Assembly: GCA_903813345.2 (NCBI GenBank)
Contig: CAIIXF020000006.1
Span: forward strand, 19,537,936-19,601,935
Length of the DNA: 64,000 nt
Source of the DNA: Owenia fusiformis
Lineage: Eukaryota > Annelida > Polychaeta > Sabellida > Oweniidae
Direction: 5' to 3'
In this document: positions 1-64,000 of the stretch, in pieces
How positions within the stretch are numbered: position 1 is the stretch's first letter
How the letters are laid out: each line of letters starts with the position of its first letter
The notes under the pieces: model-generated
What the model saw: only the letters and a program-made list of their open reading frames with translations
Told to the model about the DNA's origin: nothing
Databases searched by the model: none
Translations under genes and position numbers: made by a program

Positions 1-288
1 ACTTCAGATGCTTTAAGAATCAAGAATATGAAGAATATGATGAAAAGCAGACTATATGTATACTATTTATATGAATCATTGAAAGTGCATGGTAAATTAT
101 AAGATTGGATCTTTAATATACAGGGTCGAGATAACCGTTTTGACCCCTGTGAATGATAGTCAAAATGCATGTAACCTTTCCACATACTTATTAGTTCAGT
201 TCAATACATGCACATTTTTACTCAATAAGATTGAAACAACTATAATATAATGGTTGTTACTTTTTTTGTTGATTTAATATTCTTTTTA

Positions 289-1000
289 TAATTGTCAAAC
301 AATGACGTTCACAGTAGCTGCCTCCAAAGCTGGATAATTTTGTTAATTCTGATCCAATTTTGAAGATTTTGTTGTCTCTTTAATGTTGCTTATATCTTCC
401 ACTCATCAAATAAGGGACAAAACTATGCACACATTCTGTCATACGGCCTCAGTTCTAATAGATATGTTGCTATACTAGGATATTCTGAACCAAAAATGGA
501 TTGATGACGTCACAATTAATGCAAATTAGCTAATTTGCATAACTGAATATTGTAACCATATAGTAAATTTAATAAGGTCTAATCAGATACCAATATCATC
601 TCTATAGACCAAATAATGGCGAAGCTACATTGATTCAAGACTCCAAGGTAAGACGTAATGTATATTATTGTCAAATAATGACATTCACGATAGATTCAAT
701 TTTGAATCTGTTTTCACTTTTATGTTGCTTATACCTTCTACTAATAGAATAAAGGACAAAACCTTTCAGAAATTTTGCCATACGGCATCAGTTCTAATAG
801 ATACGTTGCTATAGTTGGAAATTCTGAACCAAAAATAGATTGATGACGTCATAATTTATGCAAATTAGATAATTTGCATAATTGAATATCATAAATTTAT
901 TGGAAATTTAACGAGGTTTAATTTGGTACCAATATCATTTCTATGGACCAAATATTGACAGAGCTACAAATGATTTAAGACACCAAGGTATGATGTCTAA
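289..1000. repeat. Two-copy tandem duplication with CRE-like and octamer-like palindromes
   Basis: Two diverged copies lie about 340-376 bp apart, one from about 289 and one from about 665. Each carries the palindrome TGACGTCA (505-512 and 844-851). A few bases later each has a 22-bp palindrome made of ATGCAAAT and ATTTGCAT facing each other across a TAGC or TAGA centre (519-540 perfect, 858-879 one mismatch). It lies upstream of the first visible exon of the first mucin gene. It could be regulatory or simply an interspersed repeat, and the sequence does not decide this. Confidence 0.6.
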
Positions 1001-1303
1001 AGATGCGTAACCATGGTAACTGAATGCCGCCATAAAAGTACTATGGGACATTAGTTGGCAATGTTAACAAATGGATTCATTAAATAGACACCCTAGGGAT
1101 TACAAAAATGTATGTAACTTATTCACACCTTATGGGTGCATGGGAACCCCTTGTTCCTACTATACTAATAGGGTAGCCGTAGAAATTATAACTCGGAGTT
1201 TTATAATATTTGTTCATTTCTGCGGTCCCCGTAGAAGGGATTTGTGTAAAAAACCGGGTGACCGGATAACCGGGTACCCGGTCGACCGGGTACCTAACCT
1301 AGC

Positions 1304-1413
1304 AGTGTCATCATCAGGGATGCAGTACGTGCGATGAGATCAAGGGCAGACATTTGCATTGAAAGGAATGGGGGTCATGTTGACCCCCACTGCATCCCTG
1401 ATGATGACACTGG
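1304..1413. repeat. Perfect hairpin with 23-bp arms
   Basis: The arm at 1304-1326 (starts AGTGTCATCATCAGGG) is repeated as its exact reverse complement at 1390-1412. A smaller GGGGGTCA/TGACCCCC hairpin sits near the loop. Just upstream (about 1252-1300) is a GC-rich run of CCGGGTACCCGG-like palindromes, unlike the surrounding AT-rich DNA. It is probably a small inverted-repeat element. No open reading frame there looks coding. Confidence 0.6.
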
Positions 1414-1897
1414 GGTTAAAACAACTTTGAATGGACATTGGGATTTAAAAGGGGTGTTAAATATGATATGTGTAATTTTAATTGGAATAAATGAGTAAAA
1501 GAGTGATATCCTGATGTTTGTTGTTACTTATCACTTTGTTATGATGGTGAAATTGACTTGGCTGAAAGTGGTACAAACTCATTTCTGACATGGTCACTTA
1601 AATCCCTTATAACTCAGTCATCCGTGAAGGAAAATAGACAACTGTGGTATCATAAGAAAGAGGACATCATAACCTATCAGATGGTAGCTGTGAAATGTTC
1701 CTATTATTATTCATATTTGAGAAATAAGCAATCTATTGCTGGTTTCCTTTTTTGGGACACACTGTAAAACAGACATACTCTAACAAAAATTACATTGCAA
1801 ATAGTTATACAAAAACACCATGTGTTTCTTAAAGAATTATTCTAATAATCATGTTATATGGATCATGTTTTATGGATTATATCGACTATATTTGCAG

Positions 1898-3436
1898 GTG
1901 ATGTTACGGTAGTAGATATCCAGAATTGGACGGGTACTTTTAGCGTCTACTTCGTACTTTCACCAAACATTAGTTATGACGGATGGAAGGTGTACTTTAG
2001 ATTCTCAACTTCAATCAATTTTTTCACGGTAGGTATCTTTATATTGGAGCTCTAATAAATATAACTTATATATAATTAGACGCACATTTATAATATATTT
2101 ATCATATATTAATATTATGCAAAATTAGAATTGGCTTCAATTTGCAACTGAAATTGATGATTTAAAGATACTACATAATTTTTTCTCTTAAATTTCCGTC
2201 ACATTTGCTCCACGGCGGACGTGTGACAGCCGTAGCTTCACGAAATCGATTCAGAAAATCTACATCGTACTCTTATCCCTCTATGTTATGCTGCAAATTT
2301 CTCTCGATTCTGGGAAGCTATGGTTGCCGTAGACCATATCTTACTGAATTTCTTGAGGCATGACTACATGACTAATGTATTTATAAATAATGAACTAATA
2401 ACGTTGTAACTTTATTTTCATACTTTCTTGTGGATTGGATTAGGCATTTGATTCAGCTCGAGAGTGCTCAAGTGCTGATAAAACTGTACTCATTCTCAAA
2501 AACGTAAGTTACAACAAAGATGGAGGTTCGTGTAAGAAAGAAGATACGGTGACGTCGTCATCTTGTGGATTCCAGGCCACATATTCAGCGCCTGAAGAAC
2601 CAAGCATAGAAGTTGGATTGGTCGATACCTTGGACGCGTTAACCTGTTCATACACTAGTACTTCAACACACAATCTTGTTTCAACAGTTCAACCCACCAC
2701 TGATCATACAACCAACACTCAATCAACCACTAGTTCGCCAACCACCACCAAATCAACCACTAGTTCGCCAACCACTACCCAATCAACCACTAGTTCGCCA
2801 ACCACCACCCAATCAACCACTAGTTCGCCAACCACAACTCAATCAACCATAGTTACGTCTTTACTGACCACAACACAAATCACTACAAATGACCAATCAA
2901 TCATCACGCAAACAACCAATAAAGAACAAAGCACTTCACAAACCACGTATAATATACCAACCAACACAAATGACTCTACAACTACCACACAAACAACAAA
3001 TGACACACCAACCACTTCACACATCACCAATCACCAGCTAGATACAACACAAGCCATTGATGGGCTAGTTACCACCTTGAAAACTGCTGCAATTCAAAAT
3101 GTGACAATCACGTCCAATATTTCCACACCATCTTTAACAATATCAGCAAACACTACTTGGATGCTTTTGACTATGTACAGAAAAGATAAGAACCCCGAGG
3201 TGATGTACTTCGCAACAGATCCCATGTCTTTAATTATTGGAACGTCTGGTATCCTCATTCTCATGGGTATTATTGGATTCGTTGTGTTCCTGGATCTTGC
3301 AACATCATGGAGATACAAGGACTTTCGCAGGAGAAATAAAATCAAACCAAAAAGAAAAAAGAAATCGAAAAAGAAAAAGAAAGAACGAAATATTACACCG
3401 ATTATGGAGGATAATCTAGCATTAGATAATATCTGA
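1898..3436 (+). CDS. CBM2-like mucin membrane protein, paralog 1 (5' end missing)
   Basis: Two exons are visible: 1898-2028, starting in phase 1 after TTTGCAG and ending in phase 0 before GTAGGT, and 2444-3436, starting after GGATTAG and ending at TGA. Together they encode about 374 residues. The signal-peptide exon seen in the two paralogs was not found and probably lies left of the window. The first exon and the start of the second form a CBM2-like beta domain: NWTGTFSVYFVL, then DGWKVYFRFS, then four cysteines ending SSCGFQ...LTCSY. The aromatic WNA motif of CBM2 is replaced by FDSA. A Thr/Ser-rich stalk follows, with a 10-residue repeat (TTSSPTTTQS), then the juxtamembrane motif NPEVMYFATDP, one transmembrane helix (LIIGTSGILILMGIIGFVVF) and a strongly Lys/Arg-rich tail. 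The predicted form is a type I surface mucin binding glycans. The ligand is unknown. Confidence 0.8.
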
Positions 3437-3508
3437 ATCTCATATCTTTATTTTTCCTCCTCCAAATGTATATAGAGGCTATTTGAATATTTTCCTGTGT
3501 ATTCATGA

Positions 3509-3514
3509 AAATAA
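3509..3514 (+). terminator. Polyadenylation signal of mucin paralog 1
   Basis: AATAAA lies about 73 bp after the stop codon at 3436, in an A-rich stretch. It is the first canonical signal downstream. Confidence 0.5.
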
Positions 3515-3569
3515 AAATAATATTTCAGTGCGTCAATTCAAGGTATATGGTCTACTGAGCAGACATTAT

Positions 3570-3710
3570 TTTACAGTGCATTATGGTTTCATAATGAACT
3601 GAGCAGTGCCATTATTGATAAAAGAGTGATGTCATCACAGTGCATTATGGTTTCATAAAGAACTGAGTGGTGTCATCAAAGTGCATTATGGTTTCATAAA
3701 GAACTGGATA
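3570..3710. repeat. Short tandem repeat 3' of mucin paralog 1
   Basis: Three imperfect copies contain TGCATTATGGTTTCATAA followed by GAACTG (about 3580, 3640 and 3681), spaced about 40-60 bp apart. They lie just beyond the predicted polyadenylation signal. No function is visible. Confidence 0.6.
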
Positions 3711-4628
3711 ATTTTATTTTTAAGGAGTGATAGTATATTTGAATTGTAAAAAGAACATCGTATCTTTCTTTATTGGATTTATTCATACATGAACATTGTA
3801 CTCGGGCTCTACTCCCGTGCATTATGGACATTACTTTTTTAACATTAACAAGGTCATCCCTAATATGCCTAGACGGATTCAACCAACATATTTTGATAAT
3901 CATGACATTAAGTAACTATTGCAAGTTTTTAACATGGAAGTCCATCGCAATATGGCCCAACCAGACCAAATAAAAACAAGTAGTGACATCTATTAATTCA
4001 GCTTTATTCAGCAATAGAGCAACTTCCTTATTGTTTGCCCATTGACTAGACATAGGTAAAATTAAATCAGACTATTCAGGAGATTATACAGTAGTCAGTT
4101 ATCAATACTGTTTTTACAAAATAATACTAAATGATTTTACTAAATAATTTACAGTATATATTCGATGGGTGTGTAATTCAATACTCATTTGAAAGTATTA
4201 ACCAATCCAACAATTTAATTTGCAGTCAAAATTCAGTATATTATACTAAATGGTAAACTAAAATGGTGAAATAATGAAAGCGTTTTAATTTGCAATTTCT
4301 TTTATGCTTATCTCAGTTTTAATGAATAATTTGCTGTAAATTATATTAACTGGAAGAATTTTGTTTATGACTTGTCTAGGGGGTGATTTAATTCGCATCC
4401 TACGAACGCAGGGTATCATCAACTCTGTCCCTTCCTCCGATCGTCTTGAGGACTCGTTTTAATATGATACTGAATTAGCACTAAATTAACCTCCTGGTGA
4501 TATAGATGAAATGGTTAACATGTGAACCTCCCGAACCCAGGCTTCCGAAGCAGACGAGACCATTCAAGGGAGTAGAAGAGATGAAGAGATCACTATATTT
4601 TAAATATTATTTTGCTCTCATCATTCCT

Positions 4629-4680
4629 AGCCTTGCCCAAGTCGGTATTTTTTACTTATCTGATCTTGAATTATTACCAT
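4629..4680 (-). repeat. Detached SINE/LINE-type 3' tail copy
   Basis: In reverse complement this reads AAGATCAGATAAGTAAAAAA followed by TACCGACTTGGGCAAGGCT. The same segment recurs at 23607-23650 (minus) and 24342-24380 (plus). The ending ACCGACTTGG also follows the SINE that ends near 5042. It is probably the 3' tail of truncated retroelement copies. Confidence 0.5.
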
Positions 4681-4703
4681 AATAGAAACCAAGAAAAGTA
4701 AGT

Positions 4704-5042
4704 CCACCCGTGTAGCTCAGCGGTAGCGCAGGTACCTCTTACGCAATAGGTCCCGGATTCGATCCCCGGTTCAGGCAAGACTAAATTTGCTTGTTTGCGT
4801 GAAGTACTTCAGGGTGTTTGACTGAGTGGTCTGCAACTCGTACAAAAAGGCTGTGGTGTGTACTTATATGTCTATGTATAAGTGCACATAAAAGAACACA
4901 GGGCTCCTTCAAGGAGGGGTTTCTGGGTCTATCTTCCATGTTAATTACGTAAATTACGACCGTATATATACGGGACATACCCAATAGGTATTGCTCACCT
5001 TCATTGGTGGTAAACAAAATACAATACAAAAAAAAGACCGAC
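4704..5042 (+). mobile_element. tRNA-derived SINE
   Basis: The head is tRNA-like, with an A box (TAGCTCAGCGG, about 4713) and a B box (GATTCGATCC, about 4755) spaced as in pol III promoters. A body of about 250 bp and an A-rich tail (CAATACAAAAAAAA) follow, then ACCGACTTGG. A second, headless copy at 27806-28024 shares the body blocks CAGGGTGTTTGACTGAGT and TTCA-x-x-GGTGGTAAACAAA. The head lacks a matching acceptor stem, so a working tRNA is unlikely. The 3437-8957 spacer otherwise holds only repeats, with no gene recognised. Confidence 0.75.
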
Positions 5043-6040
5043 TTGGACAAGACTATCATTATTCATTGTCATCATCATCGTGACAATTATCTAAAGTCCA
5101 TCAGTTCTTACTTTATTTCAGGATGATCCTTAACAGAGTAGCTTGATCATGATCTTGGTTACTATGCATCAGTAGATTAAGGTCAAGTTTATTCAGTAGT
5201 ATGAAGTTATTTAATCTTTGGGTACTCTATGTTGACCTTACTCCCAAGGTCACATGTTGTCCTTACTCCCAAGGTTACTATGATCTGGATCGTGAGAATA
5301 CTAGTAATCACTCTGTTTAATATTCCAGTAAATATATTGGCATTGTCTATATTGTACTTTTAAATAAACCGTCTTTGACCCCATGGCTGAAAATATTTAC
5401 CAAGTGATTTCTCTGACCATTCTGATTATAATTACTGTACACATTGCTTCTATAAAGGTTGACCTCAGGATGATAGCATTTGAATTTAATATTCAGTGCA
5501 TTGTCCACATTAAGGAACTAAATGCATATATTATGGCAAAATAAATTTTTCACTTTTGATCTTCATAGTATTTCCAATGGATTGATAAGTGACCGATCTT
5601 TCATTTGACACCAAAAACACCTCAAACAGACCACATCAGAGTTGACACTAGATTATCAAAATATATTTTCTATCTATCAATTTACATGTCAAGTTTTTAG
5701 CAATGCCAATGAAAAATGGCGAAGTTTTTTGCATGACACACATTATCCATTTATTTTTGATAGAATATTCAACGATACGCTATCTTTTAATCCAAGAGGT
5801 ATTTAAAACATACACTTTATGAAAAGTGTATCACCTCCTCCTCAAGGCTAGCTACGTTGGGTATGTTTGTGAAGCCCCGGATTGGCTCCCAGGATCGAAA
5901 CTCGACCTTCCGACAATGAAAACGTCGAAATGTCGTTATTTTCTGAAATTATAACCGACTATAAATTCAAAATAAATTGTTCAAAATATTCGAACCAATA
6001 TCTCGATCATTTCTTGTGAGTTTTTGAATTTTTCGTCAGG

Positions 6041-6440
6041 AAATAAGACCAAAAGGACGATTCTCGGTTTGGAGAACGAAGTTCATCAATCTAAATGAGC
6101 ATTATCCCTGCTTCGGACAAATTTGATTTTTTCAAGATTTGAATGTCTTCTTTTGAATAGTCATAATTTAATTTGGGTAATATTTCTAGATTTTTCGCAA
6201 AAAAATATTAGCTCAGTACACTGATGGACTTCTTTCCCCGAATCGAGACTTGTATTTATATTGAATCGGTCTATTTGAGCATTATCCCTGCTTCAGACCA
6301 ATTTGTTATCTTTACATCTTGTAGATTTAAATGTCCTCTTTTGAATATTCATAGTTTAATTTGGGTAATATTTCTATATTTTTCATGAAAAAAATTATTA
6401 GCCCAAGAGACTGTTCTCCAAACCGAGAATCGTCCTTTAC
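6041..6440. repeat. Inverted and direct repeat block
   Basis: The outer segment AAGGACGATTCTCGGTTTGG (6051-6070) is inverted at about 6414-6434. Between them is a direct duplication of about 180 bp: GAGCATTATCCCTGCTTC occurs near 6098 and again near 6275, each followed by the same TTGGGTAATATTTCTA segment. It looks like a degraded foldback or MITE-type element. Confidence 0.5.
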
Positions 6441-7179
6441 GATTCAAATGCAACAGGTGAACAAAATGGCGGCGAATTTTGTCACGACATGCCCATATAT
6501 GAGACAGAATATCGATATTGCACTCAGGCCAAAATGCCCTAATACGTCACTTCCGCTGAGTAGAAAAAAGTAGTATTCAAAAATAAATGTAGTCCCAACA
6601 CAATTGTGATCATGCCGAGTCAGTAAGCTAGTATGTGGGCACAGTTGTCATCTTTTTGCAATGACAACATGCCATTTCTTCTGAAAATGCGTTTATTTGG
6701 GTTATCTGAAGGAAAATTTCGAGTCAAGTGGCGTATTAATTTTGCCTTCATTTTTGTGAATTTCAATCTGTGTCGGCAGAGAGAGGGGGTAGTGTCACAA
6801 TTGACCAATTATTTCAAAAAGTAGATGATTGGCCCCTATTGAGTTTAGTGTCAAGATGTAGCTTAGACATAGCTTTAGAACCTCAGATAGGCCAGTGAGG
6901 CCATATAAATCCATAACTCGAGATAAAAAGTCAGGCGTTTGCCCTTTTGCCCATTGACTAGTATGGTGACGTGAATTAGGGCAGTTTGGCCTCGGGGAGC
7001 CAATCCTCCTTGACCTGCCTAAACTACTTTGACAATCCGTTTAATGGCCTTTAATGAGTCTACTTTTCATAGTCACAGATATCTAGCAAGAAAGAACCTA
7101 AATTATGCGTGTCCGATCCGTTCTGGGTGACCCAGTACCAGGACTATACATTATATATATATATATATATATGTATAGT

Positions 7180-7460
7180 CAGGGGCGTAGCCAGCTTTCA
7201 GTCAGGGGGGGTGCGATCACCGAAAAAAATTCAGTTTTCGGTCAGGGGGGGTGCGATTTTGGCATAAGCAACACAAAAAATTAAGATTTTTTTTGAATTT
7301 TACAAAAATTGATGCAACTTCCTTCAAAATTGATCTAGAAGCTTCAAATAAAAAGCATTTTAAACCTCTGTTCTTCCTCTATCCAATGGTCATATTTAAA
7401 AAGGTTATGGGGGGGGGGGGTGCGATCGCACCCATCGCACCCCCCCCTGGCTACGCCCAT
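7180..7460. mobile_element. MITE with CAGGGGCGTAGCCAG ends
   Basis: The left end CAGGGGCGTAGCCAG (7180) and the right end CTGGCTACGCCCA (7447-7459) are inverted. The ends include runs of G or C and a GGTGCGAT repeat. A short TA dinucleotide run (about 7151-7172) lies just outside. It resembles the element at 31412-31569. No coding capacity was seen. Confidence 0.6.
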
Positions 7461-7487
7461 GTGTATAGTCCTGGGAATATATCAATC

Positions 7488-8084
7488 CTTTTCCTGTACG
7501 ATTACAGCATGGGAGAAAAATCCACGCCTCCTATACACTTAGAATACCTATCACAATGTTTAGCATTCTTTTTATGGAGCTGAATCAACAATCATCTGGG
7601 TTTACCGGCAGAACGAGGACATTTTTTTCATCGAGAGAGATAGTATGCCGATTCATCAGATTTATCATCAATTTTCGACCTATTGTAATTGAGGTAAAAA
7701 TTGGGATTTGAAGGCATTGGAAATGAATTCAAATTAAATGTCCAACAATATTATAAGTATTTTCCTCGCAGGTTATGGAAATAAAAATTCAAACCCAAAG
7801 AAGCTTTAACACGTAGTTCAATTATGGAGCTAAGGCGGGAGCTAAGGTTGCCAAACTTATGGAGGGGAGTACGTGTACACCATTGACCATTGACTGAGCG
7901 TGGGGATACCAACATGTATATGTCACCATGTAACGAAAATTTCCTCGTTCTGTCGATAAGCCCAGATGATTGAGTATTCAACTACAAAACAAGAATGCTA
8001 AAATACTTAGGAATTTATTGAGGTAGTTATTTTAAGTGTAGGAGGCGTGGATCATTCTCCTATATTGTAATCGTACAGGCAAAA
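7488..8084. mobile_element. Inverted-repeat element with about 58-bp arms
   Basis: TTTCCTGTACGATTACA and TCCACGCCTCCTA (7490-7533) recur inverted at 8035-8082. The interior contains a half copy, in minus orientation, of the CACTCCCCTCC MITE described at 18901-19663, ending near 7871. This suggests nested insertion. No gene was seen. Confidence 0.5.
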
Positions 8085-8957
8085 GATGGTGGACTTGGCC
8101 CAGTATTATATATATAGTCCTATATATTTTCTAATATATAGGAACTGACACGCATTTAATTTTCTGTTGCCGGATATGACAAGTAGACATATTAACTGAT
8201 TGTCATAATATATGGTTACCTTTTGTATCTTCTATTCAAACAATGCGCTTAGTGCTCTATGCCACGTGTGGCCTAATGGCGATGGAGTGGAAGAAAACGC
8301 CATCTAACAGCAGATATCATTGTAATGAAATTAATGTTTGACAAGTGATCGATTTATGAGAGGAATCTATCTCAAAGAGTATAGTTTTAAGTACCCTAGC
8401 ATATAACCGTGACTAAAAAATTAGCACAAACAAAAAAATGAATAATTTATAACCCTACATAAAAGTTATGAAACAACAGAAGGTCTCCAGAGGAAACTAT
8501 TCGTACGTGTATCTGCAAATGTCAGTTAATAGATTTTTAGTATACATGCTGAGATTGGGGTTGAGATTGAAACATTTGTTATCGTAGAAAATGCAAGGAC
8601 TGTATTGATAGTAAGTTATTAATTGTAAATACGTAGAGATCTACCGGCACAATCGTTTTTTTTTGTTCAAAGTTGGAAAGATTTTAACCAAACTCATGCA
8701 ACAGTTGCTTTTTGTGTTGACAACGAAGCAGATTGTAGGTCAGTAATGAATTCGTCTAGAAATCCTGCTTCGTGGATCATAAACTAATGGCAGAGATGTC
8801 AGAGATGTCCACAAGTTTTACGGTTATCGAAATGCACTACTCTCACAAAATTAAAAAGTGAACTTGGAAAACCAATCCATGTCGTCAGAAAGGAATAAAG
8901 GCCTCAAATATCAGCTGCCATTCTAATATAGATTACGCGCACATTGACAACAGTCGA

Positions 8958-11900
8958 ATGTCGGAAATGATCAACTTTACACTTGTATTGCTGTCTTTTG
9001 CATTGGGCTGTGGAGACAAGATAGCATATGTACAGTCACAAACAGGTATGGATGGTTAATTCCTTTCGATTGAAGTGATTTACAGATGGTTTCTAGACAA
9101 CTCATCCCAAGACAACTCATCCCAAGACAAGTCATCCCCAAGACAACTCATCCCAAGACAAGTCATCCCCAAGACAACTCATCCCAAGACATCTCATCCC
9201 AAGACAACTCATCCAAAGACAACTCATCCCAAGACATCTCATCCCAAGACATCTCATCCCAAGACAACTCATCCCACTTGTATAATTGATAAATTATTTT
9301 GTCCTCTATATTATATACAGGGTGATCCAAAAAAAATTGGAACATTTGTTAATTGAACGCAAAACCTTTATTTTTCTTCTCAAATGTACCAAACTTTTAC
9401 TGAGCATAGTTCAGTCACTTATTTATCTGATGTAAAGTTTATAGGTGAAAACAACAAAGTTAATGCATTAAACTAGTCGATATTTGATATGACTCCTCTT
9501 CTCCTGACTTACAATTTGAAGCCTGGGACTCAGATTTGTAAATATTCAATTAGTTTGCTGTTCGTTTGTTTTGTCAAAGCCATCTTAATTAAAAATTTTA
9601 GCTTGATCAAACTTTCTATTTGTTTGCCTTGGAAGATCAAATCTAGTAACATATTCAACATTTTTTTAACCCAAATTCATGAGTATCAAGCATATTTCGA
9701 TGGCTATTGTTGGGTGTATTACTGATTGAATATTCCCAAGAAAGAGGCCAGGGCAGTCTGATTTGACTGGTAAATGAATCCCCCTCCCCTTTATTGTTCT
9801 GATATGAATAATATTCATTGGAAATATCAATATGTCTATCAGTATCATAGAGAGAACACAAATGGTATATTATATGTTTATTATACACTGTATATGTGCT
9901 TAGCGTTGGTTTTTAATGTGAATAACTGGTCAGTTTTGCCTTTACTGAAAATTGGGAAGAATGCGTTTGTCACTTGAGTAGCTGTGAGGGTTATGCAATC
10001 GCTCACCTCTGACATGTTCCTTCTTCTCCTCTTTAATGAAAATTATCATTTTGGGTATTGTTTAAGTTTAAGTTAACACAATATTTTTCTGGCAAACCCC
10101 AGATGTAAATACACTTAGTCAACTGAATATGATTTTGTAAAATATTTATAGCAATTAACATGTGCATTAAAGCTTTGAAATAAATAATACTTGAAAAAGT
10201 AGCCGCGGAATTGACAAGTGTATATTTAAGAAAAGGGGGTCCTATCAAACATTGACTAGTTTAATGCATTAACTTTGTGGATTTCACCTATAAACTTTAC
10301 ATCAGATAAATAAGTGATTGAACTATGCTCAGTAAAAGTTTGGTACATTTTAGAAGAAAAATAAAGGTTTTGCGTTCAATTAACAAATGTTCCAATTTTT
10401 TTTGGACCACCCTGTATATATCCCTTTTTAATTTTTATGATTACAAAGTGATTTTTGATTACACACTCAATTTTTAATACTGACTTTTAGCGTTTTAAAT
10501 GGTACTTGAAAGTTATGTTTTATACCGCTATTTTGATTAATTCTGGGTTATTCTTAATATATTTGAGAATATAGAATTGAACATAAAAGTCATAAACATT
10601 ATTTCCAAATTTAATCATCATAAATCTGAAAGTTTGAAATTGGCAATCTTATTTAGGATTAGGCCAAAATATTTTTAAACAAAGACTGAATTAATCTGAG
10701 AGAATTATTCTGATAGCACCTTGGATAATACATTCTAACTGAGTTAATCCTACACCTTTGATGATCTTTGATTTAATTATCAAAGCATATATTAATTTGA
10801 ACATGTTTAACTTTGATCCCAATCAGTCGACAACAATTTACTAAAACTAGGCTAAACCAACTACAAAATACAAAAATATTAAGTAAATACAGCATGACAA
10901 AATATGAAATGTGTCAGTTTAAAATACAGCATGAAAAATGTATATTATAAAAAAACAAAAATATTCCATGAGTAGTGTGCTAACTGCTAAAATCTCTAAA
11001 TATTTTTCATTCTTTCAAAAGTGGGATGAGTTGTCTTGGGATGAGATGTCTTGGGATGAGTTGTCTTGGGATGAGATGTCTTGGGATGAGTTGTCTTGGG
11101 ATGAGATGTCTTGGGATGAGTTGTCTTGAGATGAGATGTCTTGGGGATGAGTTGTCTTGGGATGAGTTGTCTTAGGGATGAGTTGTCCTGTTACCGATAC
11201 CTTTACAGATAACGTATTTGTATTTTATTTTTATTAACTAGGTGATGTCATGGCGATCACAAAATCTTGGTGGCAAGATACTTCAAAATACTTTGAAGTC
11301 AAATTCCTTCTGTCACCAGCAAAACCAATAAACAATTGGAAGGTGTTCTTTGTGTTCTCAAGTCCAATCGATGGACCACCAGTGGCGGTAGGAATTGTTT
11401 TATTCCATCTATTCAGGTTCTAGGTGCATTCGAGCGGTGGTCCGTTTTACTCAATTTACGAAATCATGATTATATTTCAAACTTATGCTGTATGCTTTAA
11501 ATTTAAAAATCAATTCATTGATTTGCTCCAGCAATATACGACTGTGAAACTCTCACAAACTTAAAAACTTATTTCATTTTTAAAGGAGATCAGAGTCTAT
11601 TTCTCATCTTAAAATACACCAAAATTTAGAATTCTCTCTAACTTGCACCATCGATAAAAAGTAGTTAGTCACCAGGAGTGATTTGATATGGGAAATGTCA
11701 CAAGGATGAGTATCAATATTTCCCGAAGCAACGGAGTGACCGAGGGAAGTATCGATATCATCCGAGGTATATTACCAATATCACCCCGACAGGTGAATAT
11801 AACGACCTTATATCAGGGTGACCCAAAAAAATGCAACCCTCCATTTCTTCAATATTTTTCTTAAATGGAGGTAAGTTGCTCTGAGATTTGGCACACAAGA

Positions 11901-14900
11901 ACTTCATTCAATGTGGGATCCTCTGGCAAAGTTTTAATAACGATAGTCTTATATTGATCGAGTTATGGTTGTTTCAAAATATGCTCCATATATCGTCAAT
12001 TTCGCTGAAAACAAACTTGCAATGTTCAAGGAAAACTGTTCATAACACGGATGCATTCTTCTCCATGGGTATGGCTCAAATCTTTGCAGGAATGCTTGTT
12101 GGAGTTCTGCAATTGCAGTAGGGTTATTTTCATACATATTATCCTTTAAATAACCCCATATGTAGAAGTCAGGGGCATTGAGATCAAGACTGTGGGATGA
12201 CCATGGGTTCTCCATCCTAGGAGAGATAATCTCATCATAGAAATGACTAGTGAGCCAGGCTATGCTATCATAAGAAGTGTGGGGAGTAGCCCCATCCTTC
12301 TAGAATCGCTGTTCTTGTCTATTGAAGCCTGTATGTCATTCTAGAACTGCCTAGAACTTCCTGGGAATGCCAATATTGCGCTGTGTGTTAACAGTAACAG
12401 TGTTGCCATTATCAACCTCAAACCAAAAGGGGCTGATGATTTCATGTTTGGAAATTGGCAGCCCAAGCTGTGCATTTAACAGAATGAAGGGGCCTTTGAA
12501 GCACTTCATCTTGAATTTGTGATCCCAGAACACATTATTTCTTGAGTTTACATGTTCAGAAAGAAGGGAATGTGATTCTTCCGAAAACCTAACATTGGAA
12601 ATGGACGACATTTGGAGCATATTTTGGAACGACCATAACTCTCTCAATATAAGACTCTGATTATTGAAACCTTGCTAGAGGATCCCACATTGAATGAAGT
12701 CCGTGTGTGCCAAATTTCAGAGCAATTCACCTCCATTTAAGAAAAATATTGAAGAAATGGAGGGTTGCATTTTTTTGGGTCACCCTGTATCAAAGTCCTC
12801 TGTTGAATGAGAGAAGAAAATGATTGAATCGTATTGACGTAACATATTATCCCACTCTAACGTTGAAAAAATGATTTTTTTAAAATAATAAAACAAAATT
12901 GAGAGAAATTAAAAATTTTGAAAAATGTAAAAAGTTTGAATTTACCCGGGATGATATCCATATCATGATATCTTCCCTCTAATCCTGATATCATCCCTGT
13001 TCCCAATATATGATTTATCACTTGCTACTACAGGATGGGCCAAAAACCAATACCCAACTTTAAATCAGGATAAAAAGAGTTACGTTCAATATGATACATT
13101 GACTTACACTCCCCTCCATAAGTTTGGCAACCTTAGCTCCCCCAATATTGAACTACGTGTTAAAGCCTCTTTACATTTGAATTTTTATTTACTTAACCAG
13201 CGATATAATAACCTATAATATTGATGGAAACGTAACTGGATCTTATTAAAATTGATGATAAATTTGATAAATTTTTGAAAATCATCATTCCCATGTAAAC
13301 CAATGGGAAATGGTGGGTTCGGGGCAAATCAGAAATCAGGATATCTATTCATAGAAAATTGAATTGTCTAACTTTTTTGTATTTTCGTCTGGTACAACTC
13401 CAGAGAGAGGTAGGTGTGATTTTACTCGGTAGCCTGTGATCGTTTTACAGTGTTTCCTTATCTAAAAACAGGCTCATCAGATTCCCAGTACATTGAGGAA
13501 CACAGAATTCTTATAAAATGACAGTCATTCATCTAGATTTTTTGTAATGTGGGGTCATGGGCTTTCAACTAGATTGAAAGCCATGGTGGGGTACGCACGG
13601 AAATACTTTGATTTTTTCCCCAGGAAATATACGAATCCACTTACATTTCTTTTTATAGACCATTCGTGTATTTCCTGAAAAAATCAAAATATTTCTGTGC
13701 TTACATTACAGAAAAACTAAATGGATAGTTGTCATTTTATAAGAATTGGATGTTCCCCAATGAACTGGAATTCTGATGAGCCTGTTTTTAGGTAAGGACA
13801 CACCTGCTGTAAAACGATCACAGGCTACCGAGTAAAATTACACCTACCTCTCTCTGGATCAAAAATGAAGGTCTGCGTCCAGTATTTCCAGTTGTACCAG
13901 ATGAAAATACTGGACGCGTTTCTATCCACTGCAATGATATGCAGATTGTATCATGGAGTCGTTCTCAACCAAGCTACTTTTGGTCTATCTACACCTAAAA
14001 CACAAACAATTCACCAATTCCAACTAGTAAATAAACGACAAATCATCCATTGTTCTGAATGATCTACCCAATATTTTGGCCGGGGTAAAAAAACAAAGTA
14101 GTGGCATTTTTCTAAAAATTGTTTGGAACAAAAATCATAAACAGAGAAAAATACCCACTTGATTATTAGGAAAAAATTCTAAAGGAGTACGTAAGATATG
14201 GCAAGCATTTTTCGAAGGGCTATATCTTTAGTTCGAAGAATAATTTAACCACAAAAACAAATAGATCTGTTAGATTCATGTCTTATCTTCAATAAATGAC
14301 AAGATGATAATCAAGTTGATTGGATTATCTCTAAAGCTGTCCCTAATCCACCCATCCTCACCAATTTTCCCTAATTCTGACGCAATTTTCACCAAAAATG
14401 CAGGCCTTTTTAATAAATTTTAGTGCAAAGTTGTATTGAACTTTTAGACATGATTTAAACTGTAAAGAAGAAAAGTTAATTGCTAACCTACTTTTTGGTA
14501 ATTTTTTTGTCATTTTTTCGTAATTTTTTCTGATATTAAAAAGTTCTTCATACTAATGTTATACAATAACAAAATAGAGGGCAGCTCAGTGTAATAAATA
14601 ATGTGTTTGTCACTCTGTTTCAAACACTCAGATAGTGACTTACTCGGCATTATGGATTGTCTTAATCCTGTATTTTACCTTGTATTGTTTGTGTATAAAA
14701 CAGTTGTGTCATTCACGAAGAGCTATTTATATACTGAATAGTTCTTTGTAATTACATGTACCTGGTTTTGACTATTCAACCTATATTTTTGTTTGGGCAG
14801 GCTGAAATGTATAAGTGTAAAAATAAAATCAATTACAGGGTGAGACAAAAATGTCATCCAAAGAAATGTTATAAACTCATTCATTCAGTATGAGTTGAAA

Positions 14901-17900
14901 TCATGTTTGGTTAATTTTATCATGTAAAATCTTTTTGCATTTTACCATGCTTCGTGGGTCCATTTCTCATGGTCACAATTCTATGGCCAGTCTCCAAAGT
15001 CCAGCCTCGCTCCTTGAGGCAGACCTGCACTGGTTGGTTGAGGTTGTAAGTTCACGGTCGCAGAAATTTTTCTCCAACTTGCTGTACGTGTTGACATTAT
15101 CTCAGAGATAGCCCGTAGTCATGAGTTGAGGCTCGCATTTTGGACCATGTTTCGTATTATTGCCACAAAATCCCGACCATTTGGGCAGGGCCAATTAAAC
15201 TTAGTTAAATGAAAGGGGGTCAACCCAGTTGTCCGAAACCCTGCATGGGGGCAGCAGGCAACGCCCCCATGCGCACAAAATCTCCGGGGTTTTTCTCAAT
15301 AAGAAATAATTTAATAAAACAGGCTGTCCATGGGTTCGTCCAGGGCTCGAACTCAGGCCGCCAGATCACGAGTCTGATGCTCTACCGCTGAGCTATCGCC
15401 GCGTTGATATTTTAGCGACTAATTTATTATGACTGATACTTTACATATGTTTGAATTACCCGCCAAAACATGAGTTATCGATTTTCTATAACAGGCGCAT
15501 ATACGTTGTTTGTTCATTGGACTTAACCTCATACGTACTAAGTTGACTGCTTCAAGTGGATATTACCTAAGCCTTGAATGACCTATACAAGTGGATATTA
15601 CCTAAGCCTTGAATGACCTATACTCGTTATCTCAGAGATGGTATATATTAGCCTGGCCAGGGGTATGTATAACGGTCACTGCATTTATCAACTAACAGAC
15701 TAGGGGGGGGGGGGTGTATAGAGGGTCTTGGAAATGCATATACAATATTTTTCACAGCTCTTATACCATAACGATATTTTAGGTGAAATACAATATACGA
15801 TAATTTTGAAACTGCTTTTGATTAAAGTTTGGATATTTATAAGGAAATAATATTAGGAGAGAATCCATGTACTAAAGTAAATGTATTATTATAAGGGAAA
15901 TAGACTCCACATACGTATACATACCACAATGATTTCATTTATTACATTATGAATAAGACACCATTCGGGTTCATCCGCATGTTCAGAAAAGCTGTGACCA
16001 CATTTTATTTTCAGGTAAACAAGTTGATTTAAAACACATTTATGATATAAGATTCATGACTTATCTTTAGTGATTTCACAACCTACTTTGACCAAAAAAC
16101 TAACTTTAACATTTCTGCAATTTGCTAAAGCCATTAGCCCATTACCTGTAAAAGTACCATAAAGATATTCAAAATTAGCACAAAACCTGCATCATTAGAA
16201 TGGGTGGAACTCAGTGTTCCTCTTTCTTATGACCTACTTTCCCATGACATATTTTAATGTCAATGGAATCCTTCATAGTGAGCCAGGGAAAAAATCCTTG
16301 AAACATAATTGATGCAAAATTGAGAATGTGGAATAAAAGATTCATCATGTGTTCTATGAAAATAAAGTTTTTTGAGGAAAATATGTATCAGATAGGTAAT
16401 GAAGATTCACAATGCACAATGATTTTGTAAAGCAGTTACCTGAAAATATTAAGTATTGAAAACAGTTTCAGAAATAAAGGAATTCACAAACTTCCATGTA
16501 GATAATTCATTTTTGATTGGACTCGAGTCTGGAAATTAGAGTGTGACATAGCTCAATGTTTTCGTGCATTAAACTTATTGAAAAATTGCTACTTTTAGGT
16601 CGAAAAAAAGTTATTGTTTTCGGATTATCCTAATCCCAAAGCAATTAAGTTTTCCTTTTTAGAGGTAAATCATTCCTTACAATAAATTGTAATTTTGCCA
16701 TAAAAGCTGACATAAAATGCTGCATTTTTGGTGAAAATTGCGTCAGAATTAGGGATAATTGGTGAGGATGGGTGGATTAGGGACAGTTTAAGAGATAATC
16801 TAATCAACTTGATTATCATCCTAATGTCATTTATTGAAGATAAGACATGGATCTAACAAAACCATTTGTTTTTGTGGTTAAATTATTCTTCGAACTAAAG
16901 ATATAGCCCTTCGAAAAATGCTTGCCATATCTTACGTTCTCCTTTTGTATCTCTTTCGCTTTTGAGCAATGTGTCGGGTGCATTCTATTGAATGTTTTTC
17001 AACTTCGTCATGTAAAACTTATAATCTTTTGTTTGGATACGCAGGAGTTTCAATTCTGTTATATATCAGAATCCTTCAAGGCAGTGGATATCTTTCCTAT
17101 TCTCAAAACTAAATAATCTTTCTATTTTTATATTTTCATATGAACCGGAGAAGCTGTGGAATGCAGATCAAGTATGTTTGAGGTCTGATAAAATCGTGCT
17201 TATCCTTAAACAAAAATATGGGGGCACCTGCTCGCAAAGCGGTCGGACTATTGAACAGTCGGACTGTGGATTTCAAGTCACATACAATGGATATATGAGT
17301 ATTGAAGTTGGACTGGTCGGTGATTTAGACTTGTCGACGTGTACCTATACAACAATACACAATTTAGCCTCAACTACTCAATCTACTACTGGTCAATCCA
17401 CTGACAGCCATTCTATTACTGATCGACCAACCATCATTAAATTAACTACTGATGGTTCACCAACCAGCACGCAGACTATTTCTGATCAACCAACCATCAC
17501 TCAAACTGCAAATGATCCATCAACCACCACACAAACGATTACTGATCAAACAACCACCATACAAACTATTACTGATCAAACAATCACCACACAAACTACA
17601 AATGATCCATCAACCACTACACAAAACATGCCGAAGACAACAAGCTTTAACAGGGAGCCGTTCATCGCGATAGCCGCGCCCCCTTTGTCTTTATCCTTCC
17701 AAAGTGAAAATCGCTCGCAAACGGCAGATAAGAGGGGCTCTGGCATACCAGAATGGGAGCCGTTGACTGTTTACAGAAGGAAGGACAACCCTGAAGCTAT
17801 GAACTTCGCCACAGATCCAATATCTGTAGCACTTGGAGGTTCTGCTATCCTCATTCTCGCGGGTATAGTTGGATTTGTTATATTCCTGGATCTTGCAACT

Positions 17901-18032
17901 GCCTGCAGATACGTGGACTTCCATGCGAGAAGGAAAACCAAACGTAAAGCCAAAAAGAGATGTAGAAAAAATAAACGAATTATTGAACCGATTGCTGAAG
18001 AAGTTGTCGATATATCTGAAGCAACCATCTAA
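8958..18032 (+). CDS. CBM2-like mucin membrane protein, paralog 2 (complete)
   Basis: Three coding exons, 8958-9045, 11242-11387 and 17151-18032, give 371 residues in one frame (phases 1 and 0). Exon 1 encodes MSEMINFTLVLLSFALGCG, a signal peptide. Exon 2 plus the start of exon 3 form the CBM2-like domain (about residues 30-138): NNWKVFFVFSSPI, then LWNADQVC, which matches the GW...WNA core of CBM2, then GGTCSQ, SDCGFQVTY and STCTY. Residues about 140-255 are Thr-rich with a 10-residue repeat (TTTQTITDQ). The motif NPEAMNFATDP precedes a helix at about 302-325, and a 45-residue basic tail follows. A nearer in-frame ATG (third codon after the first) could also start translation. The predicted form is a glycan-binding, O-glycosylated surface protein. 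Both introns are full of mobile DNA. Confidence 0.82.
9095..9278. repeat. 15-bp minisatellite, left array (intron 1 of paralog 2)
   Basis: About a dozen copies of the unit ACTCATCCCAAGACA and close variants. The inner edge reads CATCCCACTT. The same unit occurs inverted at 11021-11190 with the same inner edge. Reading frames through the array are artefacts of its 15-bp period. Confidence 0.85.
9318..10414. mobile_element. Non-autonomous mariner-type element, long inverted ends
   Basis: Begins CAGGGTGATCCAAAAAA at 9318 and ends in the inverted form TTTTTTTTGGACCACCCTG at 10414. TA duplications flank both sides (9316-9317 and 10415-10416). The inverted ends match for about 170 bp. No transposase was recognised inside. 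The TA target and CAGGGTG ends fit the Tc1/mariner superfamily. Confidence 0.8.
11021..11190. repeat. 15-bp minisatellite, right array (inverted partner)
   Basis: About ten copies of GGGATGAGTTGTCTT or GGGATGAGATGTCTT, the reverse complement of the 9095-9278 array. It starts AAAGTGGGATGAG, mirroring the inner edge of the left array. It ends about 50 bp before exon 2 of mucin paralog 2. Confidence 0.85.
11814..12787 (-). mobile_element. Degraded mariner-like transposon
   Basis: The left end CAGGGTGACCCAAAAAAATG (from 11814) is mirrored by CATTTTTTTGGGTCACCCTG ending at 12787. The arms are about 170 bp and still similar. The interior carries a broken transposase on the minus strand. Confidence 0.8.
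11949..12215 (-). pseudogene. Mariner-like transposase remnant
   Basis: The frame reads HSLDLNAPDFYIWGYLKDNM followed by a YENNPTAIAELQQA segment. This is the familiar C-terminal region of mariner-family transposases (SPDLNPxDFxLWGYLK around the last catalytic Asp). The first two catalytic acidic residues are not in this frame, and the element is interrupted by stops. It is a dead copy. Confidence 0.7.
13107..13375 (+). mobile_element. Partial CACTCCCCTCC-type MITE
   Basis: Starts CACTCCCCTCCATAAGTTTG after a TA and follows the left half of the complete element at 18901-19663 (GTGTTAAAGCC, CCAATGGGAAATGG, GGATATCTAT). It breaks off where the foldback at 13376 begins, so the second half is lost. 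Just upstream (13032) is a lone CAGGATGGGCCAAAAA end of a mariner-type element. Confidence 0.6.
13376..13917. mobile_element. Foldback element with about 200-bp arms
   Basis: CCAGAGAGAGGTAGGTGTGA with ACTCGGTAGCCTGTGATCG (13401-13440) recurs inverted at 13818-13857. The outer segment GGTACAACT (13391) is inverted near 13893, with a small insertion before it. The centre has a further AAATATTTC hairpin. No open reading frame is convincing. Confidence 0.65.
15330..15404 (-). mobile_element. tRNA-like sequence, probable SINE head
   Basis: On the minus strand this reads GCGGCGATAGCTCAGCGGTA, then an anticodon arm with loop CTCGTGA (anticodon CGT, threonine-like), then GAGTTCGAGCC. A and B boxes are intact. 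The 3' end (GACGAACCCA) does not pair with the 5' end and the T stem has a mismatch, so a functional tRNA is unlikely. It looks like the head of a second SINE family whose body continues toward 15200. Confidence 0.55.
15549..15622. repeat. 36-bp direct duplication
   Basis: AAGTGGATATTACCTAAGCC followed by TTGAATGACCTATAC is present twice, head to tail and nearly identical. Confidence 0.7.
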
Positions 18033-18449
18033 TCGATGAAGTCGAAATATTAAGGTTGGAAGACGTCGAATTTTTGGACTCGAATGTCATGATCCTGGCT
18101 CGTGAAACTAATACAGCTTTGTGAAAAATCACTCGTAACACTCTGTAGTTCACCTCTCGTGATTCTTATTTTCTTGCCATTCGTACAGCTTCATCACAAA
18201 CAAGTGGGAATGTTTGCACAGTGGCCATGGTAAGAATTGAAATGCTCGAACTGAGGTCAGGTTATTTTAAAAAAATTATCATATGCCACTCCCACTTTCC
18301 TTGGATATTTTTTAGAATATATTTTTGTATATTTATTACTGTAGTTGTAGACTTTCTTCAAAAATGAATGTCAAATGATATTTTGTATTGATTGATCGAT
18401 TACAAAGAAAGTTGAAATTATGTCAAAGTGTTCCTGAACACATTTGCTG

Positions 18450-18455
18450 AATAAA
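18450..18455 (+). terminator. Polyadenylation signal of mucin paralog 2
   Basis: AATAAA lies about 418 bp after the stop codon at 18032. It is the first clear canonical hexamer downstream. Confidence 0.45.
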
Positions 18456-18630
18456 AATCTCCCTAACTCCCTATATATCCATCCAAGTAAATTGCAATTC
18501 TAGACCCGCAGAGCAATTAACGTAACGTCTATCACAACCATTATACCTATTTTGTACATGTTGAAGTTGGTCAACTTTGTAAAATATTTCGCTTGGCAAA
18601 GAATAAATCAGATTCTGATTGTGAATCATA

Positions 18631-18850
18631 CACTCCCTTCAAAAAGATTGGCAATCGGATTTTCCTTTTCGACCACGTGTTAAGCCTGATGATGATTAGA
18701 GAATCCTTCTTTGCCATTTAGTGATCCGGCTAGTCGTTTTTGAGGAATTAAGATTCAACATATACAATATAGAGTGGCTTTAAGCGTCATCCAATAGGGA
18801 CGTCCAGTTTCCAAACTTAGTCAGAGGGGATAACCCTAAGTACCAATGTA
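18631..18850. mobile_element. Diverged CACTCCC-type MITE
   Basis: Begins CACTCCCTTCAAAAAGATTGGCAA after TA and contains CACGTGTTAAGCC. It ends with TTCCAAACTTAGTCAGAGGGG, an altered inverse of the start. It is more decayed than its neighbour at 18901. Confidence 0.4.
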
Positions 18851-18900
18851 TTAATAATTTATTATTATTCATGAATGACTGCGTTGTTCCGACATAGTTA

Positions 18901-19663
18901 CACTCCCCTCCTAAAAGGCAACCCTAGCTCCCTCATTGATCTACACGTGTTAAAGCCTTTTTACGTTTGAATTTTTATTTACATAAACTGTTAACAAAAT
19001 ACTTATAAATACTATTGATGGGAATGTAGCTTGACTTCATTCCAATGCCTCCAAATTTTCCCAATTCTTTTCCTCAATTACAGTAGGTCGAAAATTGATG
19101 ATAAATCTGATGAATTTTTGAAAATCGATATCCCCATGTAAACCAATGGGAAATGGTACGTTTGCCGCAAGTCATATGACAGAATATTCATCCATCCTAC
19201 TTTATTTGATAGAAAATTGATACGTTTCTTCAGGTTTAAAAAAGTTATAGATCTTCAAAGTCAAAATTGTTTACCAAAAAAATCATCCCATTTAAATAAC
19301 ACAGGAGGCGAAAAATGATTTTCAAAAATGACTTTGAAGCTCTGTAACGTTAGTATACATAGAGTAAACTGAACACTTAAAAAGCGTACAAAAAAAAGAT
19401 AGACAATTCAACTCTCTATATGAAAATATTTTTTGGTGAATCTTTTACTGGATAGATATCCTGAAATCAGATTTGCCCCGAAACCGCCATTTCCCATTGG
19501 TTTACATGCAGTGAATGACGATTTTCAAAAATTCAGCTTTATCATCAATTTTCGACCTGTTGTCTTGATGTTTATAAACAATAAATAGAAATTTTAACAT
19601 AAAGAGGCTTTAACACGTAGTTTAATGAGGGAGCTAAGGTTGCCAAACTTTTGGAGGGGAGTG
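18901..19663. mobile_element. Complete TA-flanked MITE with CACTCCCCTCC ends
   Basis: Runs from CACTCCCCTCC at 18901 to GGAGGGGAGTG at 19663, with TA on both sides. Inverted arms of about 250 bp share GGCAACC-x-TAGCTCCCTCATTG, ACGTGTTAAAGCC and CCAATGGGAAATGG. No coding capacity. Partial relatives lie at 7600-7871, 13107-13375 and about 57235-57300. From 19664 to 20933 I see no gene and no clear repeat. Confidence 0.8.
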
Positions 19664-20933
19664 TATATTCTTTGTTATATTTCAGATCAGTTCAGTGCAT
19701 CGAACGAAGTTATTAAAGTATTGAATAACTGATATGAAAGGGTTGCTTTATTTGATGAAATATATTAATTGCAGTGAACGATGACAAAGTATATCATTCA
19801 AGTAAATACTAGCATTAAGTGTACTACAGTACAATCAACTTATTTGTAACGAACGAATATTGGAAATAAGTCCTCTTGTGTTGAATAATCTTTCAAACCA
19901 GTGTAGTTATGAGTGCACTATCAAAACAAATAAATTGCGATTTAGTAAAACACACATACAATATTATCAATGTGAAATATTGACTATCACACATCAAATG
20001 TTATGATAATTCACAAAAGATCGATGCCTCATATTATGAATTAACTTGTGACAGAATCATAAATCTTAAAAGATTGCTATGGCTTTTTAATCAAACAATG
20101 GTGCCTATTTTATTCGGCCATATAGCCTAACTACTGACATAGTGATACGGACAATGTCAACGTAAAAAGGCTATCAGGCCAAAAAAAAATCAGCACTACA
20201 ACTTTTGTAAAGTGGTTGTATCACATATATCATAGCATACATGTACCTGCTGACTAGATCGAGCATGGCATTCGATTCCCGTATACGTTATTCAAATAGG
20301 CCTATTGGTGTTTATTATTGAAAAAAAACTTCAGTTTTCTAAAAAAAATTTATCTAAGTTTAACGTTTCTGAGATTCAAATGGACAAAAGTTGTTAATAA
20401 TATATAGGCCTTATACACAGTCTATCAGAGTGGGCCATTGTCACCCGAGAAAAATGATTGACAGCCTAAACAGGTTATAGCCTATGAATTTAGGATGATT
20501 GCCTATGATGTCAAAACAATTGCTTAAACTTAATAAACTGAATTAAAAATCAATTATAGTCTACACGTCGAGTTAGTTTAAGAAATTAAGAAAAAATAAC
20601 TTTTTGCAATCAGTCAAATTGGTAAGCAGTCAATTTCAATCTGGAGAGGCAAGTTGTCACCGGCCTTGAAAACCATTCAACTGAATGACTTTGGGCGGAT
20701 GGTAGCTATATAACGCAGTGCAGATATATGAAATACTGTGTTCGGATGGGCTGGAATCAGACACAATCTGCATCTTGCCTCGCTGAATGTGTAAATGTAT
20801 AATCATTGCGTTCGTAATTTCAAAAATAATTCCTCGTTCGATAATTTGATGCAACTGACATCACTTCCGGTAAAATTAAAAATCGAGATCTTCCGAAATA
20901 TTCCATAAATAATTACTTTACTAATGATTTATA

Positions 20934-21406
20934 ATGGGATTTTTCAATCCAAAGACAGCAAGAGAAAGTAGAAGGTTTCAGATTGTCACGATATCCTGCT
21001 TCTTAGGTGCTTTTTGGAGTAGATGGTTTTATGACATGTATTGTTCGAGTCGCAGATACGGAATTCTCTCAGTTTTTGGACCATTCGATCAACCACTAAG
21101 CCTAAAGGTCGACCAAGGTGAGTTTGATCTGATGTATTCCAATTACATGATTTTGGATTGGCTTGATTGCAGTAAGAGTCTCGCAATCAGAGGAGTGTCA
21201 TTCAACCATTGCTGTCCCTAAATCTTGGCAGCGATGCTGTCATGTCACTGTTGCTTTACTTTAGGTAGCAAATAGGAAGGGGTATAACTTTGACATCTGT
21301 GTTAACTTTGACACCATGTTGTTTATTTGCTCAAATTTCTGATCTAGTGGGACTCTGTGAGGTTTTTTTTCCAGAATCAAACAATGGCGAAAAATGGAAA
21401 TTCTGA
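20934..21406 (+). CDS. Possible small membrane protein gene
   Basis: ATG at 20934 opens MGFFNPKTARESRR, then a hydrophobic aromatic stretch (FQIVTISCFLGAFWSRWF), then YGILSVFGPFDQPLSLK. A strong donor (CAAG|GTGAGT) ends exon 1 at 21117. An acceptor TTTTTTTTCCAG precedes 21375, and this join ends after 10 codons at TGA 21404-21406, about 71 residues. Alternatively, exons 21375-21413 and 22050-22100 stay open in another phase and give a Lys/Arg-rich tail. An AATAAA lies at 22086. I recognise no family. The order N-terminal charge, one hydrophobic segment, short tail would fit a small mitochondrial or ER membrane protein, but that is inference. Confidence 0.3.
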
Positions 21407-22302
21407 ATTAAAAGTAAGTGTCGAAGTTATCCCAAATTTATATACAGGCCCATAGCCAGGATTTAACCAGGGGGGGGTTCACTTTTTGAAAAATTCACTT
21501 AGGGGTTCACTAGTATGTATCCAACAGACTGACTAGAAGTCAGTCTGTTATGATGTAGTACTGTCCTGTGGTTTAGAAATGGATCCCTTGTAGATATATA
21601 TGAAACTGTTAAAATATATGAATTTTACTGGAATGAGCAACATGTATGACCTTTTAGAAAAAAAGTATGGCACAGAATGTTCTCTCTGATAGAGGTTGTG
21701 TTTTTATTTGCTAGCTTTCCCTTGTATGTATGTATGTATATATTTATTTTTTATAAGAAGGAGATCCATGTACATGTATGTACATATTATATGATTATAA
21801 TTTGGAAAAAATGACTGTTTACAAACACTAATTGTTTTGTTTTTTTGACTGACGACGACGCCTAGCTACTGTTTAGATGCACACAACGATCAAGACAGGC
21901 CTAGAATCTAACTCAATTGGACAAAAACACTATTTACAAACTCTCGTTGTTTTTAACTGATGACGACGCTTAGATACAGCATAGACTAGTAGACTAATTG
22001 TGCTAATTATAACAAAACATAACTAAACTGAATTATGATTTCTTTCCAGAAGAAAAAGAATCTGAACCAGCCCAGAAGGAGGAATAATAAATATGAGTAG
22101 TGTAATTATCAATGTGAAACTTATGACTTATATAAATTGAACAAATGAAACGTCAATGAAATAGCAAGCTGTAGTGAGCATGTGTCATTTAAACATTTGG
22201 TCCTGTTAACCGCAAATTCACGAAAGCTTCAAAGTGCATAATAGTGCGGTGCATACACATGTAAATTTATCTCAATAGTAAATAGTGTAAGTTAAGGTTA
22301 TC

Positions 22303-25300
22303 ATGGAAAGTGAACAACCTGAATCTGACAGTAGCAGTGGCGCTAAAGGTCAGCCAATCAGACGTAGCCTACGAAGCAGGAAAAAAAGTTCAAGTCATGA
22401 CATTTGTGGACCACGAAATGAACTGGAAAATATGAGAAACTCTGAAGTTAAAACTTCTAGAACCAAATGTAAGGCTGATATAGTTGTGAGTCACAAAATG
22501 AATTTAAGAAAGCGTAAATTATCTCTTGGAGATGTGAAAACTGAACCTAGAGAAATCGCTGGACCTAGCACAAGGAAACGTGCAAACAGTGTTGGTTTTG
22601 TAGCCCTAAATAAGACCGACTATCAGGTACAGAATAGGGTCAAACCAACGAGAAAGATTTCTGGTGCAGCTGCAACTATCTTGTCTGAGGAATCTAAAAA
22701 GGTAGCCAAAATCAAACCAGCTCAAAATAAGCAACTGGACAAAAGACATGTGCATCTTAATGACAAAGAAGACTTTCTGAAAATGTTATCTCTTGAAATG
22801 CTCTGCCGTATATTGAACTATTTATCCATATATGATGTAATGAAACTAGATTGTCTATCAAGTCAACTGCATCAGGCAGTTAACCTCCATCTTAGGGTTA
22901 GAAAATGGATCGACTTCACTCCAGGTGACCTTTATGGAACAGGCCCAAGGGGGTTTAATGACGCAACTTTTTTGAGTTTCATGCAACGTTGTAAAGACTT
23001 GGAATACATTTATGGATTTCATGTACCGGTGCTTGTCAAACGAAAACAATATCCCAAGAAATGCCTCAGTATCCCAGGAGCCATCAAAGGTTTGTGTTGT
23101 CTTGAGAATCTAAAGGGGATTGAAATTTCTGATATCTTCCTTTTAAGTGCAATTCTGAATTTACTGCCTCATGTCCAGGTATTGAAAGCATTTAGAAACC
23201 GCAATGGAGGTTTCCCGATCCCAGAAACCAACAAACTAGAATTAAAACCTGCTGCTCGAGTCACCACATTAGACCTCACAGGTGTTGTCATATCAACAGT
23301 TCCCAGACTAGAACACACAAAACACCTTCTATTAAACTGGGTGAAACTTACTGACCCGAATCCTTTCAAAGATGTTGTGTTCCCAAACTTAGAGACGTTT
23401 GTAATGAAAAATTGTGCTGGACCAAACAATGCCTTGAAATATCTGACATTAATGACAGCACTAGCTGCAGCTAGGAACCTGCACAGATTAGAACTTGGCC
23501 GTGTTCCTTTCCTAGGTAAGAAACTTTTAGCTGTTAAGCAATAGTCTTGCAAAGTGGTTCAATGCATGCCTTTTTATGTGCAAATCAAGTGTTTTTAACA
23601 ATAGATAGCCTTGCCCAAGTCAGTCTCTTTTACTTATCTTGATTTCTATAATGAACGCCTTGTCCCAATGTGAAAGATGTGTGCTTAAGCGACCCAATGT
23701 TTATGTTGTTTAATTTGACCAATCAACGACAGCCCTGCTGTGTTAGCATTTGAAAACAAATATGCTTTTCATGAACAAATCTCGCACAATTCATTATGAA
23801 AATACAAATATTTGACCAGATAAATATCAGAGTTTAATGAATGCGGGAGCATCAATCGAATACTCGGAGGTGAGAAGATTTCAACATTGTCAAGAAACGT
23901 TGAAAAGATCGCTGAAATGATTAAACATGATAGCTGAGATTCAGATCAATTACTGAATCAGATCGACAACTATATGGACTTGGTCTTCGAGCATTTTCAT
24001 CGCGAATTCAGTTTTAAAATCACATGCTTTGATTTATATTAATGCATGCTCACTGTCCAATGTATATAGAATGTATTGTAACTCTGAAGAAATACTCGAT
24101 CAGATCATTGAAAGTTTCAAGTCGTAGAAGGGTAGTTTGCTTTGTTTATGCAGGTAAACCTGATAATGTTTTGATTGGTTAATCAACCTGAAGTCACAGG
24201 TCGTATCCACTTGATCTTGCCTATCAATACGGTTTTGCGATACCCCTGACTGGGTAGGAATTATTGGAATTTCGAAACTACTGAATAACTGTATCATAAT
24301 ATCAGTGATGATGCATATTAGATTGTACAAGGCAGTTATAATTCAAGATCAGATAAGTAAAAAAATACCGACTTGGGGCACTGCAGGCTGAACAATAAAT
24401 TGTAGCTATTGTAATGTGATATATTCCAGATTCATGAAGAATTTGTTCATTAGAATTTGGTTCTCTGTGAAGTTGACTTTTTCTAGTTGGCCAAGAATCC
24501 TTTAAGGCAACATTTAAAAAAAATTGGAAACAAGTTAACCCCTTTAAATTAGATAAGAATACAAAACCTTTAAAAATGATCTTTAATGTCATACACATAT
24601 GATGTATAAGTCTCTATTTCAGGTGGTCTTATTCAACATCTTGTAGAAGATAGTAGGCGATCACGGGGCTATAGATCACTCCGTAAGATCGTGCTTGCAT
24701 CTTGTAAGCATGCACTGGAGGTTGACCTTGGATATATGATGCTAACATGTGCAGCAGTGTAAGTCTAAAAGCTCTACCAAAGAGCATGGCTTATATAACC
24801 AATATATAATTCAAATCATGGTGCAATTCAGTATAGTTCAAGTATTTTTATGTGAATTTATTTGTTCAACATACATTCACAAATTGGGCTTGAGCAAGCT
24901 ATTGGTAGCACTTTTAGTCCCAAAGAGGTGGATTTTCAAACTTGCTAGAAGAAAACATTTTCCTGAATCATAATTTCACTTAATGTCTTACCTTTCATTT
25001 TTTATTGACCCAGAGATAACTTTTTGGTTCGATATTGGAAAAAATCAGGATGATATTATAAGCTCCAACTTTGGCTCTTCGGAAAGGACACACACATAAT
25101 TGCAATTATAAAGGGTATTTATAAGTTTCAATATATGTTCCACATTTTTTGTTTTAAAGCATGCACATATATGGTTCTAAATAACTAATAGTTTTTATCT
25201 GAATCATTATCATAGAAATGAATTAGGAAGACCAGTCTCGTCACTTGGCCTGTGATTTTGGCAAAAAAGCTCAATCATTTTTCCAATTACGATAATACAT

Positions 25301-28300
25301 GTACTTAATAATGTTGAATATCCTATTCATTTTTCCTTCTGTCTGAATCATTACAAAGTCCTTAATAATGTTTTTTTATATATGAGACAATCATGATAGT
25401 ATATATGTGTACCATATGACGAAACTACACTTGTCCAAAGCTCTTCGGAAAGGACATTTTTTAGTGTATTGCTAAATACTTTTAAACAGATTGAATTTGT
25501 GGGAGCAATTTTCAGAGATTGTACATTTGTTTCTATTCATGTATTCATGTTTTCGAGATTTACCACTGATTACATCATGATCTGCGATTTTTCATAGGTA
25601 AATATATGGGCGATAATAGGGCAAAACATCATTTAAGTAATCACTTTAAGGCTATCATAAATGTACTTAGTTTTTTAGCTGCTGGGCTGGGGACACGTAG
25701 GCCTATGAAACAGCATTATGCACAGAAAAGACTCAATTGTTGGTGGTAATTGTCAGTGAATTGAACCTATTATCACAGGAAAAATAGTGATGAAGATACA
25801 GTTTTATATTTGCGGCATTCTTCATTTGCAATTTTACACTTGAGTGTTTTAAAGGGTTTTACAGTACTGTCCAAATCAAGATTCAATGTAATATTTGTAA
25901 ACATTGTGCTAATGCCTTTATACATCAGTAGAAAAGTTAGTTATAGACATCCAATACAGCATTCCTAATCAGAAATTGGATTGCTCTTCGGAAAGGACAC
26001 ATTTACTTTTGTAGTTCCTGTTTAAGCCTTAGTTACTTCAGTAAAGATATTTTATGTATAAAAGTTCATCAGAAAATATATTCCAGTGTGTTTCTCTTTA
26101 AAATTGTTGGTAAATGCACTGTTTTGACAGAGTTTGTCTTTTCCGAAGAGCTCTTCGGAAAGGACTTTTTTCTTGTGTCGGAATTTTGAAATTGATTTTA
26201 CAGTTATATATGACAGTTCAAAGCTACTTATTTGTTTTGAATATTCAAGAAACTAAATGCATTTTGTTTTAAAATAGTTTTTAGTGTATCATATTACTTC
26301 ACTTCAGTCTTAAAATACACATGCTCTTCGGAAAAGACATTTGCGTGTCGGAAAATCAGTTAGTTATTTTGAGAGCCAATATCTCAGGAACCACTACAGC
26401 CTTTTCTATAATTTTTTTAATGACAGAATTTTAACATTCAGAACTTTTGATATCATCTTAAAAAAACAGTAAGCAAAGTTGAAAAATTCTGTCTTTTTTA
26501 ACATAAGATTTTCAACGAAATGTTACACCAACGGTTGTGTGCTACAAGCGGTTATAAAAACTCTATATACTATTATGGACACACATGTTGCATATCATGT
26601 TAAAGCAAATTCCTTAATCTTTCCAATGCATCCAAATTACTTTAACTTACTCGATTCAAGTACATGCTTGAAGTATATATGTAAATGTGGATTTTTTCTT
26701 GGGAATTTGTTACATAGAGAATAAGGCATATTTTGATACATGAAAATTTATAAAAAAAATATCATTCATCATTCAAAAAAATGATATCTTCCTCAGACAT
26801 ATACTGGATATACCTAATTAATAAGACTGATTTTCCATCTGTATCTTAAGCCTTGCATTTTTTCTGGGTGCCAATATGAAAGTGCTACCAATAGCTTGCT
26901 CAAGCCCAATTACAAAAAACATTTGTCCTTTAAAAAGGTATACCTAGAATATGCTACTATTGTTTAAACTTAACTATTACTATCTAATGTTGAAATACAG
27001 TTATATAATAACTTGTTTGGTCAAAAACTAAAATGATACTTTTTCAGTATTTTGCAGTGAAGCACTACTTTTAGGTACCAAATATATCCCATGAATTTGA
27101 CTGTATGTATAAAACTTTTTTGGTATGTTTTCCTAATGTGTTATAGGCTAGAGGAAGTCCATATCCAACCATCTATCAGTCGTGACAGTATGTTCTCCGC
27201 ACTTATCCTTGCAGAAGCCATCTTCCCACAATTCACCACTCTCACCATTGGATACGTGGATGATTTTCCACAACATGGTAAAATATTTTGCAACTCACAT
27301 TCAAAAACGGTGATACCTGTATAAAATAATTTCCCGCATAAACTAAAAGACAAAGTCAATACAGTATTTAGGAATTGAAAATGGAAAATTGATACCATCC
27401 TTGAAAATGTACACACATGATATTTTTCACTTAAATCCAGATTATGGACTCAAAAATAATTTAATGTTTTGCATAAGGTGAGCCAAATCCTATTGCACAT
27501 CTTTCTACAGTATTTCAAAGTGTGGAATAAAAAGATATGCTAGGTCATACTTAAAAAATGTTTCCTTGACATTTATAGGTAAATGGACCAATGAAGAGTT
27601 GGTTAAGCTTGGATTGGCTGATGTAGCAGAAAGTCCTGCCATGGTGACAGACATTGGTGTACGAGCAGCAGGGCAGGCCTTACCTAGTATGAAGCACCTT
27701 AAGATCTACAATTGCCCACATCTTCACACACCAACCAGCTGGTTCAACCAAGGTAAATATTATCTGGATTTAAGCAAGATTACTTCAGTTGATGTGATAT
27801 GAAATTCAGGGTGTTTGACTGAGTAGTCCACAACTGGCTGTGATATGGACTTGTACATGTACCTCTAGGTATGAGTATGCACATACACATACAAATCTAC
27901 AAGAAAAGAAAGAGTTTCTTTATTTGTCTTCCATCATCACAATTTTACTGTTTGAATATAGAATATAGACACAAGAGGTATTTCTCACCTTCAGGGGTGG
28001 TAAACAAATATAACACAACAAAACCTCCAATATCTTTGAAAAGAAAAGTATGTTAATCCAGCCTTTCACCAACAATTTCCAATTTTTTTTACTTAAAGTC
28101 AATATTGTTGTCAGTCATTCATTAATTCAATTTTGCTTATACATTTAGTTCTAACTGGAAAAAACAATATGTAAATACTCCCCATAAATGAACAAAAATA
28201 TAATATGTGTAATTCTTGTTAAAAGTCGAGCTGATTCATACACAGTCCTTGTATATGTATTTTAGGTAATTCAGGTTTGACAAACTTGACTGAGTTACAT

Positions 28301-31300
28301 CTGCACAGATGCCATGCCATTCAGCTGCCAGACTTCTGCCGGATGATCACACTGCTGCCATCTATAGCGAATGTTATTCTGGAACAAATGTTCAGGGAGC
28401 CACCTAAAGGCTGTGCCAGGTACTATTCTGCTCATTATATTTCATTTTTCCAAAGCCCCCGACAACATTTGGGGATGGAATTTGAATCTCTTTTTCATGT
28501 TGTAATCTTCACATTGGTGAATATCTAAAGATGGTAAAAAATTTTATATTTGAATCTTGACATGCAAGTGACAAGTGATTTTCTTTCAGGCAATTATATT
28601 AATATTTCAATGGTACCAAAAAATAAAGATGTTTTTAAAGGTTTTATGTGTTACCATATGTGAGATTAAAATCTGTAAGCACCTCATAAGGTAGAAAGAC
28701 TAATAGCTGTTACTCTATGATGATATGTATCTTACTCAGTGGTCTCCACAGGATTTTTGTTCAAGTCGGTGCAAAATTCTCATTTTCACAATTCAGACCA
28801 AAACTGGTCAAAATATGCCCATTTTTCATAATTTTTCTCAAGTGGGTGCAAATGGATTAGTGCAAGTCTGTTATCAAAATCTCAGGTGGGCGCTGGCCCA
28901 CTTGCTTTAGTGATGGGGAGACTTGGATATAAACCTGCTTTGCTGTAATTATTGGAGGAAAAAATATTAACATATAAAAAGTGAATAAACTGCCTCATAT
29001 AAAATCAAAGTTTCAATTAGTTTTGATGATTTGAATCTTGAAATACTACTTACCACGTGAGGAGTTTTGCTATGATATTTTCAGATAAGGACGTCTGTAG
29101 TTATGAAATCATAATACTTAAAAAGTTATCTGTTGATGAATTCATCTCCAAATAAAGATAAATACATTGGATTAATAATACTCTAATACTTACAGAGTTG
29201 GACTTAGTGCAGGAACTGGACTGGGGGTGTCTGCAGCCCTTGTTGCCAACAACACAACTGCACCTACTGTCCCTGACAACAACAACAATGATGATGATGA
29301 TGGTGACAATGGTGGCCATAGTGATGATGAGCATGTAGGAGAAGAGGGATATCTGGATTATGATGAGGTGCCTGATGAAATGATCGCTGAAGAACAACTA
29401 GTTGATGATCTTATTGCTGATGAACTTATAGCGGATAACATGTATGAAGATGAGCGGATCATTGTGAGAGAAGAGAGTGCACAACGTGGGGATGTTGACA
29501 ATAAAAGCTTGGACGAGAATCTAGAACTTTCTAGTCATCATGTAAGATCTAGTGAAAACCCGAATCAGGTTGCAGAAGATAAGGAACAAAACCACAAAAA
29601 CCAAAATAATGAATTAGTTCAAATTGAAGAAAATAATCAAGCAAAAGATCAACCTGAGAAAGGCATGGAACCAATTCAGCTCACTTATAATAATGACCTT
29701 TCGAAAGAACCCATTGTAAAAGATAAAAACCCTAAAAAAGTACAACACAATGTGTCAGATGAAGTCATTATAGATATGCCTGATGGTAGTAAACATAAGG
29801 TAGAGGAAGTCATGGAGCATGAACCAACTCAGGCTGAAACTATTGACTCAAAACAAGATGACCTTCAGAAGTCCCAAATCATCAATCCAAATGAATATGC
29901 ATCAAGAAAAAACTCAAATCTAGAAAATAAAACTTTAAATCAAATTGATGGAGACTTTGAAAATGAACATATTGTCAAACCAGAAACTTCAAGTATTAAA
30001 CCTAATGATGATACATGTATTACCTTAGAAACTGAACTTCCTGTAGTTGAAGGACATATGAAGATGGAACATACGGATGATAACACAAAGAATGAAGAGT
30101 ATATTACATTGCAACTTGCTTCAGATGATGACTGTATAACAGTGGAAACTTCTGTAGATATTGATGATGAGAATGAACATATAGGTACTGATACTATTAA
30201 TGCAATACCTGATAAGACAGAGGATGTGTATATCAGTCCTGGACCAACTGAGAAAATTATCCAAATTGATAATCTCAAAAGACCTGAGCCACAAATGATT
30301 GAGCCTAATGAGCCTTATATCACCATAGAGTCAGTAGAAATAGAAACGTCACCCACAATAGATATGGAATCCACAAATGAAATTGTACCAACTACAAATG
30401 AGAGTTTATCTACTCATGAAAAAGCATCCCCAAATTCTAACAATGAAAAATATAGAGAGCCGCCAAATGATCTCATTGATCAAGAATATGGGAAAGTCGA
30501 TGAGAATTCTGATGATGAACTTGTTAGTGCATTTAACATTGATGACATGACAGGTGATGAGCCAATCATCGTCATAAAAGCAGACTTTGATTGTAAACCT
30601 ATGCCATCTGCTAGTGTTAGTGATGTTGACAATACCATTAAACAGAAAAAGGAAGCCCCGTCTGGCTCTATTGAACATAAAACTATGGTAACTGATAGCA
30701 CAGGGAAACAAGTTGAAATCAAGGAACAGATACCCGTTGGAGGCAAGGTTCCTAAAGGTGAAACATTAGTTAGGGGATCAAGTGGGAAAACAAATGGTAA
30801 AAGCGTATATGGAAAAAAGAAGGGCCTTGTTAAAAAGCGTAGTAAAATAAGCGAAACATCTTGTAACATGTCATCGAATCAGGTTTCACAATCTTGCCAA
30901 GCCGTCAGTGAGGAAATCCGAGAGGAAACCAAAGTGGTAAAAGATGATCAAAAAAGTGCCAAAACAGTAAGGAAAGAATCTAAGGGTTGTAACACAGATC
31001 CCCCATTCTGTCCACGGTGCAAAAACTGTAATCCTGATCTAAAAACAACACAACCAGAAGAGGATACAGAAAAACCAAAGGCATCTGATGACAAACCTGA
31101 CAATGGGTGTAACGACTGTAAAGACCCAATTGAGGAACGCATTGGCTCAACATCTGACAAAAGTAACCAATCAAAAGAAGATTCAGGCCTTAGTAAGTCC
31201 AAACCATCCAAGAAAAACTCCAATAACCACCAGTCTCTTGGTGGGATGCTAGCCAGAGGTATGGGTGAAGATATTGATGACACCCTAGATGGTAGTGTCC

Positions 31301-34300
31301 ATGACGTACCACAAGGTGGAGCTTCTCATACAACATGTGATCAGTCGACAAGTACAAGTGATCCAGTGATTGAAGAAGATCATGAGCAGGTAAAGATATC
31401 TTATTACTGTACAGGCCCGTAGCCAGGGGGCAAAAATTCTTTCAAAATCATGCAGTTTTTCACCATTCTGAGGACTTTTCAAGTGATTTTGACCCCTTTT
31501 GGGGAACCCCCCTCGAATTTTTAAAATGTGACCCCCCCCCTTCCTTGGCAAATCCTGGCTACGGGCCTGCTGTGCTCAGCTTAAAGTTAGTGTTAATCAT
31601 GTTTATGTTTTGTCCTGATCAGTAAAAATAGCATTTGCGCAATATTAGAAAAACACAAAGTTGTACATACAGGGTGGGCCAAAAAATTTTGCAACTTTTT
31701 TAAAAGGCTAGAAAAGTATCATAACATGAAGGTATTGACATAAAAATTGATTTACAGAAAGTTTAGGATAGGCATATTTTACCATTCAAATATCTGAGCT
31801 TATACTGACTTCTAATTTTTTGACAGTTCTTTGAATATCAATGGTAAATTGTTCTTGTGTCCAAGATTTACTGTTTTTCCAAGAAAATGTGACTTATTAT
31901 GATTTTATATGTGATCAACAATAACACATTCATTATGTTCACTGAATCTGCTACAATCTTGGATAACTGTTTATTCAATATCTAGGACAGTTTTATATTA
32001 GTATCTACTCACAATGGTATTATGTAATACTGTATCTATAAAACTATTATTAATCAGATGTTCTTACATCCACCTTTCACCTTCACTATCGCTCCCAGCC
32101 ATCGGGCAAGGGTTGCTTTGGAATATCTGGACGAAGATATACCTCTAGATTTATTGGTCCTGATGAATTGCTGCCCAATACACCAGATGCCAACCCCTGT
32201 GACTATCACACATGGAGCAGTTTATTGCAATTAATGGTAATCCACACACAAACTACTGATCAACTAAAAGAAGTTCTGCAAGAGAAATGGAAACTACCGC
32301 AAGAATCCGCTGAATGGCCCCATTGCAGTTCCACCCCCGTGTCTGTGTGATAGTGAAGATGAAAGGCGGATGCATGGAACATTTTTAAATATACAATTAA
32401 TAGATACAGTATAACATAATACCATTGTGAGTAGATACTAATATAAAACTGTACTAGCCATTGGTTAAACAAATATCAAAGATTGTAGCAGATTTAGTGA
32501 ACATAATGAATGTGTTATTGTGATACATGATATCACGAAAAGTCACATTTTCTTGGATAAACAGTAAATCTCGGACACATGAACAATTTACCATTGATAT
32601 TCAAAGAACTGTCAAAAAAATTAGAAGTCAGTGTAAGCTTAGATATTTGAATGGTAAAATATGCCTATCCTAAAATTTCTGTAAATCAATTTTTATATTA
32701 ATACCTTCATGTTATGATACTTTTCTAGCCTTTTAAAAAAGTTGCAAAATTTTTTGGCCCACCCTGTATTAGCTTGATAAATACAAGTGCTGTATGTGTA
32801 CATTTGAAATCCAAATGATATTCAAAACATGAGGTGTATGAAACCAATTAGTACTGTTATTATTTGTTACAAACTTGTACCTCAGTGATTTTAGATAACA
32901 TTTCTTGGCAGATGATGTCTAAAGATTGCCTTAGAGGTATTTAGCATAGATTAAAATGTTACATTTCATTTTTTGATGTCTTCATGTATTTGCTACCAAC
33001 ATTATTGAAGGTGATGACATTAGAGTCCAAGACACTACAGAATCTAACACTCAGAGATGTTGGCATAACAGACCTCATAATGAATGACTGCAAAGAACTC
33101 AGGTCTCTCTCAGGTAACTTGAAACAAGAACAAGGTACTTTTCTCCAAATTAAATGCAACTGAGTATCAAGTTTTTATTTGTCTATTCTTACTAAGAAAT
33201 GACTCAAGTTCAACCAAAGCATCCAAATTTTCTGATTTGCCCAATTTTGAATTGTTTTAACTGGTCATACAGTAATTTTCCAAATAGATGCAGATTATCT
33301 GGATTCTTAAGCTTGGTAAGCTAAGCTACTGACATGAAAAAAAGAATGTACAAGACTGGACTGGACGTTGTAGTCTGTTCTCAAATTGTATGAATAATTG
33401 GAAATTTGGGAAAAAAATAAAAAAAGATTGATACATAAAATAATATAATGTAACGGGAAACAGTGAGCTTATTTATTCCACACCCCTTGTACAAAAATAA
33501 TTTGTTATTTGATTTAATATTTATGTTTTAGGGAATGGTTGTCGTGTACTAAAGTTTGTGTCCATACACAACAGTAACACAAGCTTAGAACGTGTCTCAT
33601 TTGCTCAGTGTCGTAAACTTGACCATCGCCATCTATTGTGGGAAGTCAGCAGATCACCCAGCTACAAGGATAGACTTGTCTTTTTACGCCCAATGAGAGA
33701 TGTGAGTCTTTGAGGGTTTGTGGGAATATTGGAGTTTACTAATGCTGTAAACCTAAAATCTAGATATCACAAAAAGTATCTCGCTTATCTTTAATAAAAA
33801 TGCAAAATTTATTGATGTAAAACTATAATTATAAGGGTGATCAAGATTTCACTCAGTTCTTACTCTACATGTGTTGTGTTGTGTTTCTTTTTGTGACAAT
33901 ATGATTGGAAAGAACTAAGGGCTCACATTTGGAAAAAAGTTAAAACAAAAACAAATGCTTCTATTTCAGTATGATCCAGTAGAGATTGAGCGTACCTTGT
34001 TCAGTTCATGGATAGTTGACTACAATCTCTGCCTCATACATGACCACTCACCTAGTCCAAGTGGGACCTTCCCTCTAAGACACAAGCTGGAGAACTGGCT
34101 GGAGATAGCAGCAGATATCAACCAGTAAGTCTTAATTCAGCTCAGGAAGAAAGTTCAAAAACATCCTCATCCATTTCATCCATTCATCTCTCCAAAAACA
34201 TCCTCTGATCAAACCATGGAACAACATTATCTTTTCCATCTTTTAGGCCTTGTGAATGTCAATGTTCCTCTCCTTCCAGTGACTTTAATGTTTCACTTTC

Positions 34301-35497
34301 CATGGACTTCAATTATTAATATACTTGCATTATGTCAAAGAAGAGCACATTTACTACATACATGTTACGTAAATATTTTTGCCATTTAGACACATCTTGC
34401 ACCATATGGACTTCCCTGAGCGTAAACTGGACTTCAATCATCCTAGATACCCTTGGGGAAGGAACATGTATACCATGAGAGGTAAAAGAATATGTCATAG
34501 TAGTAGGGAGATGTCATGTATTTGATAAAAGAGGGGAGGGGGATAAATATGATTATACGCCATGAGAATTAAAGAGAAGATGTATGATAAATATTGGAGC
34601 TCTTTTAAAAGTGAAGATATACATGGCATAGGAATTTAGATGTAGAATCCCATCCCTACATCTTTATTAAAAAGATATATTGGCCCAAAAAACGAAAATG
34701 TCTCTACTTCTTTAAATTTTCACAGGAGAAGTAATGAGTATCAAACAAATTCTTGTTGCAAGAGTATGATTTGATAGAAAATATGGGGGCTTATCAAAGG
34801 GATTCAAAGTTTGATGTTATTACATGTATATGAATATTGCAGGAAATGCAGAGAATGGATCACCATATGAAGTCTTGACGGACATCCCCTGGATTAGAGC
34901 ACTGCAAGAAATGGGGGTGGATAACTCACTGGTGGATTTTATGGGCAGAATAGGCTCTCCATATGATTGTAAGTTACCCTTCATAAGGGTTAGACCTCTA
35001 GACTCTCTTAATAAAAGATAATTCTTTTTCCAGCAAATATCAAATCAGACTGCAAACAGAAAATTTGGTCAAAAATCATGACATTAGATTGAGGATAAAG
35101 ATGAAAACTACCACACTGAAATCAACTTATGAGATAATAGTAATGAGAGGAAAATGAACCACTGTGATCATGTTTTAAAAAACAAAAAAGAGTAGTTAAG
35201 AAAGGAATTATCCAGGAATGGAGTAAATTGCCATGTTGCTAACACTCTAAATTGTACGGATTACAGAAATCAGTCTGTTCATTCAAATTTCTGAATTATC
35301 TTTGTGACTTTTGCATATATATGTACATGTATGTGTTTTCAGATGGAGCATTATTTGAGTGCTGGGATAAAGATGAACTTCACGAGTTGATATGTGATCT
35401 TAGCAAGGAACAAACTGGGGTGCATGCCTGTAGTGTTGGAGTCTACATCAATTTATGTGATCTTGATAAAGAGCCAGCTCATGATATGTACCTCTAA
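22303..35497 (+). CDS. FBXO38: F-box only protein 38
   Basis: Twelve coding exons: 22303-23515, 24623-24758, 27147-27277, 27579-27752, 28266-28419, 29196-31389, 33011-33113, 33532-33701, 33970-34124, 34390-34481, 34843-34968 and 35343-35497. They sum to 4,803 nt in one frame, 1,600 residues against about 1,190 in human. Residues 1-155 are a basic, disordered extension. The F-box is at about 157-200 ([20 protein letters not shown]) and the LRR-like repeats at about 200-600, with the family signatures [22 protein letters not shown] and [19 protein letters not shown]. Exon 6 (about 603-1334) is an acidic, disordered insert containing CPRCKNC and ending [16 protein letters not shown]. The conserved C-terminal domain ([25 protein letters not shown]) follows. 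The protein is the substrate-recognition subunit of an SCF ubiquitin ligase. In mammals it is known as MoKA, a KLF7 co-regulator, and it ubiquitinates PD-1. Upstream non-coding exons are not resolved. Confidence 0.95.
23607..23650 (-). repeat. SINE/LINE-type 3' tail copy (FBXO38 intron 1)
   Basis: GCCTTGCCCAAGTCAGTCTC and TTTTACTTATCTTGATT match the tail segments at 4629-4680 and, inverted, at 24342-24380. Confidence 0.45.
24342..24380 (+). repeat. SINE/LINE-type 3' tail copy, plus strand
   Basis: AATTCAAGATCAGATAAGTA, A run, then TACCGACTTGGGG. It is inverted relative to the copy at 23607-23650 and lies about 0.25 kb upstream of FBXO38 exon 2. Confidence 0.45.
24881..26912. mobile_element. 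2-kb inverted-repeat element in FBXO38 intron 2
   Basis: A perfect 33-bp terminal inverted repeat runs AATTGGGCTTGAGCAAGC, TATTGGTAGCACTTT (24882-24914, inverted 26879-26911). Inside, the motif CTCTTCGGAAAGGACA or a one-base variant occurs five times (about 25074, 25440, 25984, 26150 and 26324). One copy lies in a head-to-head palindrome TTTCCGAAGAGCTCTTCGGAAA centre (about 26141-26160). No transposase is recognisable. The superfamily is unknown. Confidence 0.65.
27806..28024 (+). mobile_element. Headless copy of the 4704-5042 SINE
   Basis: Shares CAGGGTGTTTGACTGAGT, GGCTGTG, and CTCACCTTCA followed by GGTGGTAAACAAA with the full copy, but the tRNA-like head is missing. It begins about 55 bp after the donor of FBXO38 exon 4. 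Confidence 0.7.
28738..28915. mobile_element. Interspersed repeat, copy A (FBXO38 intron 5)
   Basis: CATTTTCACAATTCAGACCA, GGTCAAAATATGCC and CCCACTTGCTT are shared with 50218-50408. The ends AGTGGTCTCC and GGGGAGACTT are partly inverted, which suggests a short MITE. Confidence 0.6.
31412..31569. mobile_element. MITE with CAGGCCCGTAGCCAGG ends
   Basis: Perfect 16-bp ends: CAGGCCCGTAGCCAGG at 31412 and CCTGGCTACGGGCCTG at 31569, with runs of G and C just inside. It inserts 22 bp after the donor site of FBXO38 exon 6. The element at 7180-7460 and a one-ended fragment at about 21447 (GGCCCATAGCCAGGA) look related. Confidence 0.75.
31670..32766 (+). mobile_element. Degraded mariner-like transposon (FBXO38 intron 6)
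   Basis: CAGGGTGGGCCAAAAAATTT at 31670 and its inverse ending CACCCTG at 32766, each next to TA. The inverted arms are very long (more than 350 bp) and still closely matched. A transposase remnant lies in the middle. Confidence 0.8.
32075..32350 (+). pseudogene. Mariner-like transposase remnant
   Basis: The frame reads [18 protein letters not shown], then [19 protein letters not shown]. This matches the C-terminal part of DD34D/DD37D-type transposases (PDxNPxDYxxW, then eLk..l...W..l.). The N-terminal and first catalytic parts are missing, so it is not functional. Confidence 0.6.
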
Positions 35498-37968
35498 AAC
35501 AATGAATTGTGTTAGTTGACAAGGGTACATGCCTGTAGTGTAGGGGTTTACATCAATTTATGTGATCTTGATCAAGAGCCAGCTCATGATATGTACCTCT
35601 AAAACAATGAATTGTGTTAGTTGACAAGGGTACATGCCTGTAGTGTTGGAGTTTACATCAATTAATGTGATCTTGATCAAGAGCCAGCTCATGATATGTA
35701 CCTCTAAAACAATGAATTGTGTTTGTTGACAAGGGTACATGCCTGTAGTGTTGGAGTTTACATCAATTTATGTGATCTTGATCAAGAGCCAGCTCATGAT
35801 ATGTACCTCTAAAACAATGAATTGTGTTAGTTGACAAGGGTACATGCCTGTAGTGTTGGAGTTTACATCAATTAATGTGATCTTGATCAAGAGCCAGCTT
35901 ATGATATGTACCTCTAAAACAATGAATTGTGTTAGTTGACAAGGGTACATGCCTGTAGTGTTGGAGTTTACATCAATTTATGTGATCTTGATCAAGAGCC
36001 AGCTCATTATATGTACCTCTAAAACAATGAATTGTTTTAGTTGACAAGGGTACATGCCTGTACTGTTGGGGTTTACATCAATTTATGTGATCTTGATCAA
36101 GAGCCAGCTCATGATATGTACCTCTGAAACAATGAATTGTGTTAGTTACTGACAAGGGTACATGCCTGTAGTGTTGAGGTCTACATCAATTTATGTGATC
36201 TTGATCAAGAGCCAGCTTATGATATGTACCTCTGAAACAATGAATTGTGTTAGTTACTGACAAGGGTACATGCCTGTAGTGTTGGAGTTTACATCACTTA
36301 ATGTGATCTTGATCAAGAGCCAGCTTATGATATGTACCTCTAAACCAATGAATTGTGTTAGTTACTGACAAGGGTACATGCCTGTAGTGTTGAGGTCTAC
36401 ATCAATTTATGTGATCTTGATCAAGAGCCAGCTTATGATATGTACCTCTGAAACAATGAATTGTGTTAGTTGACAAGGGTACATGCCTGTAGTGTTGGAG
36501 TCTACATCAATTTATGTGATCTTGATCAAGAGCCAGCTCATGATATGTACCTCTAAACCAATGAATTGTGTTAGTTACTGACAAGGGTACATGCCTGTAG
36601 TGTTGGAGTTTACATCACTTTATGTGATCTTGATCAAGAGCCAGCTTATGATATGTACCTCTGAAACAATGAATTGTGTTAGTTACTGACAAGGGTACAT
36701 GCCTGTAGTGTAGGAGTTTACATCAATTTATGTGATCTTGATCAAGAGCCAGCTCATGATATGTACCTCTAAACCAATGAATTGTGTTAGTTACTGACAA
36801 GGGTACATGCCTGTAGTGTTGAGGTCTACATCAATTTATGTGATCTTGATCAAGAGCCAGCTTATGATATGTACCTCTGAAACAATGAATTGTGTTAGTT
36901 ACTGACAAGGGTACATGCCTGTAGTGTAGGAGTTTACATCAATTTATGTGATCTTGATCAAGAGCCAGCTCATGATATGTACCTCTAAACCAATGAATTG
37001 TGTTAGTTACTGACAAGGGTACATGCCTGTAGTGTTGGAGTTTACATCAATTTATGTGATCTTGATCAAGAGCCAGCTCATGATATGTACCTCTAAACCA
37101 ATGAATTGTGTTAGTTACTGACAAGGGTACATGCCTGTAGTGTAGGAGTTTACATCAATTTATGTGATCTTGATCAAGAGCCAGCTCATGATATGTACCT
37201 CTAAACCAATGAATTGTGTTAGTTACTGACAAGGGTACATGCCTGTAGTGTTGAGGTCTACATCAATTTATGTGATCTTGATCAAGAGCCAGCTCATGAT
37301 ATGTACCTCTGAAACAATGAATTGTTTTAGTTGACAAGGGTACATGCCTGTAGTGTAGGAGTTTACATCAATTTATGTGATCTTGATCAAGAGCCAGCTC
37401 ATGATATGTACCTCTAAACCAATGAATTGTGTTAGTTACTGACAAGGGTACATGCCTGTAGTGTTGGAGTTTACATCACTTAATGTGATCTTGATCAAGA
37501 GCCAGCTTATGATATGTACCTCTAAAACAATGAATTGTGTTAGTTGACAAGGGTACATGCCTGTAGTGTTGGAGTCTACATCAATTTATGTGATCTTGAT
37601 CAAGAGCCAGCTCATGATATGTACCTCTAAACCAATGAATTGTGTTAGTTACTGACAAGGGTACATGCCTGTAGTGTTGGAGTTTACATCACTTTATGTG
37701 ATCTTGATCAAGAGCCAGCTTATGATATGTACCTCTAAAACAATGAATTGTGTTAGTTACTGACAAGGGTACATGCCTGTAGTGTTGGAGTCTACATCAA
37801 TTTATGTGATCTTGATCAAGAGCCAGCTTATGATATGTACCTCTAAAACAATGAATTGTGTTAGTTACTGACAAGGGTACATGCCTGTAGTGTTGGAGTC
37901 TACATCAATTTATGTGATCATGATCAAGAGCCAGCTTATGATATGTACCTCTGAAACTGAAACAATGA
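35420..37968 (+). repeat. Minisatellite made from the FBXO38 C-terminus and stop codon
   Basis: About 23 head-to-tail units of 105 or 108 bp follow the genic copy. Each unit contains ACATGCCTGTAGTGTTGGAG, TTTACATCAATTTATGTGAT, CTTGATCAAGAGCCAGCTCA, then TGATATGTACCTC and TAA or TGA, then AACAATGAATTGTGTTAG. This is the end of the last FBXO38 exon from codon GTG-CAT-GCC onward, plus 27-30 bp of 3'UTR. Both unit lengths are multiples of three, so the frame ([14 protein letters not shown]) persists, but each unit has two in-frame stops. Units with TTAGTTGAC are 105 bp and those with TTAGTTACTGAC are 108 bp. The genic copy has GATAAAGAG where the repeats have GATCAAGAG. The array would be in the 3'UTR. 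Confidence 0.95.
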
Positions 37969-38579
37969 ATACTGTAACTTATGGACAAACAATTTGTGAC
38001 AGACCATGTGGTCTTTGGATAATTGAATTCAGAAAAAGCTTAATGGCTTTGATGAAAGAGAGAAAAATATTGTGTATACTCCAAAAAGGATTCAGTACAT
38101 TGCTTAATATTTGGCAATTCATCAATTCTATGCAAGATGTCAATTGAAATGTGTATCAGTTTCTTGGTCACAATGTTATCCTATGTAATTGTGTTTCATG
38201 GAGTTTTTGCAAGTTTTCTTTGAACGTACATTGTCGCCAATGTCCAATTGTGAACAAACTAGTGCTTGTAAAATTTTGCTATGATAGTGACTGTATGAAC
38301 ATAATCATGTATAATGTCATTCCCTATCCAGCTTGAATGCACTGTTAAGGAATCAATAATGGCTGGACTCTCCTCTTCTTTGGCATTGACCAAAATAGAA
38401 CAGCCAAGTTTGTATTTAGGTCCTTGGGAGAATATGGGAATAAACCACAAAGACCCGATGAAGGACTAGACACAGTATTACTAAAATGTTTAAGGAATTT
38501 GGAATGTAATCTCTCATGAAATTATTATTTGCTTTGTGAGCTAGTATGATTATTTCTACTTTAGTATTGTTATGAAATT

Positions 38580-38585
38580 AATAAA
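38580..38585 (+). terminator. Polyadenylation signals of FBXO38
   Basis: AATAAA at 38580, with further copies at 38607 and 38615, about 3.1 kb after the stop codon and beyond the minisatellite. They are candidates for the end of a long 3'UTR. Earlier use of a weaker signal cannot be excluded. From 38620 to 39100 there is no gene, only a short duplication (GCATAAGTGGGATATCT at about 38914 and 39015). Confidence 0.45.
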
Positions 38586-39100
38586 GAATTTTTACTCCAG
38601 CTTCTAAATAAACAAATAAATGTTTTTCTTTGTAAAATTATATCTTTATTTGTATAATATTAGGCAATAAGCATACTCCATTTAATATTGGTTATTCATA
38701 GGAAAACAATCCAATATATTGACCTGAGTTCTTTGGACTACACTAACAAAAGTAAAGCCCTATATTTACAATTTCTGAACATTTCATTCAGCTATCATGT
38801 GTTCTTCATTTTCTTTTGTCCTCATAGTAAAATTTGGTTTTTAGAAATGTGTGTTAAAAATGTGAGTTTTGTAACAAAGGGAATTTCAAAAGAATAACAT
38901 TATTTTCTTTCCAGCATAAGTGGGATATCTGGGAATTACATGAAAGCTAAAATTGAATCGAAATTCCCACGATTTTGAGCTAGTTCATTAATGTGTCCTC
39001 ATAGTAAAATTATAGCATAAGTGGGATATCTTGGAATTAATGAATCTTCAGAACTTGCAATTCAATAAATAACCCCCTAGTGATGGAATGGTTACACTAC

Positions 39101-39661
39101 TATCACACCAAACTAGTTCGCACTACGTTCTCGAAAACGGGCTTAAACTGTGCACGAACGGATTTGACGTACTAAGAACCCACTAAGAACCGTTTGGGAT
39201 CTGTTTACAAACTTCATGAAACTACTAGAACGAGTAGGTCCTCAAGCACTTAGATCATGCTCAACATTTTCTGGTGATCATCAAAACGTTGCCGAATCGG
39301 TTTTAAACTTTGTGCGAACTGAATGAACGTAGCTACAACGTTCGACGGTCTGTTTACGAACTTCATGGACTTTCCCGGACGGGGTATGTGATTTAGAATT
39401 TTGAATCGATTCAAAATTCGATGGCGACCATACCGTTCTGTAATCAGGTCATGATGACCTTCTAGACTAAGGGACAGTTTATACTACGTTGCACACCGAC
39501 GTGGTGCGACCTGAACGAACTGCGAACGTGATGGACGTATTGAAGACTGTTTATGAACGACGTAGCTAATTAGACATATCCCGACCGCAGCCAGATCGAG
39601 CCCGTTTTACGACATTTTCGTAGGACTGGCAAGAACGGGTAAGAACTAGTTTGGTGTGATA
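39101..39661. mobile_element. piggyBac-like MITE, copy 1
   Basis: Ends TATCACACCAAACTAGTTC (39101) and GAACTAGTTTGGTGTGATA (39661). Just outside on the right is GGGGGGTTAA, and a similar CCCCCT occurs left at 39071. CCC ends next to TTAA are typical of the piggyBac superfamily. The interior is GC-richer, rich in ACGTTC/GAACGT motifs, and has no gene. A related element lies at 54592-55389 in the opposite direction. Confidence 0.65.
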
Positions 39662-39726
39662 GGGGGGTTAATGTGACAACTTCATCACCAGTGAACCTCT
39701 AAAAGCAGGCCAGATCTTAAAAGTTG

Positions 39727-40243
39727 ACACTCTGAAAAAAATGGAAACCCTTGCCCCATTTTCCTCATATCTTTGTCATTTTAAGCAATAACTCTCTGGT
39801 ATTTTACACATTTGTACATCATTCAATTTCCTACCAGCCTACTCTATTCTACTCATGACCATCAGATCGATAGTCACAATGTTACAGCACTTTAAAGAAC
39901 ATGCCCTAGTTGCCGTTTTTGCGCTGTCGGGAAACCTGCACTCATTGTCCAAAATGTCCCTAGCTGTGAGGATATGGCAGAGATAGAGTGTATGAGAATG
40001 GCTTCAGGACAATTGAAAACCTCAAAAGTCCTATCCTATCATTCAGGCCATGCCTGCTGAGGAATGCATTCGGGTCTTTGACAACTGTGTAGGTTCACCT
40101 ACAGTGCAATGATGGCCAAACCTGAGGCATGTTATTCAAAGTGCTGTAAAATTGTAAAATGGTCATGAAATATGGTAGGGTGGTAAGAAATTGAATGATG
40201 TACAAATGTGAAATATCAGGGTTTCCATTTTTTGACCACCCTG
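39727..40243. mobile_element. Mariner-type MITE with decayed left end
   Basis: The right end TGACCACCCTG (40243, then TA) is intact. The left end is altered but the inner sequence AAAAAATGGAAACCCT, ACATTTGTACATCATTCAAT and TTACAGCACTTT is present inverted on both sides. It lies between the FBXO38 3' end and the 3' end of mucin paralog 3. Confidence 0.65.
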
Positions 40244-40336
40244 TATAATTATTTGAAAATAGGATAAATCACATCATGAATTTGTCATGGAGGAATGGAC
40301 TTTAAAGTTTTTGTTTGTTCAGGTTCTTGTCCTTGA

Positions 40337-40342
40337 TTTAAT
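40337..40342 (-). terminator. Possible polyadenylation signal of mucin paralog 3
   Basis: ATTAAA on the minus strand about 33 bp after the stop codon. It is a common variant hexamer. No AATAAA was seen nearer, so the call is weak. Confidence 0.3.
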
Positions 40343-40374
40343 TTTCTATTGTGTTCCAATTTGTTACCAGCATT

Positions 40375-43300
40375 TTACGATTTGATATCACTTTTCTTTG
40401 TATATTGCAGTTTTCTCTTCCATGCATTTGAATTCCTCCTCATGCAAAGGGTAGAAAGGTCCAAAAACACTATGAACACCATAAAAGAGATTAGAATGAT
40501 TATAGCAAATCCTCCTATTGTCAAAGATGCTGCATCTGTGGCAAGGAACATGACTTCCGGCTCCTTGGTAAAAATTGTTGTTGACGGGGTTGAGGCCATG
40601 GTATGAAAGAATATGCCATTCAGTATTTCATCAGCAGTAAGACGTCTCTTATGATTTTCTATTGAATTAGAGCTTGTCTCCGGTGTTAATAAGGTGTTAT
40701 TCCTTGATTCTTCTGGAACAATCATAGATGGTTCTGCATAATTTGAAATTATAGATTGGCTTGTGGTCATTAGATCGATGGGTGATTGAGTGCTGGTCGT
40801 TGGATCAACAGTAGATTGAGCATTGGTCATTGAATCAATGCTAGGTTGAGCGTTGCTCGTTGAATCATTGGTAAATTGAGTGGTGGCCATTGCGTCAATG
40901 ATAGATTGAGTGGTGGTTGATGGATCAATAGGAGATTGAGTAGTGGTCCATGGATTAACAGTTGGTTGAGTAGTGGTCGATGGATCAATGGTAGATTGAG
41001 TGGTGGTCGATGAATAGATGGTAAATTGAGTGGTGGCCATTGCGTCAATGATAGATTGAGTTGTGGCCAATGGATCAATGGTAAATTGAGTGGTGGCCAT
41101 TGCGTCAATGATAGATTGAGTGGTGGTTGATGGATCAATGGTAGATTGAGTGGTGGTTGATGGATCAATGATAGATTGAGTGGTGGTCAGTGGATCAATG
41201 GTAGTTTGAGTAGTGGTCGATGAATCAATGATAGATTGAGTGGTGGTCAGTGGATCAATGGTACTTTGAGTAGTTGTCGTTGAATCAATGGTAGATTGAG
41301 TGGTGGCCAATGGATCAATGGTAGATTGAATGGTGGACAATGGATCAATGATAGATTGAGTGGTGGTCGTTGAATCAATAGGAGATTGAGTAGTGGTTGA
41401 TGGATCAACGGGAGATTGAGTAGTGGTCAATGGATCAATGGTAGATTGAGAAGTGGTTAGTGGATCAATGGTAGTTTGAGTGGTTGTCGTTGAATCAATG
41501 ATAGATTGAGTAGTGCTTGATGGATCAACGGGGGATTGAGTGGGGGTCGATGGATCAATGGTAGATTGAGTGGTGGTCGATGGATCAACGGTTGATTGAG
41601 TATTGGTCGTTGAATCGATGGTAGATTGAGTGGTGGTCGTTGAATCAATAGGAGGTTGAGTAGTGGCCGATGGATCAACGGTTGATTGAGTGGTGGTCGA
41701 TGGACCAACGGTAGAGTTAATGGTTGTCGATGGACCATTGGTATATTGTGTGGTAGTCACTGAATCAATGATAGATTGGGTGGTGGTCGATGGAACAACC
41801 TCGGATTGAAATGTGACCGCTGAGAAAACGGTTAGTGGCTCACTTTTGGAGGTGGCTTGAACAGTTTTGGTTTGAACCTCAGAACAAGAGTGCATATCAT
41901 CCACCAACTCAGCCGTGAATATAGGAACTTCAGATGTAGTGTAGGTCGCTAAGAATCCACAATTTGTCGTAGAATCAGCAAACTGTATACAGATACCATC
42001 TGCGTTGTATATTTCGTTCTTGATAATATATACTGTTCCTACATCATTCGAACAAACTCGAACTGCGTTGTATAAGTTTACCTGCAAATAGAAGATACAA
42101 TAGGTAACATATTTCAATCTTTTTGAAGGAATTTCAGAATTTGATATGGCTGCCAAAACCATCCGCCCGCCCGCTGCCCGTCCGTCTGTCTGTTTGTCCG
42201 CTTGTTGTTACGCGGTAAACACGATACAAATACATGTCATATTCTGCAATGAATATAGCATATTCACTTGCGGTGTATGATAGATTCACCTGCGGTATGT
42301 GGCATACAAAACAACCAATGAGAACGCGATTCGGAAGAACGAAATTGTCAATTACATCGATTCAATGAACGGGCTAAAGTATATAAATTATTATAATGAT
42401 TACTGAATCAACAGGTCAGTGCATCGCATATATCAACTAATACAATTGAATAACATACACCAGTGGTATCTGTATTGTTTGATCATTCAACAATTACACG
42501 TAACAAACGTACATAATCAATCCAGGATCCATGTATTAGTACTCGAAGCGCTAACATTATTGGTTATCCAGCGTAGTTTTGCATTTAGAATCGATTCTTT
42601 TGACCAATCAAATCGAGGCTTTCCTGTATCGCGTTTTCACCTGCGGTATATGGCATATTCCGCAGGTGAGTATGCCATATTCCGCAGGAGAGTATGACAT
42701 ATTCCGCAGTGAGTATCGGTTACTCATTGAAATCAATGTATCGCATACTGTATAAGTGGTATTTAATCCGAGTGGTTTATTTTCCGAATGGTCAAATTTC
42801 ATAATTTTCCTAATTTTAATTTTCCTAATGACAAGAAACCTCCCATTGGATAACATTATAAAGATAATATTTCCGACATTTAATTTTCCGAACCTGGAAA
42901 AAATTAGGAAATAGGCAAATTAAATGATTAGGCAAAATTACCACTTATACAGTATTCACTGCGGAATATGCCATACTCACCTGCTGAATATGCCATACAC
43001 CACAGGGGAGTATGGCATATTCACCTTTATCACAAATACCGCACAACCATAAACATATGCCATATTTTGCGTAACACTTGTCAAAACAATTGGACAATTA
43101 AAAACTCCCATTCATCTGAATCAATGCTCGTATCTCATATTTTGGGGTTCAATACTGGTTTACACCACTAGTTTCGACTCCTACTTTCGCCTCATTTTGG
43201 GGGGAAATTGTTTTTTTTGTCGTCATCACCACGTTAGCCCAGCGAATGGTGCCATTTTGGTAACATGTCAATTCGTGATAGTCCTTTTGTGGCAGTAAAT

Positions 43301-46300
43301 GTGAAAATGAAGTCCCCTTTTCAAGTCTAATGTTCATCTTATGTTTAATTCTCGTTTTTCATTTCGTTTCCTATGATAAATTTAATAGTTGATATCAAAG
43401 CACTTCATATTACTGTTGTTTAATATATTGTCTTTGAATTTAAGGAATTAAAAAATAATTAGATGGCGAGAGTGTTGAAAACAATATTGTCAAAAAAAAC
43501 AATGATTCCATACAATCCTAATTTTATTTACTTGATAAAGAACTGAGATATCCGATCAAATATTGAAGTTACTAAAGTACAAGTATTAGTTACTAATAGA
43601 TAGTAAGAAATAAGTAAAATATTATGAATCAACTAATGAATCAATCCCTTTTGAAAATGTTGTCATTTGTGCAATCGGAAGATAAGATACCATCATACGT
43701 ACCTCGCTAATAGCGACTGGCCTTGAGAATGTAAGACGGATATTCCACCCATTTAAAGGCGTGTTTGATGACAGCAGAAAATACACTTGGATGTTCCCTA
43801 TCCATCCTCTAGTAAGTGCTATATCAACTTTTGCATCTAAAATGATATTGAAAAAATTAGGATAGGCCTACATTAGTACATACGGTCCCTGTACAAGCCA
43901 AATGGTTGTCTGTTTAATTGTTCACGATTTTTTCATGTACAATTTCTGGCTCGTTTTATTTTATTTTACTATCTAGTTCATAATACAGGGTGGGCCAAAA
44001 AACGCCACAAGACACTATAACTTTTTTATTTTCCAACCTACATACCCCATATTTTGCAGTTATATAGTGCCAAGGGTTCTTAGTAATAATATAATGTAAC
44101 AAGTCCTTCAACTGGGATTATATTTGATCTAAAAGAGGAGTTCAATTGGTCCGCCACACCATTTGATGATAGATTTTAGTTTTAGTCGCCTTGCTGATAG
44201 CAGTATTAATGAAATGTTAGTTACATTTTTTCAACATGTCTTAATTGCCAGCTTTAGTTGAGCAATTGCCTTCATACCATCTCCTGGAGACCTCCCGATA
44301 CCCTATACTCACTTGGGTTCGCATTAGGGCTATTAGCTTGGCGGTCATCAGGGCGTATCAGTTTAGAAACATTTTGCAAATTATGCTTATTTCTCATGGC
44401 ACATCATATGTTTAAGTAAGACGCTGGTGACATATTTTATTCAAGTATATAATTCATGATCCATGGCTAGATAACAACCTCAAGTTTCATTTGGTATGCA
44501 AATTATGATTTTGTATCAAAAATTAAAAAAGTTATTAGCATTTTGAAAAAAAGTGGCGTTTTTTGGCCCACCCTGTATATTAAAAATAAATATATATATT
44601 CATTAATTTTTCAGAAGGGTCGAAACGTTTTCTCGATATACTAGTAATAGAAGGCTTTATGGAATGCATTTTAATTTTATGCCAAATGATGACGATCAGA
44701 TAACGATACCATAGACTCAAATAGTAAATGCTACTGTTCGGTACCTAGTCTAGCTACAAGCCCTTGCACATTTCTCTGTGTGAGAGGTTGTTTAGGCAAG
44801 TAGAGGGGGGTCACACAGGCTTGTAGCTAGACTATTCGGTACCGTCCAATGGTACCATTCTCAATATGTACTGATATCAATGCTACCATGCGGTACTACG
44901 TTCTATTTGGATTGTACGGTGTAGGGACTTTGACTTCAGAGGGGTCCGCGCATTATACCGAAACCCATTATATCGACGCGCATTATACCGAAACCCAATA
45001 TACCGACGCGCATTGTACCGACGCGCATTGTATCGAAAGGTGTTATACCGAATGCCATAATCACTGTTCCGCAACTAGTTACTTTGACGGAACGTCAATG
45101 TAACAAAATGGATGGACTTCCTGGTTACGAATTTTTTGCTTTCTCGATTTAAACCTACTAATAAGTCAAGTTGAAGATTATAATTTGGCCCAAAGCTTGG
45201 AAATATAGCCTAGTTTTAATAAGTTTCTTCGATTTGGAATTTGTTTTGTAAATGAAGCTGTAATTCATAAACTAAGCCCCTCGCTTTTGTTACATTGACG
45301 AAAGCCTGTTATATTACCAATGTATGTTACTTTGTCAATGGGGATTTAGCCCGACCATTTTTAGAAAACTTGAAAATCTCTAGAATTTGAAAAGGTAAAT
45401 AACAGTGCAAAAACTAAGTTGTTTTGATAGAAAATTACACACAGAATTCAAATAGAAGAAAATGTTAGTCTTTAGTGGTTAAAAATGCAGATCTCCTAAA
45501 ATCTCATTAAAATATGAGACCTTAACGAGATTTCAAAGCTATATGGAAAAGCCACTATAAGATAGATGCCTTCACTAGGCTATTCGTACTTGTGTCCGTG
45601 CCTCATTTTGAGTAGCGAGTGTAAATTCTTTTTGGGAACATGATTATGTTTTCCCTGTAATATGAATTGGAGATATCTGACAAAATATGGATAGCCTAAA
45701 ATATAAATTTTGTGTTTTTGAACATGCGGAAATATCTTGAACACTTTGAAACTGAAGTACAGTTCCTTAATAGGTCGTTCAGTTTTCTTGTTTTTGTTCT
45801 ACCCAACACTTGTGTTTAATAGCCACGCGTAATTATTAATAAGCGTAATCAGATTATTTCAAGCGTCGAAATAGCTTATTTTCCTCGACGTATCTGCAAA
45901 AACCTATTACTCACTTACCGTTATATTGAGCGACCTAGATGCGTCAATTATAATTGTTTTCACTCATCGGCTTTAGTGGCCCGCGATACCCTTTATTTCA
46001 TTCATTTGAGACGCAATTGATATATTGGCAACAAATCAAATGTTCTAAATGATTCTTCTTCATTTGGGAATGTTTCTCCTACCCGATAGTCAAAGATGTG
46101 TCTTAAATATTATACTTTACATTGATCACGATTCTTGGACTTTCTGTCTTTACGACTCCCGTTCACATTTGCAAGAGTTGTTGATTGCATTGCCTTGATC
46201 GTTGGTCGAACTTCGATTCCAACTAAATCAGATTAATCAATTAAGAAATGTAATATCATGTTTATCCAAGCAAATAATTGTAACAACTACATTATTTTTT

Positions 46301-49300
46301 AGCAGTTTTTGACACCTAAGCAGGGTAGACTAGTGGCGTAAACTGAGGCTACTTTGCGGTTGAACGTCGTGGGATACGGAGGTCCCGCGTTCGAGCCCCA
46401 GGTACGGAGTTGTTGATCATTGTCACTACGGACACCCGGTCCGAAGGTCCAACCGTTTACCGGCCCTTGGCATGGGTTGGTTCTCTGGCCGCTCTTGCCG
46501 GAGACAGATTGTGAGACTGTGGTTTCTCTGGCCGCTCTTGCCGGAGACAGATTGTGAGACTGTGGTTGGTTCCTCCACTAACGTGCTTTAGTAAACTCCG
46601 GGAGTCATATAGTATGGTAGCGGGCCCCCACCAAGGGCAGTAGTGGAACGACGCGAATCGGTCCCAGTATGGTTGCCTTGCAACTGAAGAGACTCGAGGA
46701 AATCATGCCATTCGCAGTGACCCAGAAAAGACTTTTGCTTCTTTATTTGACGTTTTAATTCATTTATTTACATACTTTATTCATATTACTTTCCAGGCAG
46801 TTATGATTTTTATTGGTCAAATGAATGAACGAGACGTATAGATACTATTAAATACATCTAGATAGTATCAAAACCATAATTCGATTTGTCGGACATATAT
46901 AAAATAACACTTGAAAACACAACACACATAGCTGCAATATCCGTAGCATTTGGCACTGTCGGTTCCCACGCTCTGTCATTTTGTGCGGTCATAATAAGAT
47001 AAGGAGGTACGGTTGATTGAACCATGGGCTTTCAACAGAGTCCAGAAATTGGCATGGATACTTTGAGAAATGAGGTAGCAACAAAAGGAAACACCTGATA
47101 TAATCCAGAAATGTACACACCATTGTTTTCGTTAGTTATGGCAAGGCCCCGGAGGAAAAACAGCATTCGTGGGTAGCTTAATTTTTGTACCAATTAGAGC
47201 CATGACTTAAACTCAACCAAGAACGGTGGAGCAAAGTCACTATGGGTCCCAATTGAGAATCAATTCAAATCAAAATCCAATTGAGAATCAGATGACCTGC
47301 TAAGTCTAGTATTGATTTGTCCCTAAATAGATATTAAAGGGGCGCTGAATATTGGATAATGAGCACCATTTTAAACTGCCAATTAAAACATGTATTCAAT
47401 GTTTCAAAATAATGATACTGAAATATTGGGCAAAATAATTGATATTTCGTTTGTGGAATGAAAACTGATGATAGAGATAATATCAGTAGCCAACAACTAT
47501 ATAAGCAATTTAAACATGGAAGTGATGCCAATTTCGAAGTATTGTATGAAAAGAAATGTTTGTGAAATGGTTAGAAAATTAAATAATTTCAGAATTAATG
47601 GGATAATTGAGGCACACATTGATAAAAATCACACTTGGATTTGGAAAGATTTAAAGTAAAACAAATGAATGCGTTTCTTATTATTTCCATGACAACATAT
47701 CTTGCCCTCTCTCCATGACAACAATTTTTGGCCCCATCAGCACAAGATCGAAAATACAGTAATTATCAAGTTCAATAAGAAATGTGAAACTTTGTATTTA
47801 ATAGCACAATTATTTATTTCTACCAATGAAACAATACAGTATAGATAAATGTTTATCCATTGAATACAGAATTTACCGCGGTTAAATATATTTTATGAAG
47901 TACAGGGTTTACCATAATCAAACATAAATAACAGAATTATGACTTTATCCTCTTTGAAATACAGAAATTGATGGTTCACTGGAATTAAGTTTGTTGAGAC
48001 GACCCCTCAATCCAAAACGCCTAGCATCAGTTAAAAAAATTCTGGCCACAACTGAGATGTAAAGATGTTCAAAGATTTTAAATTAAGCTTTATCTGAAAA
48101 TATGTTTTTGCGCAATAAACTTTTAATTGAATATGAATATATAAACAAAAGATTAACAACATCCAGTCTCATATTTAAAATTTTAAAGTTAAAACATTGT
48201 GGAAGTAGATAAAAATCATGTAGAATTTGAACCAAGGTGTATGATAAAGTAATATATAAACTATCTATTTTATATGCTGATACAGTAGAATTTCTCTTGG
48301 CTTTTCAACATAGAATTGACTTTTCAGGCTCCACTTTTATTATTCTATGCCTATATAATGTTACTGTGCACTGTCATACATGTACTTAATCATTAATCTA
48401 CATGACGTTTTGAAAGAGTATTGAGCTAGATTCAAAGCACCGTTCTTGCGAGTTTCAAATGAAAATATTGAAAAATGCGCGAGTATGAGGACTGCAACTT
48501 TGTATATCTACACTGACAATTGAACTTGAAATTCCCGGTGTAAATATAGTCCCACGCGGAAGTGCACGTCATAAAACTGATGGGTTAAGGCAATGTGCCG
48601 TTTTACTGGCACGGATTTCGGTACAACGCGCATCGGTAAGCCTTTTCGGCACAATGCGCGTCGGTATAATGGCTTTTGGTATAATGCGCGTCGGTATAAT
48701 GGGTTTCGGTATAATAGGCGTCGGTATAATAGGTAGTAAGCTAGCACCCAAAAATGTATTAGTTCGTGAACAAATTGAAATTACTTGTTTCTTATGTATT
48801 TTTATGTGATACTTCAGAAAATGTTTGTCTGACGCGCCGTATCCGGGGCGAAAGTTGTCAAATTGGCGTTTTCGACCCTAAAGTGGAAAATTACAGGGGG
48901 TACTTTATCATCATAGAATAAATCATTCAGTTGGTCTTCAATCATCATAATAATTTTATGGGGAGTTGATTGGATCATGCTGAGGTAGTATATTAAGTTT
49001 CAATCACCTGTCACTCATGGTTGCCATGGAAACCACAATTTTCATTGAAAAATCCTTAATTTTGGCAAAACCTGCACAGGTACATAATATAGAATGAGGA
49101 TTTTTTTTCAAATCAACAGATATAAGAATATTTTAGCACACCCAAAATTGCCAGGGAAGTTCAAGCATTTGTTTAAGCATAAAGGATATTGCAATTTATA
49201 TAATTGGTAAGTGTCAAAGACCATACTACTACATAAGTGATCAAAAGTGGGCGTCGCCCCCATATTAGTGAATGAATACCATTCTCTGAAAAGACAGAGT

Positions 49301-52300
49301 TTAACTTGACTTTTGAGATTCATTTATATTGAAGTTCTTTGAATATACTTAATATCATGCATTTCTGGTAAATATAATGTACTAGTACATCTAAGTGTAA
49401 AAGTTGTTGCATGGGGAGCGGGGGGGGGGTGGTAGTAACAGAATTTGGATGGGGCAGAGCTAATCAGCCTTAGTATAATTCTCATTTATATAGTTCTGGA
49501 TTTTCAAAGGTTACATCTTCTGGGTCTTCTTCATTTTCATTTCAATATGTAGGTACTACATTTTACATGATTGGTGCCAAAGACCATACCATTACATAGG
49601 TGATCAAAAGTAGGCAGCATCACCTTCATAATAGTAGATGATTACCATTCTCTATAAATACAGGGTTTAAGTAGAATTTTCGAGATATATATATATTTAT
49701 CATTTATACTTCTTTGATTATATACTTAATATCAACCATTTCAGGTAATTAATGTACATCTCACTGGTGTCAGTTGAGAAGATATTTATAGTTTTCAATG
49801 ACTTAAGCTACTTTATAGTTGATGTAATACTTTGATATTTGAACTAAACCAGGCTTATATGGCATATACCATCGCTCGATACTGACCAGTGACACCTGAG
49901 TTTTATAGTTATTGCATGAGAGGCAGGTTGAGAGAGAGAGAGGGGGGGGGGTGGGCTAGTAATAGAAACTGGAAGGGGGCAGCACTAATCAGCTTCAAGT
50001 ATAAATCTCATAATACTTCGTTCTGGATTTACTAAGGAACATGTACATCTTCTAGGTCTTCTTCATATTCATCTCAATATATAGGATATTACAATAAACA
50101 TGATAGGTAAGTGTCCAAGACCAAACAATTACATAAGTGATCAAAAGTGGGAATCGCCCCAACAACAGTATATGGTTCATTCTCTACAAACAGAGGTCAA
50201 CTTGAGTTTTAAGATCATCCAGTGATCTCCCCAGGATTTCTTCTCAGGTGGGTACAAAATTTTCATTTTCACAATTCAGACCAAAATTGGTCAAAATATG
50301 CCAATTTTTCATGATTTTCTCACTTTCATGTGGGTGCATATGGATTTTCAGGTGGGTGCAAACATATTTTCAAAATCTAAGGTGGGTGCTGCACCCACTT
50401 GCTTATGCTTGGAAGATCACTTTCATCTATACTTCTATTATTTAAGAAATATAGACTGAAGAGCAGGTGTTATATTGACAAATATACTCCACATGGCTAG
50501 GCAAGGGAGTGAGGGGTTCGAAAGCTTTTGTACCTAGCCCTAAGGGGTCATTGTCAATATCACGCCTGCTCTGAGGTATACAGGGTGTTCCAAAAGTAAC
50601 AGGACTGGTGCTGGTATTTTGTTAAATATGCACCAATTGTCTTCAAAATTTTACATAATGTACTTTCATGTATTCTAACTAATACTGCAACGTTTCGCCA
50701 GGAATTATAAAATTCTGGTAGAGTTATGATTGCTTTGGTAACATGACATCACAATACCCGGGGCAACATTCCAAGCAGAAAATTTCACAGACTTATAAGC
50801 ATTTTGTACATCCCATATCAAAGTTGAAATGCAACAACTGGTAGGAATTACATTTGCTTTACATCATTTGATATTCCTATTCGTATCTTCTACTTTGAAA
50901 AATAGGCTCCTCTAGAGTAGCACTCTATATCCATAACTCAAACACATGAGTGAACCCATTTAAGGACATTGCAGGGTTGATTGGACAACTTGGAGAAGGT
51001 CGCATTCTCATCTTTAAAGGTTTTACCGAGCAGATAAGCATTCTATTCTCCATATGAGTAATATGAGATATTGCATGATCAGAAGAGTATGGTGCATGGT
51101 CTTATACTTCAAGACCTAGCTCCTCCATAGCTGCAGTGGTCTTTAATGCTGACTTGCTGGCAGGCGGGTTGTCAAGATGGATGACTGGCCTCAAATTGGG
51201 TCTTTTCCGAAACTCAACCATGAATTTTGCAGACTGTTATACATAATGATATTCCGGGAAATTAAATAAATATTATTATTATGAAAATCATACTTGAATC
51301 TGAGTTGTATTGCAAAACCATTGCAACAAAGCAACTAATAAAACAAACAAGAAACGTTGTACTGTAATAGGTGAATTAGATACTTTTTTCGGTTATACAA
51401 AAATCTTAGATATCACATTTTCATGAAAAAGTTGCCCCGGGTATTGTGATGTCATGCTACTATAGAAACCATAACTCTACCCGCATTTTATTATTTTTTC
51501 TGAAACTTTACAATCTTAGTTGCAATACTTCAAAGCACAATTTGTGAAAATTTGAAGACACTTGGTGCAGAATTGACAAAATGCCAGCACCAGTCCTGTT
51601 ACTTTTGGAACACCCTGTATATTACAATTCAAACATGAAAACTCCCCAAAATTTTTTGAATATTCAACTTATGGTCTGCCATTACTACAGCCCTCTTGAT
51701 GTCACATATTACTCGTATTACCAAGGGTAGTGTTGACGAATATACCCTGGGTAAAATATTGACTTTGTTCACAGTTCATAGAAGGCGTGAATACAGTCAT
51801 GTTCGAATATAATTTACATAAAACATTTCTCATAAATATGTTTAGTAGTATAGTTTTTACGTGGGGTGAGGGTGGGGAAGTGGTTACAGACCTCTCCCTC
51901 CCAATTATTCTGTTACTACTCCCATCTAGGGCCTGGCATACTATATGCAGCCTTCATACATTCGCTAGATTAAGTAAGTGCCATGCTTTGAAGGGGCAGG
52001 ATAGCACATTTTAAAAAGATGGAGCACCATATTGTGTCCCAGCTGAATGACTCTCAAATCTGCAAGTGTTTAGTAGTATTTTCTCTTAAGAGATTGTTGA
52101 TATATCAATATCATGCAATAAAACAAAAGAACGAAAATGATCAGACTATGAGAAGGCTCATCTATAGTTGTTATTGTATTGTCATCACTACACATTCTGA
52201 TACTCATAGCATCTTTCTGTCTCACCTGAAGGGCTGTGAAATAAAATGTCATGGTTTATCATGATGATCACTAGAAAGGATATGGCATTTCCCACCTGCT

Positions 52301-55300
52301 ACACAGTAGATTTTTTCATGGCATATTCTGGTCTTTATCATTCAATTAAGTGTAACTGGTATAGTTGCTTCTTATTTGCATCCTTATTCATGAACTCATT
52401 CTAATCTTAAGGGACTCATGTTTTTCTACATTTGATAAGGTGATGTGCCACCACCCTCTTCTCCTATCAGGTTCGTTTATAGAATTTTGGATTTAATTAT
52501 CACATAATCACTCTGCTGTTAGAAGTATCTTGAAAAACATGTATTTTCTGCCAGCTCCAGAAACAAAACAACCCATCAGAGAATCCATGAAATTTAGTAT
52601 ATTTCCTTAGGGCCCATATGGGCCCAGAGAGTAATATTGTCACAAGGAATAAACACATTTTCAATCCATCTCTCATGTGCATTTTAAAGATTACATATCT
52701 TTCATTTCATATATTTATTCCTTCAATCAATGTGTTAGGATAAGCACAGAATACAGCAAAGTGTAGTGCTGCCATGCTGGACAAACAAAAGAAGACTGAT
52801 TAATATAAAAAACATTTATGTTAAGCCACAATGTCTTACACCAGCAAAACCAGATAAACCAATTGAAATAGAAGTTTAGACCCCATACTAAAACAATCAA
52901 AGACTATGAAGGAACCGACATCAGTCTTCTTCCACCTTGTCAAGAGCTTACTACAAAGCAATTATCGTGCATATGGCCCATATTGTAAACCCTGACATTC
53001 CAGCAGGACATGGGTATTGACTGGTATTCTCATACAAATGATTGTTGATATAGCACCAGGAGATGAATCAGAAAGACTCCAGAAGATGTATCTTATGAAA
53101 TCCAGAACTCTGAAGATGAAATTGATACTAAATGCTGACTTGTTCCCCCCACACCTCCAAATTCTGTTACTACCCCCCCCCTCCCATATAACTATATACA
53201 GTATATTGAGATAACTAAGAAGACCCAGAAAATACCCAATTCTGTTACTAACCCAACCCCTCCTCATGCAATAACCATTGCTCTGAGTTGTACATTATTT
53301 ACCAGAAAAAATATAATCACAGAAGTCCAATGTAAATGTATCTCAAGTCAAGTTTAACTCTGGTTTTATAGAGAATAGCAATCATCTACTCTAGTATGGG
53401 GGTGACGCCCAGTTTTGATTACTTGTGTAATTGTATGTTCTTTGACACTGACCAATCATGTAAGTTGTAATATCCCATATATTGAGATGAATATGAAGAA
53501 GACCCAGAAGATGTACCCCATGAAATCCAGATATATGTAGATGAGTTTCATACTTAAGGTTGATTAGCTCTGCCTCCTCCCAATTCTTTTACTAGCCCCC
53601 CTCTGTACCCCCCCCCCCCCCCATGCAATAACTATAACACTAAGATGTACATTATTTACTAGAAATGCTTGATATAAAATATAATCAAATAAGTCTAGTG
53701 TAAATGTATCTCAAAAGTCACGTTAAACTCTGTTTTTATAGAGTATAGCAATCATCTACTATTATGGGGGCGACGCCCACTTTTGATCACTCATGTAATT
53801 GTATGTTCTTTGACACTGACCAATCATGTAAATTGCAATATCCTTTATATTTAAACAAATGTTTGAACTGTACTGGTTATTTTGAGTGTGCTAAAATGTG
53901 CTGATATGTGTGGATTCAAAAAATAATCCATATTCTACATGATGTACATGTTCAGGTTTTGCAAAATTAAGGATATTTTGAACGAAAATTGTGGTTTCCA
54001 TGACAACCATGAGTGACAGAGCATTGAAATTTTACATACTACCTCAGCATGATCCAATCAACTCCCCATAAAATTATTATGATGATTGAAGACTAACAGA
54101 ATGATTTATTCAGTGATGATAAAGTACCCCCTGTAATTTTCCATTTTAGGGTCGAAAACACCAATTTGACAACTTTCGCCCCGGATATGGCACGTCAGAC
54201 AAACATTTTCTGAAGTATCACATAAAAATACATAAGAAACAAGTAATTTCAATTTGTTCACGAACTAATACATTTTTGGGTGCTAGCTTACTACCTATAA
54301 TGAGGTGATCCCACTTCAAAGAACTTATTCTGGAGAGATTTGCTTCATGATAAACGCACTGGAGAGATTTGCTTCATGATAAACGCACTGTTAACCCTAA
54401 CCGTGGCAACTACGCTAATTGTAGTCGGACCATTAGAAAATAACATTTATTATAGGCAAACGCGCGCCGATTTCTGAAATTGCATAGATAATCGAAAAGC
54501 ACACAATTGAATCTACATACACTGTTCGATTGCACCATCACATTGAACGTCGTGTGAAATCAGGTGATGTAACCCCCCCCCCCCCCCCCCCTATCACACC
54601 AAACTAGTTTTTACCCGTTCTTGCCAGTCCTACGAAAACGTCGTAAAACGGGCTCAATCTGGCTGTGGTCGGGAAATATGTCTAAAATAATTAGCTACTT
54701 TGTTCATAAACAGTCTTCAATACGTCCATCTCATTCGCAGTTCGTTCAGGTCGCACCACGTCGGTGTGCAACGTCGTATAACGCGTCCCTTAGTCTAGAA
54801 GGTCATCATGACCTGATTACAGAACGGTATGGTCGCCATCGAATTTTGAATCATTTCAAAATTCTAAAATCACCTTCCCGTCTGAGAACGTTCATGAAAT
54901 TCATAAATAGTCCTTAGAAAGTTGCAGCTACGTTCATTCCGTTCGCACACAGTTTAAACCCAGTTTTGAAGAACGCACTGGCAACTTGTTTGGTGTGATA
55001 CCTATATTTTTGCTAACTCGTTCATAAGCAGTCTTTAATACGTTCTTAATCAGTTTAAACCCGTTTGCAATTAGTTCTACCTCGTTCTCAATACGTCCTC
55101 AGACAGTTCAACTCGTTGTAAAAACGTCCCTAGTTGGATTGAAGTACGACGATTCCGTTCGTAGTACGTCCAGCTCGTCGTTAGTACGTTGTCTCTCGTT
55201 CTAATAGTAGAACGTGACGACCACGAGAGCATTTTGAGCATGTTCTAAGTTTTAGAGGACCTACCCATTCAAGCACGTTCGATGAAGTTTGTAAATAGAC

Positions 55301-55860
55301 CCCAAACGGTTCTAAGTACGTCCAGTCCGTTCGTACACAGTTGAAGCCCGTTTTCGAGAACGTATTGAGAACTAGTTTGGTGTGATAGCAGGGTTAATAC
55401 AATTTATGTAACTCGAATTTTTGGGGGATTCGAATTCCAACATGTTTCTTTATACAATAATCAGGGAATGAAATCAAATTTCCTTTATATTATACTCTTT
55501 ATCTTTTAAAGAGCCATTGTTAATTCTGACTACCACTGAGTAAGCGAATAATTTTGGTAGCCTTTAAGCTCCATATCTTTACATTTAGAGGTGCAATTCA
55601 TGTTTATTTTCTATCATCCGACTCTAATGTTTTAGTACAAAACACAATTATGTAATATTTAACTCCAGACGGTATAAATCAATTATGTTTCAGAATCCAA
55701 TATGAAAAAATGTTAAATCCATACATTGTAAGTTGGATTCAAAAAAGAACAAGTTGTAAAGATACCTATCATTAGCGAGTTTGACTATACCTGTTACACA
55801 TTGTACGAGTCCCAGGCACATAAACAACAACAGCAACTCGTGTACCAGTGTATTTGTCAT
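40375..55860 (-). CDS. CBM2-like mucin membrane protein, paralog 3 (complete)
   Basis: Minus-strand exons 55860-55791, 43836-43703 and 42081-40375 give 636 residues in one frame, with phases 1 and 0 as in paralog 2. Exon 1 encodes MTNTLVHELLLLFMCLGLVQ, a clear signal peptide. Residues about 24-135 are the CBM2-like domain: RGWIGNIQVYFLLSS, NGWNIRLTFSRPV, NLYNAVRVC, then GICIQ, TNCGFLATY and MHSCS. The stalk (about 145-530) holds 35 copies of a 10-residue repeat of the type TTTQSTIDPS. Next come EPEVMFLATDA, a transmembrane helix (about 590-612, ending FIVFLDLST) and a short basic tail. It should stand as an O-glycosylated, glycan-binding stalk on the cell surface. Intron 1 is nearly 12 kb and holds foldbacks and arrays. 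Confidence 0.85.
40755..41800 (-). repeat. Coding 30-bp minisatellite in mucin paralog 3
   Basis: On the plus strand the unit is close to TCAATGGTAGATTGAGTGGT plus GGTCGATGGA. It encodes the TTTQSTIDPS-type repeat. I count 35 units, with sub-blocks (the AMATTQF units) duplicated as groups, which shows recent unequal exchange. Copy number is likely to vary between individuals. Confidence 0.9.
42240..43075. repeat. Inverted arrays of a GCATATTCCGCAGG repeat around a small MITE
   Basis: The motif GGCATATTCCGCAGGTGAGT and variants occurs at about 42250-42310 and 42640-42715, and in the opposite sense at about 42955-43030. Between the inner arrays lies a 214-bp inverted-repeat element (42744-42957) with ends ACTGTATAAGTGGTA and TACCACTTATACAGT. 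The cluster lies in intron 2 of mucin paralog 3. Confidence 0.65.
43986..44575. mobile_element. Mariner-type MITE
   Basis: CAGGGTGGGCCAAAAAACGC at 43986 and GCGTTTTTTGGCCCACCCTG ending 44575, both next to TA. The interior shows no transposase. It sits in intron 1 of mucin paralog 3. Confidence 0.8.
44738..44843. repeat. Short inverted repeat
   Basis: TAGTCTAGCTACAAGCC (44745) is mirrored by GGCTTGTAGCTAGACTA (44817-44833). Both are flanked by GGTACC. It is about 100 bp in all, a minimal foldback. Confidence 0.6.
44942..45060. repeat. CGCGCATTATACCGA minisatellite, left array
   Basis: About seven units alternate GACGCGCATTATACC and GAAACCCATTATACC. The reverse complement array is at 48610-48730. 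From 45061 to 46317 I see no gene and no clear repeat. Confidence 0.75.
46318..46740 (+). mobile_element. tRNA-derived SINE, second type
   Basis: A-box-like TAGACTAGTGG (46326) and B-box-like CGTTCGAGCCC (46388) head a 420-bp, GC-richer segment ending near CCCAGAAAAG. Within it a 43-bp block (CTCTGGCCGCTCTTGCCGG...) is tandemly duplicated (46483-46568). Its base composition differs from its surroundings. The stretch 46741-48600 shows no gene and no strong repeat. Confidence 0.6.
48610..48730. repeat. GCGCGTCGGTATAAT minisatellite, right array
   Basis: Units alternate GCGCGTCGGTATAATG and GGTTTCGGTATAAT, the inverse of the 44942-45060 array. It abuts the left end of the 5.6-kb foldback. Confidence 0.75.
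50218..50408. mobile_element. Interspersed repeat, copy B
   Basis: Matches 28738-28915 over most of its length (CATTTTCACAATTCAGACCA, GGTCAAAATATGCC, GCACCCACTTGCTT). AGTGATCTCCCCAGG at the left and TTGGAAGATCACT at 50419 look like terminal inverted repeats. Confidence 0.6.
50581..51617 (-). mobile_element. Degraded mariner-like transposon
   Basis: CAGGGTGTTCCAAAAGTAAC at 50581 and GTTACTTTTGGAACACCCTG ending 51617, each flanked by TA. The arms are about 200 bp (both contain the inverted CCCGGGGCAAC segment). On the minus strand about 51240-51080 reads VIHLDNPPASKSALKTT, a decayed form of the transposase HxDNAPAHxA segment. Confidence 0.75.
54331..54390. repeat. 29-bp direct duplication
   Basis: CTGGAGAGATTTGCTTCATG followed by ATAAACGCA is present twice in succession. 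Confidence 0.7.
54592..55389. mobile_element. piggyBac-like MITE, copy 2 (composite)
   Basis: TATCACACCAAACTAGTTTT at 54587 onward, preceded by a long run of C and GTAA, and GAACTAGTTTGGTGTGATA at 55370-55388, followed by GCAGGGTTAA. An internal TTGTTTGGTGTGATA near 55000 marks a second junction, so two copies seem joined. The first half matches 39101-39661 inverted. Confidence 0.6.
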
Positions 55861-57330
55861 CTCCGAAACTCGTTCATCGTAGCAGAAGCTCGCAAAATAT
55901 TGTATTGGTCATCTCCGATGTCGGAACAACAGTTCGTAGTGAGTGTATGTGGGATGAATGTCCGTTGCTACTAATCCTGATCAATAGGAAGGTATCACTG
56001 AAAGGATTTTGTTGTCCAGATGGTATTACATTGTTGTTCTCTGTTAACACGTAGAGATATTATATATCAATCGGTGATTGATTTACAATGGAGTATATCA
56101 TAATTCACCAACGTTTCAAGTGTCAGTTGTGAATAAATAATTTAGTTCAGATAAAGACAACTATGTTTAGATGTGCAAGGTCGTCTATTCTTAATGAGCT
56201 TTGATGATTTTTTCTTTATTGAGCCCAAGTCGACAAGAAACAATACCAAAGCGAATCAATAAAGGACAAACTTGCACAGATCAGATACCAATTCAAGATT
56301 CTTTTACGTGACGCAGTAAAACTGAGTAAAATCTAAGCAACGCGTCAACATCATGGTAACGTAAAGGGATAGTAAGAGACAGAAAAATTTGCAATTGCTA
56401 AATTGATATGTTTGCTAAGATTGCCATGCTTATTTTCCAACTCACCACTTGTGTCCGGATTATATTTTTGCACGAATTTGTTTTAATTTCGATATTATTT
56501 GGCGATAACACACCCCACGAAAGTTCTACTATTTTATCTATTAAATCCTCAATAACACATATTTCCATATTCTATCAGGTATCTGAAACAAGGACAAATC
56601 GGATATAAATAGGCAAATTAATTGCTTCCAATATTTTACGCACCATTTCTATCATATACTGCCACTTTAAGGGTAAGTAAGATATCCCATCCTATAAGTA
56701 ATTGACGGCGATTTCTAATATAAAAGAAACATTAATGTTATCGAAGACTTATCAAACCATTGTCCGTAAACTAATTGCTTATTAAAAGAGCTATTAATAT
56801 AATTAGTTTTAGCTTACAAATCGAACCGAGGGAAAAAAGATAAGATATGTACGCTTGACCACGATCGATTGAATGACGTTCAAGAATAAAGAGATGATTT
56901 CTGAATTGTAGGGATTCTCATCGGGGATAAGTAGGTTACCATGGCAATCTCTTCATTTAGAATCAGATATAGCCTTTGTAAGAAGGAGATGAAAAGAGTA
57001 TCAGAACATGACGTGTACGGAAAAATTAAACCCATTGAAGAAAAAAAATCACAAATTCATTTGGGACAGAGGCATTCCGTTTGTAACATATTGCTGTTTT
57101 GTACAAAAAGTGCAATTGCAAATTATAGCAAAAATACTCATTTCTAATGCATTGACTTTAAGTTTTACATTTTTACATTGACAGTATAACCAGTTTCAAA
57201 TGAAGCCTATTTTCTGTACAAGCTTTCACTTCACTTCCTTCCAAATGTTTGGCAACATCAACTGTCTCATCGGACTACGTGTTAAATAAAGCTCGTTTCT
57301 GTTATAGACAAGGTGCATTTTCATCTATTA

Positions 57331-57490
57331 GGTAGGCCACCCAAGGGAAAGATCAATACCCGGTGATTTCAGCGGGAAGTGGCGTTTCGTTCAGTGGATA
57401 AGCACAGTGACCTACAGGGGGCGCTATCACAAACAAGTACTGCACGAACCGATAAATCCCCGGGTATTGTAACGCCCTTGGGCCACCTAG
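57331..57490. mobile_element. 160-bp inverted-repeat MITE
   Basis: GGTAGGCCACCCAAGGG with AATACCCGG (57333-57363) is mirrored by CCGGGTATTGTAACGCCCTT and GGGCCACC (57461-57487). It lies 3' of the LRR-Ig gene. From 55861 to 57330 I see no gene. A partial CACTCCC-type MITE is present at about 57235-57300. Confidence 0.6.
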
Positions 57491-57750
57491 ACTGACTTCA
57501 TGTAATTGCTAAAAATATTGCTTCAAACATAAACTGGCATAATCAGGGTTGTCAATCTTTTCTGGGGAGTACAGGTTGTGAGTCAATGTGAAAGCTTAAT
57601 GGAAGAATTAGATTTTAAATCTTTGAAACCTTCACCAAACTAGCCTACTTGAATACAAAAAATCATTAAAAAACTCAACGAGTATTTTAATGCAGGCAGA
57701 GCTCATAAAAGAGTCCTTGCGACTGAGGCAGAGTGCCACTAAATATTGTC

Positions 57751-59829
57751 TCAAATAATGCAAATGAGGAGTGCAATCGCGGCAGCAGCAATTAACCTGC
57801 CAACGTTTGTGAAGTGTGCCCGAGCAGAGCTGGCACCAAAAGTGTACAAGTGCGCAGTGGCATTCCCCTGGGTGCTACTTGCCACACACAATATATCTCC
57901 ACCCTCTGGCAAGTCACTTTGAGGCAAGGGCAATGATATGAATTTCTGCGTTGTTCTGATTGGTAGTTTCGAAGCAAGGATTGTCCCACTTGTTGATCTC
58001 CATTCCACCTTTGGGGTCGGATCACCCGATGCATTGCACCACAGAGGGTCGTCGTTTATCGGCATCAATACGGGCGCCAATACGGGTACATCGCATGCCA
58101 TATCAGCTAACGATACCAGTTGGAAGTTAATGTTGTTTGGAGTTGTGCAGTTAGTTTGTACCTTAGCTAAGGACTTGATGCTCAGAAGGTCATCCCTTTT
58201 TGTTAGTAGCTTACGGAGCCACTTTAACTCGCAATTGCAGTGAATAGGGTTATCATAGATAAGCATGTAGCCTCTATTGTCTTCAAGCATCGTGCTCTTG
58301 ATCACAGCCTCCATGCTTACCGGAATCGTCTCAATGTTATTCCCATTTAACTCCAGATAGGTCAAGACACCATCCCGTGGAAACATACTGCCATCAATGG
58401 TAGCAATGTCATTGTCGTATAACTCAACTCTTGTCAGAAATTTATTCTCCTTGAACATTCCATTTGGAATTTGTCTGATTTTGTTTCCAGGGGCACCAAA
58501 GTGAAGCATATGCTGAAAGGGGGCTAGCGTCCCTATTAACTCTTCAATCTTGTTTTTGCCTAGCGTCAGGTACCTTAAGGTGGTGATATGCTTGAAAGTT
58601 GTCAGATCCAAACGTTTGATCTGATTCGAATTAAGGTACAAAGTCACGAGGGTCGGGAGTGGACAATTAGATAAATCAATATCTGTTATATTATTGTAAT
58701 CTAGCTTAATCAACCCCGAGACAGTCTTCTGCAAAAAGTCAATGTTTGTGATTTGATTTCTACTCAAATCGAGACTTGCCAGGTTGAATCCCTCAAATGA
58801 ATCAGCAGGGAGGTTCAACGCCTTTCCATTGTCTGTCCAATCTAACCTGATTAGACCATCCTGCAAAGGTTTTAATGCTTTCACGAAGCCTGAGTCAAGA
58901 TTACTATGGCCTATTCTAAGATAATCAATGTGGGAGTTTAGAAACGCTTCTTCATCAACAAATGAGAGATTTTCATTGTGTTCTATGTAAAGATCGCCCA
59001 GTTCCGGAAGATCTTCAAATGCATGCTTTCCAACGCTTCGTATCTTGTTAAAAGACAGTCTAAGTGACTTCAGTTTCTTCAAGTGTATGAACGCATTATC
59101 AGGGACAGTTTCAATGGCGTTGTGGGCTAGGTTCAAATCCTCTAAATTCACTATCAACGTAAAAGTATTCTGATGAATGGACTTCAGATTGTTTCCAAGC
59201 AGACTAAAGGTAGTGAGACGTGTTAAAAATTCAAATGTATCATCTGTAATGTCCTCCAAACCGCACTGGATGATATCAAGGCGGGTTATGTTGGCATAGT
59301 GAGCGAAATCATCCTTTTTGAGGTGTTTAATCTGGACGTCTTTCCTACATATGATCTGTAATCTATCAACGGACCATGTGACACCGGAATCAGCGGGCCA
59401 ACCGGGCAAGGTGCTACTGCTACAGTAGATGCTGTTGCGAAACTCTGAACATGAACATCCTGTTGGACATGACGAAACGATGCAGACGGCGCTCAAAAGA
59501 ACGACCAGCAACGTAAATACACCTGCGAATGTTGGTACTACAAAATTAAAAAACGTTGTTAAATTCCTTGGAACACTCGGAATAACAAATATTAATCAAT
59601 GAGAAAAGCAAAACGGCAGACTCTTTGATATGCATAGAGAGTACACCATGCTCAGCACTATAGTATCGCCAATACACCCGACAATGTTTATGCTACAAGT
59701 CCAAAAAATTAGACAAAAAATATTTTTAAAAAGGTATATGTAACTACAGTATTTAACCAATACTGAATAGTGCAAGTCATGTTTGTTCAAAATAATTTTA
59801 GAAATATATTTGAACTTACCATTCGCCAT
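57751..59829 (-). CDS. LRR-Ig cell-surface protein, probably GPI-anchored
   Basis: Two exons on the minus strand: 59829-59820 (ATG GCG AAT G, then GTAAGT) and 59537-57751. They give 598 residues in frame. The join makes MANVPTFAGVFTLLVVLLSA, a good signal peptide. The large exon alone lacks an ATG at this place, which supports the tiny first exon. Order: Cys-rich N-cap (CPTGCSCSEF...), about twelve leucine-rich repeats (about 85-430, e.g. LEDLNLAHNAIETVPDNAF), a C-cap (433-485, NPIHCNCELKWLRK) and one Ig-like domain (about 486-572, LWCNASGDPTPKVEW...DILCVAS). The end is a short hydrophobic run (RLIAAAAIALLICII) with no cytoplasmic tail, as in GPI-anchored proteins. LRR-Ig proteins usually serve in adhesion, axon guidance or receptor modulation. 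I cannot assign an ortholog. Confidence 0.85.
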
Positions 59830-62800
59830 GTTATTTTTATATCCGATGCCTCTTGCTTTTTGAAATATCAACACTGATATCTAACAAAAAGAACTGCTTA
59901 AGCAACTAATAAAAATGTCATGTTTTAATGAGGTTTTCATTAGTTTTCAAGTAATCTTTCAAGTAGTAGGATCAGGCCTATGTCAATGCATTTTATGTGC
60001 ATTTTGACAACACTTGGATTAACATCAAGTACCTGGGGGGGGGGGGCTGACTGACATTGGATCATTGTACTTGCTATTGTATTCAAACTTAAGTTATCTT
60101 CTTAATTTTAGACAACACGTACAAAGGAAATATATTGATACTATTGGATTGAACTTGAATACTGCGTTTGCCAAAGTGTTGAGTATAAGGCCATAGTAAT
60201 ACAGTGTGTCTCTACAATTACGACACAGTTTGAGTGTAAACTTTGTGGACACCCTGTATGTTTAAATATGGGACGTTGCTATAGGCACTCTTAGTTTATT
60301 GAATTTTGTAAAAATGATAGTTTTAAACTTATATTCAAATGGGTTTGTTTGAGGACTTCACATTTGCATTTGGCTACCTATATCATTAAACAACAAAGAT
60401 AGATTAGATTTTACACATTTATTTGTGTATTACTTTTTACAAATGACTTTTTTCTTACAAAATTGTTTTATACAAAATAAATCATTAGATCACTGCTTAT
60501 ACACATACATTGTATTTTATCATACAAAATGTCTCAATTTACAATGATCACTTTATCATTGTATAATAATAATATGATGCCCTGTTAAAAAGCCTTTACT
60601 GGCCTCATTCGTTTAGTAAAATTTAACATTCAACTCAAAAGTGCTCATTTTTGACTCTGCAAGTATTTTGTTTAGTATACAAGCAATAAATATTCATAAT
60701 TTCATTAACAGCTTTATATAGCATCTTTAATCCAATGTAATCTATTTGATTCCTATATAATTCATTTAATAAAATTTTCAATTTGATACTATTATTTGTT
60801 AATCATAAATAATATAACAATATGATGATGTCATACAATATAATGATGTCATAAAACATAGGATGACATATATAAGAAGCATTAACCAAATACTATGAAC
60901 ACTTTGAAATGAAACCATTTTTTTAAGATGCAAGTTATAAATGAACATGTGTGCATCAATATACATATGTGCTATTACAAGGGGCCTCTTTATTTCAAGA
61001 CCCCTTGGTGGCATTGTAAGTGCATATGCCTCTGGTGTATAGAAGCTCTTTTAGAGGTTTAGAGTTTGACTATGTACATTATTTACAAAACTCAATGTAT
61101 CTAGGATATACATTAATAGAAAAACAAAGATGAACATATTGTATTATGTTCGAAGAAGATCCATAAATATAACTAAATTGGTAAATAAAAGCCTTAACTT
61201 GGCAGTATTGCTTGTCATACTATACCAAACAATCAAACACGAACCAACTTTAAAAAATGCCAGAGTAGTCAACGATTTTGGATTGCAAGAAAACTTTGTA
61301 GAACAGGTAGCTCTAGAAGTGACTACAATGCCATCTTTTGAAATGAAAGTTCTAAAATTTCTAACATACATCGACATGCACACATACGAAATTGTTAAAG
61401 CAACATTCACTAAAATTGAGACTTTTAATCCATTTTCCGAAATAAGAACCACAAGAATAATAATTAACTAAAATAATTGAGACTCCATAAAACATGTGTC
61501 CATTTTTACTTAAAATGAAATGAGCCAATGAAGAATTCTTCATAACAGTTCAAAAATTAACTTTAGGTATCATAATGATATTTGGCAGTTTTTATAATTA
61601 AATGATACCCTATAATATTACTTAGTTCTTATATAACTATCTATATAATCTTGATATTTATACAGAATTGAACGAGACACACTAAATGAAACAATGCTTT
61701 CATATCAACTAAATGCACACCATAAAAGAGCCAAAATTGTTCTAAAATATGGCTCATATATGCACTGCATGGACTATAGCTGAATGCAGAGTGGACACTT
61801 TGGCAGAAACACACAAACATATAAATAAGGCTATACATTGTAATAAGGCAGTTTGTTATTTAACAAATGGATCCAGTATTGCTTAGAATCCTCAGTTTTG
61901 AAATACTTCTCTTCTAAAAAAACATAAATATTCTGAGATATACTGTATCCAGTATCTACAAGAACTCCTCAGTATTAATTGTAATAGTTTTATAATTTAC
62001 AGATATTTACATCATTTGTTAAATAAAAGATAGATTTAGAGTGGCGTTTTCTCCACTGACTGAGTTGTAGGCTTTTTACATCTATATACAATATGGACAT
62101 GTGAAGTAATAAAGACTTATACAATATTGACTTGTACAATATGAGCTTCTACAATAAAGACATGGTTAGAAATGACAATTTAAGCTGTACATGGTAAGTT
62201 ATGTTTCTATAGAATTAAGCAATGCCAAACAACCTCAATCAAATGACAGTTAACAAAAATACTAGTTTGTAAACTTTCAGGTGGTGGTTCATGATACGGT
62301 GAACAGCCACCAAGATTATTGCTGTTAATTTTAAAGAGACAGTGACATGCAAATCCACTGAGTAAATATGAATGAATAAGATTTCTAAAAATGCGCTCTG
62401 AAGTTGATTTGTCCTAGGGGCACTGAACCAAACATTAATCACACACTGTTGCAAATGTATGAAAAATGGTTGTTGCAGCTAACCCTGATTATTGCAAATT
62501 AAATCTCAATACTGGTCTAGTGCCAGTTCAAATAATCACATTTTAATTTGTTTTTAATTATTTTTTTCTAATCATTTCTAAAACTATAAGTGATATGTGC
62601 ACACTTCCCAATAAGATCTTTATGTTGACCTTTTTTGTTGTTTGATAACTTTCAAACATCATCGAACATTTCTACATTGTCCAAAATTCAAATGCTTTTT
62701 GAAACTTTTTTCCCACTCAGGTACATGTATTGGGCTCAACATGTAATGTACTACTTGTTCAAGTTCTCTGATCCAGTCTCTGTACTGCACAATATTTGTG

Positions 62801-63107
62801 TACTTATTCGTCGATCGCTAGCCTCTAATATAAATTCATATATTAAGCTACATTTGTCTTATTGATAGGACAATACAATTGTTCCATTTCTGGCTGTTTC
62901 TACAGCAGTGTCAATACATCTCATCCCCATGGTAACTAGTGTTCGCTTATTTAGTATGGCAACACTTTTTAACTATGGCAACACAGTTGCTATATTTGAG
63001 ACCAGATAATGTTGTTGCCATGGAGACTGAATTCTCTGCACAGCTCTGGTTAAGACTTGATAAACTGCATTATTTAGGCATATATAGTTGGTTGTTGTGG
63101 TAACAAA
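59830..63107. other. Gene-free stretch, probably spacer plus 3'UTR of the right-hand gene
   Basis: The stretch is AT-rich with no convincing coding exon. A run of ten G lies at 60036-60045. A decayed mariner-type end (GGACACCCTG then TA) lies at about 60247-60258. TTTATT (AATAAA on the minus strand) at about 60418 could end a long 3'UTR of the gene whose stop codon is at 63108, but nothing shows where that transcript stops. Confidence 0.4.
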
Positions 63108-63561
63108 CTACCTCAGTTGCAATGGTAACCGGAGAAGCAGGAATATTGTAGTTGCTATGGTGAGCAGATGCAGTCTATGATGAGAGTGAGCACTAGATAT
63201 AAGCTGGTTTTGATCACTCTTTATTGTAGTCTCATTTTCATCAATTTCATTCTTGTCTTTGTCCTTTTCTTTTTCTGAAAAACAAAACAAAAATGAATAA
63301 ATTATTATGAAATATCATTTGTAAATAACATGTTACACAATTACCAAACTGCCCAAGGAAGGTTACATAATATGAAGCATAATGATGCCTCTCTAAAATG
63401 AACAATGTTATAATTTATTTCAAACTTACGTGTTGTTGTGGTGGTAGGTATGGTAGTTGTGGAAGTGATAGGACGTGGGCGTCTGGTTGTAGGACGTTGT
63501 GGGGGAGTCGTAGGTGTAGGTGGTGCCTCTGTTACGATTGGTCCACCTGTTGGGGCATTCG
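63108..63561 (-). CDS. C-terminal exons of a Thr/Pro-rich surface protein (5' part outside window)
   Basis: Two minus-strand exons, 63561-63430 and 63274-63108, both bounded by good splice sites (TTTTGCAG / C|GTAAGT and TTTTTCAG). They join in phase 1. The first encodes PPTPTTPPQRPTTRRPRP and an S/T run (TSTTTIPTTTTT), a mucin-like linker. The second encodes a charged segment (KEKDKDKNEIDENETTIK), then HSHHRLHLLTIATTIFLLLR and the stop TAG. The end could be a GPI signal or a very short transmembrane anchor. Upstream exons lie beyond 64000; none was seen in 63562-64000. It is not homologous to the CBM2-mucins: the C-terminus is different. The family is unknown. Confidence 0.65.
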
Positions 63562-64000
63562 CTGCAAAACACAAAAAGATGAAAATTAATTTTTATTTTA
63601 TTGGTCTAGTGTACATGTCTTTTTCATTAATAGATGGCAGTGCAAAGAAAATATCAAAACTATCGATAAACTGACATTTTCATGACTTTTACGTTTTACA
63701 TAGAAATCTGATGTGATTATTTTCATGATCTGGTTTTAGGTCTCAGTTTGAAACAAAATCATTTTTCTTTAAAAACCAAAAGGATGTATTATAAGCCACA
63801 AAATAATGACTTCCCCTGGTGTTAAAATAATCAACTGGTGGTGAATTAAATCAACTTCAAAATTTAATGTGATGAAGATGATAGATGGGTTCTTTCACCA
63901 AGACATATGAATAGGATGCAAAACCCCTTGAATCAAATAACATGCTTTGCCATATTTGTCCAAAGTCACATTTACTAGAGAAATGTGCTTGAAAAAACTA

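Follow-up and report, generated by a model that had tools for sequence, protein, structure and literature searches.

The 3′-untranslated region (3′-UTR) of human SLC6A3 contains a VNTR with a 40-bp repeat, and the VNTR of CEL is located in the last exon of that gene and is translated. CEL is described as carrying a VNTR (PMC8692231), and PRDM9 as having a coding minisatellite (PMC3890296). The literature on repeats with stop codons or exon ends, as covered here by titles and the opening lines of abstracts drawn mostly from outside the subscription journals, mentions no repeat whose unit includes a stop codon. Here, we analyse a window of 64,000 nucleotides (the whole stretch of DNA examined, positions 19537936–19601935 of its contig) from the annelid Owenia fusiformis, in which the coding end of an FBXO38-like gene, together with its stop codon and trailing DNA, forms a tandem array. 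As in minisatellites of the SLC6A3 type, the repeat is tandem and probably lies in a 3′-UTR, but most of its unit is derived from the final codons and stop of the gene itself. Like the CEL VNTR, the array is situated where the coding region of a gene ends; unlike the CEL repeats, which are translated in an open frame, every unit here includes a stop, so that only the first should be translated. In the PRDM9 minisatellite, as in the array, tandem units undergo turnover through exchange, but there they encode zinc fingers that are translated and selected, whereas no sign of coding selection emerged here in a small test.

The FBXO38-like gene extends over 22294–35497 on the forward strand, a span bounded 5′ by the first large open frame of an exon and 3′ by the stop; its start codon and exon borders are provisional. 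Its last coding exon (35343–35497, +), which ends with the coding part of the first array unit, was delimited by eye from its splice sites (an acceptor TTTTCAG precedes 35343, and the donor GTAAGT of the preceding exon lies at 34969) and from the frame that stays open to the TAA. The identity proposed by the first-pass annotation is supported by 13 collinear tblastn matches between 22759 and 35494 (E 5e-70 to 0.009) to pieces of human FBXO38, a query whose sequence is unverified. One of these matches (33967–34305) crosses a stop and therefore probably extends into an intron. Matches beyond the collinear set fall on array units (E 0.15–1.8) or are scattered (E of 0.34 or higher), and the F-box itself (PF00646) scores E 0.044 and 14.2 bits, under the Pfam cut-off of 20.5. 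The first large exon has one match in the whole genome, and a comparison with the PDB matched no chain up to E 1. FBXO38 has been linked with hydrophobic degrons (PMC10567573), and vertebrate FBXO38 is reported as highly conserved (PMC9234700). The C-terminal piece of the unverified human query matches the last exon, including the peptide of the first array unit up to its last residue (29% identity, E 0.007); on this basis this peptide is plausibly the ancestral end of the protein, from which the array would be derived.

Within the last exon, 35391–35418 resembles 35454–35481, which lies 63 bp further on, at 19 of 28 positions (a level also reached in 23 of 2000 codon shuffles); this is perhaps an older duplication. 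The gene is flanked by three mucin-like frames that look alike by eye (2444–3436, +; 17025–18032, +; 40375–42207, −), which are rich in Thr and Ser and contain 30-bp coding repeats of the TTQ type as well as a hydrophobic C-terminal stretch that is similar among them; none of the three matched Pfam at E 0.01. The opposite-strand frame, of 610 codons, ends at 40375 and, if it is a gene, therefore converges with the FBXO38-like gene. Farther away, 57751–59595 (−) encodes a leucine-rich repeat protein (LRR_8, E 2.1e-37) with an Ig-like stretch (I-set, E 3e-4) that remains under the cut-off.

TRF places the array at 35418–37957 (period 108, 23.8 copies, 94% matches; also listed at period 429), a length of 2.54 kb with head-to-tail orientation throughout. 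Cutting at GGGT[GA]CATGCCTGTA yields 24 units, the first starting at 35418 and the last at 37875, with unit spacings of 105 bp in 9 and 108 bp in 14 of the 23 cases; the two lengths differ by a single 3-bp block (ACT) in the spacer. Both the copy number of 24 and the unit lengths of 105 or 108 bp that had been proposed are thus confirmed. According to the unit split and the reading frame, unit 1, the genic unit (35418–35522, +), comprises the last 25 codons of the gene (35420–35494), the TAA (35495–35497), and a spacer of 27 bp, in agreement with the earlier description of the unit as coding end, stop, and trailing DNA. Units 2–23, of 105 or 108 bp each, occupy 35523–37874 (+) by TRF and the unit split.

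The 3′ edge of the array (37875–37988, +), recognized by unit comparison, consists of unit 24 and a diverged spacer. The 25-codon part of unit 24 differs by one change from that of unit 23, and a 6-bp insertion lies 3′ of its stop. The tail of its spacer shares 12 of 18 bases with the array spacer; among the downstream window positions tested, a fraction of 0.00027 reach the same level of identity. This resemblance suggests that the first duplication extended to approximately 37988, with divergence of the edge during homogenisation of the interior. The end of the array, previously put at 37968, is accordingly better described as a stop of high identity at approximately 37957 followed by weaker similarity to approximately 37988. 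The motif ACAAAC occurs near both putative break points and may represent microhomology there.

A search of the genome (498 Mb in 525 contigs) returned at least 24 matches to the unit, these counts being lower bounds, and all the matches listed lie at this locus. An origin from satellite DNA, with arrays at many places, or from a mobile element was therefore rejected, there being no other copy among those matches. The units of about a hundred bases, their head-to-tail order, the total length of 2.54 kb, and the single locus found are those of a minisatellite, a class whose units range from tens of bases to about a hundred and whose arrays range from 0.5 to tens of kb. A G+C-rich unit is typical of classical human minisatellites, though not required; the G+C content of this array is 0.37–0.38 in 500-bp windows inside it.

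Sequence variation among the units bears on how the array has evolved. On average, two of units 1–23 differ at 4.6 positions. Between unit 1 and units 2–23 there are 3–8 differences, compared with 0–10 among the latter (lags 1–13). Variants are common to non-adjacent units in a mosaic pattern, identical units exist (e.g., 13, 15, 17, and 19), and exact repeats of 230 bp or longer are absent from the array, for which reasons it appears to have been mixed by exchange between units. Clean recent duplications of several units at once were rejected on the same lack of long exact repeats, the 429-bp period of TRF representing a loose order. Two sites among the 24 units are private to unit 1, namely AAA (CAA in the others) and GTG (GTA in the others), and they set the genic unit apart by a single amino acid (K for Q). 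The difference between gene and array that had been pointed out is therefore real, and it lends weak support to the associated proposal that the array was homogenised apart from the gene: the two private sites speak for it, but the distance of unit 1 lies within the spread of the other units. Since a single assembly is the sole source of the locus, a small repeat might have been expanded by mis-assembly; the mean of 4.6 differences arranged in a mosaic, rather than as clean copies (some units being identical), as well as a contig of 40.8 Mb and a window without any N, makes such an artefact highly unlikely.

With respect to coding status, 25 uninterrupted codons are present in 20 of the 24 units, whereas units 3, 5, 9, and 20 carry a TAA at codon 12, so that the statement that nearly every unit still encodes the peptide holds for the former and fails for the latter. 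A stop at the end of the peptide (TAA or TGA) is found in 24/24 units, and it is followed by a TAG in the spacer in 22 of them. The two in-frame stops described between successive peptides are accordingly general except in unit 3, where the spacer TAG is lost, and in unit 24, whose spacer has diverged. On either strand, the longest open frame over the array does not exceed 69 codons; a coding VNTR, with its continuous open frame, is thus not what is found.

A hand count of the 75-bp coding part gave 12 changes (4 silent, 7 amino-acid, and 1 nonsense), with the change in unit 24 and the two unit-1-specific sites counted and the TAA/TGA stop difference omitted. The expectation without selection, with transitions weighted two to one, is 23/73/4% for the three classes (two-sided binomial P 0.49 for silent changes), and without the two gene-private sites 3 of 10 changes are silent (P 0.71); resting on 12 changes, the test has little power and could not reveal mild constraint. 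Both length changes (3 bp and 6 bp) are multiples of three, and the coding part contains no indels. Such changes are also expected under a coding reading, but the stops in every unit argue otherwise, and the multiple-of-three unit lengths remarked on earlier are not upheld as a sign of coding: no frame is kept open, and the peptide varies like unselected DNA, in small numbers. A coding array was rejected on the stops in 24/24 units and the neutral-like changes. Given the nonsense codons in 4/24 units, these neutral-like changes, the absence of an open frame, and folding of four units that is no better than that of shuffles, the array looks non-coding and neutral.

The whole peptide being open in 20 units, the units could conceivably serve as alternative protein ends, joined by splicing or gene conversion, and so diversify the C-terminus. 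The sequence of unit 1 is also the same as that of units 2 and 4 over codon 18 to the spacer end, a pattern that recent exchange or duplication would produce. We nevertheless regard this use of the units as highly unlikely in view of the nonsense codons in four units, the lack of an excess of amino-acid changes, and the single private amino-acid difference of unit 1; in a crude comparison based on one unit, moreover, its CTGTAG is preceded by 8 pyrimidines in 19 positions versus 11 in 19 at the real acceptor, a small gap.

Polyadenylation-type signals AATAAA are located at 38439 (the first) and 38580, and neither AATAAA nor ATTAAA occurs between the gene's stop and 38439. The array is therefore probably contained in a 3′-UTR of approximately 3.1 kb, with its presence in the mRNA judged from these signals, and the long repetitive 3′-UTR anticipated by the first-pass annotation is probable. 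The rest of this putative 3′-UTR would span 37989–38605 (+), its end being set by the signal search, and region 37960–38610 has one match in the whole genome. AATGAA, a weak variant of AATAAA, occurs 24 times, once per unit, and the message might end early at one of these within the array.

A position in the 3′-UTR, together with the lack of AATAAA and ATTAAA before the array end, would also suit a regulatory element whose repeated short sites dampen FBXO38 or soak up small RNA. TACCTC and TGTGAT, which correspond to six bases of the seeds of let-7 and of the miR-2/K-box type, each occur 23 times in 35495–37957, where ATTTA occurs 17 times. However, the TACCTC and TGTGAT sites lie in the coding-derived part of the unit and are explained by copying. 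None of the 32 seed families considered has a 7-base site in the array, and one unit compared with its shuffles is unremarkable (2 families with a 6-base site versus a mean of 0.79; 0 with a 7-base site versus 0.36). Structured RNA was likewise rejected: of the 24 units, four were folded (units 1, 8, 16, and 24, the last with flank), and none was clearly better than shuffles (z-scores of −0.47, −0.43, 0.66, and 0.31, respectively). At gathering scores, Rfam matched the whole window only once, marginally and outside the array. No positive sign of function was thus found in the array among the four units folded and the 32 seed families, and a regulatory role is highly improbable. A broader reading, in which the array is a live reservoir whose later units repeatedly rewrite the last 25 codons by exchange with unit 1, now and then transferring the codon-12 TAA, and in which some two dozen copies of short sites in the 3′-UTR adjust FBXO38 dosage through copy number, is very unlikely.

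The single Rfam match is tRNA-like (15340–15395, −; 32 bits versus a gathering score of 29); ARAGORN reports none there, and the match may be a SINE remnant. Elsewhere in the window, 15-base tandem arrays at 9095–9279 and 11019–11190 are inverted with respect to each other, their longest pairs being 93–97% complementary, and they enclose a second inverted pair of 185 nt (9312–9496 and 10236–10420); the arrangement is possibly a mobile element with repeat-built ends. Another element-like inverted pair of 15-base arrays (CGCGCATTATACCGA) is found at 44947–45061 and 48637–48734, approximately 3.6 kb apart.

A genome sample of 15 stretches (150 kb) was also examined for arrays with a period of at least 20 and a length of at least 200 bp; these were present in seven places, two of them exceeding 0.8 kb. 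One is a 0.89-kb array with 80% matches, and the other, which runs off the start of its stretch, measures at least 1.86 kb with 90% matches; both are, as far as seen, shorter and less alike than the array of 2.54 kb and 94%. Sizeable arrays are common in this genome, and an array across a stop codon is therefore not very surprising. Taking two sizeable arrays per 150 kb and assuming 25,000 genes, some tens of arrays across stop codons would be expected by chance, a rough estimate that rests on two arrays and ignores selection. The persistence of such an array is easily explained, since the protein is not altered by a duplication in which the stop is included.

We consider it highly probable that the locus is a gene-end minisatellite, that is, a stop-containing tandem duplication grown by unequal exchange, of which unit 1 is still the end of the gene. 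In the order of events that we infer, a tandem duplication would have copied the segment from 25 codons 5′ of the stop to approximately 27–30 bp 3′ of it. With the stop codon lying inside the copied segment, the protein would still end in the first copy, and the duplication would have been silent and able to persist. With two copies in place, unequal exchange or conversion could have multiplied and mixed them to 24, a process that is presumably continuing. The copies after the first would be untranslated, probably in the 3′-UTR of the mRNA, evolving without coding constraint and presumably without function. Mechanically, the array is most likely ordinary.

The significance of the gene-end minisatellite lies in the route that it represents, in which a tandem duplication containing the stop multiplies coding DNA without changing the protein; as the protein is spared, coding sequence gains a neutral route to a minisatellite. 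The locus may also serve as a test of exchange, with unit 1 presumably under selection and its 23 neighbours free to decay, so that population data should reveal conversion into the gene.
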